Below are positions 1 through 64,000 of a DNA stretch of 64,000 nucleotides, piece by piece. This DNA comes from Variovorax paradoxus (GTDB taxonomy: Bacteria > Pseudomonadota > Gammaproteobacteria > Burkholderiales > Burkholderiaceae_C), in contig NZ_JAUSXG010000001.1 in assembly GCF_030815855.1 (NCBI RefSeq), positions 1,426,001-1,490,000 of the forward strand, given 5' to 3'. The notes under the pieces were generated by a model, which was not told the DNA's origin, searched no databases, and worked only from the letters and a program-made list of their open reading frames with translations. The stretch's first letter is position 1, and every line of letters begins with the position of its first letter. The position numbers were made by a program, and so were the translations under genes.

Positions 1-1
1 G

Positions 2-304
2 CGCACCCGCGTCTCGGGCATGGCCATTTCGCAAAACATCGGCACCGCGATCACCGCGTTGCTGCCGGCGCTGTTCGTGGCGGTCGCGCCTCCCGGCGCC
101 GCCAACATCCCGCTGGTGGTCGGTGCCATCACGCTGGCGATCTGTGCCATTGCCGCTGTCTCGGCGTGGACCGCGCGCGAAACCTACCGCGTGCACATGA
201 ACGACCTGGGCAAGCCCGAAGCGGTGCCGGTGGACAAGCCCGAGTACGACCGCCTGCGCGAGCAGACGCTGGTGGACGCACGCCTGGCCAAGGCAGCCGC
301 CTGA
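2..304 (+). CDS. MFS transporter of the metabolite:H+ symporter (MHS) type, C-terminal fragment
   Basis: The reading frame is open from the first bases of the window, so the gene begins to the left and only about 100 C-terminal residues are seen. They contain two hydrophobic stretches (AITALLPALFVAVAPPG and VVGAITLAICAIAAVSAW), consistent with the last two transmembrane helices. A charged cytoplasmic tail with ARETYRVHMNDLG follows, a pattern typical of the end of ShiA/KgtP-like MHS symporters. Substrate cannot be told from this piece. The ATG at 20 is internal, because the residues before it (TRVSG) fit the family. Confidence 0.75.
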   Translation, partial: RTRVSGMAISQNIGTAITALLPALFVAVAPPGAANIPLVVGAITLAICAIAAVSAWTARETYRVHMNDLGKPEAVPVDKPEYDRLREQTLVDARLAKAAA

Positions 305-342
305 AGACCTTGCGCGCGCCAAGGGCGTCGGCGCCATGAAGA

Positions 343-1026
343 ATGGCGCCCATGACCTCTCACCTGAAGATCGATTTCGTTTCCGATGTCTCCTGCCCCT
401 GGTGCGCCGTCGGCTTGAGTTCCCTCGAGGCGGCGCTCCGGCGTGTGGCGCCGGACGTTACGGCGGAGCTGCATTTCCAGCCCTTCGAGCTGAATCCGCA
501 AATGCCGCCCGAGGGCCAGGACACCTTCGAGCACCTGAACCAGAAGTACGGCTCCACGCGCGAGCAGCAAGCGCAGTCGCGCGAGATGATCCGCCAACGC
601 GGGGCCGAGGTGGGTTTCGATTTCAGCCCCGAAGGCCGCCCGCGCGTCTACAACACCTTCAACGCCCACCGCTTGCTGCACTGGGCCGAACTCGAAAGCC
701 CCGCCAAACAGGCGGGACTCAAGAAGCTGCTGCTGAAGGCCTACTTCACCGACCGGCAGAACCCGTCGGATCCTGACGTGCTGGTTCGCGCGGCCACCGA
801 GGCCGGGCTCGATGCGGCGCGCGCCCGAGAGATCCTGACGAGCGACGAGTTCGCCGCCGAGACCCGCGAGCGCGAACGCATGTACATCGATGCAGGCATC
901 CACTCGGTGCCCGCGATCATCATCAACGACCAGCACCTGATTTCCGGCGGCCAGCCGGTCGAGGTGTTCGAGCGGGCGCTGAAGCAGATTGCGGGTGCGG
1001 AGCCGAGTGCGGTCGCAAGCGCCTGA
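343..1026 (+). CDS. DsbA family oxidoreductase, FrnE-like
   Basis: A 227-residue thioredoxin-fold protein with the active-site motif CPWC at C18-C21 right after the first strand (KIDFVSDVSCPWC). The FrnE/2-hydroxychromene-2-carboxylate isomerase-like DsbA subfamily has this arrangement. A helical insertion holds the family-like stretch RPRVYNTFNAHRLLHWAE, and the cis-Pro region is SVPAIIINDQHLISGGQP near residues 187-205. There is no signal peptide, so it should act in the cytoplasm as a dithiol oxidoreductase or isomerase. An alternative ATG lies at 352 (MTSHLKIDF); neither start has a strong ribosome-binding site. It appears to be a single-gene unit. Confidence 0.88.
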   Translation: MAPMTSHLKIDFVSDVSCPWCAVGLSSLEAALRRVAPDVTAELHFQPFELNPQMPPEGQDTFEHLNQKYGSTREQQAQSREMIRQRGAEVGFDFSPEGRPRVYNTFNAHRLLHWAELESPAKQAGLKKLLLKAYFTDRQNPSDPDVLVRAATEAGLDAARAREILTSDEFAAETRERERMYIDAGIHSVPAIIINDQHLISGGQPVEVFERALKQIAGAEPSAVASA

Positions 1027-1129
1027 GTCGACCCGCGGTTTCGGCCTGATGCGAAGCTGACCGCCAGCTTTACCTGACGGGCGGCGTTGAACGGTCAACC
1101 GGGCCTGCCTTGCGCGGGTTGATCGGTTC

Positions 1130-2707
<1,578 letters not shown>

Positions 2708-2764
2708 TGGGTTTTCTCTTTCCCGGGAAGGGGAAGGGGCAAGGCACAGGAAAGGACACACGTC

Positions 2765-3976
2765 ATGCAACGTCGAGAACTGTTCAAGCTCATGGCCGCC
2801 GCCCCGTTCGCGGGCGCCGCCGGCCAGCTGATGGCCGCGCCCGCCGCCGAAGGCGCCAAGCTGCTGGTCGTGTTCCTGCGCGGTGCCTACGACTGCACCA
2901 GCCTTCTGGTGCCGACCGCCAGCGATTTCTACTACGCCTCGCGGCCCAACATCGCCATCGCGCGGCCGGGCGAGCCCAACGGTGCGCTGCCGCTCGACAG
3001 CAACTGGGGCCTGCACCCCGCGCTCGCGCAAAGCGTGATGCCGCTGTTCCAGCGGAAGCAGGCGTCGTTCATCGCCTTTGCGGGCACCGACGACCTCACG
3101 CGCAGCCACTTCGAAACGCAGGACTCCATCGAGCTCGGCCAGGCGCTCGGCAGGCAGCGCGACTACCGCTCGGGTTTCCTCAACCGGCTGGCTGGCGTGC
3201 TCGGCGCGGGGCCGGTGGCCGACGTGTCGCCCATCGCTTTCACGGATCAGCTGCCCATTGCGCTGCGCGGCGATGCCAAGGCCGCGAACATGGCGCTCGC
3301 GGGCGCGGCGCGGGCAGGTATCGACGCGCGGCAGAGCCAGGTCATCACCGCCATGTACCGCAACACTCCGCTGGCGCAGCCGGTGGCCGAGGGCTTTCAG
3401 GTGCGCGACGAGGTGATGCGCGCGGTGCAGGCCGAGATGGATGCAGCCAGCCGCAATGCCATGAGCGCCAAGGGCTTCGAGCTCGTCGCACGCCGCATGG
3501 CATTGCTCATGCGGGAGCGCTTCGACCTCGGCTTTGTCGACGTCGGTGGTTGGGACACGCACGTGGGGCAGGGCGGCGCCAGAGGCTACCTCGCCAACCG
3601 CTTCGAGGAACTGGGCCGCGGCGTCGCCGGCTTCGCCCAGGAAATGGGCGATGAGGCCTGGCGCCAGACCGTGGTGGTCGTCATCAGCGAGTTCGGCCGC
3701 ACCTTCCGCGAGAACGGAAACCGCGGCACCGACCATGGCCACGGCACTGTCTACTGGGTGCTCGGCGGCGGCCTCTCGGCACAGGCCGGCGGGCGCGTCG
3801 TGGGCGAGCAGCAGGCGCTGTCGCAGGCCACGCTGTTCCAGAACCGCGACTACCCGGTGCTCAATGAATACCGGGCGGTGTTCGGCGGGCTGTTCAGGCG
3901 GATGTACGGGTTGTCGCCGGCACAGCTCGAGCGGGTGTTCGACGGGGTGGCGCCGAAGGAACTGCAGCTGGTCTGA
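2765..3976 (+). CDS. DUF1501 domain-containing Tat-exported protein
   Basis: A 403-residue DUF1501 protein, a family in the alkaline phosphatase/sulfatase superfamily with no established reaction. The start MQRRELFK followed by an Ala-rich hydrophobic stretch is a twin-arginine signal (R3, R4), so export in folded form is likely. Metal-site-like stretches can be seen: VVFLRGAYD near the N-terminus, DVGGWDTHV in the middle, and VVVVISEFGRTFREN followed by TDHGHGT. The ATG has AGGAAAGGA upstream at about 2749-2757. It is probably co-transcribed with the DUF1800 lipoprotein gene just upstream. Confidence 0.9.
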   Translation: MQRRELFKLMAAAPFAGAAGQLMAAPAAEGAKLLVVFLRGAYDCTSLLVPTASDFYYASRPNIAIARPGEPNGALPLDSNWGLHPALAQSVMPLFQRKQASFIAFAGTDDLTRSHFETQDSIELGQALGRQRDYRSGFLNRLAGVLGAGPVADVSPIAFTDQLPIALRGDAKAANMALAGAARAGIDARQSQVITAMYRNTPLAQPVAEGFQVRDEVMRAVQAEMDAASRNAMSAKGFELVARRMALLMRERFDLGFVDVGGWDTHVGQGGARGYLANRFEELGRGVAGFAQEMGDEAWRQTVVVVISEFGRTFRENGNRGTDHGHGTVYWVLGGGLSAQAGGRVVGEQQALSQATLFQNRDYPVLNEYRAVFGGLFRRMYGLSPAQLERVFDGVAPKELQLV

Positions 3977-4019
3977 TGCTTCCTGGCGTGGCTTGGCCCC
4001 GTGGCTTTCCGGTTCGGAA

Positions 4020-5486
4020 TCAAGGCGATCGCGAAGCGCCCATGACAGAAGCCGCCGCGCGCTGGCGCCTTGCAATCAGAACCGCACCCGCAAGGCAAAG
4101 GCAGGCGAGCATGGCAAAAGCGGCTCTTGCACCCTGGGTGAACGCGGCGACATCGGCGCCCGAGAGGCCCGAGCCGCCGTTCCTGAGAATCAAGAGCTGC
4201 GCGCTGTAGGGCAGGCCGGCCATCGCCACGCTCAGCATGAGGGCGGTTCCGATCATGATCCCCGTGTTCTGCAGCGTCGAGCGCACGCCGTTCGCAATAC
4301 CCCGGCGCTGGGGCACCACGCTTTGCAGGATCGACACGTTGTTCGGCGTCACGAAGCTCCCGATGCCCAGGCCCAGCATCCATAGGCAGGCGGCCAGTTG
4401 CCCGGCGCCGATGGCCGGCCGCAGCATGGCTGCCAGCAGCGCCAGTGCGCTCGCGGCGAGCAGCAGGCCCGCCACGCAGATGGCTTCGGGCGTGAAGCGC
4501 CGCATCAGGCTGCCGGCCGTTGGCGCGGCCATCAACATCCCCAGCGCGACCGGCGCAATGCGCATGCCTGCCTCGGACGGTGCCAGGCCCGCGCAGGCCT
4601 GGAGATACAGGGCCACGAGCAGCAGGGGCGCAGCCTGCGACATCGACAGCAAAAGGATGCCCGCATAGGCGGTGCGACGCCCCGGGTCCCTGAACAGCGC
4701 CGGGTCGACCAGGGGGCTCGCCACGCGCTGCTGCACCCGGGCGAACACGAGGATGGCGCAAAGACCGGCGAGCATGAAGGTCCACACCGGCGTGCTCGCC
4801 CAGCCGTGCGCGGCCGCCAGCGTGAGCGCATAGCTCACGCCCCCGATCCCGGCGAGCGACAGCAAGGCGCCGGCCAGGTCGAAGCGCTCGGCCTTGCCGG
4901 CCGCCGCGCTCTTCGGCAGCACCCGCCACGACAAGGCCAGCACGCACAGCCCGACCGGCACGTTCAGCATGAAGAGAGCGCGCCAGCCCCACCACGACAC
5001 GACGAAGCCGCCGGCCAGCGGCCCCGCGACCTGCGCCAGGGCGGCCACCATGGCGAGCACACCGAGTGCGAGGCCTACCCTCTGGCGGCCGAACGCATCG
5101 CCCACCAACGCGCTGGCGTTGGCCATGACGCCAGCCGCACCCACGGCCTGGCAGACGCGAAAGACCAGCAGCGCGCCGGTGCTTGTCGCGGCGGCGCAGG
5201 CCGCGCACGCGATCACGAAAAGGCCCAACCCCGCGAGAAAGAGCGGCCGCCGCCCCCACAAATCGGCCAGTCTTCCGAAGCTGAGGATGCAGACGGTGCT
5301 GACCAGCATGTAGGACAGCAGGATCCAGCTCGCCTGGGCGGGCGAGGCATGCAGGCTGCGCGCCACCGAGGGCAGTGCCACGTTGAGCGCGCTGAGGTTC
5401 AGGAAGCACAGGAGCGCACCCAGGCTTGCAACGACGAGCACCGCCCATGCGGCTCTTTCCTCGTCTTCCGTCACCGCTTCATTCAT
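4020..5486 (-). CDS. MFS transporter, DHA2 (EmrB/QacA-like) type
   Basis: A 488-residue integral membrane protein with repeated hydrophobic helices, about 14 by eye. It has the DHA2-family start LSALNVALPSVARSLHASPAQASWI and the MFS loop motif GRLADLWGRRPLF. The family exports drugs or small molecules by proton antiport. Its ATG at 5486 overlaps the last 8 bases of the upstream binding-protein gene, so it is the last gene of the amidase-tctC-MFS operon. In that setting it might move the amide substrate or the acid product rather than a drug; this is inferred from position only. Confidence 0.88.
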   Translation of the reverse strand: MNEAVTEDEERAAWAVLVVASLGALLCFLNLSALNVALPSVARSLHASPAQASWILLSYMLVSTVCILSFGRLADLWGRRPLFLAGLGLFVIACAACAAATSTGALLVFRVCQAVGAAGVMANASALVGDAFGRQRVGLALGVLAMVAALAQVAGPLAGGFVVSWWGWRALFMLNVPVGLCVLALSWRVLPKSAAAGKAERFDLAGALLSLAGIGGVSYALTLAAAHGWASTPVWTFMLAGLCAILVFARVQQRVASPLVDPALFRDPGRRTAYAGILLLSMSQAAPLLLVALYLQACAGLAPSEAGMRIAPVALGMLMAAPTAGSLMRRFTPEAICVAGLLLAASALALLAAMLRPAIGAGQLAACLWMLGLGIGSFVTPNNVSILQSVVPQRRGIANGVRSTLQNTGIMIGTALMLSVAMAGLPYSAQLLILRNGGSGLSGADVAAFTQGARAAFAMLACLCLAGAVLIARRQRAAASVMGASRSP

Positions 5487-6447
5487 CGCTCTTGAAGCCC
5501 GAAGCCTTGACGATGGGGCGCCAGTACGCGCGGTCTTCGTTCATGGCACGGGTCACTTCGGCGCCGGGCAGCCCCGTCGCCTCGAGCCCCATGCGCTCGA
5601 GCTGGCCGCGCACCTGCGGGCTGCGCATCGCGGCCAGGAAGGCCGCCTCGAGCTTTGCGACCACCTCCTTCGGCGTGCCCGCCGGCACGAAGGCGGCATA
5701 GGACGCATTGGCGCGGTCGAAGGCGTCGTAGCCGGACTCCTTGAGGGTCGGAACATCGGGCAGCCAGCTCAGCCGCTTCGTCCCCGCGACGCCCAGGATG
5801 CGCAGCTTGCCCGAGCGGTGCAGCTCCAGCTGGCTGGCCAGCGCGTCGGCGCCGAGTGGCACGTGGTCGCCGATGATGTCCGTCGCCAGCGGCGCGCCGC
5901 CTCGGTAGGTGACGGCCGCGAGCGGCACGCCGATGGACTTCGACAGCTGCCACAGGCTGAAGTGCAGGCCGCCGCCGAGGTTGGTGATGCCCACGCTGGC
6001 TTGGGCGGGGTTCTTCTTGACCCACGCGACGTATTCGGGAAGCGTCTTGTACGGCTGGTTCGCGCCAGTGGAAACGACACTGGGCACGTTGGCCAGATGC
6101 GCGAGGGGAATGAAGTCCTTGTCGACGTCGTAGTTCAGCCGCGCGTAGGTCATCGGAAACAGCACGAAGGGCGGTGTGGCGCCGATGAGGATCGTGTGGC
6201 CATCGGGCCGCGCGGTCTTCACCGCCTCGATGGAAATGCGCGTGGACGCACCGGGGCGGCTCTCCACCAGAACGGGCGCCTTGAGCGAGCCGCGTAGTTC
6301 CTCCGCGATGGAGCGCGACAGGTTGTCGAGCGCGCCACCCGGTGGAACACCGATGATGAGGCGCACGGGCGCGTCGTCGGCGTGCGCGCCGGCACCGGCC
6401 AGGGCGATCGACGCGCCGAGCACGAGTGTCTTCAGGAACATGGTCAT
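5479..6447 (-). CDS. Bug-family (TctC-like) periplasmic solute-binding protein
   Basis: A 322-residue protein starting MTMFLKTLVLG with a signal peptide ending at about AHA (residue 23). Bug/TctC family landmarks are present: VRLIIGVPPGGALDNLSR, then RPDGHTILIGATPP, PSVVSTG and WLPDVPTLKESGYDAF. These bind small carboxylates or amides in the periplasm. No TctA/TctB membrane genes are nearby, so it is an orphan, as is common for this expanded family in Burkholderiales. The reading frame extends further upstream, but ATG 6447 is chosen because it begins the signal peptide. It lies between the amidase gene (gap 44 bp) and the MFS gene (8 bp overlap). Confidence 0.9.
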   Translation of the reverse strand: MTMFLKTLVLGASIALAGAGAHADDAPVRLIIGVPPGGALDNLSRSIAEELRGSLKAPVLVESRPGASTRISIEAVKTARPDGHTILIGATPPFVLFPMTYARLNYDVDKDFIPLAHLANVPSVVSTGANQPYKTLPEYVAWVKKNPAQASVGITNLGGGLHFSLWQLSKSIGVPLAAVTYRGGAPLATDIIGDHVPLGADALASQLELHRSGKLRILGVAGTKRLSWLPDVPTLKESGYDAFDRANASYAAFVPAGTPKEVVAKLEAAFLAAMRSPQVRGQLERMGLEATGLPGAEVTRAMNEDRAYWRPIVKASGFKSDE

Positions 6448-6491
6448 GGTGGCTACCTGCTGGTTGAAAAATTGGAAGAAAAAAGAAAGCT

Positions 6492-7943
6492 TCAGAAGGC
6501 CAGCACAGGCAGCGGATTCGCCGGCCGGTGAGCGGCTTCGAGCGACGCGGCGGCCTGCAGCAGTTGCGCGTCTTCGCGAAAGCGGCCGACCAGCTGCATG
6601 CCGATGGGCAGACCATCGCGGTCTGCGCCGCAGGGCAGGCTGATCGCGGGGTGTCCGGTCAGGTTGAACGGCATCGTCCAGGGGAACCAGTTCGCGCGCA
6701 CCTCGGCATAGGCCGTGCCGTCGATCTCGATGCTGCCGAACAGGTCCTGGTCGATGGGGAGGGCCGTACGCGACAGCGTGGGCGTGAAGATGAAATCGTG
6801 CGTCTCCAGCCGCGCCTGCACGTCGCGAAACAACGCAGTCCGCGCGAACATGGCTTGCTGGAATGCGACGCCGTCCACATGCTCGGCCAGCGCCAACTGC
6901 TGCAGCAGCGACGGACTCATCCGGTCGCCGTGCGCCTCGGCCATGGGGGCGAAGCGGCCGCGCCAGCTCGTGTGGTTGATCACGCGCCACACAGGCTCGA
7001 CGTCGAAGCCTTCGCCGGACATCGGCACCAGCTCGGCGCCCATCGATTGCAGGGTTGCGAGAGCGGCCTCGAAGGCGGATGCGACGTCCGCGGCAATCGG
7101 CCGACCCGCGGGCGCCGCACAGAAAAGAATGCGCTTGCCGCAAAGATCGCCGCCCGCCTGCAGATCGTCGAAGTAGCGCTGGGCCGGCACGCCCAGCGAC
7201 CACGGGTCCGACCCGTGCGCGCCTGTCATGGCTTGCAGCATCAGTGCCGTGTCGGCCACGTTGCGCGTGGTGGGCGTCACGTAGGTGTAGTTGCCGAACG
7301 CGTCCTGCACCTGGCTGTGGGGCACCACGCCCAGGCTTTGCTTCAAGCCGACCACGCCGTTGCACGCGGCCGGAATGCGCGTCGAGCCGCCGCCGTCGGT
7401 GGCAATCGCGAGCGGTGCGATGCCCGCCGCCATCGACGCCGCCGCGCCGCCGCTGGAGCCGCCGCTGGTGCGCGACGCATTCCACGCGTTGCGGGTGCTG
7501 CCGAACAGCGGCGCATCGGTCAGGCACTTGGCGCCGAATTCGGACGAGGTCGTCTTGCCGATGAGGATGGCGCCGGCGTCGCGCATTCGCGCCACGGCCA
7601 CCGCGTCTTTCGCGGGCACATGATCGCGGTGCAGCAGCGAGCCGTAGGTGGTCCGCACGTTCGCCGTGTCGACGATGTCCTTCACCGTGAAGGGCAGGCC
7701 ATGCAGCAGGCCCGAAGCCTCGCCGCGCATGAGCGCCTGTTCGGCTTCCCGGGCCTGCTGCAGCGCCTGCTCATGGCACAGCGTGATGAAGCAGTTCAGG
7801 TGCGGCTGCAGCGCATCGGCGCGGCGCAGCACCGCTTCGACGATCTCCACCGGCGAGAGCTCGCGCTGCGCGACCAGCCTGCGCATGGTTGTTGCAGGCA
7901 TCTCGCAGATCTCGGACTTCGGAAGGACGGGAAATTCTTTCAT
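6492..7943 (-). CDS. Amidase of the amidase-signature family
   Basis: A 483-residue amidase-signature enzyme, which hydrolyses amides to acid and ammonia through a Ser-cisSer-Lys triad. The triad can be placed by pattern: Lys88 in PFTVKDIV, cis-Ser163 in TSGGSSGGAAAS and nucleophile Ser187 in TDGGGSTRIPA. No signal peptide is visible, so it is cytoplasmic. It is the first gene of a three-gene minus-strand operon with a Bug-type binding protein and an MFS permease, and a LysR gene is divergent 69 bp away. The set looks like uptake and hydrolysis of an amide compound. Its identity is not evident. Confidence 0.92.
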   Translation of the reverse strand: MKEFPVLPKSEICEMPATTMRRLVAQRELSPVEIVEAVLRRADALQPHLNCFITLCHEQALQQAREAEQALMRGEASGLLHGLPFTVKDIVDTANVRTTYGSLLHRDHVPAKDAVAVARMRDAGAILIGKTTSSEFGAKCLTDAPLFGSTRNAWNASRTSGGSSGGAAASMAAGIAPLAIATDGGGSTRIPAACNGVVGLKQSLGVVPHSQVQDAFGNYTYVTPTTRNVADTALMLQAMTGAHGSDPWSLGVPAQRYFDDLQAGGDLCGKRILFCAAPAGRPIAADVASAFEAALATLQSMGAELVPMSGEGFDVEPVWRVINHTSWRGRFAPMAEAHGDRMSPSLLQQLALAEHVDGVAFQQAMFARTALFRDVQARLETHDFIFTPTLSRTALPIDQDLFGSIEIDGTAYAEVRANWFPWTMPFNLTGHPAISLPCGADRDGLPIGMQLVGRFREDAQLLQAAASLEAAHRPANPLPVLAF

Positions 7944-8012
7944 GCGCAAATGATTGATGCGCCGCCACATGGCGTCCAATACTGTTTTCTTGAAAAGGCA
8001 TATGCACAGCGT
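7944..8012. promoter_or_regulatory. Divergent amidase/LysR control region
   Basis: The 69-bp space between the divergent amidase and LysR starts holds two candidate LysR-type sites. One is an inverted repeat GCGCA-N9-TGCGC at 7944-7962. The other is the 8-bp palindrome GCATATGC at 7998-8005. AAGG at 7995-7998 may be part of the LysR ribosome-binding site. Assignment to the LysR protein is inferred from position. Confidence 0.45.
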
Positions 8013-8912
8013 ATGGCTACACCAGACCTTCGAACCCTTCGCTATTTCGTGGCCGTTGCCGAGGAGCGCAGCGTCGGCAAGGCCGCGCGCCGGCTCAACA
8101 TGGCGCAGCCGCCGCTGTCGGTGCACATCAAGAACCTCGAGGCGGCCCTGGGCACGCCGCTCTTTCGAAGGGCGCCGCACGGCATGGAAATTACCGATGC
8201 GGGCAATGCGCTGTTCCGGCGCGCGAAAGAGGCATTGCTGCTCGCCAACGAAGGCTTCGACGCGGCCCGCGCCGTCGGCTCGGGCCGCCGGGGCCGGCTC
8301 ACCATCGGCACGATGGTCGTGCTGTCCTACCTGGTGCTGCCTCGGCTGGAAAACGAATTGCGGCGCAGGTTGCCGGAGGTGGAAATCCAGTATGCGGAGC
8401 TGAACGCCGTCAACAACATTGCGGCCCTCACCAACGCCGACGTGTCGGTGGCGATCTGCATTCCTCCCATTGCGCAGGCGGGCATTTCGGCCGAGCGCAT
8501 CGGCAGCCAGCCCTTGATGCTCGCGGTGCGCACCGACTCACCGCTGGCGCGCCTGGCCAGCATTCCGCTGGCGCGGCTCTCGGGCCTGCCGCTCATCGGG
8601 TTGCCCGTGCCCGAGGGCGACGTCGACAAATCGGTCATCGCCTCGCTGCTGCGGCGGCACGACGTCAGCATGCCGATCGCGCAGCGGGTCGAGACGATGA
8701 TGTCGGCACTGGCGCTGGTGCTGGCGGGGAAGGGCGTGGCGATATTGCCCGCCTGCGCGCAGATCGGTCGGCCGCCGGGCGTGGTGTTCAGGCCGTTGCG
8801 CAATGTCGATGCGCGGATGGAGATTGCGGCTTGCTGGCGCAGCGATTGGGACAGTCCGTTGATCGAGCCGTTTCTGGCTTGTGCGCGGGCGTCGCTGGAA
8901 GAGCCGATGTAG
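8013..8912 (+). CDS. LysR family transcriptional regulator of the amidase operon
   Basis: A 299-residue LysR protein. The winged-helix domain occupies residues 1-60 (LRTLRYFVAVAEERSVGKAARRL, then QPPLSVHIKNLEAALG). It is followed by the linker helix and a two-lobed effector domain of ordinary length. The ATG at 8013 is chosen over upstream in-frame codons because it starts exactly at the conserved LysR N-terminus. It is divergent from the amidase-tctC-MFS operon, the usual layout for a LysR activator of the neighbouring operon. The inducer is unknown. Confidence 0.92.
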   Translation: MATPDLRTLRYFVAVAEERSVGKAARRLNMAQPPLSVHIKNLEAALGTPLFRRAPHGMEITDAGNALFRRAKEALLLANEGFDAARAVGSGRRGRLTIGTMVVLSYLVLPRLENELRRRLPEVEIQYAELNAVNNIAALTNADVSVAICIPPIAQAGISAERIGSQPLMLAVRTDSPLARLASIPLARLSGLPLIGLPVPEGDVDKSVIASLLRRHDVSMPIAQRVETMMSALALVLAGKGVAILPACAQIGRPPGVVFRPLRNVDARMEIAACWRSDWDSPLIEPFLACARASLEEPM

Positions 8913-8977
8913 ATGAACGGCCTGTCTGCCTTCGGATCTGGACTTTCGCCGACATCGTCGACGACATCCGCAAGGTT

Positions 8978-11122
8978 TCAGTACAACTCGATGGTCTGGC
9001 GCAGCAAGCCTGATTGCTCGGCACTTGGCCCGACGAGGATCTCGACTTCGCCCGCCTGGAACAAGGGCTGCAGGTCCGGCCCCAGGTAGCGTAACTCGGC
9101 CGCCGGCAGCTCCAGATTCACCGAGCCGGCCTCACCAGGCATCAATCGCAGCTTCGCGCAGCCCTTGAGTTCCAGCAAGGGCCGGGTGACACGGCTCAGC
9201 TTGCCGCGAACGAACAGGAACACGGTCTCCTCAGCCTCGCGCACGCCGACGTTGCGCAGTTTGACGCTGACCTTCAGCGTGTCCTGCTCGCACACGCGCT
9301 GCGGCTGGACCTGAAGCTCGTCGTAGATGAACCGGCCGTAAGTCAAGCCGTGGCCGAAGGCATACAGCGGCGTATTTTCGACGTCCTGGTACTTGCTCGT
9401 GAAGTAGTCGGCCGGATTGATCGGCCGGCCGGTGGGACGCTCGCCGAAGTGGATCGGCACCTGCCCGACGGCGCGCGGCCAGCTCATCGGCGTGCGGCCG
9501 CTTGGCGTTGCCCGGCCCGTGACCACGTCGGCAATCGCATGGCCGGCTTCGATGCCGAGGAACCATGCAGCCAGCAGCGCATCGGCGTGTTCGGCCAGCC
9601 AGGGAACGACGAGCGGGCGGCCCGAGAACAGGACGACGACGACAGGAATGCCGAGCGCGTGTGCACGTGCCATCACCGCTTCGGCCAGAACCTGTTGGCG
9701 GCCGGGGAGCGCGGGCGTGGCGCGGCTCGCCGCCTCGCCGCTCATCGTGGCACGCTCGCCCAGGCACAGCAGGACGGCGTCGGTGCCGTCGCACAGCAGG
9801 GCGGCAGCTTCGATGCCGCTGTCGTCGTCACTCTCGATGGCGACGCCCGGTGCATGGCGTATGTCGGTCTGCGGCAGCGCGGCGCGCAAGCCGGCAAGCA
9901 CGCTGACGGCCGGCTCGTGTTCGCCGGCACCCCACCACGGGCCTTTCATCTCGGTGCTTGCGTCGGCCAGCGGGCCGATGACACACAGTGCCTTCGGTGC
10001 AGCAGGCAAGGGGAGGGTGTCCCGCTCGTTCTTGAGCATGACGATGGCCTTGCGCGCGGCGTCGCGCGACAGCGCGTGCCGCTCGGCGACAACCGTTGGG
10101 GGTTCCGGCGTCGCGCCGCGGCGGTAGGGGTCGTCGAACAGGCCGAGCTGCTCCTTGAGCCGCAACACGCGGCGCACGCTGGCGTCGATCTCTTCGATCG
10201 TCACCCGTCCCTGCTCGAGGGCGATCGGCAAACCCTTGCGATACGCGTCGGCCATCATGTCGATGTCGACGCCGGCCTTCAGCGCCAGTACCGCGGCATC
10301 GGCGAGATCGGCCGCGACGCCATGCTTGATCAATTCCGCGATCGCGTTGTAGTCGCTGACGATGACGCCGTCCCAGCCCATCTCGCCGCGCAGCCAGTCG
10401 CGCAGCAAGGGGATGTGCGCCGTCATCGGCACGCCGTTGAGATCGGTGAAGGCGGGCATCAGCGTGGCGACGCCGGCGCGGACCGCTGCTGCGAAGCCCG
10501 GCAGATGGACCTCGCGCAAGGTTCGCTCGGAGATGTCCACGGCGGCGTACTCCCGCCCCGCGTTGACTGCGCCGTAGGCGACGAAATGCTTCGCACAGGC
10601 GGCCAGCGATTCGGCCGAAGACAGGTCGGCCCCCTGGAAGCCGCGCACCTTGGCCTCTGCGATGCGTGCGTTCAGCCAGGGGTCTTCGCCGGGTCCCTCG
10701 GCGGTGCGGCCCCAGCGTGGATCGCGCGACACATCGAGCATCGGCGCGAAAGTCATCGCCAAGCCGTCGGCAGCGGCTTCGCGGGCGGCCTCGCGCGCCG
10801 TGCGCTCCCAGAGGTCTTCGTCGAAGGTGCCGGCTTCGGCAAGCGGAATCGGAAAGAGCGTGCGATGGCCATGAATGATGTCCAGGCCGATCAGCAGCGG
10901 AATGCCCAGCCGTGACTTCTCGACGGCCAGCCGCTGCATCTCGTGCGTGGGGCCGGCGCCGACCATGTTCAGCAGATTGCCGACAGTGCCGTCGATGATC
11001 GACTGCGTGGAGTCCCCCGCGAGCACCGGCCCGGTGACCGTGTAGCTGGAGGCAGTCATCGTCAGTTGACCCAGCTTTTCGGCTAGCGTCATCCGGGCCA
11101 TGAGGGTATCGATGCGGCTCAT
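8978..11122 (-). CDS. Glycoside hydrolase family 3 beta-glucosidase
   Basis: A 714-residue GH3 enzyme of the BglX type: N-terminal TIM-barrel domain, alpha/beta sandwich, and a C-terminal fibronectin-III-like domain (LKVSVKLRNVGVREAEETVFLF). The retaining nucleophile is Asp257 in GVIVSDYNAI, and the substrate-binding KHFVAYG and SRDPRWGRTAE stretches are intact. Unlike periplasmic BglX it has no signal peptide, so it should work in the cytoplasm on imported beta-linked oligosaccharides. The reading frame extends upstream, but MSRIDTLMARMTL is where family similarity begins. It is divergent, 131 bp away, from the PF10091/GH15/ABC/CocE operon. Confidence 0.92.
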   Translation of the reverse strand: MSRIDTLMARMTLAEKLGQLTMTASSYTVTGPVLAGDSTQSIIDGTVGNLLNMVGAGPTHEMQRLAVEKSRLGIPLLIGLDIIHGHRTLFPIPLAEAGTFDEDLWERTAREAAREAAADGLAMTFAPMLDVSRDPRWGRTAEGPGEDPWLNARIAEAKVRGFQGADLSSAESLAACAKHFVAYGAVNAGREYAAVDISERTLREVHLPGFAAAVRAGVATLMPAFTDLNGVPMTAHIPLLRDWLRGEMGWDGVIVSDYNAIAELIKHGVAADLADAAVLALKAGVDIDMMADAYRKGLPIALEQGRVTIEEIDASVRRVLRLKEQLGLFDDPYRRGATPEPPTVVAERHALSRDAARKAIVMLKNERDTLPLPAAPKALCVIGPLADASTEMKGPWWGAGEHEPAVSVLAGLRAALPQTDIRHAPGVAIESDDDSGIEAAALLCDGTDAVLLCLGERATMSGEAASRATPALPGRQQVLAEAVMARAHALGIPVVVVLFSGRPLVVPWLAEHADALLAAWFLGIEAGHAIADVVTGRATPSGRTPMSWPRAVGQVPIHFGERPTGRPINPADYFTSKYQDVENTPLYAFGHGLTYGRFIYDELQVQPQRVCEQDTLKVSVKLRNVGVREAEETVFLFVRGKLSRVTRPLLELKGCAKLRLMPGEAGSVNLELPAAELRYLGPDLQPLFQAGEVEILVGPSAEQSGLLRQTIELY

Positions 11123-11253
11123 CAGGGATTGCGAATAGAACCCAAGGGCCTTAATGATGGCATGCTGCGGGCGGAGAGCATCGGCCGCGTTGCGCTGCCG
11201 ACAATTCGGTGAAACCAAACGTGTTACCGAGACGACAACGAAAGGAGCCCTTC

Positions 11254-12549
11254 GTGCTGAAGGATGACAGGAACCCGAGGGCACTTGCAGCCCTGCCCGA
11301 TGAAGCCTTGCTCGACGCCGTGCAGCGGCAGACCTTCCGCTACTTCTGGGACGGTGCGGATGCCGTCAGCGGCCTGGCGCTCGACCGCCGCACGCTCGTG
11401 GCGGCCACGGGCCAAGACCTGGCCGACGAGAGGGTCGCGATCGGCGGCACGGGCTTCGGCATCATGGCCTTGATCGTCGCGGTGGAGCGCGGCTGGGTCA
11501 CGCGCGACGCGGCGCTGGAGCGCCTGGGGCGCATGCGGGACGCCCTCATGCGCGCCAAGCGCTACCACGGCGCCTTCCCGCACTTCATGGACGGGGCGAG
11601 CGGCGCGACGATCCCGATGAGCCCGAAGGACGACGCCGGCGATCTGGTCGAGACCTCGTTCCTCTGCATGGGCCTGCTCTGCGCTCGCCAGTATTTCAGC
11701 GAGGACACGGCTGCGGCGCGCCGGTTGCGCGCCGACATCGACACGCTGTGGCACGAGGTCGAATGGAACTGGTTCACCCAGGGCGGGCGTGACGTGCTGT
11801 ACTGGCACTGGAGCCCGAACCACGGCTGGGCGATGAACCATGAGGTGCACGGCTGGAACGAGTGCCTGATCACCTACTTCCTGGCGGCGGCCGCGCCGCG
11901 CCATGCGATCGATCCGAAGGTCTACCACCGCGGTTTCGCCTCCGGCCCGGACTTTCGCAACGGCCACTCGTACCAAGGCATCGAACTGCCGCTGGGCCCG
12001 CCGAACGCCGGCCCGCTGTTCTTTGCGCACTACTCGTTCTGCGGCCTCGATCCACGCGGCCTGAAGGATCGCTACGCCGACTACTGGGATCTCAACACCC
12101 GCCACGTGCGGATCAACCGCGCCCACTGCGTCGCCAATCCGCGGGGCTACCCGGGCTATGGGGAATCGTGCTGGGGCCTGACCGCGAGCGACGACCCCGA
12201 TGGTTATCTCGCGCACGATCCGAACAACGACAACGGCACCATCTCGCCGACGGCCGCACTGGCCAGCCTGCCGTACGCGCCGGCCGAGGTGATGCGGGTG
12301 CTGCGGCATTTCCTCACCGCGCACGGCGAGCGGCTGTGGAGAGACTACGGCTTTGTCGATGCATTCTGCGAGCAGCGAGGCTGGTTCGCAGACACCTACC
12401 TTGCCATCGACCAGGGCCCGATCGTCGTGATGATGGAGAACCATCGGACGGGTCTTCTGTGGAAACTGTTCATGAGCGTGCCCGAAGTTCAGGCCGGGTT
12501 GCGCGCCCTGGACTTCAGCAGCCCGCATCTGGGGTCGCCTGCACCGTGA
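11254..12549 (+). CDS. PF10091 glucoamylase-like protein, candidate GH144 beta-1,2-glucanase
   Basis: A 431-residue protein of the PF10091 'glycoamylase' group, to which GH144 endo-beta-1,2-glucanases belong; members cut sophoran-type chains into sophorooligosaccharides. Recognisable blocks are LLDAVQRQTFRYFWDGAD at the N-terminus, GGTGFGIMALIVAVERGW, GDLVETSFLCMGLL, HGWNECLITYFLAAA, and YGESCWGLTASDDPDGY. The GTG at 11254 is chosen because AAGGAG lies 6 bases before it; a longer GTG at 11209 lacks such a site. No signal peptide is seen, unusual for a GH144 enzyme and implying a cytoplasmic site. Its last bases overlap the GH15 start (GTGA). Endo versus exo action cannot be read from sequence. 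Confidence 0.85.
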   Translation: MLKDDRNPRALAALPDEALLDAVQRQTFRYFWDGADAVSGLALDRRTLVAATGQDLADERVAIGGTGFGIMALIVAVERGWVTRDAALERLGRMRDALMRAKRYHGAFPHFMDGASGATIPMSPKDDAGDLVETSFLCMGLLCARQYFSEDTAAARRLRADIDTLWHEVEWNWFTQGGRDVLYWHWSPNHGWAMNHEVHGWNECLITYFLAAAAPRHAIDPKVYHRGFASGPDFRNGHSYQGIELPLGPPNAGPLFFAHYSFCGLDPRGLKDRYADYWDLNTRHVRINRAHCVANPRGYPGYGESCWGLTASDDPDGYLAHDPNNDNGTISPTAALASLPYAPAEVMRVLRHFLTAHGERLWRDYGFVDAFCEQRGWFADTYLAIDQGPIVVMMENHRTGLLWKLFMSVPEVQAGLRALDFSSPHLGSPAP

Positions 12550-13955
12550 CCTTCAGCGTGGCGAGCCAGCCGGATCCGGCGTTCGAGTCCTGGCTCGAAA
12601 CGCAGCTGCGCCATTCGGCGACGGCGATGCTGTCCAGCATCTCGCCGGTGTCGGTCGTCAAGCACCGGCCGGGCTTCGGCCAGACCGTGCGGCCGATCGT
12701 CGGCGCCATCGTGGCCTCGCCGGTCCTCGCCGACTACAACCCGGACCCGGACTACTTCTTTCACTGGTTCCGCGATTCCGCCGTCGTCATCGATGCATTG
12801 CGCCTGCTCTACGCCGAAGGGCGCATCGGCGACGAAGCCCTGCAGCACCTGCGGGACTTCATCCGCTTCAGCCTGGACTTGAACCGGCTCGACGGCCGCG
12901 CGGCTGCCGCGGTGGAGGACCGCAGCGCGTGCGTGGCCCCCGAGCTCTTGCAGTACCTGCGCGAGGACCATGACCTTGCGACAGCTTTCGGCGACCTGGT
13001 GGCCGCCGAGACACGGGTGAACCCCGACGGCACGCTCGATGTCTGCCGATGGAATCGCCCGCAGCACGACGGTGCGCCGCTGCGCGCGCTGGCGCTGCTG
13101 CGCTGGTCGGCCGGCGGGCACCTCGACGCGGCGCTGCTGGCGGAAGCCTCCGAGCTGATCCGCTTCGATATCGATTTCACGCTGCGTCGCTGGCGCGAGC
13201 CGTCATACGACATCTGGGAGGAGGAGCTCGGCCACCACTACTACACGCTGCGCGTCTCGGCGGCCGCGCTGGCCGAAGGCGCGGCATGGCTGGATGGCTT
13301 GGGCGACGCGGCGCAGGCGCAGGCGCAGCGCTGCCGTGAGGAGTCGCGCGCGGTGCTGCGCCTGCTCGACGACTACTGGGTCGATGAACGAGACGAGCGG
13401 TCGGTCGATCGCGACGCCACGCGCGGCTATTACCGTTCACGTGCGCTGGCGGACGGCCAGCCCAGTCCGAAGGCGCTGGACATCGCGGTGATCCTGTCGG
13501 CGATCCACAGCCTCGGCGACGAAGCCGCGCATGGACCGGCCGATCTGCGCATGCAGGCTACGCTGGCGCGCCTGGACGCGCTGTTCGACGCGGCCTATCC
13601 CATCAACCACGGCCGCGACGCAGGCCGTGGCGCGGCGATGGGCCGGTATGCCGGCGACGTGTACTACTCAGGCGGCGCGTACTACTTCTCGACGCTCGGC
13701 GCCGCCGAGTTCTGTTTCCGCGCCGCGGCGGCGATGGGCGGCGATGCACGCCATTGGCTGGACTGCGGCGACGCCTATCTCGCCACCGTGCGCGCGTACA
13801 CGCCGGCCGGCGGTGATCTGTCGGAACAGTTCGACCAGCGCAGCGGCGCGCAGACCTCGGCAAAACAACTGGCCTGGAGCCACGCCGCTTTCATTTCGTG
13901 TGTCTCGGCGCGCCACATCGCGGCCGGCGCTTGCCTGGCGCCGCGCGGGCGATGA
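12546..13955 (+). CDS. Glycoside hydrolase family 15 glucoamylase-like enzyme
   Basis: A 469-residue GH15 (alpha/alpha)6-barrel enzyme that removes alpha-linked glucose from non-reducing ends. The acid is Glu225 in YDIWEEELG and the base is the Glu of GDLSEQFD near residue 435; YFFHWFRDSAVV marks the substrate pocket. There is no starch-binding domain and no signal peptide, so a soluble intracellular oligosaccharide is likelier than starch. GTG 12546 overlaps the preceding TGA (GTGA), and its end overlaps the next ATG (ATGA), so translation is probably coupled. GH15 members differ in alpha-1,4 and alpha-1,6 preference, which cannot be decided here. Confidence 0.9.
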   Translation: MTFSVASQPDPAFESWLETQLRHSATAMLSSISPVSVVKHRPGFGQTVRPIVGAIVASPVLADYNPDPDYFFHWFRDSAVVIDALRLLYAEGRIGDEALQHLRDFIRFSLDLNRLDGRAAAAVEDRSACVAPELLQYLREDHDLATAFGDLVAAETRVNPDGTLDVCRWNRPQHDGAPLRALALLRWSAGGHLDAALLAEASELIRFDIDFTLRRWREPSYDIWEEELGHHYYTLRVSAAALAEGAAWLDGLGDAAQAQAQRCREESRAVLRLLDDYWVDERDERSVDRDATRGYYRSRALADGQPSPKALDIAVILSAIHSLGDEAAHGPADLRMQATLARLDALFDAAYPINHGRDAGRGAAMGRYAGDVYYSGGAYYFSTLGAAEFCFRAAAAMGGDARHWLDCGDAYLATVRAYTPAGGDLSEQFDQRSGAQTSAKQLAWSHAAFISCVSARHIAAGACLAPRGR

Positions 13956-15712
13956 GCGCGAGGCCCGGGAACCGCCTCGAGCCGGCTGCAAGGACCGGTT
14001 TCTTCCGCCAGGTCAGCGAGCTGCTCGGCGCCTTGCGCCTGTCCCCGGTCGCGACAACGCTTGTGGCGCTGATGAGCGCAATCGTCGTGGTCGTCGCGCT
14101 CACGGCGTACGGGCAGATCGAACTCAACAGCTGGAACAAGCCGTTCTACGATGCGATCTCGCGTCGCGACCTGGGCGAATTCGTCACGCAGGTCGGCGTT
14201 TTTGCGGTGATTGCGGGCGCGCTGCTGGTCTTGAACGTGGCGCAGAGATGGCTGGCCGAAACCTTGCAGCTGAAGCTGCGCGAGGCCGTGGTCAGTGACC
14301 TCGTGGGGCTGTGGCTGCAGCCGCGCCGGGCGTTCTGGCTCCAGGCCAGCGGCCCGATGGGGGCCCACCCCGACCAGCGCATGCACGACGACACGCTGAA
14401 GCTGTGCGATCTGTCGGTCACCCTCGGCGTAGGCCTGTTGCAGGCAGCGATGCTGTTCGGCAGCTTTGCGAGCGTGCTGTGGGTCCTCTCCAAGGACTTC
14501 AGCCTTTTCTTCGACGGCAAGGACCACGTGCTGCCGGGCTTCATGCTGTGGGCGGCCATCGCCTATGCGGTCGCCGGTTCGCTGGTCACCTACTGGGTCG
14601 GCAACGGCCTGATCTCGCGCAACGCCGAGCGCTACGCGCGCGAAGGCGAATTGCGCTTCTCGCTGACGCGCATCAACGAGCATCTCGACGGCATCTCCCT
14701 GGCTGGCGGCGAGGCCGACGAGAAGCGCCGCGTCGCCATGCATTTCGGCGACGTCCTGCGCGCCACATCGCGCGTGGTGCTCGGGCTGACCAACCTGACC
14801 TGGGTCACCGCGGGCTTCGGCTGGGTCACCATCATCGCGCCGACGCTGGTGGCCGCGCCCCTCTACTTCTCGGGGAAGGTTTCGTTCGGCGGTTTGATGA
14901 TGGCTGCCGCGGCCTTCACGCAGGCGCAGTCGTCGCTGCGCTGGTTCGTCGACAACTTCAGCATCATTGCCGACTGGCGCGCCACGCTGCTGCGCGTCGC
15001 CGACCTGCGCCGGATGCTGGCGTCCGATCTGGAGGCACAAGCAGGCGGCAGCCGCATTGCCTACGAGGAGGGCGAAGCCGGGGCGCTCGCGATCGAAGCG
15101 CTCGAGGTTCGTTCCTGGACCGGCCACGACCGGCTGGACACCCCGGAGCTCGTCGTGCACCGCGGCCAGCGCGTCCTGGTTCTCGGCACACCGGGCACCG
15201 AGAAGACCTTGCTGTTCCGGGCGCTCGCGGGCCTCTGGCCCTGGGGCGCCGGCACGGTGCGCCGGCCCGCCGGCGAGACGATCCACTACATGCCGCGCGG
15301 CACGCCCTACATTCCCCGCGGCACGCTGGCCGAAGTGCTGTCGTATGCGATGGAGCCGTCGACCTACCCGAGGGAAGCCATGGTGGCCGCACTGGCGAGC
15401 GTGGGCCTCCAGCGCCTGGAACCCTTGCTCGACAGGACGGGTCGCTGGGAGAGCGACCTCAGCATGGACGAGCAGTTGCGCCTGGGCTTCGCCCGCGTGG
15501 CGCTGCAGGCACCGTCCTGGCTGGTGATGGACGAGGCCTTCGGCGCGTTCGACGACGACACGCTCGAACTCGTCATCGACGTGCTGGGCAAGCTCACGCA
15601 CACGGGCATTGTCCATATAGGCTCGGCCGGAGAAGCGCACGACCGGCTGTTCACGCAGGTGGTGCGTCTGGTGAAAGCGCCGAGCGCCGCGACCGAGGAG
15701 CAGCGACCATGA
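13952..15712 (+). CDS. SbmA/BacA-type ABC protein with degenerate ATPase domain
   Basis: A 586-residue protein with an SbmA/BacA-like (ABCD-type) membrane domain at about 1-340 (WNKPFYDAISRRDLGEF, six or so helices) and a C-terminal nucleotide-binding domain. Several ATPase landmarks deviate from the family: Walker A is GTPGTEKT (Glu417 in place of Gly), the Q-loop Gln is Arg449, the signature is LSMDEQ (Asp506 in place of Gly), and the H-loop His is Ser558 (HIGSAG). Walker B (LVMDEAFGAFDD) is kept. It may be poorly active or inactive as an ATPase; SbmA itself lacks an ATPase domain and uses the proton gradient. ATGA overlaps join it to GH15 before and the CocE-like gene after, suggesting glucan transport. 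Confidence 0.85.
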   Translation: MSARPGNRLEPAARTGFFRQVSELLGALRLSPVATTLVALMSAIVVVVALTAYGQIELNSWNKPFYDAISRRDLGEFVTQVGVFAVIAGALLVLNVAQRWLAETLQLKLREAVVSDLVGLWLQPRRAFWLQASGPMGAHPDQRMHDDTLKLCDLSVTLGVGLLQAAMLFGSFASVLWVLSKDFSLFFDGKDHVLPGFMLWAAIAYAVAGSLVTYWVGNGLISRNAERYAREGELRFSLTRINEHLDGISLAGGEADEKRRVAMHFGDVLRATSRVVLGLTNLTWVTAGFGWVTIIAPTLVAAPLYFSGKVSFGGLMMAAAAFTQAQSSLRWFVDNFSIIADWRATLLRVADLRRMLASDLEAQAGGSRIAYEEGEAGALAIEALEVRSWTGHDRLDTPELVVHRGQRVLVLGTPGTEKTLLFRALAGLWPWGAGTVRRPAGETIHYMPRGTPYIPRGTLAEVLSYAMEPSTYPREAMVAALASVGLQRLEPLLDRTGRWESDLSMDEQLRLGFARVALQAPSWLVMDEAFGAFDDDTLELVIDVLGKLTHTGIVHIGSAGEAHDRLFTQVVRLVKAPSAATEEQRP

Positions 15713-17994
15713 GACACCGCGAGTCGACCTTCAGCCGTGCGCGCCGCGTTCTCACGCGGCTGGTTCTTGCGCTGCCCGTGTGGTCAACCTGGTCTTGGGC
15801 GGCGGATTTCGGCTTCCGGCCACCGCGCGACCCAGACGATGCCACCGCGGCGGACCTGATGCGAGATCTGGCCGAGCGCATCCTGCCGGTGTACCAGGAG
15901 GCGGACACCGATGTCTTCCTGGCCAACCTGACCGCCCTGCAGATCGTCAGCGGCGCCTACCGTGCAGCCTCCGACAGCAGCGGATCCCTGCGCAGCCGCC
16001 GCCAGGGCAAGCCGTTCGACGACCTGGTCCAACGCGCGATCCTCGACGGCATTTATGCGCGTGCGCGCGCACTCGAAGCGGACGGGCGCCTCGGCTTCGC
16101 CGAAGCCTACGCGCGCGCATTCCAGGAATTGGTGTCGCCGCTGGACAACCTGCAAGCACAGGCCATCATGTCGCGGCTCGAAATCCCAGCGGCGGCGTAC
16201 AGGGAGCCGCTGCGCCAAGCTTTCGATCTGTGGCGCGCGAAGGGCAGCCTCCCGGAGGCCGATGCGCTGGCGCTCGTGCGGACCTGGCATTCGTACCAGT
16301 CGCGCCGCAGCTTCGGTGCGCTGCTGCCCGAACTGTTCGCGGCGGAAAACCGCGCCCGCTACGTGGCAGAGGGCGACGTCACGATTCCCGTGCGCGGGGG
16401 TGTCATCCATGCGAGCCTGGTTCGGCCCGGCCGCACCAGTGACGCTCTGCCGACGCTGCTGCGCTTCACGCTCGACCCCGCCGAGGACGACGCCCAGCGC
16501 AGCGCCGCCAAAGGCTACGTCGGCGTCACGGCGTACGTGCGCGGACGCACGCCCGACGGCAACGGCGCCGTATGGCCGTTCGTCCGCGACGGCGAAGACG
16601 CCGCCGCGGTCATCGACTGGATTGCCCGACAGGCGTGGAGCGACGGCCGCGTCTGCATGATCGGCGACGGCTACTCCGGCTACGCCGCCTGGGCTGCCGC
16701 CCGCTTGAGACCCGCGGCGCTCAAGGCCATCGCCACCATCGCGCCGATGGCGCCGGGCATCGACTTCCCGATGGCGGGACAGATCTTCCGCAACGCCATG
16801 GTCCGCTGGGCGCAGGAGCATGCGAATGCCGAGCCGCTTCGGGCTGACGCAGACGCCAGCCCGGATGCGACATGGCAGGCACTCGACGCGCGCTGGTATC
16901 GGGGCAATCGCCCTTACTGGGACATCGACCGCGTCCTGATCGGCAAGCGCAGCCGGCTGATTCGCACCTGGCTGACGCACCCCAGCCACGATCGCTACTG
17001 GCAGAAGTTCCTGCCGTCGGCGCAGCAGTTTGCGCGCATCGACATCCCGGTGCTCAGCTTCGCCGGCTACTACGGCGCCGACGCCGGCGCGCTCTACTTC
17101 CACGACGAGCATCGCCGCAATCGGCCACAAGCCGACACGACGCTGCTGCTCGGTCCCTACGATGCAGCCTCGATCCGGCTCGGCACCGCGCCGACGCTGC
17201 GCGGCTACACGCTGGACCCCGTCGCACGCGTCGACCTGCCCGAGCTCCGCTTGCAATGGCTCGACCACGTCCTGAAGGGCGCGAACAAGCCTTCCCTGCT
17301 GATGGACCGCGTCAACTACCAGGTGATGGGTGCGGACCAGTGGCGCCATGTGCCGACGCGGGACGCGCCGCAGCGCACCGGACTGCGCTTCTACCTCGAC
17401 ACCCGCGAGCGCGACGACCCGCACCGCCTGTTGGCGTCGCCGTCCGAAGGCGGTGGCAGTGCGCGGCTCTCCGTCGATCTCGCCGATCGGCGTGACGTGC
17501 GCATCCCGTGGCCGGACGCGCTGCGCGTGAAGCAACTGCCGACGCGCAACGGCTTGAGCTTTGTCAGTGAGCCGCTCTCAGAGGACATCGAGATCTTCGG
17601 CAGCTTGCGCGGCGTGTTCGACATCACGCCCTCGCGGCAGGACGTTGACTTCAGCGTCTCGCTCTATGAGCAGACGGACAGCGGCGAGTACCAACTGCTG
17701 TTCGATCCCTACGACTTCCGCGCCAGCTACGCAGGCCACCGGGTGCGCCGCAGGCTTCTTCGGGCCGGCGAGCGCCAGCTGCTTGCGTTCACCGCCGAAC
17801 GCGTGACGGCTCGCAGGCTTGCGGCGGGCAGCCGCATCGTGCTGCTGATCGCCCTCAACAAACGACCCGACCGGCAGATCAACTACGGCAGCGGCAAGGA
17901 CGTGAATTCGGAGACCGTTGCAGACGCCAAGTGGCCCGTGCGCGTGCGCTGGCATGCCCGCAGCTACATCGAAATCCAGACCGGCAAGCCTTGA
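15709..17994 (+). CDS. CocE/NonD-like exported protein lacking its catalytic triad
   Basis: A 761-residue protein with a signal peptide (cleavage near WSWA-A, residue 31), a unique helical region to about 215, an X-Pro dipeptidyl-peptidase (S15/CocE) alpha/beta-hydrolase domain, and a C-terminal jelly-roll-like domain. The fold markers GYVGVTAYVRGR and IDWIARQAWSDGRV are clear. The nucleophile elbow normally GxSYxG is GDGYSG (Gly321 at the Ser position), the acid region reads GYYGADAG (Gly455 where Asp is expected), and the His motif GPWTHG is GPYDAA (Ala485). It therefore looks like a non-catalytic periplasmic relative, perhaps a binding protein. It overlaps the ABC gene by ATGA and ends 5 bp before the convergent GH13 gene. 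Confidence 0.8.
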   Translation: MRHRESTFSRARRVLTRLVLALPVWSTWSWAADFGFRPPRDPDDATAADLMRDLAERILPVYQEADTDVFLANLTALQIVSGAYRAASDSSGSLRSRRQGKPFDDLVQRAILDGIYARARALEADGRLGFAEAYARAFQELVSPLDNLQAQAIMSRLEIPAAAYREPLRQAFDLWRAKGSLPEADALALVRTWHSYQSRRSFGALLPELFAAENRARYVAEGDVTIPVRGGVIHASLVRPGRTSDALPTLLRFTLDPAEDDAQRSAAKGYVGVTAYVRGRTPDGNGAVWPFVRDGEDAAAVIDWIARQAWSDGRVCMIGDGYSGYAAWAAARLRPAALKAIATIAPMAPGIDFPMAGQIFRNAMVRWAQEHANAEPLRADADASPDATWQALDARWYRGNRPYWDIDRVLIGKRSRLIRTWLTHPSHDRYWQKFLPSAQQFARIDIPVLSFAGYYGADAGALYFHDEHRRNRPQADTTLLLGPYDAASIRLGTAPTLRGYTLDPVARVDLPELRLQWLDHVLKGANKPSLLMDRVNYQVMGADQWRHVPTRDAPQRTGLRFYLDTRERDDPHRLLASPSEGGGSARLSVDLADRRDVRIPWPDALRVKQLPTRNGLSFVSEPLSEDIEIFGSLRGVFDITPSRQDVDFSVSLYEQTDSGEYQLLFDPYDFRASYAGHRVRRRLLRAGERQLLAFTAERVTARRLAAGSRIVLLIALNKRPDRQINYGSGKDVNSETVADAKWPVRVRWHARSYIEIQTGKP

Positions 17995-17998
17995 TGGC

Positions 17999-19642
17999 TC
18001 ATCGTGTCGTCGGACTCTTGTCGTTCACGGTGCCGACAATGACGCCTTCGTAGGGCGCCAGCACCAGAGGCTCCTCGATGAACTCGGCCCGCGCCGGGTC
18101 GGTCGATGCCAGCACGATCGCCTCGCGCGGCATCAGTGCCGGCGAGATCGGCGCCGGGGTGGCGCCAAAGTTGAGCAGCACCACGAGCCGCCGTCCCTCC
18201 CAGTTGCGCGCATAGGCGAGCACCTCGCCCTCGGCCTCGGCCTCGAGCGCTTCATGGCTGCCCCGGTTCAGCGCAGGCTCGGCGCGGCGCAACGCGATGA
18301 GGCGCCGGTAGAGCGCCAGCATCGACCCTGCGTCGCGTGATTGCGCTTCCACATTGTTCGTGGGCCAGTCGGCTGCCAGGCGCAGCCACGGCGTACCGGT
18401 CGTGAAGCCCGCGTTCTCCCTGGCGCTCCACTGCATGGGTGTTCGCTCCGGGTCGCGGCCCAGGCCCATACCGGGCTTGTTCTTCTCGAACGGGTCCTGC
18501 ACTTCATCGGCGGGAATGGGGACGTCCGTCATGCCGATCTCGTCGCCGTAGTAGAGCGTTGGCGTGCCGCGCAGCGTGAGCAGCAGCATGGCCGCGAGCC
18601 GCGCCATCCGGGGCCCGACGCGGCTCACAATGCGCGACCTGTCGTGATTGCCCAGCACCCAGTTCGGCTGGGCGCCGGCGGGCAGGGCGGCTTCGTAGTC
18701 GCGCACGAAGCGGTCGATGTGCGCTGCCTGCCACTCGGTCGCGATCAGCTGAAAGTTGAAGGGCAGTTGCACGCCTTCGAGCACACCTTCGGCATTGAGT
18801 CCGTAGTAGGCGACCAGGCGCGTGAGCGGCAGGTAGAGCTCGCCGATCAGCACGCGCGACGAGCGCGCGTCGCTGAACGCGTCGACCACCCGGCGCATTT
18901 CGGCCACGATCGGCTGCACCTCCGGCAGGTCTGTGTTGTAGAGCATCAACCAGCGAAAGAACGGGTCCTGGCCTTCGGCGAAGTCCGGGTTCGGCGGGTT
19001 GTCGCGGAACTGCGCGTCCTTGATGATCTGGGAGAGCACATCGACGCGGAATCCGTCGACGCCGCGCCGCAGCCAGAAGCGCAGCACCTCGTACATCGCG
19101 GCCCGCACGTCGGGGTTGCGCCAGTTGAGGTCGGGCTGTTCCTTCAGGAACGAATGGCCGTAGTACTGGCCGGTGGCCGGATCGAAGGTCCAGGCCGGGC
19201 CGCCGAAATTGCTGAGCCAGTTGTTGGGCGGCCCGCCGTCCGGCGCCGGGTCGCGCCAGATGTACCAGTCACGCCGCGGATCGCTGCGGGCGCTGCGGCT
19301 CTGCACGAACCACGGATGGCGGTCCGACGTGTGGTTGGGCACGAAGTCCAGAATGAGCTTGAGCCCTCTTGCGTGGGCCTCCTGCACCAGCGCATCGAAG
19401 CCGGCCAGCGTACCGAACTGCGGATCGATGTCGCAAAAATCGGAGATGTCATACCCGAAGTCGGCCATCGGCGAGGGATAGATCGGCGAGATCCAGACGG
19501 CATCGACACCGAGCGAGACCAGATGATCCAGCCGGGCACGGATTCCGTCGAGGTCTCCAATGCCATCGCCATCGCTGTCCTGGAACGAACGCGGATAGAC
19601 CTGATAGACGATTCCGTGCTTCCACCAGTCGTCGGCTGACAT
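17999..19642 (-). CDS. GH13 alpha-glucosidase, probably alpha-1,6-specific
   Basis: A 547-residue GH13 enzyme of the oligo-1,6-glucosidase/alpha-glucosidase subfamilies. The catalytic residues are nucleophile Asp201 (GFRVDV), acid Glu268 (LIGELY) and Asp334 (NHDRSR), and the QPDLNW region is present. The residue after the nucleophile is Val202. In well studied members Val here goes with alpha-1,6 specificity and Thr with alpha-1,4. The domain B and C-terminal beta-domain are of ordinary length. No signal peptide is seen. ATG 19642 has GAAGGG upstream at about -14 to -9, which decides it over longer in-frame starts. It faces the CocE-like gene with only 4 bp between, so it has its own promoter but belongs to the locus by function. 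Confidence 0.9.
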   Translation of the reverse strand: MSADDWWKHGIVYQVYPRSFQDSDGDGIGDLDGIRARLDHLVSLGVDAVWISPIYPSPMADFGYDISDFCDIDPQFGTLAGFDALVQEAHARGLKLILDFVPNHTSDRHPWFVQSRSARSDPRRDWYIWRDPAPDGGPPNNWLSNFGGPAWTFDPATGQYYGHSFLKEQPDLNWRNPDVRAAMYEVLRFWLRRGVDGFRVDVLSQIIKDAQFRDNPPNPDFAEGQDPFFRWLMLYNTDLPEVQPIVAEMRRVVDAFSDARSSRVLIGELYLPLTRLVAYYGLNAEGVLEGVQLPFNFQLIATEWQAAHIDRFVRDYEAALPAGAQPNWVLGNHDRSRIVSRVGPRMARLAAMLLLTLRGTPTLYYGDEIGMTDVPIPADEVQDPFEKNKPGMGLGRDPERTPMQWSARENAGFTTGTPWLRLAADWPTNNVEAQSRDAGSMLALYRRLIALRRAEPALNRGSHEALEAEAEGEVLAYARNWEGRRLVVLLNFGATPAPISPALMPREAIVLASTDPARAEFIEEPLVLAPYEGVIVGTVNDKSPTTR

Positions 19643-19866
19643 GTTGATCCCTTCATGGTCGGTTTCGAGCGGGTCATTGTCTTCATAAAGCGTGCGGCGC
19701 ATCAGCTTGCGATAGTCCGCGCATGGCCCACAACCAGACATTCGTTGCCGCCGCGGAAATCCCAAACTCGAAGGCCGCTCTCGCAGAAGTTGATTCACTT
19801 GGTCTCGCACGGGCAAGCGCGGCAGATCTCGAATCTGAGCGGCGATGACTGTTCATCGCGCTTTCG

Positions 19867-20658
19867 TCAGAAGGCACTCTTGACGACGCCCCCGTCGACG
19901 CGAAGGGCGGCGCCCGTGGTCGCTGACGCGAGCGGACTTGCCACGTAGGCCACGAGCGAGGCCACCTCCTGTGGCGAGGCGAAGCGCTTGATCAGCGAGG
20001 TCGGTCGAACATGGTCGAAGAACTCTGCCTCGACTTGCTCGAAGCTCTTGTCGCTCGATCGCGCCATGCCCTCCACGAAGTCGCCGACGCCACGCGATTT
20101 CGTTGGACCTGGAAGTACGCTGTTGACTGTGATGTTCGTGCCCGCGACCGATTCCGCAAGCCCGCGCGAGACCGCGAGTTGCGCGGTCTTTGTCACACCG
20201 TAATGGATCATCTCGGTCGGGATCTGCACCCCGCTCTCACTCGAAATGAAGATGATCCTTCCCCAATTCACTCGCCTCATTTCCGGCAATACCAGGCGTG
20301 CAAGGCGGACGCCGCTCAGGACGTTGACGTCGAAGAAACGCAGCCAATCTTCATCGGGAATATCTTCAAAAGCCTTGGCCTCGAAGATGCCCAGATTGTT
20401 GACGAGGATGCCGATGCCGGCGTGACGACGCACGGCCTCGTCGGCAGCCTCGGCCCGACTCAGGTCCGCGGCATAGCCGAGAACCGTGCCGTGCGTCTCC
20501 GAACGGATGCGATCCACCGCTTCATCGACCGCCGTTTGCGACCTGCCGTTGACGATGACGCTTGCACCCTCTTGGGCCAGCGTGCGCGCGATCGCATAGC
20601 CAATTCCTGCGGTGCTGCCACTCACCAGGGCCAGCTTGCCATTGAGTTGAAGGTCCAT
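19867..20658 (-). CDS. SDR family NAD(P)-dependent oxidoreductase
   Basis: A 263-residue classical short-chain dehydrogenase/reductase. It has the cofactor motif GSTAGIGYA at about 14-22, NNLG, the catalytic Ser in IFISSESG, and Tyr and Lys in YGVTK. The C-terminus ends in the usual LRVDGGV pattern. ATG 20658 has AAGGAG eight bases upstream. It follows a Tat-exported alpha/beta hydrolase gene on the same strand after 113 bp and may be co-transcribed. Substrate unknown. Confidence 0.9.
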   Translation of the reverse strand: MDLQLNGKLALVSGSTAGIGYAIARTLAQEGASVIVNGRSQTAVDEAVDRIRSETHGTVLGYAADLSRAEAADEAVRRHAGIGILVNNLGIFEAKAFEDIPDEDWLRFFDVNVLSGVRLARLVLPEMRRVNWGRIIFISSESGVQIPTEMIHYGVTKTAQLAVSRGLAESVAGTNITVNSVLPGPTKSRGVGDFVEGMARSSDKSFEQVEAEFFDHVRPTSLIKRFASPQEVASLVAYVASPLASATTGAALRVDGGVVKSAF

Positions 20659-20771
20659 ATTGATTCTCCTTGGTTAGTTTGACGTTGGTGCACTTCGAGT
20701 TCTGCTGTTCATTCCATCGGCATGACAGCAGGCGGTGGCCAGTGTCTTTCGATGATGAGGCCCATTTCACG

Positions 20772-21719
20772 CTAACCCAGGAAGTTGATCAACGCCGGGA
20801 TGACTTGCGCCGGCGCTTCTTCCATCAGCCAGTGTCCAGAGCCCTTGACGATCACGCCCTGCACGTTGGTCGCAACCATCTTTCCCTGCTCGATCAGGAA
20901 GGTTCCGCCGGCCTTTTCACCAGAGAGGACCAGCATCGGCATGGGCAGGGGCGTTTTGCCCAGCTCGGCGAACTCGGCCGCGTCCTGCTCGAAGGCCTTG
21001 AAATACTCGAAGCCGGCACGCATTCCCCCGGGCTGTGCATAGGCTTTGGCGTAGAACCGGCGATCGGCTTCGGGCACCGACTGCTTGGGATCGGCCGCAA
21101 AGTCGTTCCAGAAATGCTCGAAATAGATACGCTCGCGCCCGCTCACGAGCGCCAGCGGCGTCGTACCGTGGAAATGGAAATGCCAAAGGTCGCGCAGGAG
21201 CCAGACGTTCTGCCATTCGCCGATGCCGGGCAGAAAGGCGTCCATGAGCACCACCTTGTTGGTCTCCGAAGGGAACTGCGCGGCGTATGCGTAGGCCACC
21301 ATCAGGCCGATGTCGTGGCCCACGATGCTGGCGCTGCGGATGCCGAGCGACCGGACGAGCTCATGGATGTCGACGGCCATGTTCTTCTTGCCGTAGCCGG
21401 TCTCGGGCTTCGACGAATTGCCGGCTCCCCGGAGATCGGGCACGACCACGGTGTGTGTTCTCGCCAGCAGCGGCATCAGCGGGTTCCACATGTGCCCGGT
21501 CTCGGCGTAGCCGTGCAGCAGCACAACGACCGGCCCGCTGCCGCCGATGCGGTAGTGAATGCGGGTGCCGTTGACGTCCGCGCCGCCCGTGCGAAAGCCC
21601 GGCACCGCGTCGGCGGCCGGTGCGGCGTGCGCCGCACGACCCATGGTCAGAGCAGCGCCAACAGCGACTGCGCCGGCGATCAGTGCGCGGCGGGTGGGGG
21701 CGGGAGGGGTGTCGATCAT
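20772..21719 (-). CDS. Tat-exported alpha/beta hydrolase, epoxide hydrolase-like
   Basis: A 315-residue alpha/beta hydrolase in the epoxide hydrolase/haloalkane dehalogenase group. The N-terminus PTRRALIAGAVAVGAAL is a twin-arginine signal followed by AHA, so it should be periplasmic. The oxyanion motif is LLHGYAETGHMW, the nucleophile elbow is VGHDIG (Asp), as in epoxide hydrolases, and the terminal His is in GSGHWLMEE. The ATG at 21719 is preceded by AAAGGA; a longer in-frame start at 21779 has no such support. It is divergent from a LysR gene. The natural substrate is unknown. Confidence 0.88.
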   Translation of the reverse strand: MIDTPPAPTRRALIAGAVAVGAALTMGRAAHAAPAADAVPGFRTGGADVNGTRIHYRIGGSGPVVVLLHGYAETGHMWNPLMPLLARTHTVVVPDLRGAGNSSKPETGYGKKNMAVDIHELVRSLGIRSASIVGHDIGLMVAYAYAAQFPSETNKVVLMDAFLPGIGEWQNVWLLRDLWHFHFHGTTPLALVSGRERIYFEHFWNDFAADPKQSVPEADRRFYAKAYAQPGGMRAGFEYFKAFEQDAAEFAELGKTPLPMPMLVLSGEKAGGTFLIEQGKMVATNVQGVIVKGSGHWLMEEAPAQVIPALINFLG

Positions 21720-21761
21720 GGGAACGTCCTTTCGGTCGGTTGGGGGTGAGGCGAATTTATG

Positions 21762-21820
21762 ATTCAGCTTCGCTTTCAAAAAGGTCCCGAAAGTGGTTTA
21801 CTCATTCAGCTTTGCTGAAC
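21762..21820. promoter_or_regulatory. Candidate LysR operator between hydrolase and LysR genes
   Basis: The motif ATTCAGCTTyGCT occurs twice, near 21762 and 21804. The second copy is a perfect palindrome TTCAGC-TTT-GCTGAA (21805-21819) that contains a T-N11-A LysR box (TCAGCTTTGCTGA). It lies 17 bp before the LysR start and about 85 bp before the hydrolase start. Binding by the adjacent LysR is inferred. Confidence 0.5.
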
Positions 21821-21836
21821 GATTGGAGCAGTCCCG

Positions 21837-22763
21837 ATGGACCGTTTGCGTGCGTACGAGGTGTTCGTCACCGTGGTGGCGCGGGGCAGCTTCACCAAGG
21901 CGGCCGACGCGCTGGACACCTCTCCGGCCAACGTGACGCGCTACGTCAACGAGTTGGAAGCGCACTTGCGCACGCGGTTGATCAACCGCACCTCGCGCCG
22001 CTTGTCGCTCACGGAAGGCGGCGAGGCACTGTTCGACCGGGCAAAGTCGATCCTCGAGGAAGTGGCAGAGACAGAGGCGCTGGCGACCACCGCGTCGCTG
22101 CAGCCGCGCGGGCGCCTGCGCATCAACGCGCCACTGAGTTTCGGTAGCTTGGTGCTGGCGCCGCTGTGGCCGAAGTTCATGGCGAAGTACCCCGACGTCG
22201 AACTCGACATCGCGCTCATCGACCGCGTGGTCGACATCGTCGAAGAAGGCTACGACCTTGCCATCCGGATCTCGCGGACCACGTCGGGCAACCACATCGC
22301 GCGCCGCCTGGGCTGCTCGCCGAATCTGGTCTGCGCCTCGCCCCATTACCTTGCCCTCCATGGAATGCCCCAGGTCCCGGCGGATCTTGCGCGGCATCTG
22401 TGCCTGGGCTACACGTACGGCGCCACGTCCGACGAGTGGCAGTTCGCCGGCCCCAACGGAACGCTGGAATCCGTGCGCGTGCGCTGGGCCTTGCGGGCCA
22501 ACAACGGCGACACCGCCCGTGCTGCGGCGCTCGCCGGTGGCGGCGTCATCTGGCAGCCGCGTTTCGTGATCGGCCAAGACGTACAGGCCGGGCGGCTGGT
22601 CGAGGTCATGCCTGGCTACCGCATGCCCCCTATCGACATCCTGGCCATCTACGCAAGCCGCCGCCATCTCAGTGCGAAGGTGCGAGTGATGGTGGACTTC
22701 CTGGTAGAAGCTTTTGAAGACTCGCCGCTGGAGAAAGGCGAACTGGCGACGGTTGGCAAGTGA
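21837..22763 (+). CDS. LysR family transcriptional regulator
   Basis: A 308-residue LysR protein of the CrgA/DsdC-like large subgroup. Its N-terminal winged helix reads MDRLRAYEVFVTVVARGSFT, KAADALDTSPANVTRYVNELE, then RLINRTSRRLSLTEGG, which is typical. The effector domain contains the subgroup stretch GYDLAIRISR and ends with FLVEAF. It is divergent from the Tat hydrolase/SDR genes and probably controls them through the palindrome at 21805-21819. The inducer is unknown. Confidence 0.9.
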   Translation: MDRLRAYEVFVTVVARGSFTKAADALDTSPANVTRYVNELEAHLRTRLINRTSRRLSLTEGGEALFDRAKSILEEVAETEALATTASLQPRGRLRINAPLSFGSLVLAPLWPKFMAKYPDVELDIALIDRVVDIVEEGYDLAIRISRTTSGNHIARRLGCSPNLVCASPHYLALHGMPQVPADLARHLCLGYTYGATSDEWQFAGPNGTLESVRVRWALRANNGDTARAAALAGGGVIWQPRFVIGQDVQAGRLVEVMPGYRMPPIDILAIYASRRHLSAKVRVMVDFLVEAFEDSPLEKGELATVGK

Positions 22764-22986
22764 GCTGCTGCCGATCTCCTGCCTGGAGTTGGCGTACTTG
22801 CGTTCGCTCTATGAGCCATAGCACGCAGCACGCAGCAGAGACTCTGAACAAAGCGGAGCAGATGCGTTTGCAGCGCCAGCGAGCTTCAGCGCTAACGTTG
22901 GCCATCGCGACGGATGAGCAAGCCTCAGGCAACAATCGGCCATGACCGGGCCTTCGCCGCGATCGCTGAATGAACTCTTGCCATCC

Positions 22987-23478
22987 ATGAACATCCGCGA
23001 AGCGCGCCCCTTCGATGCGCCAATGATTGCCTCCGTCCTGCAAGAGGCCGCCGAGTGGCTCGCCGGCGATGGTCGGCCGCTTTGGTCGGCAGCCGAAATT
23101 GGCCACGAAAGCGTCCTGCGGGACGTGGGCAAAGGTCTCTTCCACATTGCCCGCCAAGGCGAGCAATTGGCTGGCGTCATGAAGTTCGAGTTGGAGGACG
23201 CCTATTTTTGGCCCGAGCTCCTGCCGGGCACCTCGGCTTTTGTTCACAAGCTTGCCGTACGCCGCGCATGGGCGAAGAAGGGCGTCTCGACCGCGCTGCT
23301 GTCATATGCCCGAACTCGGGCTCGGCAGCTTGGACGTGCTCACCTGCGCCTGGACTGCGTTGCGGACCGGCAAGGGCTGCGTAATCTTTATGAAGGCTTC
23401 GGTTTCGCCCTGCACAGCGTCGTTCAGATTGGAGGCTCCTCGTATGCGCGGTATGAACTCCCAACGGCAACCCTGTAG
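22987..23478 (+). CDS. GNAT family N-acetyltransferase
   Basis: A 163-residue GNAT-fold protein. The family pattern shows as NIREARPFDAPMIASVLQEAAEWL at the start, the strand FVHKLAVRRAWAKKGVSTALLSYARTRA (the acetyl-CoA loop, here a variant of the usual RGxGxG), and LRLDCVADRQGLRNLYEGFGF. An ATG at 22942 would add 15 residues without clear similarity, so 22987 is preferred; neither has a strong ribosome-binding site. It stands alone, and the substrate is unknown. Confidence 0.8.
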   Translation: MNIREARPFDAPMIASVLQEAAEWLAGDGRPLWSAAEIGHESVLRDVGKGLFHIARQGEQLAGVMKFELEDAYFWPELLPGTSAFVHKLAVRRAWAKKGVSTALLSYARTRARQLGRAHLRLDCVADRQGLRNLYEGFGFALHSVVQIGGSSYARYELPTATL

Positions 23479-23544
23479 GGATTAGGAGAGGCGCCGACCG
23501 GCTAGGGTCGGACGCAGCCAACCATTCAACTGCACCGCCCAATT

Positions 23545-24261
23545 TCAATGTCCTTGCCTTGCCCGCTCATCGATCGATGCCGACCCCGACCTGGCCAGGC
23601 GGGTGGGCAATGTCATTGCGGTGACGCCGACCAGGATGCATGCGAGCCCGAGCCACGCGGTGGGAGCCAGCCGTTCGCCAAGGAACGTCACACCGATGGC
23701 CACTCCGATCGGTACCCGCAGGTAGGCCTGCGCGGAGGTCGACATCGGCCCCAGCGTGCGGATGAGCCGGAAGTAGATCGTGAAGGCCAATGCGGTCGAG
23801 AGCACCGCGAGCGTCAACACTGCGAGCACCGACTCGGCAGCAGGGGTCAACGTCCAGGGCCTGTCGACTAGCAGGCTGACGGGCAGCAGAACCGCCGCGC
23901 CGCTGAGCAGCGAGCCTGCGGCAGGCACCATCGGATCGAGGCCCCTGAACACGCGTCCGAGCGTCGCCGCACAGGCGTAGCAGACGGCTGCTGCCACCAG
24001 AGCCAGCTGCGCGAGCAAGGAACCCCCAAGCCCGTCCAACGCTTCGAAACCCACGATCGGGCAAATGCCCGCCAGCCCTGCACCTAAGCCTACCAGCCGC
24101 CGCAGTGAAGATTTCTCTGCACCTTGCAAGCCAAGACTGAACAGGAAGATGAAGATAGGCGAAGTCGAGTTGAGGATGGTCGCGAGGCCCGCATCCACGC
24201 TGCGTTCGGCCCACGCGATCAGCGTAAAGGGCAGGACGCTGTTGAAGCATGCCTGCAACAT
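23545..24261 (-). pseudogene. EamA/DMT-family transporter, 5'-truncated
   Basis: The reading frame encodes the last three quarters of an EamA drug/metabolite transporter: NSVLPFTLIAWAERSVDAGLATILNSTSPIFIF, then the second EamA repeat with FTIYFRLIRTLGPMSTSAQAYLRVPIG and GERLAPTAWLGLACILVGV. The first helices, about 60 residues that normally begin with a W-G-x-x-F motif, are missing. The frame before ATG 24261 continues but encodes a polar His/Arg-rich stretch, and neither other frame there holds a membrane helix, so this is a loss rather than a simple frameshift. The adjoining HxlR gene occupies the sequence from 24458. Probably a remnant. Confidence 0.65.
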
Positions 24262-24457
24262 GAAACGCCGCCAGCGTGCCGCATCGCGAGACAGCCGTTC
24301 GGCGTGGTTTCGAGGATGTTGATGCGCATGGTCCGCCGATGATTGCAAGCAAGAGCTTCCTACACTTCGCTGGCGAGCGAAGCATGCAATGGCAGCCCGT
24401 TTGCTCGCACGACGCATGGGCGCCTCGACGTGTGGCGGATTCGAAGTGGACCAACGA

Positions 24458-24970
24458 TCAGGCTGGGCCGCGCTTGAATGCCTCCTTCCGCTCCTGACGC
24501 TCCGCATTGAACGACTCGCTCAGCGTCGCGGAAAGTTCTTCCCTGCGCATCTCCTCACCGCATGCCTGGCACATCGGACCCAATCCCGGATCCTTTCCGC
24601 ACGGAACGTGCGTGTAGCGTATGGCCACCTCTTGCTTGCTGGACTTGCACCAAGTCTCACCCCAGGCGCGAAATGCCAGAAACACGGGGTAAAACCCGGC
24701 ACCCATATGGGTGAGGTGGTATTCGCTGCGCAGCGGCCTTGTGCTGTACGGCCGGCGTTCAATCATCCCGTCTGATTCGAGTTTCTTCAGCCGATCCGCC
24801 AGCATCTGTGGCGTGGCTTTTATCTGTGCCTGGATCTCCTCGAAGCGATGGCTCCCGAGAAACAACTCGCGCAGCACCAGAACCGTCCAGCGGTCACCGA
24901 CGATTTTCTGAGCCAGCGCGACCGGGCAGACGGTGTCGTCGGCCACGGACGGCGACGCCTTTTTAGCCAT
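24458..24970 (-). CDS. HxlR family transcriptional regulator
   Basis: A 170-residue HxlR-type winged-helix regulator with the family signature CPVALAQKIVGDRWTVLVLRELF and the wing/recognition region RFEEIQAQIKATPQMLADRLKKLE. The tail carries a CQACGEE Cys pair that might sense redox state or metal. ATG 24970 has AGGAAG just before it; a GTG at 24982 is the alternative. It is divergent from the NTF2-like/DUF3237/LysE genes, and a strong palindrome lies between, so it likely represses them and itself. Confidence 0.9.
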   Translation of the reverse strand: MAKKASPSVADDTVCPVALAQKIVGDRWTVLVLRELFLGSHRFEEIQAQIKATPQMLADRLKKLESDGMIERRPYSTRPLRSEYHLTHMGAGFYPVFLAFRAWGETWCKSSKQEVAIRYTHVPCGKDPGLGPMCQACGEEMRREELSATLSESFNAERQERKEAFKRGPA

Positions 24971-24992
24971 TTTCTTCCTCACAATTCATGTG

Positions 24993-25009
24993 CCTATGAT
25001 AATCATAGG
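24993..25009. promoter_or_regulatory. HxlR operator candidate
   Basis: An 8-bp perfect inverted repeat, CCTATGAT-A-ATCATAGG, sits 23 bp before the HxlR start and about 100 bp before the NTF2-like gene. TATAGT follows at 25010-25015 and could be a -10 element for the rightward promoter. The AT-rich palindrome stands out in a GC-rich intergenic region. Confidence 0.6.
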
Positions 25010-25110
25010 TATAGTTGTCGTGTTCGCGCGGGGGTCTACCCACCCGTCGCGAGCCGCGGAATCAGCCGATGCACCGCGAACAGAGCCAGCCGATAGAGAA
25101 AGGTTTTCAC

Positions 25111-25509
25111 ATGTCTGAAGCTATCCAGCCAAATCTTGCCGCCATCGCCGACCGCTACGCTGCGGCATGGCTCTCCCACGACCCTCAGGCCATTGTCGCG
25201 CTCCATGCGCCTGACTCGACCTTTCAGGCCCATGGCCGCAGCGCAGAGGTCAAGGGCAAGGCTGCGCTGCTCAAGGAGTTCGCCGGAGTGTTCGAGCTCT
25301 ACCCCAACTTCGGCGTCGAGATACGCCGCCTTCTTCTCGGCGACAGGCACTGGACACTCGATTGGGATCTGACGTTCCAGCCCCCCGGCAAGGAACCCAG
25401 AAAATTTCATGCGCTGGATGTCGTGGAAGTGGACGGCGACGGACTTGTCACAAGGAAAGACACCTTCTTCGATTTCGCTCAAGTGAAAGCAGCACTCGAT
25501 GCGAAATGA
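25111..25509 (+). CDS. NTF2-like (SnoaL-like) protein
   Basis: A 132-residue protein of the NTF2/SnoaL fold. It has the typical opening helix IADRYAAAWLSHDPQAIVALHAPD and strands ending in KFHALDVVEVDGDGLVTRKDTFFD. Such folds bind small hydrophobic molecules and may act as isomerases, cyclases or hydrolases. The start is set by GAGAAAGG about 9 bases before ATG 25111. It leads a DUF3237 gene by 10 bp, with a LysE exporter gene after, and is opposite HxlR. Ligand unknown. Confidence 0.85.
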   Translation: MSEAIQPNLAAIADRYAAAWLSHDPQAIVALHAPDSTFQAHGRSAEVKGKAALLKEFAGVFELYPNFGVEIRRLLLGDRHWTLDWDLTFQPPGKEPRKFHALDVVEVDGDGLVTRKDTFFDFAQVKAALDAK

Positions 25510-25519
25510 GGACCAAGAC

Positions 25520-26035
25520 ATGACGGACGTAAAAATCCCTATCGCCGCTCCAGTGACGCCATTGTTCGACCGAGCGTTGATCGAAGCGCTGCCGGTCGAG
25601 CATTTGTGCGACCTCAGCATCGACCTGGAGCTCGGCCAGGTGATCAAGACCCACCTCGGCACCCGCTTGACCTTCGTGGTGAAGGGCGGACGCTTCGAAG
25701 GCCCCCGCTTCCGGGGCGAAATGCTGCCGGGCGGCGGCGACTGGGTACACCTCGGTGCCGACGGAACCAGCCGCATGGATGTTCGCGCCACCTTGCGCAC
25801 CCATGACGGTGTTCTCATTCACTATGACTCTCAAGGCCTCCTCAGGTACCCGGAGGATGGCCGTGCGCGTTTGGCCAAGGGCGAGCGATTGTCGTTCGAC
25901 GAAACATACATCCGTCCAACGCCCCGGTTCGAGACGTCCGACGAGCGCTATTCATGGCTTTCCGGAATGGTCACCGTCGGCTACGGCGAATATGGGCCTG
26001 GCCGGATCGATCACCGGATGTATTGCATCCTCTGA
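25520..26035 (+). CDS. DUF3237 domain-containing protein
   Basis: A 171-residue DUF3237 protein, a small beta-barrel-like family with no known reaction. The family pattern includes GTRLTFVVKGGRFEGPRFRGEMLPGGGDWV, then DVRATLRTHDGVLIHYDSQG, and near the end WLSGMVTVGYGEY. ATG 25520 is chosen because GAGG lies about 8 bases before it. It is probably co-transcribed with the NTF2-like gene upstream. Confidence 0.85.
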   Translation: MTDVKIPIAAPVTPLFDRALIEALPVEHLCDLSIDLELGQVIKTHLGTRLTFVVKGGRFEGPRFRGEMLPGGGDWVHLGADGTSRMDVRATLRTHDGVLIHYDSQGLLRYPEDGRARLAKGERLSFDETYIRPTPRFETSDERYSWLSGMVTVGYGEYGPGRIDHRMYCIL

Positions 26036-26115
26036 CATGACCTGCGCAGAACGCGAAGAGCAGTGCTGCGCAATGCCCCACGGCGCAGAGAGCCGGTGAA
26101 CTCGGAGGACTTCCA

Positions 26116-26766
26116 GTGCCTGACACGCAACACTTGTTGCTCTTCATCGCCACCGGCTGGCTGTTGAACCTCGCGCCCGGGCCGGACGTGCTGTACATCG
26201 TCACCCATTCGCTGAGGTCCGGAACCAAGGCCGGCCTCGTGGCGGGGCTGGGCATCACAGCCGGTGGTTTTGTGCACATCTTCGCAGCCGCGCTGGGCAT
26301 GAGCGCACTGCTGGCGACGTCGGCGACCGCATTCGCCACGCTGAAGTGGATCGGAGTCGCGTACCTGCTGTGGGTCGGCACCAAACTGCTGCTGGCCAAA
26401 GCACCGCCGCGTCATGCAGAGATGACCGGCCTGGCGCAGTCGCGGCCGGCCGCGAGCTTGGTGGTTGTGTTCCTCGGGGGCTTCTGGACCAATGTGTTGA
26501 ACCCGAAGGTGGCGATGTTCTTCCTGGCCTTTGTGCCGCAATTCATTGCACCGGATGCGCCCGACAAGGCATGGACCTTTGTGCTGTTGGGCACCTTGTT
26601 CAAACTCAACTCCTTGCCGTTCAACTGCGGCTGGGCGCTGGCTGCCGGCTGGATGGCCCGACACGGCGCCGTCCAGAGCGCCCTGCATCGGCTGGACCGG
26701 GTGGCGGGCGCCATGTTCGCCGGATTCGGCATCAAGCTGGCCCTGACCGACATCCCTTCTCGTTAG
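26116..26766 (+). CDS. LysE family exporter
   Basis: A 216-residue membrane protein of the LysE/RhtB family with the diagnostic N-terminus NLAPGPDVLYIVTHSLRSGTKAGLVAGLGI and about six helices. The second half has GGFWTNVLNPKVAMFFLAFVPQF. These proteins export amino acids or related small molecules. The GTG at 26116 has GGAGGA seven bases upstream. It follows the DUF3237 gene by 80 bp and may be the exporter of the HxlR-controlled module. Confidence 0.9.
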   Translation: MPDTQHLLLFIATGWLLNLAPGPDVLYIVTHSLRSGTKAGLVAGLGITAGGFVHIFAAALGMSALLATSATAFATLKWIGVAYLLWVGTKLLLAKAPPRHAEMTGLAQSRPAASLVVVFLGGFWTNVLNPKVAMFFLAFVPQFIAPDAPDKAWTFVLLGTLFKLNSLPFNCGWALAAGWMARHGAVQSALHRLDRVAGAMFAGFGIKLALTDIPSR

Positions 26767-26877
26767 CTGCCGCCCAGCCAACTGAAGAAAGCCGGGGCGA
26801 GCATGTGGGGTATAGCCGCTCCCTGAACGAAACATGTGTCTGCCGTTCGCCAGTCCAAACCGGTGAGATCAACAACC

Positions 26878-28038
26878 CTATCGACACTCGTTCCAGTACC
26901 AGTCAGGATTCGCCTTCAGCGGCGTGGCGATCCGCTTGAGAGACGCGCGGCCCTGCGCGTCCTTCGCAACAACGAAGACGTGCCCGTCCTGAACCGGGAA
27001 ACCGTTGCGCAGAAACCTGAAGCCACTGCGCACCGAAGAAAAGTTGGCGGCGTCGAGCGCGTTGCGCAAAGCGTCGCGATCGGCGACAGCGCCCTTGGTT
27101 TCCTTCAGCGCGCTGTCGATCAAGAGCGCCGCATCGAAACCTTGCGCAGCGTACTGCGATGGGATGCGCCCGTGCTTCTTTTCGAAGGCGGCAACGAAAG
27201 CCTTGCTCGTCGGACTCGGCAGGTCGGGGCCCCAGACCGCGCCTGCCAGCACATTGAGCGCGGCATCCTCGAGCAGCGGCAGTGTCGTGCCATCGACCGT
27301 GCCGATTGTCAGCAGGGGCACCTTGTTCAGGAGGCCCGAGCGATTCATCTGCTGGATGAATTTGACGCCCATGTCGCCCGGCAAGAAAGCAACCACCGCA
27401 TCGGGGGCGACGCGCTTGATTTGCGCCAGCGCTGCCGCGTAGTCGGTCTGGTCGGGCCGGACGTGGATTTCGCTGATCACCTCGCCCGAGTAGTAACGCT
27501 TGAAGCCTCGCAATTGCTCCTTGCCCGACGGACTATCAGGCGCCAGAAACAGCGTCTTCCAGTAGCGCTGATCGACGGCGTACCGTCCCACGATCCCGGC
27601 CTGGTACTCGTCCTGGTACGAGGTGAAGAAGAATTTGCTGTTGCAACGCTTGCCGGCAATCGGCGCCGGGCCGGCATTCGAGCCGACCAACAGCATGCCC
27701 GATCTGGCCATCGGCTTGGCCATGGCCATCATCACGTCGGAGAAGGTCACGCCGGTGATGAAGCTGACCTTGTCTTTCTCGATCAGGTTCTGCGCCAGTT
27801 GCGCACCGAGCTCGGGGTTGTGCTGATCGTCTTCCTTGATGATCGCCACAGGCACGCCGCCGAGCATTCCTTGCCGTTGCTGGACCGCCAGCATGAAGCC
27901 GTCGTACTGCTCCTGGCCGAGCGCTGCCGCCGGTCCCGACAGCGTGCCGACAAAGCCGATTTTTACCTGTGGGGAGGCGGCCAGCGCCATGGCGCCCAAG
28001 GCGCAGGCCATGAGGACAGAACGAATGCGAAGGATCAG
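26878..28038 (-). CDS. LivK-like ABC transporter substrate-binding protein (orphan)
   Basis: A periplasmic type I binding protein of the branched-chain amino acid/amide (LivK/UrtA) group: VKIGFVGTLSGPAAALGQEQYDGFMLAV near the start, SFITGVTFSDVMMAMAKPM, and PLLTIGTVDGTTLP. From ATG 28011 the signal peptide lacks its basic N-terminus. From a CTG at 28038 it reads MILRIRSVLMACALGAMALAA, and AAGGA lies five bases before that CTG, so a CTG start is proposed (386 residues). No permease or ATPase genes adjoin, so it must share a transporter encoded elsewhere. Ligand unknown. Confidence 0.85.
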   Translation of the reverse strand: MILRIRSVLMACALGAMALAASPQVKIGFVGTLSGPAAALGQEQYDGFMLAVQQRQGMLGGVPVAIIKEDDQHNPELGAQLAQNLIEKDKVSFITGVTFSDVMMAMAKPMARSGMLLVGSNAGPAPIAGKRCNSKFFFTSYQDEYQAGIVGRYAVDQRYWKTLFLAPDSPSGKEQLRGFKRYYSGEVISEIHVRPDQTDYAAALAQIKRVAPDAVVAFLPGDMGVKFIQQMNRSGLLNKVPLLTIGTVDGTTLPLLEDAALNVLAGAVWGPDLPSPTSKAFVAAFEKKHGRIPSQYAAQGFDAALLIDSALKETKGAVADRDALRNALDAANFSSVRSGFRFLRNGFPVQDGHVFVVAKDAQGRASLKRIATPLKANPDWYWNECR

Positions 28039-28249
28039 GGTGTTCCTTGTGAATGAGTCGGGCGAGCGGTCAGAAAGAGACCGGGTTCGAACCTGGCCAG
28101 TTTAAGGTCGCGACACGCCCGCGCCGACGTTGCGGAACAACGCCACTCCGATGTTGCAGTTCATCAGTTCGCCCCGTTGAACCGTCGTCGTTTTGCAATC
28201 GCCTCCAACGACTCGGTCGTGGCGGCCTTGGGCCCTTGGTCGGCCCCCG

Positions 28250-29065
28250 CTATCCCGCCGCCACGATCACATGCGCCTGAATCTTGCCGGCCACCGGTCC
28301 CTCGCCACCATGGCGGCTGGCAATCGCCTCTGCCGCGCGGTCCGTCGCGAGCTGGAGCAAGCTGGCATCGCGCGCCTCGATTTCGTTGCGCAGCGGCGTT
28401 CCCTGGCAATAGGCGGTGGCGACATCGCGTGCCGAGGGCGCGCGGCTCACTTTTTCGCGCGTCTCGATCGTGATGTCGGCAAACCCTGCGCGGCTCAATT
28501 CCTCGCGGATCAGCGCGATGTCGTGATAGCCGTGCGGCGTGCGGGCCAGGAATCGCGGAGGGTCGTGTGGAAACACCGTGGCGACGGCGTTGGTGACGTC
28601 GTCGGCGAAGGCGTTCTCTTCGATGCGGTCCCACACATTGAAGACAAAGTGCCCGCCGGGCTTCAGCACGCGACGCGCCTCGGCGTAGCCTTCAACCCGG
28701 TTGGGGAAGAACATCGCGCCGAACTGGCAACAGACGACATCGAACGAAGCATCTTCGAACGGCAGGTCGAGCGCGTCCGCCTGCCGCCATTCGATGCGGC
28801 TGTCGGGCTTCTGCCGGGTGGCGGCATAGTCGAGCATGGATTGATTGAGGTCGGTCACCACGTAGCGCTTGCCGGCGCCGAGTCTTGGCGCCAGCCCCCG
28901 CGTGACCGCGCCGCTGCCGGCCGCCGTTTCAAGTACCGAGGCAGGAGAGAAGGCGGCGACAAGCTCCGCCAGGTCGGCGGCATAGCCCTCGAAGATCAGC
29001 GGGACCATCAGCGTGTCGTAGAACTTCGGGATCGAGCCCGAGAACACCTTGTCGCTTTCAGCCAT
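28250..29065 (-). CDS. Class I SAM-dependent methyltransferase
   Basis: A 271-residue Rossmann methyltransferase. Motif I is VLETAAGSGAVTRGL, motif II region YVVTDLNQSMLDYA, then the post-motif WRQADALDLPFEDASFDVVCCQFGAMFF and motif RRVLKPGGHFVFNVWD, as in UbiE/Methyltransf_11 proteins. ATG 29065 has AAGGAG six bases before it. It is divergent from the DAHP synthase gene. The acceptor substrate is unknown. Confidence 0.88.
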   Translation of the reverse strand: MAESDKVFSGSIPKFYDTLMVPLIFEGYAADLAELVAAFSPASVLETAAGSGAVTRGLAPRLGAGKRYVVTDLNQSMLDYAATRQKPDSRIEWRQADALDLPFEDASFDVVCCQFGAMFFPNRVEGYAEARRVLKPGGHFVFNVWDRIEENAFADDVTNAVATVFPHDPPRFLARTPHGYHDIALIREELSRAGFADITIETREKVSRAPSARDVATAYCQGTPLRNEIEARDASLLQLATDRAAEAIASRHGGEGPVAGKIQAHVIVAAG

Positions 29066-29271
29066 GAGAACTCCTTGAAGGCCCTGAACGGCGCCTGGCC
29101 CCATTCCAGAGCGAGCCCGGCCTCTCAGTGGGTCCGTCGCCCGGCTGGGCGTTCGGCGACGACGCACCATCGTGGCCGTGCGTGCCGCTTTCGTCAACGT
29201 CGTTCTGGTGACAGGCGCCTTCGAGAGGAGAGGACAATCGAAGAAGCTCAATTCGAACCACATCCACGACC

Positions 29272-30396
29272 ATGCCCCGTCTCGACGACCCCCTCCACGA
29301 CGCCGAAATCGGCTCCCGCGACAGCACGCTCGACACCACCCGGATCGACGACGTGCGGATCGGCGCCGTTCGCCCGCTCATCACCCCCGCGCTGCTGCAG
29401 GAGCGCGTGCCTGTGCGCGACAACACGCTGGCGCTGGTCGAAGGCAGCCGCGCGGCCATCGCCGACGTGCTGCACGGGCGCGACGACCGGCTGGTGGTCG
29501 TGGTCGGCCCATGCTCCATTCATGACCACGACCAGGCCATCGAATACGCACAGCGACTGAAGACGGTCGCCGATTCCCTGCAGGACGACCTGCTGATCGT
29601 GATGCGCGCCTATTTCGAGAAGCCGCGCACCACCGTGGGCTGGAAGGGCTACATCAACGACCCGCACCTGGACGGCAGTTTCGCGATCAACGAAGGGCTG
29701 GAGCGCGCGCGGCGCCTGCTGCTCGAACTGACGACCCTGGGCCTGCCGACGGGCACCGAGTTTCTCGACCTGTTGAGCCCGCAGTTCATTGCCGACCTGA
29801 TTGCCTGGGGTGCCATCGGCGCCCGCACCACGGAGAGCCAGAGTCATCGGCAGCTGGCATCGGGGCTGAGCTGCCCGGTCGGCTTCAAGAACGGCACGGA
29901 CGGCAGCGTCAAGGTCGCGGCCGACGCCATCCTTGCGGCCCGCGCACCGCATGCCTTCATGGGCATGACCAAGATGGGCATGGCGGCGATCTTCGAGACC
30001 CGCGGCAACGACGACTGCCACGTGATCCTGCGCGGCGGCAAGGCTCCCAACTATTCGGCTGCGGATGTCGCGGCCAGCTGCGAGGCGCTGTTGGCGAACG
30101 GCCTGCGGCCGCAGGTGATGATCGACGTCTCGCACGGCAACAGCAGCAAGCAGCATCAGCGGCAGATCGTCGTCGCGGAAGAGGTGGCGGCGCAGATCGC
30201 GGCCGGCGAGCGGCGCATCACCGGCCTCATGATCGAGAGCCATCTCGAGGAAGGGCGGCAAGACCTCAAGCCCGGCGTCGCGTTGAAGCACGGAGTCTCG
30301 ATCACCGATGCCTGCATCGGCTTTGCCCAGACGGTGCCGGTGCTCGAAGGACTGGCTTCGGCGGTCAAGGCGCGGCGGCGCCAGTCGAAAGCGTGA
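29272..30396 (+). CDS. aroG: 3-deoxy-7-phosphoheptulonate (DAHP) synthase, class I
   Basis: A 374-residue class I (AroF/AroG/AroH-type) DAHP synthase, which condenses phosphoenolpyruvate and erythrose 4-phosphate at the entry to the shikimate pathway. Clear blocks: VVVGPCSIHDHDQAIEYA, MRAYFEKPRTTVGWKGYINDP, GARTTESQSHRQLASGLSCPVGFKNGTDG, and MIDVSHGNSSKQ. Length and motifs match feedback-regulated enzymes, but which amino acid inhibits it cannot be read. It appears to be transcribed alone. A paralogue letter other than G is possible. Confidence 0.93.
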   Translation: MPRLDDPLHDAEIGSRDSTLDTTRIDDVRIGAVRPLITPALLQERVPVRDNTLALVEGSRAAIADVLHGRDDRLVVVVGPCSIHDHDQAIEYAQRLKTVADSLQDDLLIVMRAYFEKPRTTVGWKGYINDPHLDGSFAINEGLERARRLLLELTTLGLPTGTEFLDLLSPQFIADLIAWGAIGARTTESQSHRQLASGLSCPVGFKNGTDGSVKVAADAILAARAPHAFMGMTKMGMAAIFETRGNDDCHVILRGGKAPNYSAADVAASCEALLANGLRPQVMIDVSHGNSSKQHQRQIVVAEEVAAQIAAGERRITGLMIESHLEEGRQDLKPGVALKHGVSITDACIGFAQTVPVLEGLASAVKARRRQSKA

Positions 30397-30441
30397 CCCG
30401 CTGTTTCGGGCGCGAGACTGTGTAAAGCACGCCTGCGGGGC

Positions 30442-30468
30442 TCAAGTTTCCGGCCGCGCTGCCGATAA
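30442..30468 (+). promoter_or_regulatory. Sigma-28 (FliA) promoter of the chemoreceptor gene
   Basis: The sequence TCAAGTTT, 11 bases, then GCCGATAA matches the flagellar sigma-28 consensus TAAAGTTT-N11-GCCGATAA at 15 of 16 positions. It ends 40 bp before the methyl-accepting chemotaxis protein start. This places the receptor in the flagellar/chemotaxis regulon. Confidence 0.8.
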
Positions 30469-30508
30469 GCGGAAGTACTTCCACTTCTCTTGCCGTGCGC
30501 TGCGCCTC

Positions 30509-32029
30509 ATGAAACTCCGAACCCGAATTCTCTTGCTTTGTGTCGCGGCGTTGCTCGGCATGGTTGTGCTGGCCTCCGTGTCGCTTTCGACGCTGCGCCA
30601 ATCGATGATGAAGGAGAGAACGGCTCAGCTCTCCACGCTGGTGGTGCTGGCGAATGCCTCCCTCGAACGCCTGTACGAGCAGGAAAAGTCGGGCGAACTC
30701 ACGCGCGACCAGGCGCAGAAAGAAGCGAAAAAGCTTATCGGCAGCCTGCGCAAGGACGAGCTCTATTTCTTCGTGCGCGGCTACACCAACGACATCAACT
30801 ACGTGCACCCCAACCCCAAGCGCGTGGGCATCGTCGACGCCAAGGGCGGCAAGGAAGCCGGCGAGCGCTACCGCGCCGCGCTGGCGGGCCACCCCGTCGC
30901 CACGCTCACGGCCTACGGCACCCGCCCGGGGGCCAAGGAAGAAGTGCAGAAGCTCTATGCCATCGTCAAGTTCGAGCCGTGGGACTGGATCGTCGGCTTC
31001 GGAGACTACATCGACGACATCGACACCGCCTTCTGGCGCAACACGGTGATCCTGCTGGGCATCGGCGGTGTGCTCATGGTGGTGGTGGGCGGCATGGCAT
31101 GGGGCATGGCGCGCAACCTGTACCGGCAGCTCGGCGGAGAGCCCGGGTACGCCGCCGAGGTGGTGCGCCAGATCGGCGCGGGCGACCTCGGCATCGAGGT
31201 GCGGCTGCGCCCGAAGGACAACGGCAGCCTGCTGCACGCCATGCACCAGATGCAGCGCAGCCTGGCCGGCACCGTGACCGAGATCCGCGGGTCCACGGAC
31301 ACCATCGCCACTGCCAGCGGCCAGATAGCCTCGGGCAACCTCGACCTGTCCTCCCGCACCGAGGAACAGGCCAGCTCCCTGGGGCAGACTGCCGCGTCGA
31401 TGGACGAACTCACCTCCACCGTGAAGCAGAACGCCGACAACGCGCGCCAGGCCAACCAACTGGCTGTCTCGGCCTCCGAAGTGGCCGTGCGCGGCGGCAG
31501 CGTGGTCGGGCAGGTGGTCGACACGATGGGTTCGATCCATGCGTCGTCGAAAAAGATCGTCGACATCATCGGCGTGATCGACAGCATCGCCTTCCAGACC
31601 AACATCCTGGCGCTGAACGCGGCGGTCGAGGCGGCGCGCGCCGGCGAGCAGGGCCGCGGCTTTGCCGTGGTGGCTTCGGAAGTGCGCAACCTGGCGCAGC
31701 GCTCGGCGGGTGCGGCCAAGGAAATCAAGACGCTGATCGACGACTCGGTCGACAAGGTCGGCGCGGGCAGCGACCAGGTCGCCGAAGCCGGCAAGACGAT
31801 GCAGGAGATCGTGGCCAGCGTGCGCCGGGTGACCGACATCATGGGCGAGATCATGGCCGCGAGCCAGGAACAGACCACGGGCATCGAGCAGATCAACCAG
31901 GCAATCAGCCAGATGGACCAGGCCACGCAGCAGAACGCCGCGCTGGTGGAACAGGCCGCCGCGGCCGCGGGCTCCTTGCAGGAACAGGCTGGCAGCCTGG
32001 TTCAGGCGGTGAGCGTGTTCAAGGTCTGA
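30509..32029 (+). CDS. Methyl-accepting chemotaxis protein with single Cache domain
   Basis: A 506-residue chemoreceptor: helix 1 at about 7-29, a periplasmic single Cache (sCache_2-like) domain with DELYFFVRGYTNDINYVHPNPKR and EPWDWIVGFGDYIDDID, helix 2 at about 180-202, HAMP, then the signalling domain with the tip GEQGRGFAVVASEVRNLAQRSA. Adaptation-helix sequences TDIMGEIMAASQEQTTGIEQ and ATQQNAALVEQAA are intact. No CheR/CheB tethering pentapeptide is seen at the end. Related Cache domains often bind small carboxylates. A sigma-28 promoter lies just upstream. ATG 30509 lacks an obvious ribosome-binding site. Confidence 0.93.
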   Translation: MKLRTRILLLCVAALLGMVVLASVSLSTLRQSMMKERTAQLSTLVVLANASLERLYEQEKSGELTRDQAQKEAKKLIGSLRKDELYFFVRGYTNDINYVHPNPKRVGIVDAKGGKEAGERYRAALAGHPVATLTAYGTRPGAKEEVQKLYAIVKFEPWDWIVGFGDYIDDIDTAFWRNTVILLGIGGVLMVVVGGMAWGMARNLYRQLGGEPGYAAEVVRQIGAGDLGIEVRLRPKDNGSLLHAMHQMQRSLAGTVTEIRGSTDTIATASGQIASGNLDLSSRTEEQASSLGQTAASMDELTSTVKQNADNARQANQLAVSASEVAVRGGSVVGQVVDTMGSIHASSKKIVDIIGVIDSIAFQTNILALNAAVEAARAGEQGRGFAVVASEVRNLAQRSAGAAKEIKTLIDDSVDKVGAGSDQVAEAGKTMQEIVASVRRVTDIMGEIMAASQEQTTGIEQINQAISQMDQATQQNAALVEQAAAAAGSLQEQAGSLVQAVSVFKV

Positions 32030-32119
32030 CCGGCCGCTTGGGGCTCATCGCCCCCGCTATAAGACGGGCTACAGTCGGCCGTAAATCAGCTCGAAGCACA
32101 GTCGAACCGGAGTTGCCCC

Positions 32120-32599
32120 ATGTCGCTTGTTCTTGAAGGTGGCTGCCTCTGCGGAGCGGTCAGGTTCCGTGCCCATCAGGCGCCGCTTCGAACGCTTGTC
32201 TGCCACTGCACGTTCTGCCAACGGATGACCGGCTCCTCGTTCTATGCCAACTCCGTGTTCCCCATCGAGGCGGTCGAGTTCAACGCCGGCGAGGTACGCA
32301 CGTACGAGCACACGTCCGATGAGAGCGGCAGAAAGGTCTACGCCGAGTTTTGTCCCACTTGCGGAACGACCATCGGCCTCGCCTTTGAACGTTGGCCCGA
32401 CCTTCGGGCAATCTCGCGCGGCTGTTTCGACAACCCCGGCGCGGTGGACATCACTGCGCACATATGGACCCGCTCGGCCCAGTCGGGAGTCGCCTTGCCC
32501 GCAGAGGTCGAATGCTTTGCAAGGGCAAGATTGAGCCCCGAGGGGCAGCCCGAGCATCCCTCCAGGTACCCACAGCCGGTCATGGCCCGGCAGCCCTGA
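32120..32599 (+). CDS. GFA family (Mss4-like zinc) protein
   Basis: A 159-residue protein of the glutathione-dependent formaldehyde-activating (GFA/DUF636) family. Zinc-binding cysteines appear in the usual order: GGCLCGAVRF (C9, C11), CHCTFCQRMTGSSF, and FCPTCGTT. Members bind zinc and glutathione-like thiols; most have no proven reaction. It precedes a flavin oxidoreductase gene by 140 bp. Confidence 0.88.
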   Translation: MSLVLEGGCLCGAVRFRAHQAPLRTLVCHCTFCQRMTGSSFYANSVFPIEAVEFNAGEVRTYEHTSDESGRKVYAEFCPTCGTTIGLAFERWPDLRAISRGCFDNPGAVDITAHIWTRSAQSGVALPAEVECFARARLSPEGQPEHPSRYPQPVMARQP

Positions 32600-32739
32600 G
32601 CCGACCTGGCCGCGATCCCGCCGCTGTCGATCTCGCACGGCGGCGCTGCCGCGGTGATGACCCCGCCGCCGCCGCAGTTCGCGCTTGACGGGAGAATGGC
32701 GCTATCCGACGACACCTGAAAAACAAGGAGCGCTTTCGA

Positions 32740-33795
32740 ATGACCACGCAGCTGCAGCAAATTCTCGGGACGGAACTTCCGTTGATCCAGGCCCCGATGG
32801 CCGGCATTCAGGGCAGCGCAATGGCCATCGCGGTCGGCAATGCAGGCGGGCTCGGCTCGCTGCCGTGCGCGATGCTGAGCAACGATGCCATCCGAAGCGA
32901 AGTGGCCGCCATTCGCGCGGGCACCGGCAAACCCTACAACCTCAATTTCTTCTGCCATGTGTCGCCGCAGCCGAGCGCCGAACGCGAATCGGTATGGTGC
33001 AACGCATTGGCGCCGTACTACCGCGAGTACGGCATCGATGCGGCCGCCATACCCACCGGCCCGGGCCGCAACCCCTTCAGCGCCGAGGTGGCCGAGGTGC
33101 TGGCCGAGTTCCGTCCGCCGGTGGTGAGTTTTCATTTCGGGCTGCCGCCCGAGCCGCTGCTGGCGCAGGTGCGTGGATGGGGCTCGAAGATCCTGGCATC
33201 GGCGACCACGGTCGACGAAGCGCTGTGGCTCGAGGCGCACGGCGTCGACGCGGTCATTGCCCAAGGGCTGGAGGCGGGCGGCCATCGCGGCCACTTTCTC
33301 TCGCACGACCTCACGGCGCAGCTCGGCACCTTCGCGTTGCTGCCGCAATTGGTGCGTGCCGTGAAGGTGCCGGTGATCGCGGCTGGCGGCATCGCCGATG
33401 CGAACGGCGTGGCCGCGGCGATGGCGCTGGGGGCCGCGGGCGTGCAGGTTGGCACCGCCTACATGCTGGCGCCCGAAGCCGTCACCAGCGCCGTGCACCG
33501 CGCGGCGCTGAAGAGCGATGCCGCGCGCCATACGGCGTTGACCAATCTCTTCACCGGACGGCCGGCGCGCGGCATCGTGAACCGCGTGATGCGCGACCTG
33601 GGGCCGATCGGTGCGGCGGCGCCCGAATTTCCGCTCGCCACTTCAGGCATTGCGCCGCTGCGCGCCAAAGCCGAGGCGCAGGGCAGCAGCGACTTTTCTC
33701 CGCTGTGGTCGGGCCAGAACGCAACGGGCTGCCGCGAACTGCCGGCCGCCGAGATCACGCGCGCATTGGCGCAAGGTTTTCATCTTTCCGTCTGA
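32740..33795 (+). CDS. NAD(P)H-dependent flavin oxidoreductase / nitronate monooxygenase
   Basis: A 351-residue FMN-dependent TIM-barrel enzyme of the nitronate monooxygenase/enoyl reductase-like (YrpB) family. Markers are PLIQAPMAGIQGSAMAIAVGNAGGLGSLPCA at the start, the His-containing stretch AQGLEAGGHRGHF, and the FMN phosphate loop PVIAAGGIADANGVAAAMALGAAGVQVGTA. Cytoplasmic by lack of a signal. ATG 32740 has AAGGAG about 13 bases upstream. It is followed 6 bp later by a carboxylesterase gene, so the two are likely co-transcribed. Confidence 0.9.
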   Translation: MTTQLQQILGTELPLIQAPMAGIQGSAMAIAVGNAGGLGSLPCAMLSNDAIRSEVAAIRAGTGKPYNLNFFCHVSPQPSAERESVWCNALAPYYREYGIDAAAIPTGPGRNPFSAEVAEVLAEFRPPVVSFHFGLPPEPLLAQVRGWGSKILASATTVDEALWLEAHGVDAVIAQGLEAGGHRGHFLSHDLTAQLGTFALLPQLVRAVKVPVIAAGGIADANGVAAAMALGAAGVQVGTAYMLAPEAVTSAVHRAALKSDAARHTALTNLFTGRPARGIVNRVMRDLGPIGAAAPEFPLATSGIAPLRAKAEAQGSSDFSPLWSGQNATGCRELPAAEITRALAQGFHLSV

Positions 33796-33801
33796 CGCCT
33801 C

Positions 33802-34479
33802 ATGCCGCAACTCCATCTGCCCTTCAAGTTTCTCGAGCAGCCTTCCGGTCCCGGCGTGCGCGAGCCATGGCTGTTGGTGCTGATGCACGGCGTCGGTAGC
33901 AACGAGCAAGATCTGTTCGGACTCGCGCGGCTCATGCCGCCGCAGTTTCACGTCCTGAGCCTGCGCGCGCCGTATGTGCTGTCGCCCGATGCATACGCGT
34001 GGTTCGAATTCCAGGTGCTGCCCGGCGGCGAGCGGCGCATCCACGAAGAACAGGAGCGCGAAAGCCGCTTCCTGGTCGGCGAGATGATCGCCTCGGCGGC
34101 GCAGCAGCTGGGCGTGCCGCCGGAGCGGGTGGTGGTCGGCGGCTTCAGCCAGGGCGGCATCATGGCGCTGTCGTTGTTGCTGACGCAGCCTGCGAAGCTG
34201 CGCGCCGCGATGGTGTGGCACAGCCGGCTGCTGCCGCAGGTGGTGCCGCACGTCGCGCCGCCGGAAGCGTTCGAAGGCAAGGCGCTGTGGGTGAGCCATG
34301 GCAGCGCCGACAACGTGATTCCACCCAGCGCGGCGCAAGCCACGCGCGAACTCGCCCGCGGCCTGCCGCTCGCGCTCTCCGGGGCCGATTTTCCGGGCGG
34401 ACATGAGATTCGCCCCGCCGAGCTGCAGGGTTCGGTGGCGTGGCTGCAATCGCTGGAAACGTCCGCAACCGCGCCTTAG
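33802..34479 (+). CDS. Phospholipase/carboxylesterase-type alpha/beta hydrolase
   Basis: A 225-residue small serine esterase of the phospholipase/carboxylesterase (Abhydrolase_2) family. The oxyanion region is LVLMHGVGSNEQDLFGLAR, the nucleophile elbow is GGFSQGG (Ser), the acid lies in VSHGSADNVIP and the His in PGGHEI. No signal peptide is seen. It starts 6 bp after the flavin oxidoreductase stop, suggesting one transcript. Substrate unknown. Confidence 0.9.
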   Translation: MPQLHLPFKFLEQPSGPGVREPWLLVLMHGVGSNEQDLFGLARLMPPQFHVLSLRAPYVLSPDAYAWFEFQVLPGGERRIHEEQERESRFLVGEMIASAAQQLGVPPERVVVGGFSQGGIMALSLLLTQPAKLRAAMVWHSRLLPQVVPHVAPPEAFEGKALWVSHGSADNVIPPSAAQATRELARGLPLALSGADFPGGHEIRPAELQGSVAWLQSLETSATAP

Positions 34480-34607
34480 AGGCTGAACTTTTCGCGCGCT
34501 CGGCGCGTCACAGGGCGTTACGAGGACGCGGCCGTGGTGCGGCTTTGTTGGTGCACCATGGTGATTCGTTTCTCCACCGCAAATCCTCTCAAAAGGAAAC
34601 CGCCCAC

Positions 34608-35549
34608 ATGTCCGACAGAGACACGCCCGAAATCCGCGAAGTGCCTGAGCTGCGCGACGCCCCCTCGTACAAGCCGCGCGGCGAGTCGTCGGCGGGAACC
34701 GTCGTTGTCATCGTGCTGCTGGCGCTTGCGGCCGCATTCCTCGGCTGGCGCTGGTACCAGCAGCAGCAACGGATGCACGTGGAGCCTGCTGCACCCGTCG
34801 CCGCCGCGCCGAACGACGGCCCCGCGCCCGCGCCGCCTCCGGCGCCGGAATTGCTGGAGCCGCAGAACCCGATCGATGCGATTGCGCTGCCGGCCTCGGG
34901 TCTGCCCGCGGTCGCGGATTCCGATACGCGCGTGATGAAGGCGCTGGTCGACCTGATGGGCAGCAAGAACGTGGCCGATTTTCTGCAGTTCGAGGGCATC
35001 ATCCGCCGCTCCGTGGCCACGGTCGACAACCTGGCGCGCGAGCAGGCGCCCGCCAGCATCTGGCCGGTGCAGCCCACCAAGCAGCGTTTCACCACCGACG
35101 GAAAGGGCGGCGCGCAGACCATTGCGGCCAGCAATGCCGCGCGCTACACCCCCATCGTGCAGCTTGCCGAATCGATCAATCCGGCCAAGGCGGCCAAGAC
35201 CTATGCTCAGCTCTATCCGCTGTTCCAGAAATCCTACGAAGAGCTCGGCTATCCGGGGCGCTACTTCAACGACCGGCTCATCGTGGTGATCGGCCACCTG
35301 CTGCAGGCGCCCGAACCCACCGGTCCGATCGCGGTTCGCCTCGTCGAGGTGAAAGGCAATGTGTCGTCGCAGCGGCCGTGGGTGCGCTACGAGTACGCCG
35401 ATCCGCAGCTCGAGTCGCTCTCGTCCGGCCAGAAGATCATGGTTCGCATGGGGCCCGAGAACGAGCGCAGGCTGAAGGCCAGCCTGCGCGGTTTCCGTGA
35501 GCAGATCGCCACGGGTGACATGGCGAAGAAGAAGCAGCAGCAGCGCTGA
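34608..35549 (+). CDS. DUF3014 domain-containing membrane-anchored protein
   Basis: A 313-residue DUF3014 protein. A cytoplasmic tail of about 30 residues precedes one helix (GTVVVIVLLALAAAFLGWRWY), then a Pro/Ala-rich linker and a globular domain with SKNVADFLQFEGIIRRSVATVDNLAR and TYAQLYPLFQKSYEELGYPGRYFNDRL. It is probably an inner-membrane protein facing the periplasm; function unknown. ATG 34608 is fixed by AAAAGGA 11 bases upstream. The C-terminus is a Lys/Gln-rich tail. Confidence 0.88.
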   Translation: MSDRDTPEIREVPELRDAPSYKPRGESSAGTVVVIVLLALAAAFLGWRWYQQQQRMHVEPAAPVAAAPNDGPAPAPPPAPELLEPQNPIDAIALPASGLPAVADSDTRVMKALVDLMGSKNVADFLQFEGIIRRSVATVDNLAREQAPASIWPVQPTKQRFTTDGKGGAQTIAASNAARYTPIVQLAESINPAKAAKTYAQLYPLFQKSYEELGYPGRYFNDRLIVVIGHLLQAPEPTGPIAVRLVEVKGNVSSQRPWVRYEYADPQLESLSSGQKIMVRMGPENERRLKASLRGFREQIATGDMAKKKQQQR

Positions 35550-35636
35550 CCCGCTTTGCCGTGTAGGCGCGGGCCGATTGCGCGCGCTGCGGATGCCGTG
35601 GATGATTTGCCCTCAAAGAATTTCGAGGACCACCGT

Positions 35637-35885
35637 ATGAACCTGATGAGCGTCGACCTCTACCAGAGTGCTACCGATCCCGAGAAGTTTCTGGCGCTTC
35701 CCGCCGGCACCGACCCCGCCGAGCTCATGGGTCCGATGACCTTCGACCGGGACTACGCGCACATCAAGCAGTACCAGGAAGCGTTTGAATTCGACCCGTC
35801 CGAAACTTACGCGGGCGTCAACGCCGCGAAGATCGCCGCGGACATCCTCACGGTGAAATGGGCGACCTATCGCCGCGAGGGCTGA
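35637..35885 (+). CDS. Small conserved-looking hypothetical protein
   Basis: An 82-residue soluble acidic protein starting MNLMSVDLYQSATDPEKF; I do not recognise its family. It has no membrane segment or metal motif. CGAGGA lies just before the ATG at 35637, and a second ATG at 35646 is possible. Position in a gap between DUF3014 and gcvP, good codon use and a plausible ribosome-binding site support a real gene. Confidence 0.65.
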   Translation: MNLMSVDLYQSATDPEKFLALPAGTDPAELMGPMTFDRDYAHIKQYQEAFEFDPSETYAGVNAAKIAADILTVKWATYRREG

Positions 35886-35912
35886 GCGAAGAAGGGCGCT
35901 GCGCCCGTACCG

Positions 35913-38819
<2,907 letters not shown>

Positions 38820-38873
38820 GGCGGTGAAGGGTCGAGGAGAAGAAGGAAGGCGGCTGAAGAAGAACTCAGCGGA

Positions 38874-39245
38874 TCAGGATTCGGCGGCGAACTTGTCGTA
38901 GGTGGCGGCGTCCAGCAGCGCATCGAGTTGCGCGGGTTCGCTGAGCTTGACCTTGAAGAACCAGCCGGCGGCCAGCGGATCGGTGTTCGCGAGCGACGGA
39001 TCGGCGCGCAGCGCTTCGTTCACTTCGATGATTTCGCCCGACACGGGCATGAACACATCGGCCGCGGCCTTGACCGATTCGACGACACCGGCGACTTCGC
39101 CCTGCGCGAAGGTCTTGCCGATTTCGGGCAGGTCGACGAACACGACGTCGCCCAGCGCGTCCTGCGCATGCACGGTGATGCCGACCGTGGCTGCGCCGCC
39201 TTCGGCCGAGACCCACTCATGGTCCTTGGTGTACTTGATGCTCAT
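38874..39245 (-). CDS. gcvH: Glycine cleavage system H protein
   Basis: A 123-residue lipoyl carrier that shuttles the aminomethyl group between P, T and L proteins. The lipoylation site is Lys59 in VVESVKAAADV, with the usual N-terminus IKYTKDHEWV. The reading frame runs further upstream, but ATG 39245 is preceded by GAGGAG and begins the conserved domain. It lies between gcvT (58 bp away) and gcvP. Confidence 0.97.
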   Translation of the reverse strand: MSIKYTKDHEWVSAEGGAATVGITVHAQDALGDVVFVDLPEIGKTFAQGEVAGVVESVKAAADVFMPVSGEIIEVNEALRADPSLANTDPLAAGWFFKVKLSEPAQLDALLDAATYDKFAAES

Positions 39246-39303
39246 GGAAAAACTCCTCGTGGAAAAATGATGATCGGGTGCAGAGCCTAGCCGCCCCGCG
39301 GGT

Positions 39304-40485
39304 TCAGCCGCGGTAGTAGCGGGTCGGCACGAAAGGCAGGGTCGAGACTTCCATCGGCACCGGCTTGCCGCGCACGATGGCCTGCACACGCGTGCCGGGC
39401 TCCGAAAAAGCCGTGGCCACGTAGGCCATGGCGATGCAGCGGTCGGCCGTGGGGCCGAGCAGGCCGCTGGTGACGATGCCGATGTCCTGGCCTTCGAAGG
39501 ATTGCAGCATCGTGCCGTCGCGCACCGGAATGCGCTCCAGCGCCACGAGGCCGACGCGCTTGCGCTTCAGGGTGTCGTGGTCGGTGCGGCCCGCGGCGCC
39601 GGCTGTGGCGGCGGCGAGCTGGGCCAGCACCTTGGCCGCGCCCGGAAAGCCGCCTTCGCGTGCACCGCCCGGGCGGCGCACCTTCTGTATCGCCCAGTTG
39701 AGCGAGGCCTCGACCGGCGTGGTCGTGATGTCGATGTCGTTGCCGTAGAGGCAGAGCCCGGCTTCCAGCCGCAGCGAATTGCGCGCGCCCAGGCCGATGG
39801 GCTTGACCTCGGGCTGCGCGAGCAGCAGGCGGGCGAGGGCGTCGGCGTCCTTGGCCGCCACGGAAATCTCGAAGCCGTCTTCGCCGGTGTAGCCGCTGCG
39901 GGTGACGAAGGCCGCGATGCCGCCGATCTGAACCGCGCCGCCGGTCATGAACACGAAGCGTTCGATGCCGGGCGACAAACGTGCGAGCGCCGTGACCGCC
40001 TGCGGCCCCTGCAGCGCGAGCAGCGCGTGGTCGGGCATGGGCTGCACGTCGCAGCGGGCGCCGATCTTCTGCTGGATATGGGCAAGGTCGGCCACCTTGC
40101 AGGCGCCGTTCACGATCACGAAGATCGAGCTGTGCCCTTCGTTGAAGAACATCAGGTCGTCGAGGATGCCGCCTTCATCGTTCAGCAGCAGGCCGTAGCG
40201 CTGCTTGCCCGCAGCCAGGTCGATCACGTCGACCGGCATCAGGGTTTCGAAGGCGGCCGCTGCCTCGGGCCCGACCAGGCGCAGCTGGCCCATGTGGGAG
40301 ATGTCGAACAGGCCGGCCGCGTCGCGCGTGTGTTTGTGCTCGGCCATGAGGCCGGTCGGATACTGAACCGGCATTGAATAGCCGGCAAAGGGCACCATGC
40401 GGGCGCCCAGTTCCACGTGCAGGTCGTGGAGCGGCGTCTTGAGAAGGGGGGCGTCGGATGAAGCGGAAGCGGGGGAAGCGGCCAC
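39304..40485 (-). CDS. gcvT: Aminomethyltransferase, T-protein of the glycine cleavage system
   Basis: A 393-residue T-protein that moves the methylene unit to tetrahydrofolate and frees ammonia. It has the folate-binding N-terminus LKTPLHDLHVELGARMVPFAGYSMPVQY, LFDISHMGQLRLVG and the conserved SGYTGEDGFE. The start is most likely GTG 40485, with TTTGGAG six bases upstream. A Ser/Ala-rich lead of about 14 residues precedes the domain. The operon leader holds a tandem glycine riboswitch. Confidence 0.95.
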   Translation of the reverse strand: MAASPASASSDAPLLKTPLHDLHVELGARMVPFAGYSMPVQYPTGLMAEHKHTRDAAGLFDISHMGQLRLVGPEAAAAFETLMPVDVIDLAAGKQRYGLLLNDEGGILDDLMFFNEGHSSIFVIVNGACKVADLAHIQQKIGARCDVQPMPDHALLALQGPQAVTALARLSPGIERFVFMTGGAVQIGGIAAFVTRSGYTGEDGFEISVAAKDADALARLLLAQPEVKPIGLGARNSLRLEAGLCLYGNDIDITTTPVEASLNWAIQKVRRPGGAREGGFPGAAKVLAQLAAATAGAAGRTDHDTLKRKRVGLVALERIPVRDGTMLQSFEGQDIGIVTSGLLGPTADRCIAMAYVATAFSEPGTRVQAIVRGKPVPMEVSTLPFVPTRYYRG

Positions 40486-40541
40486 GGGGCACTCCAAAGG
40501 GGCAGACGAATTCCATGGCACGACGCCATGGGCCACCCCTG

Positions 40542-40738
40542 CTGTCCGCTTTACCTGAGAGATTCGCCCCACGATCGGGGTTTGCTCCTTCGGTGGACCG
40601 GTGCATGGTTGACGATGCAGCGGCCTCTCTCCAGCAAGGAAACGCCGGCTTGCGCCAGCGCCTTGTCAGTCCTTTTGCCTGAGCGTTCGGGAAACCCCTG
40701 CGCCTTCGGCGGCCTCGCATGGCGAAGCTCTCTCCTGA
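40542..40738 (-). promoter_or_regulatory. Tandem glycine riboswitch upstream of gcvT
   Basis: Read on the minus strand, two glycine aptamers lie in series. The first (about 40738 to 40665) has GGAGAG, GCCGAAGG and CTCAGGCAAAAGGACTG. The second (about 40640 to 40542) has CTGGAGAGAGG, CACCGAAGGAGCAAACC and TCTCAGGTAAA. These are the conserved core sequences of the class. The element ends about 55 bp before the gcvT GTG, so glycine should turn on gcvTHP. The second aptamer has GCGGACAG where AAGGACAG is usual. Confidence 0.95.
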
Positions 40739-40780
40739 CCCTGTGGAGTGTAGTGGATCGCGGGCGCGGGGCCCACCGCC

Positions 40781-41374
40781 TCAGTGCACCACCTCGGCCG
40801 GAGGCAGCAGCCGCTCGATGCGCTCGCGCAGCGATTCGGCCCGCTCGGCGCCGGCGGTTTTCTCGATTTCGCTGAGCATCAGCGCGGCGATGGTCAGCAT
40901 CGCCTGGCGGTCGCGGGCCTCGCGCAGGGCGTCGCGCATCTGCAGCGCGAATTTCGGGTCGCGCCTCACGAACATGCGTTCGCAGATGTCGAACAGGAAC
41001 ATCCGCGTGGTGGCCAGGGAGCGCTTGCCGTCGAAGTTGTCGGCCGAGGTGTGGAGCTGGATCGGGTCGGCCGTTGGCACAGGGGCGGGCGGCGCGGACG
41101 GTGCTGGCGCTGCGGCCGGCGTCGTGTCCTGCAGATAGCCTTTCAGCACCAGCGCCTGGATCGCCTGTTCGGCTTCGTTGCGGCTTGGAAACAGCGGGCT
41201 GAAATCGGTCAGCGAGCGTCGGCCGTCCGCCATCAGCAGCAGCGCGCGCTCGCGCTGGCTCAGCGTGCGTTGGCCGCCCTGGAGTTCGTCGCGTGCCTTG
41301 TCGGTCTTGGTGGGAAACATGGCGCCACAGCTTTCGGGATTCGAAGGCTGCAGCATCGTTGCAAGCGGTGACAT
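40781..41374 (-). CDS. Hypothetical protein with winged-helix-like N-terminus
   Basis: A 197-residue protein I cannot assign. Residues about 35-85 (TLSQRERALLLMADGRRSLTDF, then EAEQAIQALVLKGYLQ) resemble a small winged-helix or helix-turn-helix unit. A Pro/Ala linker follows, then a helical domain with RMFLFDICERMFVRRDPKFALQMRDAL. Start is uncertain: MFPTKTDK at 41320 is an alternative. It is transcribed towards the gcv leader but ends 43 bp before the riboswitch. Nothing shows what it regulates. Confidence 0.7.
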   Translation of the reverse strand: MSPLATMLQPSNPESCGAMFPTKTDKARDELQGGQRTLSQRERALLLMADGRRSLTDFSPLFPSRNEAEQAIQALVLKGYLQDTTPAAAPAPSAPPAPVPTADPIQLHTSADNFDGKRSLATTRMFLFDICERMFVRRDPKFALQMRDALREARDRQAMLTIAALMLSEIEKTAGAERAESLRERIERLLPPAEVVH

Positions 41375-41410
41375 CTTCGTGAAACGTTTGCCTTACACAG
41401 GGTGCCACGC

Positions 41411-41445
41411 AAAAAAAAGGGCGGCCCGCGAAGGCCGCCCGTTTT
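41411..41445 (-). terminator. Rho-independent terminator after the TRAP operon
   Basis: An 8-bp GC stem, GGGCGGCC/GGCCGCCC, with a six-base loop lies 16 bp after the dctM stop. On the minus strand it is followed by eight T. Flanking T residues on the plus strand also allow it to work in the other direction. Confidence 0.85.
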
Positions 41446-41461
41446 GCTTTCCGCGCCTTGG

Positions 41462-42739
41462 CTACTTGGCGTACACCAAGTCGCGCAGCGCCAGCGATAT
41501 CCACGGCACGTAGGTGATCACCATCAGGCAGGCCAGGATCACGAGCACGAAGGGCACCAGGTACTTCACGATCCGGTCGAGCGAGATGCGCGCCACCGTG
41601 CAGGCCGCGAACAGGTTCACGCCGAAGGGCGGGGTGATCATGCCCAGCGCGAGGTTCACCACCATGATGAGCCCGAAGTGCACCGGGTCGATGCCGAAGT
41701 GCACCGCCACGGGCGCCAGGATGGGCGCGAGCACGATGATGGCCGCACTGGTTTCGATGAACATGCCGATGACGAACAGCGCCGCATTCACGCCCAGGAG
41801 GAACATCGCGGGCGACTTCAGCACCTCCTGGAGCCAATGGCCGATGGCGTCGGGCACCCCCGCGCGCGTGATCAGGAACGCGAACAGGCCCGCGTTGGCG
41901 ATGATGAACATGATCACCGCCGACGACAGCACCGACTTGCGCAGGATCAGGTACAGGTCCTTGAGCTTGATCTCGCGGTAGATGACCACGCCGACCACCA
42001 GCGCATAGAACACCGCCACGGCCGAGGCTTCGGTGGGCGTGAAGATGCCGCCGTAGATGCCGCCCAGGATGATGACGGGCATCAGCAGCGCCCAGCCGGC
42101 CTGCCACGTCGCCTTGCCGAAAGACATGCGGCCGTCGCCGTCGTTCTTGCCCCAGCCTTTCCACTTGCAATACACCCAGACGAACAGCATCAGCGCCAGG
42201 CTGATGAGAATGCCGGGGCCGAAACCCGCAATGAACAGCTCGCCGATGGACACCTCGGCGCTCACGCCGTAGAGAATCATCGGGATCGAGGGCGGAATGA
42301 TCACGCCCAGCTCGGCGCTCGTGGCCTGCAGCGCCGCCGCGTAGGCCGTAGGGTAGCCGTGCTTGATGAGTGCCGGAATCAGGATGGCGCCGATCGCGAA
42401 GGTGGTCGCCACCGACGAGCCCGACACTGCCGCGAAGATCATGCAGGTGAGCACGCAGGTCATCGGCAGGCCGCCCTGCACGCCGCCCACGATGCTCTTG
42501 GCAAATTCGACCAGCCGGCGCGAGATGCCGCCGGTTTCCATCAAGTTGCCGGCCAGGATGAAGAACGGAATTGCCGCCAGCGGAAACTTGTTGATCGAAT
42601 TGAACATCTCCTTCACGGAGATCAGCATGTTGACGTTGGCCACCTGGATACCCAGGATCGATGCGAGACCGATGGACACCGCCACTGAAACCGACAGTGC
42701 AAAACACAGCACCATCGTTGCAACCATCACGGGGGTCAT
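41462..42739 (-). CDS. dctM: TRAP transporter large permease (DctM)
   Basis: A 425-residue membrane protein with about 12 helices and the DctM landmarks GLASILGIQVANVNMLISVKEMF, IPFFILAGNLMETGGISRRLVEFAKSIVG and NLALGMITPPFGVNLFAA. It forms the sodium-coupled channel of a TRAP importer with DctQ. Its ATG overlaps the dctQ stop by 4 bases (ATGA). A strong terminator follows. The symbol denotes family only; the substrate is not known. Confidence 0.93.
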   Translation of the reverse strand: MTPVMVATMVLCFALSVSVAVSIGLASILGIQVANVNMLISVKEMFNSINKFPLAAIPFFILAGNLMETGGISRRLVEFAKSIVGGVQGGLPMTCVLTCMIFAAVSGSSVATTFAIGAILIPALIKHGYPTAYAAALQATSAELGVIIPPSIPMILYGVSAEVSIGELFIAGFGPGILISLALMLFVWVYCKWKGWGKNDGDGRMSFGKATWQAGWALLMPVIILGGIYGGIFTPTEASAVAVFYALVVGVVIYREIKLKDLYLILRKSVLSSAVIMFIIANAGLFAFLITRAGVPDAIGHWLQEVLKSPAMFLLGVNAALFVIGMFIETSAAIIVLAPILAPVAVHFGIDPVHFGLIMVVNLALGMITPPFGVNLFAACTVARISLDRIVKYLVPFVLVILACLMVITYVPWISLALRDLVYAK

Positions 42740-43230
42740 TGCGCGGTCTCCAGTTCGAGCCGCTTGGGATCGAGAAAATTACCAACAATGCCAAAGAGGC
42801 AGAAAACGGAACCCACCGGCATCGCCAGGTACGACCACATCATCGACACGCTTTCGAGTCCGGCCATCGATTGCACGCGGCCGCGCAGGGCGTAGTCCCA
42901 GCCCCACCAGAGAATGACCAGCATCAGCGCCAGCGCCGCGATGCTGACCGCGGCGTCGAGCACGCGCTTGATGTGCGGCGGGCTCCAGCGGTAAAGCACA
43001 TCCACGCTCACCATCGCGCCTTGGCGAAAGGCCATCGGAATGCCGAGGAACACCATCCAGATCAGGCTCATGCGGATCAGGATCTCGCTCCATTCGGCAG
43101 GCTGCTCGAGCACGAAACGCGTGACGATCTGGAACACGCCCAACCCGGAGGCGATGACCAGCATCGCGCAGGCGGCGATCATCGAGAAGCCGGTGGTCCA
43201 GCGCTCGATGCCGAGAAATTTTTCTTTCAT
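42736..43230 (-). CDS. dctQ: TRAP transporter small permease (DctQ)
   Basis: A 164-residue four-helix protein with DctQ signature features: VFQIVTRFVLEQPAEWSEILIRMSLIWMVFLGIPMAFRQGAMVSVDVL. It couples the binding protein to the large permease. ATG 43230 (MKEKFLG) is preferred to a TTG at 43254. It lies downstream of an intercistronic terminator that separates it from dctP. Confidence 0.92.
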   Translation of the reverse strand: MKEKFLGIERWTTGFSMIAACAMLVIASGLGVFQIVTRFVLEQPAEWSEILIRMSLIWMVFLGIPMAFRQGAMVSVDVLYRWSPPHIKRVLDAAVSIAALALMLVILWWGWDYALRGRVQSMAGLESVSMMWSYLAMPVGSVFCLFGIVGNFLDPKRLELETAQ

Positions 43231-43252
43231 CTGCAGTCGTGATGTTGAAAAC

Positions 43253-43283
43253 AAAAAAGCCCGTCAGACAGCGCTGAACGGGC
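43253..43283 (-). terminator. Intercistronic terminator between dctP and dctQ
   Basis: On the minus strand the stem GCCCGT/ACGGGC, with an inner CAG/CTG extension, is followed directly by six T. It lies 34 bp after the dctP stop and before dctQ. It probably limits read-through so that the binding protein is made in excess over the permeases. Confidence 0.75.
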
Positions 43284-43287
43284 GGGG

Positions 43288-43310
43288 GATGCTATCGGAC
43301 AGATAGCATC
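43288..43310 (-). repeat. Perfect hairpin after dctP
   Basis: GATGCTATC and GATAGCATC form a 9-bp perfect inverted repeat around a five-base loop, starting 8 bp after the dctP stop. There is no T-run of its own, so it may stabilise the 3' end of dctP mRNA left by the terminator just beyond. Confidence 0.6.
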
Positions 43311-43317
43311 TTGAAAA

Positions 43318-44289
43318 TCACTTGAAGTCGCGGATCTTGTCGAGGTTGGCCTTGCCGAAGTCCTTTTCGAACTGGGCGTTCACCGGCGCCAGGGCGGCAA
43401 CGAACTTGGTCTTGTCGACGTTGTCGATCACCGTCATGCCCTTGGCGCGCAGGTCGGCCACGCCCTTGGCGTCGTCTTCGTCCACGCGTGCCCGGTTGGC
43501 TTTGGTGCCTTCTTTGGCGGCCTCGAGGAAAGCCTGCTTGTCGGCCGCGCTGAGCTTGTCGAACGACGCCTTGTTCATCAGGAAGATGCACGGCGAATAG
43601 ACGTGGCCTGTGAGCGACAGGTGCTTTTGCACCTGGTCGAACTTGGCCGCGATGATGACGGACAGCGGATTCTCCTGGCCGTCGACGGTGCCTTGCTGCA
43701 GGGCGGTGAACACTTCGGGGAAGGCCATCGGCGTCGTGACGATGCCGAAGGTCTTGTAGGCCGCGATGTGCACCGGGTTCTCCATGGTGCGCATCTTCAG
43801 GCCCTTGAGGTCTTCCGGCGCCTTCACGTCGCGCTTGCTGTTGGTCATGTGGCGAAAGCCGTTTTCGGCCCACGCCAATGCCTTGAAGCCCTTGGCGTCG
43901 AACTTGGTCAGCAGGTCCTGGCCGATCGGGCCGTCGAGCACGGCGCGCGCATGCGCCTTGTCGCGGAACAGGAAGGGCACGTCGAGAATCTTGGTTTCCG
44001 GCACGAAGTTGGGCACCGGGCCGGTTGAAGAGAGCGCCAGTTCCTGGGTGCCGAGCTGCACGGCCTCGATCGACTCGCGCTCGCCGCCCAGCGATCCGTT
44101 GTAGAAGGTCTGGACCTTGTAGCGGCCCCCGGTGCGCTTCTCGACTTCCTTGGCAAACACATCGATCGCAACGCCCTGGTGCGAGTTCTGCGCGGTCGAA
44201 ATGCTGATTTTCATGGTGGTCTGCGCGAAGGCGGCGCAAGCCATGCCCATGCCCAGAACCAGGCCGGCGGCCAGTCGGGTCAATTTCAT
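43318..44289 (-). CDS. dctP: TRAP transporter solute-binding protein (DctP)
   Basis: A 323-residue periplasmic binding protein of the DctP family with a signal peptide (MKLTRLAAGLVLGMGMACAAFA). Landmarks are STAQNSHQGVAIDVFAKEVEKRTGG, YNGSLGGERESIEAVQLGTQEL, LAWAENGFRHMTNSKRDV and FPEVFTALQQGTVDGQENPLSVI. In the family the conserved Arg of a stretch like ENGFRH contacts a substrate carboxylate, so an organic acid is likely. First gene of the TRAP operon and divergent from a LysR gene. Confidence 0.93.
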   Translation of the reverse strand: MKLTRLAAGLVLGMGMACAAFAQTTMKISISTAQNSHQGVAIDVFAKEVEKRTGGRYKVQTFYNGSLGGERESIEAVQLGTQELALSSTGPVPNFVPETKILDVPFLFRDKAHARAVLDGPIGQDLLTKFDAKGFKALAWAENGFRHMTNSKRDVKAPEDLKGLKMRTMENPVHIAAYKTFGIVTTPMAFPEVFTALQQGTVDGQENPLSVIIAAKFDQVQKHLSLTGHVYSPCIFLMNKASFDKLSAADKQAFLEAAKEGTKANRARVDEDDAKGVADLRAKGMTVIDNVDKTKFVAALAPVNAQFEKDFGKANLDKIRDFK

Positions 44290-44314
44290 TGTGGTGTCTC
44301 CAGAGAAAAGAAGT

Positions 44315-44338
44315 CGCGAAGCCGAAGACAGCTTCGCG
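44315..44338 (-). repeat. Hairpin in the dctP leader
   Basis: CGCGAAGC and GCTTCGCG form an 8-bp perfect inverted repeat with an eight-base loop, 26 bp before the dctP start. It would fall in the 5' leader of the TRAP transcript or in the promoter region. Role unknown. Confidence 0.45.
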
Positions 44339-44535
44339 GTCAGCAGCCGACTATGCCGTAACCGGACGCTTCAGCGCGTCGGGATTTTCACGGACCCGCC
44401 GCGAATATTGCCTCGAAATTTAACGTCTCCCGAACGCTCCAGGCGTCCGGCGCGTACGGTTTCGGTGGGCCCGTGCGGGCCGCCCAGGCGACACTCGCGG
44501 CTCGCGCAACCAAGGAGCCGGGCGACCGGAAAGCG

Positions 44536-45441
44536 ATGAATCTGCGATTCGTTGAAGCCTTTCACTGGGCCGTGGCGCTCAAGAGCGTCACCCGAGCGGC
44601 CGAGAAGCTGCACCTCACACAGTCGGCGCTGTCCAGCCGCATCGCCGCGCTCGAGCGCGAATTGGGCGTGCTGCTGCTCGACCGGCGCGACAAGCAGTTC
44701 CGCCTCACCGTGGCGGGTCAGCGCTTTCATGCCTTCGCGCAGAAGCTGCTCGAGATGCAGATGCACATCAAGGCCGAGATGGGCTCGGGCGCCGTGCGCG
44801 AGGCCGTGCTGCGCGTGGGCGCCATCGAATCGGTGGTGCACAGCTGGCTCACCGGCTGGCTCAAGCACATGCAGGCAACGTATCCGGACTTCGAGCTGGA
44901 GCTCACCGTCGAAACCACGCCGGTGCTGGTCGATCAACTCCAGCGTGGCAAGCAGGACCTCGTGTTTGCCGCGCTGCCGGCCGCCGGCGACGGCGTGCGC
45001 ACCCGCGCCGTGCCGCCGATGCCCATGTGCTTCGTCGGCCACCGCGAGTTGCACCTGAAGCGGCGCTACCGCCTGCCGGACCTGCTCTCGCTCGACCTGC
45101 TGACCTTTCAGCGCGGCTCGCAACCGCACGTGGCGCTGCTCGAGATGTTCCGCGACGCCGGCAGCCCGCCGCCGCGCGTGCATGCGATTTCTTCGATCTC
45201 GGCGATGGCGCAGCTGGTGGAGGCGGGCTTCGGCGTGGCCACGCTGCCGCGCGCGGTGGTCGAGCCGCTGGCCCGGCGGCTTCCGTTGCGCGTGCTGCCC
45301 TGCGACGACGCGATGGAGCCGCTGCCCATCTTCGCGAGCTATCGCGACGATCCTTCCTCGCCCTTGCCGGAAGCGGCGTTGAGCTCCGCCGTGGTGCACG
45401 CATCGCACCGCATGGGGTCATCGAAAAAATCGATGAGCTGA
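44536..45441 (+). CDS. LysR family transcriptional regulator
   Basis: A 301-residue LysR protein with the winged helix at the start (NLRFVEAFHWAVALKSVTRAAEKLHLTQSALS, then RIAALERELG) and an effector domain containing VGAIESVVHSWLTGWL. ATG 44536 begins the conserved N-terminus; longer frames upstream are not supported. It is divergent from dctPQM and lies 91 bp before the DUF1445/MFS/oxoprolinase genes on its own strand. It may control both groups and so tie TRAP uptake to 5-oxoproline metabolism. Confidence 0.92.
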   Translation: MNLRFVEAFHWAVALKSVTRAAEKLHLTQSALSSRIAALERELGVLLLDRRDKQFRLTVAGQRFHAFAQKLLEMQMHIKAEMGSGAVREAVLRVGAIESVVHSWLTGWLKHMQATYPDFELELTVETTPVLVDQLQRGKQDLVFAALPAAGDGVRTRAVPPMPMCFVGHRELHLKRRYRLPDLLSLDLLTFQRGSQPHVALLEMFRDAGSPPPRVHAISSISAMAQLVEAGFGVATLPRAVVEPLARRLPLRVLPCDDAMEPLPIFASYRDDPSSPLPEAALSSAVVHASHRMGSSKKSMS

Positions 45442-45532
45442 GCGAGAAACTTTGCGTTGGCGTTCGTGAGCGCGGATTCCCACAATCCGTCGAATCACAC
45501 CACAGCGATGCATCGGGCATCGAAAACGCCAC

Positions 45533-46348
45533 ATGTCGAACCGTCCATCCTTTGCAGAACAGCCCGGCGCCGGCAGCAGTGCGCTGGCCGTGCGCCAGGC
45601 CTGCCGCAGCGGCACCCTGAGTGCCCACACCAGCGGGCTGGCCAGCGCCCACGTGCAGGGCAACCTCGTGACCCTGCCGCGCGTGCACGCCGCCGACTTC
45701 CTGCGCTTCTGCCAGGCCAACCCGAAGCCGTGCCCGCTGCTCGGCGTGTCCGAAGCCGGTGATCCGGCGCTGCCGGCGCTCGGCGAAGGCATCGACATCC
45801 GCACCGACCTGCCGCGCTACCGCGTGTGGCGAAACGGCGAGCTGGTGGACGAGCCCACCGATGTTCGCGCGCTGTGGACCGACGACCTGGTGAGCTTCGT
45901 CATCGGCTGCTCCTTCACCTTCGAGCATGCCCTGATGGCCGAGGGCATCGTGCTGCGCCATGTCGCGCAGGGCCGCAACGTGGCGATGTACCGCACCTCG
46001 GTGGCCACCGCGCCCGCCGGCCCTTTCCACGGGCCGATGGTGGTGTCGATGCGGCCCCTGCGCGCGGCCGACGCCATTCGCGCGGTGCAGATCACCTCGC
46101 GCTTTCCGGCCGTGCACGGCGCGCCGGTGCACATCGGCGACCCGGCGCTGATCGGCATTCGGTCGATCGGCGATCCCGACTACGGCGATGCGGTCGAGGT
46201 GATGCCTGACGAGCTTCCCGTGTTCTGGGCCTGCGGCGTCACGCCCCAGGCCGCGCTCGCTGCCGCCAAGCTGCCGTTCGCCATCACGCATGCGCCGGGC
46301 TCGATGCTGGTCACCGACCTGCTGCATCACAGCCTGGCCGCGTTCTAG
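45533..46348 (+). CDS. DUF1445 protein (YcsI/D-glutamate cyclase-like hydro-lyase)
   Basis: A 271-residue protein of the DUF1445 'putative hydro-lyase' family, to which mammalian D-glutamate cyclase (D-Glu to 5-oxo-D-proline) and Bacillus YcsI belong. Family landmarks are [79 protein letters not shown] and [15 protein letters not shown]. It is followed by an MFS transporter gene and a fused 5-oxoprolinase gene, matching the known association of this family with 5-oxoproline metabolism. The reaction here is inferred. Confidence 0.9.
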
Positions 46349-46383
46349 ACCGCCGCGACCCATTCATAACCTGGAGACAACCC

Positions 46384-47679
46384 ATGAAAACCACCACCCT
46401 CGACGCCGCGCAGACGGGCGACAACGCGCAGGCCGAAGGCAGCTGGCTGCGCACGCTCGACCCGAACGAGAAGCGCACGCTCACCGCATCGTTCAGCGGC
46501 TATGCGGTCGACGCGTTCGACTACTACACGCTGCCGCTGGTCACGCCCATCCTGCTGTCGCTGTGGGGCATGAGCAAGACCGAGGTGGGACTGATCGGCA
46601 CCGCCACGCTGGTGGCTTCCGCGCTCGGCGGCTGGGGGGCGGGCATCCTGGCCGATAAATACGGCCGGGTGCGCATCCTGCAGCTCACCATCCTGGTGTT
46701 CGCGATCTTCACCTTTGCCTGCGGCCTGGCGCAAACGCCCGAGCAACTGCTGATCGCGCGCACGCTGCAGGGCCTGGGTTTCGGCGGCGAGTGGGCGGTC
46801 GGCTCGGTGCTGATCGCCGAGATGATCCGGCCGGCCTACCGCGGCAAGGCGGTGGGGCTGGTGCAGAGCAGCTGGGCCGTCGGATGGGGCGCGGCGGTGC
46901 TGGTGTCGATGGCGCTGTTCTCGTTCTTGCCGCCGGAGTATTCATGGCGCGTGATGTTCATGCTCGGCCTGCTGCCGGCGGTGCTGATCGTGTTCATCCG
47001 CCGCTCGATTCGCGACCCCGAGATCTATGTGCAAAGCCGTGCGGCCGTCGACCGCGGCGAGCGCAGCGGCAACTTCCTCGCGATCTTCAAGCCCGGCATG
47101 CTGGGCACCACGGTGCTCGCGAGCCTGCTGTTCACCGGCATGCAGGGCGGCTATTACGCGATCGGCGTCTGGCTTCCCACCTTCCTGAAGAACGAGCGCC
47201 ACCTCACGGTGCTGGGTTCGGGCGGTTACCAGTTCATGTTCATCATCGGGGCCTTCATCGGCTACCTGTGCGGTGCCTATCTGTCGGACCGTCTCGGCCG
47301 CCGCCGTGCGTTCATTCTCTTTGCAGTCGGAGCCGGCTCACTGGTCTACGCCTACACGCTGCTGCCCATCACCGACAGCCTGATGCTGCTGCTCGGCTTT
47401 CCGCTCGGCTTCTTCATGTCGGGCATCTTCAGCGGCGCGGGGGCCTTCCTGGCCGAGCTTTTCCCCAATGAACTGCGTGGTTCCGGGCAAGGCTTTTGCT
47501 ACAACTTCGGGCGCGGCATCGGTGCCACCTTTCCGGCCCTGGTCGGGGTGCTGAGCGACCGCATGCATCTTCCGCTGGGCACCGCCATCGGCGTGTGCGC
47601 GGCGGTGGCCTACGCCATGGTGGTGATCGTGGCGCTGTGCCTGCCCGAAACGCGCGGACGCGACCTGCGCCAGAACTGA
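46384..47679 (+). CDS. MFS transporter, carboxylate:H+ symporter-like
   Basis: A 431-residue 12-helix MFS protein similar to the NanT/aromatic acid symporter groups. N-terminal [22 protein letters not shown] and loop motif [13 protein letters not shown] precede [22 protein letters not shown], and the second half has [16 protein letters not shown] 46384 has GGAGAC eight bases before. Lying 35 bp after the DUF1445 gene and 40 bp before the oxoprolinase gene, it is a good candidate importer for the pathway substrate. Confidence 0.9.
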
Positions 47680-47719
47680 TCCGAACCTCTTTTTCTCCCG
47701 CGAAGACCCCTTTTTTCTC

Positions 47720-51376
<3,657 letters not shown>

Positions 51377-51691
51377 ACTTTGCATTCTGTCGTTCGTGGC
51401 GCGCTCCCGCCGACGGGGTACCTTGCTCCGCGAATGTCCCCCGCCCTTCGGGCTCCTCCTTGATTTCGCTGCGCAAGGCACCCCATCGCCGGGAGCGTTA
51501 TTCAGAGCAGTCGTTGGTCGAGCGGAACAAGCGCAGCGCCCGGTGTGCACAGGGCATCGGGTGCTCCCCGCAGCGAAATCAAGGAGGAGGCGAAGCCGGG
51601 GGACATTCGCGGAGGGGAGTACCCGGTGGCCTGTGCACGTGCCCTGAACAACTCCGCCCCGAACAAAGATCGCCCTGGGCAAAAGCTCCGA
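51377..51691. repeat. Long imperfect inverted repeat in a 315-bp gene-free region
   Basis: Between the oxoprolinase and ETF-QO stops lies an imperfect inverted repeat with arms of about 65-69 bp: 51416-51484 (contains CGCGAATGTCCCCC and CTCCTTGATTTCGCTGCG) and 51559-51623 (contains CGCAGCGAAATCAAGGAG and GGGGGACATTCGCGGAG). The two stops converge here, so the element may end transcription. Its partly coding-like look gives minus-strand frames with no recognisable protein. I believe it is a dispersed intergenic repeat of this genus, but that needs a genome comparison. Confidence 0.75.
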
Positions 51692-53395
51692 CTACATCCC
51701 CACGTAATTCGGCCCCCCGCCCCCTTCAGGCGTGACCCACACGATGTTCTGCGTCGGGTCCTTGATGTCGCAGGTCTTGCAGTGCACGCAGTTCTGCGCG
51801 TTGATCTGCAGGCGCTCCTTGCCCGCCTTGGCCTCGTCGGGCACGAACTCGTATACCCCCGCCGGGCAGTAGCGGCTTTCGGGACCCGCGAACTTCGAGA
51901 GGTTGATGTTCACCGGCACCGACGCGTCCTTGAGCGTCAGGTGGGCCGGCTGCTGCTCCTCGTGGTTGGTGTTGCTGATGAACACGCTCGAGAGCCGGTC
52001 GAAGGTGAGCTTGCCGTCCGGCTTCGGGTAGACGATGGGCTTGCACTCCGCCGCGGGCTTGAGATACAGGTGGTCGGGCTTGCTGCGGCGCAGGGTCCAA
52101 GGAATGTTGCCCTTCAGCAGCCATTGCTCGATGCCGTTCATGAACGTGGCAATGCCCAGCCCCTTCTTGAACCAGGCCTTGAAGTTGCGCGCCTTCTTCA
52201 GCTCGGTGTAGAGCCAGCTCTTCTCGAACGCGGCCGGATAGGCCGTGAGCTCGTCATGCTGCCGGCCGGCCTGCACCGCGTCGAACGCGGCTTCGGCGGC
52301 CAGCATGCCCGTCTTGATGGCGGCGTGGCTGCCCTTGATGCGGCTCACGTTCAGGTAGCCGGCCTCGCAGCCGACCAGCGCGCCGCCCGGGAACACCGTC
52401 TTGGGCAGCGACATCAGGCCGCCGGCCGTGATGGCGCGCGCGCCGTAGCCGATGCGCTTGGCCGGCTTGATGCCCTTGGCCTCGTCGCCTTCAAGGTACC
52501 AGCGGATGTTGGGGTGCAGCTTCCAGCGCTGCATTTCCTCGAACGGGCTCAGGTAGGGGTTGCTGTAGTCCAGGCCCGTGATGAAGCCCAGCGTGACCTT
52601 GTTGTCCTCCATGTGATAGAGGAAAGCGCCGCCATAGGTGTCGCTCTTCATCGGCCAGCCGGCGGTGTGCAGCACGAAGCCGGGCTGGTGGCGCTTGGGG
52701 TCGATTTCCCACACTTCCTTCACGCCGAGGCCGTAGGTCTGCGGGTCCTTGCCCTCGTCGAGCTTGAACCTGGCAATGAGTTGGCGGCCGAGGTGGCCGC
52801 GCGCGCCTTCGGCGAACACCGTGTACTTGCCGAGCAACTCCATGCCGAGCTGGAAATTTTCGGTCGGCTCGCCGTCCTTGCCCACGCCCATGTTGCCGGT
52901 GGCCACGCCGCGCACCGAGCCGTTCTCGTTGTAGAGCACTTCGGCGGCCGGGAAGCCCGGGAAGATCTCCACGCCGAGGTTTTCGGCCTGTTGCGCGAGC
53001 CACTTGGTGAAGGCACCCAGGCTGATGATGTAGTTGCCGTGGTTCTGGAAGCAGGCCGGAAGGAAGGCCCCGGGTGTGCGCAGCCCCGACTTTTCGCCGA
53101 GGAACACCATGGCATCGTCGGTGACCGGCTGGTTCAGCGGCGCGCCCTGTTCCCTCCAGTCGGGCAGCAGCTCGTTGAGCGCGCGCGGATCCATGATGGC
53201 GCCCGAGAGAATGTGCGCGCCGGGCTCGGAACCCTTTTCGAGCACCACGACGGAAATTTCCTTTTCATGCTGGGCCGCCAGCTGTTTGAGCCGGATGGCG
53301 GTCGAGAGGCCGGCCGGGCCGCCGCCGACGACCACCACGTCGTATTCCATGGATTCGCGGGGGCCGAACTGGGCGAGGATTTCGTCGTGGGTCAT
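51692..53395 (-). CDS. Electron transfer flavoprotein-ubiquinone oxidoreductase
   Basis: A 567-residue ETF-QO, which passes electrons from electron-transfer flavoprotein, reduced by acyl-CoA and related dehydrogenases, into the ubiquinone pool at the membrane. The FAD motif is VVVVGGGPAGLSTAIRL near residue 20, with EKGSEPGAHILSGA shortly after. The 4Fe-4S cluster cysteines are in the C-terminal CPAGVYEF and NCVHCKTCDIKDPTQNI. It is divergent from the SDR gene at 53509 and appears single. Confidence 0.95.
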   Translation of the reverse strand: MTHDEILAQFGPRESMEYDVVVVGGGPAGLSTAIRLKQLAAQHEKEISVVVLEKGSEPGAHILSGAIMDPRALNELLPDWREQGAPLNQPVTDDAMVFLGEKSGLRTPGAFLPACFQNHGNYIISLGAFTKWLAQQAENLGVEIFPGFPAAEVLYNENGSVRGVATGNMGVGKDGEPTENFQLGMELLGKYTVFAEGARGHLGRQLIARFKLDEGKDPQTYGLGVKEVWEIDPKRHQPGFVLHTAGWPMKSDTYGGAFLYHMEDNKVTLGFITGLDYSNPYLSPFEEMQRWKLHPNIRWYLEGDEAKGIKPAKRIGYGARAITAGGLMSLPKTVFPGGALVGCEAGYLNVSRIKGSHAAIKTGMLAAEAAFDAVQAGRQHDELTAYPAAFEKSWLYTELKKARNFKAWFKKGLGIATFMNGIEQWLLKGNIPWTLRRSKPDHLYLKPAAECKPIVYPKPDGKLTFDRLSSVFISNTNHEEQQPAHLTLKDASVPVNINLSKFAGPESRYCPAGVYEFVPDEAKAGKERLQINAQNCVHCKTCDIKDPTQNIVWVTPEGGGGPNYVGM

Positions 53396-53508
53396 GTGGG
53401 TCTCGTCGATAATGATTTGGGCTCGGACGCTTCGGGGCGCGAAACATTTTATGTGGAGTGCAGGGCGTCACCTCGGCGACTCGGCAACGACTCAGCAGGA
53501 CCCTCTTC

Positions 53509-54291
53509 ATGGCTTACAGCATCGATCTTTCAGGCCGCGTGGCCTTCGTTACCGGCGCTTCCAGCGGATTGGGCGCGCAGTTCGCCAAAACCCTGGCGCG
53601 CGCCGGCGCCGCGGTGGTGCTCGCGAGCCGCCGGGTCGAAAAGCTCAAGGAGCTGCGCGCGCGCATCGAAGGCGAGGGCGGCGACGCTCACGTGGTCGAG
53701 CTCGACGTGACCGAAATCGGCAGCATCAAGGCCGCCGTGGCACGCGCTGAAACCGAGGTGGGGCCCATCGACATCCTGGTCAACAACTCGGGCGTGAGCA
53801 CCACCCAACGCCTGCAGGATGTCACGCCCGACGACTACGACTACATCTTCGACACCAACGTGAAGGGCTCCTTCTTCGTCGCGCAGGAAGTGGGCAAACG
53901 CATGCTGGCGCGCGCCAAGGGTTCGGCGCCGGGCACCTACATCGGCGGGCGCATCATCAACATCGCCTCGGTGGCCGCGCTCAAGGTGCTGCCGCAGATC
54001 GGCGCCTACTGCATGAGCAAGGCCGCGGTGGTGCAGATGACCAAGGCCATGGCGCTCGAATGGGGCCGCTTCGGCATCAACGTGAACGCGCTGTGCCCGG
54101 GCTACATCACGACCGAGCTCAACGAAGACCACTGGGTTTCCGAAGGCGGTGCGAAGCTCGTCAACATGCTGCCGCGCAAGCGCGTGGGCAAGCCCGAAGA
54201 CCTTGACGGCCTGATCGTCCTGCTGGCCAGCGGCCAGAGCCATTTCGTAAACGGCGCGGTCATTGCCGCCGACGACGGGTTCGCGCTCTGA
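53509..54291 (+). CDS. SDR family oxidoreductase
   Basis: A 260-residue classical SDR: VTGASSGLGAQFA cofactor motif, NNSGVS, catalytic Ser in NIASVAALKVLPQ, Tyr and Lys in YCMSKAA, and LCPGYITTELN. ATG 53509 begins the conserved domain; CAGGA lies upstream. It is the first gene of an operon with an EamA transporter (CTGA overlap) and a thioesterase (ATGA overlap). The substrate is probably an acyl or hydroxyacyl compound given the thioesterase, but this is a guess from context. Confidence 0.9.
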   Translation: MAYSIDLSGRVAFVTGASSGLGAQFAKTLARAGAAVVLASRRVEKLKELRARIEGEGGDAHVVELDVTEIGSIKAAVARAETEVGPIDILVNNSGVSTTQRLQDVTPDDYDYIFDTNVKGSFFVAQEVGKRMLARAKGSAPGTYIGGRIINIASVAALKVLPQIGAYCMSKAAVVQMTKAMALEWGRFGINVNALCPGYITTELNEDHWVSEGGAKLVNMLPRKRVGKPEDLDGLIVLLASGQSHFVNGAVIAADDGFAL

Positions 54292-55199
54292 CGCCGCGCG
54301 CGTGGGTCGGCATTGCCGCCGGGCTGGGCGCGGGCGCGCTCTGGGGCCTGGTGTTCGTGGCGCCGCGCATGGTCGGCCACTTCGGCATGGTCGACATCAC
54401 GGCCGCGCGCTTCGTGGTCTTCGGTGCGATTGCAGGGGTCGCGGTGTTCACGCGGCCTGCCTCGCTGCGCTGGCCCGACAGGCGGCAGGCACTGGCGGCC
54501 CTCGGACTCAGCGTGCTGGGCTTCAGCGGTTACTACCTGCTGCTGGCCTTCGGCATCGCGGCGGCGGGCACCGAGGTGCCCAGCCTCATCATCGGCACCA
54601 TTCCTGTCTGGATGATGCTGCTCGGCCGGCCCGCGGGACTGCGCATGCAGGCGCTGCTGCCGGGACTGGTGCTCACGGGCGCCGGCATTGCGCTGATGGT
54701 CTACGGCGCCTGGTCGGCGCAACACGGTACGGCCGGCGACGGCGTTCGCTTCGGCTGGGGCATTGCATTGGCGCTCTGCGCCATGGCGAGCTGGACGGTG
54801 TACGGCCTTCTCAATGCCGCATGGCTGCAGCGCCATACCGAGCTCAATGCCACCGACTGGGCCAATTGGCTCGGCATCGCGACCGGCGTGGGCGCCTTGC
54901 TGCTGTGGATGGTGGCCGGCAGCGACGTGGCCACACTGCGCGCGCGCCCTGAGGGCATGCTCTTCGTCTGGCTGGCGCTGGCGGGCGGCTTCGGCTCTTC
55001 GTGGCTCGCGACCGTTCTCTGGAACGTTGCGAGCCAGCGCCTGTCGGCCAGCCTTTGCGGCCAGCTGATCGTGAGCGAGACGCTGTTCGCCTTGCTCTAC
55101 TCATTCCTCTGGGACGGCCGCTGGCCGCAAGCCGCCGAACTGGTGGCGGCGCTGCTGTTCGTTCTTGGCATCCTCGCATCCATCAAGGCCCACCGATGA
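54288..55199 (+). CDS. EamA/DMT-family transporter with probable CTG start
   Basis: A 303-residue ten-helix EamA transporter if started at CTG 54288, which overlaps the SDR stop as CTGA. That start supplies the first helix (VGIAAGLGAGALWGLVFVAPRM). The first conventional codon, GTG 54351, would cut this helix in half, and no ATG or GTG lies in frame before it. The second EamA half ends with SETLFALLYSFLWDGRWP and ALLFVLGILASI. The role in export or import is unknown. Its stop overlaps the next start (ATGA). Confidence 0.8.
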   Translation: MTPRAWVGIAAGLGAGALWGLVFVAPRMVGHFGMVDITAARFVVFGAIAGVAVFTRPASLRWPDRRQALAALGLSVLGFSGYYLLLAFGIAAAGTEVPSLIIGTIPVWMMLLGRPAGLRMQALLPGLVLTGAGIALMVYGAWSAQHGTAGDGVRFGWGIALALCAMASWTVYGLLNAAWLQRHTELNATDWANWLGIATGVGALLLWMVAGSDVATLRARPEGMLFVWLALAGGFGSSWLATVLWNVASQRLSASLCGQLIVSETLFALLYSFLWDGRWPQAAELVAALLFVLGILASIKAHR

Positions 55200-55618
55200 G
55201 AATCGAAATCCCCGAAAAGAAGAAGCTCGTGTACGAGATGTCGATCCCGATCCGCTGGGGCGACATGGACGCCATGGGGCATCTCAACAACGGCACCTAC
55301 TTCCGCTATCTCGAAACCGCGCGCATCGACTGGATACATTCGCTCGGCGTCCAGCCCGCGCCGGGCGGCGAGGGCATGGTGATCGTCAATGCCTTCTGCA
55401 ACTTCTACCGCCAGCTCGAGTATCCGGGCAACGTGCTGCTCAAGATGTACGTGAGCGACCCGGCCCGGACCACCTTCGAGAGCTGGGCCACCATGGCGCG
55501 CGCCGAGGCGCCCGACGTGATCTGCGCCGCGGGCGGAGCGACCACGATCTGGGTCGACTTTCCCAGGCAGAAGGCGCTGCCCCTGCCCGACTGGTTGCGT
55601 GCGCTCGTGAGCGAGTAG
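55196..55618 (+). CDS. Hotdog-fold acyl-CoA thioesterase (YbgC/4-HBT-like)
   Basis: A 140-residue hotdog thioesterase. The active-site region is IRWGDMDAMGHLNNGTYFRYLETAR, with the catalytic Asp and the usual HxNN; then VIVNAFCNFYRQLEYPGNVLLKMYV. It hydrolyses acyl-CoA thioesters in the cytoplasm; chain preference is unknown. ATG 55196 overlaps the transporter stop (ATGA), so translation is probably coupled in the SDR-EamA-thioesterase operon. Confidence 0.92.
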   Translation: MRIEIPEKKKLVYEMSIPIRWGDMDAMGHLNNGTYFRYLETARIDWIHSLGVQPAPGGEGMVIVNAFCNFYRQLEYPGNVLLKMYVSDPARTTFESWATMARAEAPDVICAAGGATTIWVDFPRQKALPLPDWLRALVSE

Positions 55619-55624
55619 GGCGAA

Positions 55625-56320
55625 ATGCCGCTCCAGACACTGGCGCTTGCCGCCCTTGCGTTGTTGTTTGCTGCTTCCGGCCATGCGCAGATCAAGGCCG
55701 AGAAGAATGCATGCCTGGCCTATGCGCCGTTCCTGAGCGCCGACGCATTGAAGAAGGCCGGCGTCGAGCTTCCCGTGTTCAAGCGGTATTGCTACGAGGA
55801 CAGGTCCGGCGGCTATGTGCTGGTGCTCGGCGAGAAGCAGGACCTACCGTTTCCAGGCGAGCTGCTGTCCTCGGCCATCGAGGCATCGCTCTTCAAGGTA
55901 GGCAGCAGCGGCGTGCTGGCGCGGCAATGGTCCATCCGCGACTTTGCGGGCAAGGAAGATGCAGGCGTCAACTTTCGGTCGAAGCTCGCCGAGTTTCGCG
56001 ATCTCGACGCCGACGGGCTGATCGACCCCATCCTCGTCTATCGCTTCTTCGCCCCCGACGGCGTGGACAGCTTCAACAATGACCATTTCTCGGGCGGTAT
56101 CAAGATCATTGCCTTCCACCAGGGCCGGAAGGTGGCGATCCACGCCATCACGGGCAACCTGGACGGCGAGCGCAAGACCACGGCCAACGCCAACTTCTTT
56201 GCGCTGCCCCGTTCCGCGCGCCAGTACCTCGTCAAGAAGATGGCCGGCATGTACAGAGCGCGGCAATTCGGCTTCGACAATTCGTACGAATTCGTGCCGC
56301 GCAAGGTCGGCGCGCGTTGA
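55625..56320 (+). CDS. Exported hypothetical protein with Asp-rich DxDxDG motif
   Basis: A 231-residue protein with a clear signal peptide (MPLQTLALAALALLFAASGHA). I do not recognise it firmly; it has some resemblance to families named M949_RS01915. A calcium-loop-like FRDLDADGLIDPILVYRFF lies near residue 126, and two Cys pairs are possible in the first 60 residues. It begins 6 bp after the thioesterase stop, so it may be the last gene of that operon, though its role appears different. Confidence 0.75.
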   Translation: MPLQTLALAALALLFAASGHAQIKAEKNACLAYAPFLSADALKKAGVELPVFKRYCYEDRSGGYVLVLGEKQDLPFPGELLSSAIEASLFKVGSSGVLARQWSIRDFAGKEDAGVNFRSKLAEFRDLDADGLIDPILVYRFFAPDGVDSFNNDHFSGGIKIIAFHQGRKVAIHAITGNLDGERKTTANANFFALPRSARQYLVKKMAGMYRARQFGFDNSYEFVPRKVGAR

Positions 56321-56351
56321 CCCGCTGACCCGGCCCCGTGCAAGGGTGCTG

Positions 56352-57704
56352 CTACGCCGGCTGCAGCACGATGCGCGCTTCGAAGCCGCTCGCGGCGCCC
56401 GCGGGCGGCGAGGCCAGTTCGAGGGTCGCGTTGTGCTTCTCGACGATGGTGCTCACGATGGACAGGCCCAGCCCGTAGCCTGCGCGGTCTGAACTGTGCC
56501 GCACATGGCGCTGCTGCAGCGTGGCCAGCTGCGCCGCGCTCACGCCGGGGCCGAAGTCGCGCACCGCGAGCGTGCAGGGCGCCATCACCTCCACCACCAC
56601 GCGGCCGCCGACGCTGTAGCCCAGGGCGTTTTCGACCAGGTTGCGCAGCGCGATCGCCAGCGCGTCGACATCGCCCACGGCCACGGGTGCAGCGCTGTCG
56701 GGCAGCTTGAGCGCCAATCGCTGGTCCATCTGCGGATCGTTCCAGAACTCCTGCACCACCGCGCCGGCGAGCTGGACCAGGTCGACCCGCGAGCGCGCGA
56801 GCGATGCGCCCGATTCCGCCCTCGAAAGCTGCAGCAGCTTTTCGGTGCGGTGGCTGAGAATTTGCAGCGCGTCGAGCGCGGCCTGGACGTCGTTGCGCTG
56901 CAGATCGTGTTCGAGCGCCGTCTGCAGGCGCAGCCTGGCCGCAGCCAGCGGTGTTCTCAGCTCGTGCGCCGCATTGGCGGCCAATGCGCGTTCGACATCG
57001 AGCGAATGCGACAGCCGTTCCAGCAGGCTGTTGACGTGGTCGCCGACCGATCGCAGTTCCCGCGGCAGGCCGGGCAAGGTGATGGGCCGCAAGTCGGAGC
57101 CGCTGCGCTTCTCGATCTCGCCCGCGAGCTGCTGCAGCACGCGCAGTTCGGTACGCGCCACGTTGCGCAGCACCAGGGCCAGCAGCGGCAGCACGGCGCC
57201 GAGCGGAATGATCAGGCCGAAGAGCGTGCGGTTCAGCGCCGAGCGCCGCTCGTCGAGCGGATCGGCCACCTGGAAGTACAGGCCGCGCGTGGGGTGCCGC
57301 ACGGTATAGATGCGCCAGGTCTGGTTGTTCGCGAAGCCGGAGGCAAGCGGAACGTCGAAGGCATCGGTGGGCGCCTCGGCCGACCGCAGCAGCACGTGCT
57401 CGTGGATGTCCACGACCTGGTACTTCACCGCGTCTTCCGAAAACAATTGCTTCGGGGCGATCATCGGCGTTCCGGCGGGAGTGCCCGCCTGCTGCAGCTT
57501 GTCGAGCTCCTGCACCGCCATGTCGAACATGCGGTGCGACACCTCGACCAGTTCATTGTCGAAGTTGTGGTTGATCTCGCGGTCCACATACCAGACCACG
57601 GCCAGCACGCACAGCATCCACACGCCGCCGACCCAGACAATCAAGGTACGGGTGAGTCGGCCGGCCAGCGTGTCGGGGCCGTTTTTCGGGAGTGCTGCGT
57701 TCAT
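56352..57704 (-). CDS. Two-component sensor histidine kinase, QseC/TctE-like
   Basis: A 450-residue membrane sensor: helix 1 at about 19-40, a periplasmic domain of about 115 residues, helix 2 at about 160-180, HAMP, HisKA with His247 in ANAAHELRTPLAAAR, and HATPase with LRNLVENALGYS, DFGPGVS and GYGLGLSIV. Its ATG overlaps the response regulator stop (ATGA). Gene neighbours encode lipid A-modifying enzymes, so it may sense envelope stress, cationic peptides or metals; the signal cannot be read from sequence. Confidence 0.92.
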   Translation of the reverse strand: MNAALPKNGPDTLAGRLTRTLIVWVGGVWMLCVLAVVWYVDREINHNFDNELVEVSHRMFDMAVQELDKLQQAGTPAGTPMIAPKQLFSEDAVKYQVVDIHEHVLLRSAEAPTDAFDVPLASGFANNQTWRIYTVRHPTRGLYFQVADPLDERRSALNRTLFGLIIPLGAVLPLLALVLRNVARTELRVLQQLAGEIEKRSGSDLRPITLPGLPRELRSVGDHVNSLLERLSHSLDVERALAANAAHELRTPLAAARLRLQTALEHDLQRNDVQAALDALQILSHRTEKLLQLSRAESGASLARSRVDLVQLAGAVVQEFWNDPQMDQRLALKLPDSAAPVAVGDVDALAIALRNLVENALGYSVGGRVVVEVMAPCTLAVRDFGPGVSAAQLATLQQRHVRHSSDRAGYGLGLSIVSTIVEKHNATLELASPPAGAASGFEARIVLQPA

Positions 57705-58375
57705 TCGTCGTCGTCTGCCGAGGTCGACAGGCGATAGCCGAGGCCGCGCAGTGTCTGGATATGGTTCTTGCCCAGCTTGCGCCGCAGCCGGCTGATGAAC
57801 ACCTCGAGCGTGTTGCTGTCGGCCTCGTCGCCGAAGCCGTAGAGTGCGTCGGCAAGGTTCTCGCGGGTGTGGATGCGCTCGGGCCGTGTGGCCATCACGC
57901 GCAGCAGGGCCCACTCCTTCTGGGTCAGCACGACCGGGTTCCCGTCCTTGCGCACCCGGTCTTGCGCCAGGTCGATCTCGAGCGTGCCCAGGTGCAGCAC
58001 CGGCGAGCTGCCCGCGCTGCGCCGCCGTTCGACCGCGCGCAGCCGCGCCAGCAGCTCGGCCGGGTCGTAGGGCTTGATGAGGTAATCGTCCGCGCCGGCA
58101 TCGAGCCCGCGGATACGGTCGGTGACCTGGTCGCGCGCGGTCAGCACGATGACGATGGGCGGCTCGCGCAGCGCCCGCACCTGCGGCAGCAGCGAAAGGC
58201 CGTCGCCGTCGCCCAGGTGCAGGTCGAGCAGCACGGCGGCGTATTGCACAGAAAGCAGCGCGCCACGGGCTTCGGCGAGGCCGGGTGCCACGTCGACCAC
58301 GAAGGATTTCGCAAGCAGATAGCTGCAGACGGCGTCTGCCAACGCACTGTCATCTTCCACAAGCAATATGCGCAC
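57701..58375 (-). CDS. OmpR/QseB-type response regulator
   Basis: A 224-residue regulator with a receiver domain (phospho-acceptor Asp51 in VLLDLHLGDGDG, Lys in DYLIKPYD) and an OmpR-type winged-helix DNA-binding domain (TQKEWALLRVMATRP to SRLRRKLG). Such proteins bind direct repeats. TTCAG repeats spaced 10-11 bp lie upstream of this gene and the divergent PAP2 gene, and before eptA, so these are the likely targets. The partner kinase gene overlaps its end. Confidence 0.94.
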   Translation of the reverse strand: MRILLVEDDSALADAVCSYLLAKSFVVDVAPGLAEARGALLSVQYAAVLLDLHLGDGDGLSLLPQVRALREPPIVIVLTARDQVTDRIRGLDAGADDYLIKPYDPAELLARLRAVERRRSAGSSPVLHLGTLEIDLAQDRVRKDGNPVVLTQKEWALLRVMATRPERIHTRENLADALYGFGDEADSNTLEVFISRLRRKLGKNHIQTLRGLGYRLSTSADDDE

Positions 58376-58445
58376 GCGAGGTCATCTTTCAAAAAACGAA
58401 GTCTAGCGCCGACCGCGGCAGGCCCCATGGAAGCGTCAGCTTTCG

Positions 58446-58471
58446 TTCAGGCCGCTTCAGGCTCGGTTCAG
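58446..58471. promoter_or_regulatory. Candidate response regulator box, three TTCAG repeats
   Basis: TTCAG occurs at 58446, 58456 and 58467, giving 10- and 11-bp spacing on one face of the helix. The site lies in the 146-bp region between the response regulator and PAP2 genes, about 70 bp from the former and 50 bp from the latter start. Direct repeats of this spacing are usual for OmpR-family regulators. Confidence 0.6.
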
Positions 58472-58521
58472 ACCACGAACGTAGGCTCGCAGGGTTCCTC
58501 CAGGCTTGTTTTTCTCTGCCC

Positions 58522-59247
58522 ATGACGCGTGTCTCGACTCTTCCGAATTCTCCAGACCTTCATTTGGTGGCCTTGACCCTTCTGACGCTCGGGCTCCTGC
58601 TCGGCTGGGACTCCACCGGAGGCGATCTCGCGCTCGCGCGCCTGGCCGGCACGCCCGCGGGCTTTCCGTGGCGCGACAACGCTTTTCTGGTTCATGTGAT
58701 GCATGAGAGCGCAAAGAACCTGAGCTGGTTGTTCGTGATCGCGCTGTTCGCCGGCATTCGCTGGCCGTTGGGCGTCTTGCGGCGGCTGTCCGTTCGCGCC
58801 CGAGCGCAGCTGGCTTTCACGGTGCTGCTGTCGGTCATCACCGTCAGCCTGCTCAAGCATGCAAGCCACACCAGCTGCCCGTGGGATCTGAAGGAATTCG
58901 GCGGCGTGGCGAGTCATGTGTCGCACTGGGCATGGAAGGTGTACGACGGCGGCCCCGGTGGGTGCTTTCCGGCGGGCCATGCTTCCGCCGCTTTTGCCTA
59001 TGCGGGCGGCTATTTCGTGCTGCGCAGGGTGTCGCCGGGTGCTGCAGCCCTGTGGCTCGGCGTGTCGCTGGTTGCGGGCCTCATGCTGGGCGTGTCGCAG
59101 CAGTTGCGCGGTGCGCACTACATGAGCCACACGCTGTGGACCGCCTGGATTTGCTGGACGGTCGGCTTCGCCATCGACCTGGTTGCCGCGCCCCGTGCTT
59201 CCCGGCTGCCCGCAGACGAACCCGCCGTCCTGCATGCAGGCTCTTGA
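58522..59247 (+). CDS. PAP2 family phosphatase, lipid A 1-phosphatase-like
   Basis: A 241-residue membrane protein with about six helices and the three PAP2 phosphatase motifs: KHASHTSCPWD, CFPAGHASAAF and RGAHYMSHTLW. PAP2 enzymes of this type remove phosphate from membrane lipids such as undecaprenyl diphosphate or lipid A. Next to a two-component system and eptA, lipid A dephosphorylation or phosphate recycling is a fair guess. The start has no good ribosome-binding site. Its end overlaps the next PAP2 gene by 14 bases. Confidence 0.88.
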   Translation: MTRVSTLPNSPDLHLVALTLLTLGLLLGWDSTGGDLALARLAGTPAGFPWRDNAFLVHVMHESAKNLSWLFVIALFAGIRWPLGVLRRLSVRARAQLAFTVLLSVITVSLLKHASHTSCPWDLKEFGGVASHVSHWAWKVYDGGPGGCFPAGHASAAFAYAGGYFVLRRVSPGAAALWLGVSLVAGLMLGVSQQLRGAHYMSHTLWTAWICWTVGFAIDLVAAPRASRLPADEPAVLHAGS

Positions 59248-59803
59248 TGTCGCGCTGTTCGCGCTGATCAACGCGGGCGTCACGGCGCCCGCGCGGAGCA
59301 TTCATTTCGCGCGCTTTGCGTCCGACGTGCTGCCGACCCTGCTGGCCGTCGCAATCATGGGCGGGGCGGCGCTCGACCGGCGCCTGCGTTATGCCTTCTT
59401 CACCGCGCTGGTCAGCGTGCTGGCGGTCTGGCTCTTCGTGAACCTGTTGCGCTCGGCCCTGCCGTTCCAGCGGCCCGCGTTTTATGGGCTGGGCATTCAG
59501 TGGGCGCCGCAGGGCGCCCGGCCGGGCTTTCCGAGCCTGCATGCCGCGGGCACTTTCGCCGCCGCGTTCTCCCTGTGGTGCCTGCCGTGGCGGGCGCCCA
59601 TGTTCGCCGCGCTGGTGCTGGCCGCGGTGGTGGGGTGGAGCCGCGTGTTTCTGGGGCTGCACTTTCCGATCGACGTGGCGGTCGGCGCCATGCTGGGCGC
59701 GCTGGTGTCGATCGTGGTGGAGCGCCGCGTCAGCCGGCCACTGAACCTGGCGCTCAGGGCCTACATGCGGCCCCGGTTGAGGGCGAGGCGCAGCCAAGCC
59801 TGA
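59234..59803 (+). CDS. Second PAP2 family phosphatase
   Basis: A 189-residue membrane protein with PAP2 motifs PFQRPAF (weak first motif), GFPSLHAAGTF and SRVFLGLHFPIDVAVG, and about five helices. It overlaps the upstream PAP2 gene by 14 bases, so it is co-transcribed and translation is likely coupled. ATG 59234 is the first codon giving the predicted amphipathic start and first helix. Two different PAP2 enzymes suggest two lipid phosphate substrates. Confidence 0.87.
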   Translation: MQALDVALFALINAGVTAPARSIHFARFASDVLPTLLAVAIMGGAALDRRLRYAFFTALVSVLAVWLFVNLLRSALPFQRPAFYGLGIQWAPQGARPGFPSLHAAGTFAAAFSLWCLPWRAPMFAALVLAAVVGWSRVFLGLHFPIDVAVGAMLGALVSIVVERRVSRPLNLALRAYMRPRLRARRSQA

Positions 59804-59838
59804 ACGCCGGCTGAACGCGCAGTTCAGGCTTCCTTCAG
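59800..59838 (+). promoter_or_regulatory. Candidate response regulator box before eptA
   Basis: CTGAA at 59800 and 59811, then its complement TTCAG at 59823 and 59834, make two direct-repeat pairs each with 11-bp spacing, facing each other. The last ends 21 bp before the eptA ATG. The same TTCAG unit repeats in the response regulator/PAP2 intergenic region, so the local two-component system probably controls eptA directly. Confidence 0.6.
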
Positions 59839-59859
59839 TTGCGCTTCTTACAGTGGCGC

Positions 59860-61611
59860 ATGTCTTTTTCGCGAATCGAACCCGCGCCCGTGCGGGGCAT
59901 GGAACTGCCGGCGGACGGCACGCGGCCCGTGGCGTCCGCACGCGCGTTTTGGGCGCGCATCGACCTGTGGCTGACGCGGCCCCGTTCGGCACAGAAGATG
60001 GTCGTTTGGCTCGGCATCTATCTCGCGGTGGCCGCCAACTGGCCGCTGTGGGACGAGCTGGCCCGCATCGGCGGCGCACCCAGCACCTACTTGCCCACGA
60101 CCGCGGCCATGGCGGTGCTCATGGTGTGCGCCACGGTGGCGCTGCTGTCCTTCACCGCCTGGTCGCGCTGGATGAAGCCGCTGTGGTTCGCCGTGGTGCT
60201 GCTGGCGGCGTTCGTCCAGCACTACATGCTCGAATACCGCGTGGTGATGGACCCGACCATGATCGCCAACGTGCTGCAGACCGATCCGCACGAGGCGCGC
60301 GACCTGATGAGCTGGCGCATGGCCTTCCATGTGCTGCTGGTGGTCCTGTTGCCGGGCGTGGCGCTCTGGCGCGCGCGCTTGGTGCCGATGCGCTTCGTCT
60401 CCAAGCTCTGGCGCAATGCGGCGCTGCTCCTGCTGGCCGTGGCGGTGGCGCTGGTAGCGGCTGTGTCGATGAACCGGCAGCTCGCGCCGCTGATGCGCAA
60501 CAACATTCATCTGCGCTACATGATGAATCCGGTGGCGAGCCTCTATTCGGCCGGCTCGGTGCTCATCAAGCCGATGTTCAAGCGCAGCCGCAAGCTGATT
60601 CCCATCACCGCCGGAACGGCCTTGGGGGCAAGCTATGCGGACCAGGCGCGCCCGCCGATGTTCGTGATGGTGGTGGGCGAGACGGCGCGGGCCGACCACT
60701 TCGGCCTCAACGGCTATGCGCGCAACACCACGCCCGAACTGGCGACGCGCGGCGTGCTGAGCTATCGCGACGTGCATTCGTGCGGCACCAACACCCTGGC
60801 CTCGGTGCCGTGCATGTTTTCGCCCCTGGGCAAGCAGGGCTACGAATCGCGCAAGGACGACTACGAAAACCTGGTCGACGTGCTGCAGGCCGCCGGCCTC
60901 GCGGTGCTGTGGCTCGACAACCAGGCGGGCTGCAAGGATGTCTGCACGCGCATTCCGAATGCCTCCGCCTTCGACAGCCTTTCGCCGGCGCAGAAGAGCG
61001 CGCTGTGCGACGGCGAGGAATGCCTGGACGACGTCATGCTCAAGGGCCTCGACGCGCGCATTGCCGCGCTGCCGGCCGAGCGCCGTGCAAAGGGCGTGGT
61101 GCTGGTCATGCACCAGATGGGCAGCCACGGCCCGGCTTACTACAAGCGTTCGGCGCCGGAGGTGAAGCGCTTCCTGCCCGAGTGCAAGACCAACGCGCTG
61201 GCCGAGTGCGGCCATGCGGAGCTGCAGAACGTGTATGACAACTCGATTGCGCAGACCGATCGCTTCCTGGGCCAGGCCATCGACTGGCTGAAGGCGCAAT
61301 CGGGGCAGTACGACCCGGCGCTGCTCTACGTGAGCGACCATGGCGAATCGCTCGGCGAGTACGGGCTGTTCCTGCACGGTGTGCCGTACAGCTTCGCACC
61401 CGAGGCGCAGAAGCACGTGCCCATGGTCACCTGGTTCGGCGAGGGCATGAGCGAGCGCCGGAAGCTCTCCCGCCCGTGCATGGAAGCGGGGCTCGATGCG
61501 CCGCTGACGCACGACAACCTGTACCACACCGTGCTGGGGCTGATGGACGTGAGCAACTCCACCTACAAGCCCGCCCTGGACGCGCTCGCGTCCTGCCGAA
61601 ACAAGGCTTGA
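59860..61611 (+). CDS. eptA: Lipid A phosphoethanolamine transferase
   Basis: A 583-residue inner-membrane enzyme of the EptA/MCR family that transfers phosphoethanolamine to lipid A, lowering negative charge and polymyxin binding. About five N-terminal helices (to residue 205) precede a periplasmic sulfatase-like domain. Zinc/catalytic residues: Glu274 in GETARADHFGLNGY, Thr312 in SCGTNTLASVPCMF, then HQMGSHGPAYY and YVSDHGESLGEYGLFLHG. Paired Cys residues of the family are present. ATG 59860 has no clear ribosome-binding site; ATG 59899 is an alternative. Confidence 0.92.
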   Translation: MSFSRIEPAPVRGMELPADGTRPVASARAFWARIDLWLTRPRSAQKMVVWLGIYLAVAANWPLWDELARIGGAPSTYLPTTAAMAVLMVCATVALLSFTAWSRWMKPLWFAVVLLAAFVQHYMLEYRVVMDPTMIANVLQTDPHEARDLMSWRMAFHVLLVVLLPGVALWRARLVPMRFVSKLWRNAALLLLAVAVALVAAVSMNRQLAPLMRNNIHLRYMMNPVASLYSAGSVLIKPMFKRSRKLIPITAGTALGASYADQARPPMFVMVVGETARADHFGLNGYARNTTPELATRGVLSYRDVHSCGTNTLASVPCMFSPLGKQGYESRKDDYENLVDVLQAAGLAVLWLDNQAGCKDVCTRIPNASAFDSLSPAQKSALCDGEECLDDVMLKGLDARIAALPAERRAKGVVLVMHQMGSHGPAYYKRSAPEVKRFLPECKTNALAECGHAELQNVYDNSIAQTDRFLGQAIDWLKAQSGQYDPALLYVSDHGESLGEYGLFLHGVPYSFAPEAQKHVPMVTWFGEGMSERRKLSRPCMEAGLDAPLTHDNLYHTVLGLMDVSNSTYKPALDALASCRNKA

Positions 61612-61618
61612 GGGATCG

Positions 61619-62197
61619 CTATTTCTTCTCGCGGGGCAACCGCCCCATCAGGAAGAATTCCGGATTCGGCTGCATGCCGCTGAAGCTTGCAAGCCGGTTG
61701 CTCAGGCCGAAGAAGGCGGTGATGGAAGCGATGTCCCAGATGTCCTCGTCGTCGAATCCATGGACATGCAATGCGCTGAAGTCCGCATCGTCGATTTCGT
61801 GCGAGCGTTCGCAGACCTTCATTGCAAAGTCGAGCATCGCGCGCTGCCGCGGCGTGATGTCGGCCTTGCGGTAGTTCACCGCCACCTGGTCCGCCACCAA
61901 AGGCTTCTTCTCGTAGATGCGCAGCAGCGCGCCGTGCGCGACCACGCAGTACAGGCACTGGTTGGCCGCGCTGGTGGTCGTGACGATCATCTCGCGGTCG
62001 CCCTTGGTGAGCGAGCCTTCTTCCTTCAGCATCAACGCGTCGTGGTACGCGAAGAAGGCGCGCCACTCGGCCGGGCGGCGCGCCAGCGCAAGGAAAACGT
62101 TGGGAACGAAGCCGGCTTTCTCCTGCACCGCCAGAATTGCGGTGCGGATGTCTTCCGGCAGGTCTTTCAGCTCGGCGAGAGGGTAGCGGTCGGCCAT
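61619..62197 (-). CDS. Peroxidase-related AhpD/carboxymuconolactone decarboxylase-like protein
   Basis: A 192-residue protein of the AhpD-like fold with the peroxidase-like active site C81-x-x-C84-x3-H88 (CLYCVVAHGA) preceded by an acidic helix. The subgroup marker PNPEFFLMGRLPR closes the protein. Members act as alkylhydroperoxidases or unknown oxidoreductases. ATG 62197 is followed by the typical YPLAELKDLPEDIR. It is convergent with eptA, with 7 bp between. Confidence 0.9.
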   Translation of the reverse strand: MADRYPLAELKDLPEDIRTAILAVQEKAGFVPNVFLALARRPAEWRAFFAYHDALMLKEEGSLTKGDREMIVTTTSAANQCLYCVVAHGALLRIYEKKPLVADQVAVNYRKADITPRQRAMLDFAMKVCERSHEIDDADFSALHVHGFDDEDIWDIASITAFFGLSNRLASFSGMQPNPEFFLMGRLPREKK

Positions 62198-62273
62198 GTG
62201 GTGTCTCCTGGTGGCAATGCCGGGATCATAGGCAACTACCCCACGAGCAGCTACCGCCGCCGAGCGTGCAGGC

Positions 62274-63536
62274 CTACTTCAGAGCCTTGCCTTGCGTTGC
62301 CCCCAGCGGCGTGTGCAGTTGCGAAGCCACCCACTGGCCCGTGTTGTCGTCGCGGCCCTGCAGCAGGTAGCGCGTGTCGGGCTTGCCGTAGTTCTGCACC
62401 GCCATGGCCGAGAACTTGCCGATGTCGGTCTTCGGGTCGCGCAGGCGGTTGACGATCAGCACCTTCTTGGTGTCGGCAAAGTCGGCCATCATGTTCTGGT
62501 CGCCCTCGCTGTCGCCGGCGATGAAGCTCGGGCCGTAGCCGTATTTGCTCACCAGGAAGCGCTGGATGTTCTTGGTCTTGCCCGGGCCTTGCGTCTGGTC
62601 GTAGCCGCGCCGGTACTCGGGCTGGATCACGCCATTGGCGTCGCGCTCCAGTTCCATCGCCAGCACGCGGTCGGCCGGGTTGTTGTAGCCGAAGGCGGGG
62701 TTCGACGAGATTTCCTTGATCACGTCGACGAAAGATGCGGAACACACCCACACATCGAAACCCGCGTTCCGGAACGCGGCGTACAGCTCCTGCATTTCTG
62801 GCTGTAGCCGCAGGCCGTTCTTCCAGCTGACCGAGACGACGCCCGCCTGCCCGGGCAGTGCGGCGGGCGACGTCCATTTCACCTTGGCCACGGGTTCCTT
62901 CAATTGCCATGCCACGGTTTCCGCCGTGAGCTTGCGCACCTGCGCTTCGGTCATGCCGACGAAGAGGTAGGTCACCCACGGGTAGGCCGTGTCGTGGTCG
63001 AAGGTGTCGCCGATGGCTTCGTAGAGATAGCGCACCTTGGTGGTGAATGCGATGTAGTGCGGGCTCAGCTTCACCGCGGCCAGCGGCTGGCTGCCCTTGA
63101 GGCCGCTGTAGTTCTGGTAAAGCCAGGTGTAGCTCGCCACGATGTCGGGCACCAGCCGGTCGATGTTCACCGGCTGGCCGGCCGCGTTGTTGTACGCGGG
63201 AAGAAAATCTTTCTTGGGGATGTTCTTGCGCAGCGCCACTTCGAGCTGCGCCGGCGTGGCGCCGAAGACCAGGTTCTCGAGCTGGTAGATCAGCGAGGCT
63301 TCCTCGATGTCGAGGAACACGCTGGTGTTGTCCCAGTCGAACACCACGTAGGGCGGCTTGGCGGCGTTGTAGCCCGGGCTTTGCTTGCCGAGGCTGGAGA
63401 TCAGGCCTTCGATCTGGGCGCGGTTGAAAGCGTCCCAGTGGGCGGGCGAAAGGCCCTTGGCGGGCGAGAGGCTGGCGCAGCCGGTAGCGACGAGCGCGGC
63501 AGCAAGTGGGGTGAGAAGGGCGAGGCGGCGTTGCAT
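62274..63536 (-). CDS. HAD-family lipoprotein phosphatase, phosphorylcholine phosphatase-like
   Basis: A 420-residue lipoprotein (lipobox ATGC, Cys20) of the haloacid dehalogenase superfamily resembling Pseudomonas PchP, which frees choline from phosphorylcholine. HAD motif I is VVFDWDNTSV (Asp67, Asp69), motif II Ser in VCSASFVDVI, and motif III/IV GDSEGDQNMM. It is exported and anchored to a membrane. No choline operon is beside it, so the substrate is uncertain. Complete for the family. Confidence 0.88.
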   Translation of the reverse strand: MQRRLALLTPLAAALVATGCASLSPAKGLSPAHWDAFNRAQIEGLISSLGKQSPGYNAAKPPYVVFDWDNTSVFLDIEEASLIYQLENLVFGATPAQLEVALRKNIPKKDFLPAYNNAAGQPVNIDRLVPDIVASYTWLYQNYSGLKGSQPLAAVKLSPHYIAFTTKVRYLYEAIGDTFDHDTAYPWVTYLFVGMTEAQVRKLTAETVAWQLKEPVAKVKWTSPAALPGQAGVVSVSWKNGLRLQPEMQELYAAFRNAGFDVWVCSASFVDVIKEISSNPAFGYNNPADRVLAMELERDANGVIQPEYRRGYDQTQGPGKTKNIQRFLVSKYGYGPSFIAGDSEGDQNMMADFADTKKVLIVNRLRDPKTDIGKFSAMAVQNYGKPDTRYLLQGRDDNTGQWVASQLHTPLGATQGKALK

Positions 63537-63630
63537 GTGCTTCCTGTCGTTATGCGTTGTCGATGAAAAGCTCCGAGCGTATGCAGCGCTCGTGACACTT
63601 CCGCATCGACCTACGCATCAGCCATGCCAA

Positions 63631-64000
63631 CTACGCGCCGATGCGTGCCTGCTGCTGTTCGATGAACGCCGCCACCCTGCGCACGAGCGCGCGGTTTCCC
63701 CCTGCCGCCTCGACGCTCGCCGCGGCCTGCACAGCGACGGTTTCCTGGATGCTGCGGATGGTCGCGGCTGCGTGCGATGCCGGCAGGCCGAATTGGGAAG
63801 ATGCGGCGTGGGCCAGTTCGAGGCGCGATGCGTGCTGGCCCGGAAAGATGGCGAGCTCCTGATAGCCCGTGTGGCCGCCCAGTTGCATCACGAGGTCGAA
63901 GGCCGGGGACAGGCGCCACAGCCCGTCTTCGCCCCGCAACGCGCCGTGGTTCTTGACGTGATCGTCGCTGTTGCCCACCGCCAGGTTGAATACCAGGCGG
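63631..64000 (-). CDS. HipA-family kinase/toxin, C-terminal part
   Basis: The frame is open to the right edge, so only about 123 C-terminal residues are visible. They contain the HipA motif NLAVGNSDDHVKNHG (catalytic Asp and Asn) and the later LSPAFDLVMQLGGHTGYQE. HipA proteins are Ser/Thr kinases of toxin-antitoxin modules. The antitoxin HipB, usually upstream, would lie outside the window. Confidence 0.88.
   Translation of the reverse strand, partial: RLVFNLAVGNSDDHVKNHGALRGEDGLWRLSPAFDLVMQLGGHTGYQELAIFPGQHASRLELAHAASSQFGLPASHAAATIRSIQETVAVQAAASVEAAGGNRALVRRVAAFIEQQQARIGA

What the first reader, a model, noticed from the sequence alone, without database searches (positions are those of the whole stretch)
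8978..19642. Possible catabolic locus for a beta-1,2-glucan with alpha-1,6 linkages
Two enzymes that suit beta-1,2-glucan (PF10091/GH144-like and GH3) sit with two alpha-glucosidases (GH15 and GH13). All four lack signal peptides and so should act in the cytoplasm, with an SbmA/BacA-like membrane protein between them. Four plus-strand genes are joined by 4-base overlaps. Osmoregulated periplasmic glucans of some Ralstonia and Xanthomonas are beta-1,2 rings closed by one alpha-1,6 bond, and this mix of enzymes would be needed to take one fully apart. The target is inferred.
Basis: partly seen in the sequence, partly recalled or inferred. Interest (0 to 1): 0.72.

Follow-up and report, generated by a model that had tools for sequence, protein, structure and literature searches.

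The report
Cytoplasmic β-1,2-glucan ring dismantling cluster
A conserved set of bacterial genes looks built to bring a ring-shaped envelope sugar into the cell and break it down to glucose, probably the bacterium's own periplasmic glucan, which would be a breakdown route for a sugar whose making, but not unmaking, has been studied.

Summary
GH3, GH144, GH15, a YddA/SbmA-type ABC protein, a CocE/NonD-like protein and GH13 lie at the stated place in a Variovorax-like genome; four plus-strand genes are joined by three 4-base overlaps.

Clustering is conserved. In 42 proteobacterial loci with a close GH144, the ABC protein is present in 42, GH3 in 39, an α-glucosidase in 40 (GH15 in 38; GH13 instead in two Hyphomicrobiales). 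None of 38 Bacteroidota loci has GH15, GH13 or the ABC protein. Proteobacterial GH144 and GH3 mostly lack hydrophobic N-termini; Bacteroidota ones mostly have them.

OpgG/OpgD genes occur in 27 of 27 proteobacterial carriers tested (109 of 398 in the phylum). Eight of 20 other carriers inspected have an XccOpgD-type GH186.

Best reading: intact cyclic β-1,2-glucan, probably α-1,6-closed and the cell's own, is imported and dismantled in the cytoplasm.

Unexpected: the ABC signature glycine is lost in 41 of 41 copies, and the CocE-like protein lacks its nucleophile in 31 of 31.

Substrate, transport and recycling are inferred. Against the exact substrate: Ala in the Hyphomicrobiales GH13, two diagnostic residues missing in Variovorax GH186, and a cyclic-glucan synthase beside one copy of the cluster.

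The parts
8978..11122 (-). GH3 β-glucosidase, no signal peptide seen (ATG at 11122)
   Evidence: Pfam; PDB matches 5xxl 546.6 bits and Lin1840 (4zoa) 476.4 bits; PMC12369401 passages name Lin1840 and BT_3567 as β-1,2-glucan-associated GH3 enzymes; SDY or TDY nucleophile motif in 39 of 39 rows
11209..12549 (+). GH144 β-1,2-glucanase, cytoplasmic by sequence; probable true start GTG 11254
   Evidence: CpSGL 5gzh E=1.8e-143; CpSGL D135, D139, E142, E211, F268, Y330 all identical (alignment, residues from PMC12102758); acid and base in 43 of 43 rows
12546..13955 (+). GH15 exo-α-glucosidase
   Evidence: Pfam; both catalytic Glu of A. niger glucoamylase aligned and kept in 38 of 38 rows with letters
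13952..15712 (+). YddA/SbmA-type ABC protein with degenerate nucleotide-binding domain; proposed glucan importer
15709..17994 (+). CocE/NonD-like protein, probably periplasmic, without the catalytic Ser, Asp or His of cocaine esterase
17999..19642 (-). GH13 α-glucosidase with Val after the nucleophile (α-1,6 type); convergent, optional member
   Evidence: rule from PMC8539097 passages

Best explanation
The cluster is a cytoplasmic route for dismantling cyclic β-1,2-glucan, probably the α-1,6-cyclised kind (CβGα), and most likely the cell's own osmoregulated periplasmic glucan. Steps: (1) the intact ring in the periplasm is carried across the inner membrane by the YddA/SbmA-type protein, which probably does not hydrolyse ATP (inferred); (2) GH144 opens the ring and cuts β-1,2 links inside the chain (activity by family, residues kept); (3) GH3 removes glucose from non-reducing ends until it meets the α-1,6-linked glucose; (4) GH15, or GH13 where GH15 is missing, removes that glucose and GH3 goes on. 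The periplasmic CocE-like protein is probably a non-catalytic helper, for example in binding or presenting glucan (weakest step). Shown here: genes, conservation, residues, compartments by sequence, co-occurrence with OPG synthesis genes. Inferred: substrate, transport direction, energy source and recycling.
For: Synteny: of 42 proteobacterial loci, ABC in 42, GH3 in 39, GH15 in 38, GH15 or GH13 in 40, CocE in 32; 0 of 38 Bacteroidota loci have GH15, GH13 or ABC. In a phylum sample 36 of 398 genomes had a GH144-like match; of 20 such loci fetched, 3 close ones have ABC and GH15 or GH13, and the other 17 have no GH15 or GH13 match. GH13 stands in for GH15 in L073 and L077. Catalytic residues kept in GH144, GH15 and GH13, and the nucleophile in GH3. 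Hydrophobic N-terminus: GH144 0/42 proteobacterial vs 35/38 Bacteroidota; GH3 2/38 vs 25/31. OPG genes: OpgG/D in 27 of 27 proteobacterial carriers vs 0 of 3 Bacteroidota and 109 of 398 in the phylum; own genome has OpgD/G and OpgH. XccOpgD-type residues in 8 of 20 non-Variovorax carriers inspected. A TonB-type receptor in 1 of 57 large flanking ORFs of non-Variovorax loci, so the glucan need not come from outside. CβG16α was not hydrolysed by a GH3 exo-enzyme alone (PMC11228985 section 5). In one Variovorax (L029) a 2764-residue cyclic-glucan-synthase-like gene lies about 1.3 kb from the cluster's GH13, which ties the cluster to cyclic glucan.
Against: No search made here found CβGα reported for Variovorax; its GH186 has Tyr at W76 but lacks the D343 and R477 equivalents. 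Four inspected carriers (L040, L051, L052, L077) show neither GH186 type. The GH13 of L073 and L077, the only α-glucosidase found there, has Ala after the nucleophile, an α-1,4-type residue. L059 has no GH15 or GH13 and L058's contig ends just after GH144. In the genus the close GH144 is in 13 of 37 genomes while OpgG/D is in 35 of 37, so recycling is not a core need; one carrier, G010 (89% complete), shows no OpgG/D. The own genome has an orthologue (93% over 1068 residues) of the cyclic-glucan synthase that sits beside the L029 copy, so a plain β-1,2 ring is possible. XccOpgD-type GH186 also occurs in non-carriers (L223-L226). The GH3 kin Lin1840 and BT_3567 cut laminaribiose about as fast as sophorose (passage). 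Carriers share ancestry, so 27 of 27 is not 27 independent events. Transport is not shown.
Confidence: 0.46

Rival explanations
1. Scavenging of foreign β-1,2-glucans (from rhizobia, xanthomonads and others): same enzymes, but the glucan or its pieces come from outside the cell.
For: Patchy in the genus (13 of 37) and present on plasmid records (L035; two records), as catabolic islands often are; close GH144 relatives in Bacteroidota mostly have hydrophobic N-termini and flanking ORFs with SusD (11 of 58) and Plug (11 of 58) matches.
Against: A ring of 2 kDa or more should need an outer-membrane receptor (recalled), found in 1 of 57 large flanking ORFs of non-Variovorax loci; OpgG/D in 27 of 27 carriers tested; no secreted glucanase in the cluster.
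Confidence: 0.28
2. Plain cyclic or linear β-1,2-glucan is the substrate, for example the product of the strain's own cyclic-glucan synthase; the α-glucosidases serve α-glucan metabolism and are neighbours only.
For: A cyclic-glucan-synthase-like gene (PF10091 plus GH94 domains) lies beside the cluster in L029, and the own genome has its orthologue elsewhere; Hyphomicrobiales GH13 has Ala after the nucleophile; L059 lacks GH15 and GH13.
Against: That synthase is beside 1 of 42 proteobacterial loci only; 40 of 42 loci keep an α-glucosidase, with GH13 standing in for GH15; GH15 overlaps GH144 by 4 bases, so they are probably co-transcribed; the genome has another GH15 and further GH13 genes; Variovorax GH13 has the α-1,6-type Val.
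Confidence: 0.24
3. The substrate is another mixed α/β glucan or a sophorose-bearing glycoside, not an OPG ring.
For: GH13 and GH15 specificity is unknown; pieces of other polymers could carry β-1,2 units (inference).
Against: OpgG/D in 27 of 27 carriers tested; no other family recurs next to the cluster across the proteobacterial loci (ORFs of 100 residues or more).
Confidence: 0.08

Closest known systems
GH144 β-1,2-glucanases CpSGL and XcSGL (XCC2207)
   Same: Sequence family, and the six tested CpSGL residues identical
   Different: XcSGL has a signal peptide (Table 3 passage) and Bacteroidota kin mostly have hydrophobic N-termini and no GH15, GH13 or this ABC protein nearby; the one here is cytoplasmic by sequence. 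The neighbours of XCC2207 itself were not looked at
Listeria innocua Lin1839-1841 sophorooligosaccharide cluster
   Same: GH3 β-glucosidase for β-1,2 oligomers plus an ABC importer (passages)
   Different: There the importer has a separate sugar-binding subunit for short oligomers (the Listeria phosphorylase is from a passage); here a glucanase, an α-glucosidase and a YddA-type protein
YddA/BclA ABC proteins and SbmA/BacA (SLiPT)
   Same: Matches PF06472 and PF05992; glutamates at SbmA E276 and E287 in 41 of 41, acidic at E378 in 41 and at E193 in 40 of 40 with letters
   Different: Keeps an NBD unlike SbmA, but signature Gly is lost in 41 of 41 unlike YddA and the own-genome paralogue
CocE/NonD hydrolases (S15)
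   Same: TIGR00976 147.7 bits over cut-off 66.3
   Different: No Ser at the nucleophile place in 31 of 31 rows with letters; Asp and His also replaced in the alignment
XccOpgD, α-1,6-cyclised β-1,2-glucohexadecaose synthase (GH186)
   Same: Makes the proposed substrate class; carriers have GH186 genes
   Different: Synthesis, not breakdown; Variovorax GH186 has only the aromatic residue of the three diagnostic ones

Membership tests
GH144 | General acid E211, base candidate E142, D135, D139, clan residues F268 and Y330 (CpSGL numbering) | tested here: met
   All six aligned and identical (against PMC12102758); acid and base in 43 of 43 rows
GH144 | Hydrolysis of β-1,2-glucan; endo rather than exo | not testable with these tools
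   CpSGL (endo) 481.8 bits, BDI_3064 423.2 bits (that BDI_3064 is the exo type is recalled); not decided by sequence
GH15 | Two catalytic Glu (A. niger E179 and E400, numbers recalled) | tested here: met
   WEE and EQFD motifs aligned, kept in 38 of 38 rows with letters
GH13 α-1,6-glucosidase | Asp/Glu/Asp catalytic set | tested here: met
   19 of 19 rows
GH13 α-1,6-glucosidase | Val after the nucleophile (Val216 rule, PMC8539097 passages) | tested here: inconclusive
   Val in 17 of 17 Variovorax rows including the window; Ala in both Hyphomicrobiales rows; rule made for other GH13 enzymes
GH3 | Catalytic Asp nucleophile | tested here: met
   SDY or TDY in 39 of 39 rows; acid/base not tested
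ATP-driven ABC transporter (YddA/BclA) | Walker A Lys, Q-loop Gln, signature Gly, Walker B Glu, H-loop His | tested here: not met
   K 39/41, Q 3/41, signature Gly 0/41, Glu 24/41, His 1/41; no row has all (L022 and L056, frame-shifted or cut, were dropped); control paralogue and YddA complete
SLiPT (SbmA/BacA) | No nucleotide-binding domain | tested here: not met
   PF00005 match
SLiPT (SbmA/BacA) | Glutamate ladder E193, E203, E269, E276, E287, E378 | tested here: inconclusive
   E276 and E287 41/41 Glu; E378 Asp 38, Glu 3; E193 Glu 27, Asp 13, gap 1; E203 and E269 not acidic
CocE/NonD active hydrolase | Catalytic Ser, Asp, His | tested here: not met
CβGα-degrading pathway | Acts on α-1,6-cyclised β-1,2-glucan | not testable with these tools
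   needs enzymes and substrate

The most novel reading that the evidence does not exclude
Proteobacteria recycle their own cyclic periplasmic glucans: a ring of over 2 kDa is pulled back whole into the cytoplasm by a YddA-descended transporter that has kept its nucleotide-binding domain but lost ATP hydrolysis, a second escape from ATP beside SbmA, with a catalytically dead CocE-like protein acting as its periplasmic glucan receptor.
Probability: 0.22. Interest if true: 0.82.

Novelty: new variant of a known kind. Interest (0 to 1): 0.62.

Why it matters
Synthesis and ring closure of α-1,6-cyclised β-1,2-glucans were worked out only recently; the papers found here do not describe a breakdown route for them (searches; passages or sections). 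A conserved gene set in an environmental genus makes the question of OPG turnover directly testable, offers enzymes for analysing such rings, and gives a natural test of how a type IV ABC protein can work, or serve, without ATPase motifs.

Tried and rejected
Chance neighbourhood: rejected by synteny over 42 proteobacterial loci. Starch cluster: not favoured, since GH15 overlaps GH144 and the genome has other α-glucan genes. Extra conserved members: none recur besides the six across the proteobacterial loci. Own-genome second PF10091 hit: a cyclic-glucan-synthase-like protein with a GH94 domain, not a second GH144. Promoter scan: one match where 0.5 is expected, none between GH3 and GH144. Literature on residue rules: one search found nothing and nothing usable; one search did. 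Literature on OPG recycling: the ten papers listed are general ones. Structure prediction of the CocE-like and ABC proteins never ran because the machine was full, so no fold search was made. The H-loop count used a wrong anchor and was redone. R477 of XccOpgD could not be placed exactly in the Xanthomonas-like rows; I used the conserved Arg of the ARPL motif, two positions away by my count.
Full report
WHAT IS THERE. The window lies at G000:C1:1426001-1490000 of a 5.95 Mb single-contig genome. The 18 best named relatives listed for the GH144 are Variovorax. Six genes lie at 8978-19642: GH3 (-), then GH144, GH15, an ABC protein and a CocE/NonD-like protein (+), then GH13 (-). The three junctions between the four plus-strand genes read GTGA, ATGA and ATGA. 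GH3 begins at ATG 11122 and GH13 at ATG 19642. For GH144 the GTG at 11254 is the more likely start, because the closest homologues listed are about 431 residues long.

ENZYMES. GH144: CpSGL (5gzh) E=1.8e-143; XcSGL (8xul) E=4.8e-50. CpSGL residues D135, D139, E142, E211, F268 and Y330, which PMC12102758 (section 12 part 1, section 9 and passages) names as catalytic, tested or clan-defining, are identical in the window protein (alignment). GH3: among its PDB matches are the periplasmic β-glucosidase 5xxl (546.6 bits) and Lin1840 (476.4 bits). PMC12369401 (passages) names Lin1840 and BT_3567 as β-1,2-glucan-associated GH3 enzymes, which however cut laminaribiose at comparable speed; that 5xxl is BT_3567 is recalled. 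GH15: both catalytic Glu of fungal glucoamylase aligned and kept in 38 of 38 rows with letters. GH13: Asp, Glu and Asp kept in 19 of 19 rows; the residue after the nucleophile is Val in 17 Variovorax rows including the window, and Ala in the two Hyphomicrobiales rows. PMC8539097 (passages) reports that Val there goes with α-1,6 and Thr or Ala with α-1,4 activity, in other GH13 enzymes.

CONSERVATION OF THE CLUSTER. Of these, 42 are proteobacterial (19 Variovorax and 23 others including Nevskia, Solimonas, Hydrocarboniphaga, Labrys, Methylocapsa and unclassified Hyphomicrobiales) and 38 Bacteroidota. By tblastn at 80 bits or more (recounted), the 42 have ABC in 42, GH3 in 39 (two of the three misses are contigs under 3.5 kb), GH15 in 38, GH13 in 18 (16 Variovorax and L073, L077), GH15 or GH13 in 40, and CocE-like in 32. 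Misses for both α-glucosidases are L058 (contig ends just after GH144) and L059 (Labrys). The 38 Bacteroidota loci have none of GH15, GH13 or ABC and have GH3 in 31. The order changes (ABC upstream of GH144 in L043, L044, L048, L053, L055, L056, L058, L059, L071, L082), so the grouping is kept without one fixed order. No further family recurs across the non-Variovorax loci.

A LESS BIASED SAMPLE. Of 398 genomes drawn across the phylum, 36 have a GH144-like match at 1e-20, the own genome included. I fetched loci of 20 of the 35 others. Three with 56-63% identity have GH3, ABC and an α-glucosidase (L146 with a GH13 match of 210 residues, L147 and L149 with GH15). The other 17 have no GH15 or GH13 match, and one (L157) has a 29% ABC match. 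One of the 17 (L148, 51% identical) has a TonB-type receptor and two LacI regulators nearby. A quick tree used 68 rows (6 of 19 Variovorax, half of the Bacteroidota, rows of 300 residues or more); the Bacteroidota are one side of a branch (96), the GH15-bearing rows group together (91) with L058 and L059 inside, the GH13-bearing rows fall outside in an unresolved fork, and the fewest changes of α-glucosidase state is 4.

COMPARTMENT. A hydrophobic stretch near the N-terminus (mean hydropathy over 2.0 in 11 residues) is seen for GH144 in 0 of 42 proteobacterial and 35 of 38 Bacteroidota rows, for GH3 in 2 of 38 and 25 of 31, for GH15 in 1 of 37, GH13 in 0 of 18, and for the CocE-like protein in 20 of 32. 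This is a simple scan, not a signal-peptide program. It says that the hydrolases probably work in the cytoplasm and the CocE-like protein probably does not.

THE TRANSPORTER. It matches PF06472 and PF05992 and carries an ABC domain. Against E. coli YddA and SbmA (regions of K-12; alignment), 41 rows (window and 40 loci; L022 and L056 dropped as frame-shifted or cut) show Walker A Lys in 39, Q-loop Gln in 3, signature Gly in 0 (Asp 34, Glu 6, Ala 1), Walker B Glu in 24 and H-loop His in 1 (which corrects). No row has the full set; the three phylum-sample copies also lack the signature Gly. The only other full-length relative found in the own genome (L167, 33%) and YddA itself have all motifs, so the loss is special to this family. 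If it works as a homodimer, both sites would be broken and ATP hydrolysis is unlikely; a partner elsewhere is not excluded. PMC13316013 (passages) states that SbmA runs on protons through a glutamate ladder and probably came from a YddA-like ancestor that lost its NBD. Here E276 and E287 are Glu in 41 of 41, E378 is acidic in 41, E193 in 40 of 40 with letters, and E203 and E269 are not acidic. I therefore propose proton-driven or facilitated import, as an inference.

THE COCE-LIKE PROTEIN. It passes the CocE_NonD model (147.7 bits, cut-off 66.3), but in the alignment to cocaine esterase the catalytic Ser falls on Gly, and Asp and His are also replaced (catalytic numbering recalled). None of 31 rows with letters has Ser in that column; some have Ser one place earlier, and the Ser two places later in GDGYSG is not kept in others. 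It is a probable dead hydrolase. Removal of succinyl or acetyl groups from the glucan was considered and is made unlikely by this.

LINK TO OPG. In the genus the close GH144 is in 13 of 37 genomes and OpgG/D in 35 of 37, the two misses being incomplete genomes; one of them, G010, is a carrier. Of 30 genomes reached through loci, all 27 proteobacterial ones have OpgG/D and the 3 Bacteroidota do not; in the phylum sample 109 of 398 do. Shared ancestry makes this weaker than it looks. The own genome also has OpgH (50% identical). PMC11228985 (sections 5 and 10) gives W76 (or Tyr), D343 and R477 as marks of the enzyme that closes the α-1,6 ring. I compared 66 GH186 proteins from 59 loci (L044, L047, L048 and some further copies were not fetched). 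An aromatic residue, Asp and Arg at these places are found in carriers L041, L042, L043, L045, L046, L049, L050 and L054 (8 of 20 non-Variovorax carriers inspected; Trp in six, Phe in L042 and L046). L053, L055, L056, L058 and L071 have Tyr, Asp and His. Variovorax (window and four carriers), L059, L073, L082, second copies in L041 and L045, and two sampled genomes of another class have Tyr but not the other two, which resembles the paper's description of its clade 4, thought to be ring-closing with another product; clade membership was not tested. L040, L051, L052 and L077 show neither. The Variovorax type is also in a non-carrier (L221) and the XccOpgD type in four non-carriers of the cluster (L223-L226), so making the ring does not imply the cluster. 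One TonB-type receptor appears among 57 large flanking ORFs of the 23 non-Variovorax loci (46, where 25 of 65 matching families were listed, and 11), and none among 9 of 18 such ORFs from eight Variovorax loci; in 58 Bacteroidota ORFs 11 match SusD and 11 the Plug domain. This favours a periplasmic source.

A SYNTHASE NEXT DOOR. In L029 (Variovorax sp. OV700) a GH94 match ends about 1.3 kb beyond GH13. Read further, it is a 2764-residue ORF with PF10091 and GH94 domains, the make-up of cyclic β-1,2-glucan synthases (domain make-up partly recalled; PMC11842490 passages). The own genome's L002 is 93% identical to it over 1068 residues. Among the 42 proteobacterial loci only L029 shows it. It ties the cluster to cyclic glucan but also raises the plain β-1,2 ring as a substrate.

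HOW IT PROBABLY WORKS. See best explanation. My estimates: β-1,2-glucan as substrate class 0.85; import by the ABC-like protein 0.6; α-1,6 closure 0.5; own-glucan recycling 0.4; the role of the CocE-like protein is a guess.

NOVELTY. β-1,2-glucan gene clusters are known in Listeria, Streptomyces and others (passages). I found no description of this set with a cytoplasmic GH144, an α-glucosidase and a YddA-type protein, nor of CβGα breakdown, in the searches; the library holds open-licence papers only, and most listed papers were seen as listings.

Noticed in passing
L029:19776-21332 and L236:2157-10451 (Variovorax sp. OV700): A 2764-residue cyclic-glucan-synthase-like gene about 1.3 kb from the cluster's GH13; the own genome has its orthologue elsewhere (L002, C1:1991920-1995519), so such strains may make two kinds of cyclic glucan.
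   Followed up: partly
L154 and L156: Synthase-like pieces (GH94 and N-terminal part) also lie beside distant-type GH144 genes in two other sampled genomes.
   Followed up: no
L157:6734-13305: A 29% YddA-like ABC protein with an even more collapsed nucleotide-binding domain (no Walker A Lys) sits between two distant-type GH144 genes; possibly a second, independent pairing.
   Followed up: partly
L149:12142-15606: The GH3 gene is split, with an ORF that looks like a transposase between its two halves (judged by eye).
   Followed up: no
L035 (pVarWS11_2); NZ_CP138514.1 and NZ_CP138516.1: Cluster on secondary replicons of Variovorax; the last two cover 100% of the query at 91.6 and 91.4% identity.
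   Followed up: partly
Bacteroidota loci: GH97 (an α-glucosidase or α-galactosidase family, recalled) in 4 and GH43 in 10 of 58 flanking ORFs near GH144 genes.
   Followed up: no
window 5479-8912: Tripartite-tricarboxylate-type receptor, amidase and a LysR-type regulator just upstream; judged from the translations only, seemingly unrelated.
   Followed up: no
L149:4884-6623: A second YddA-like protein with intact signature and Walker motifs, though not the H-loop His, lies beside the cluster's degenerate one.
   Followed up: no
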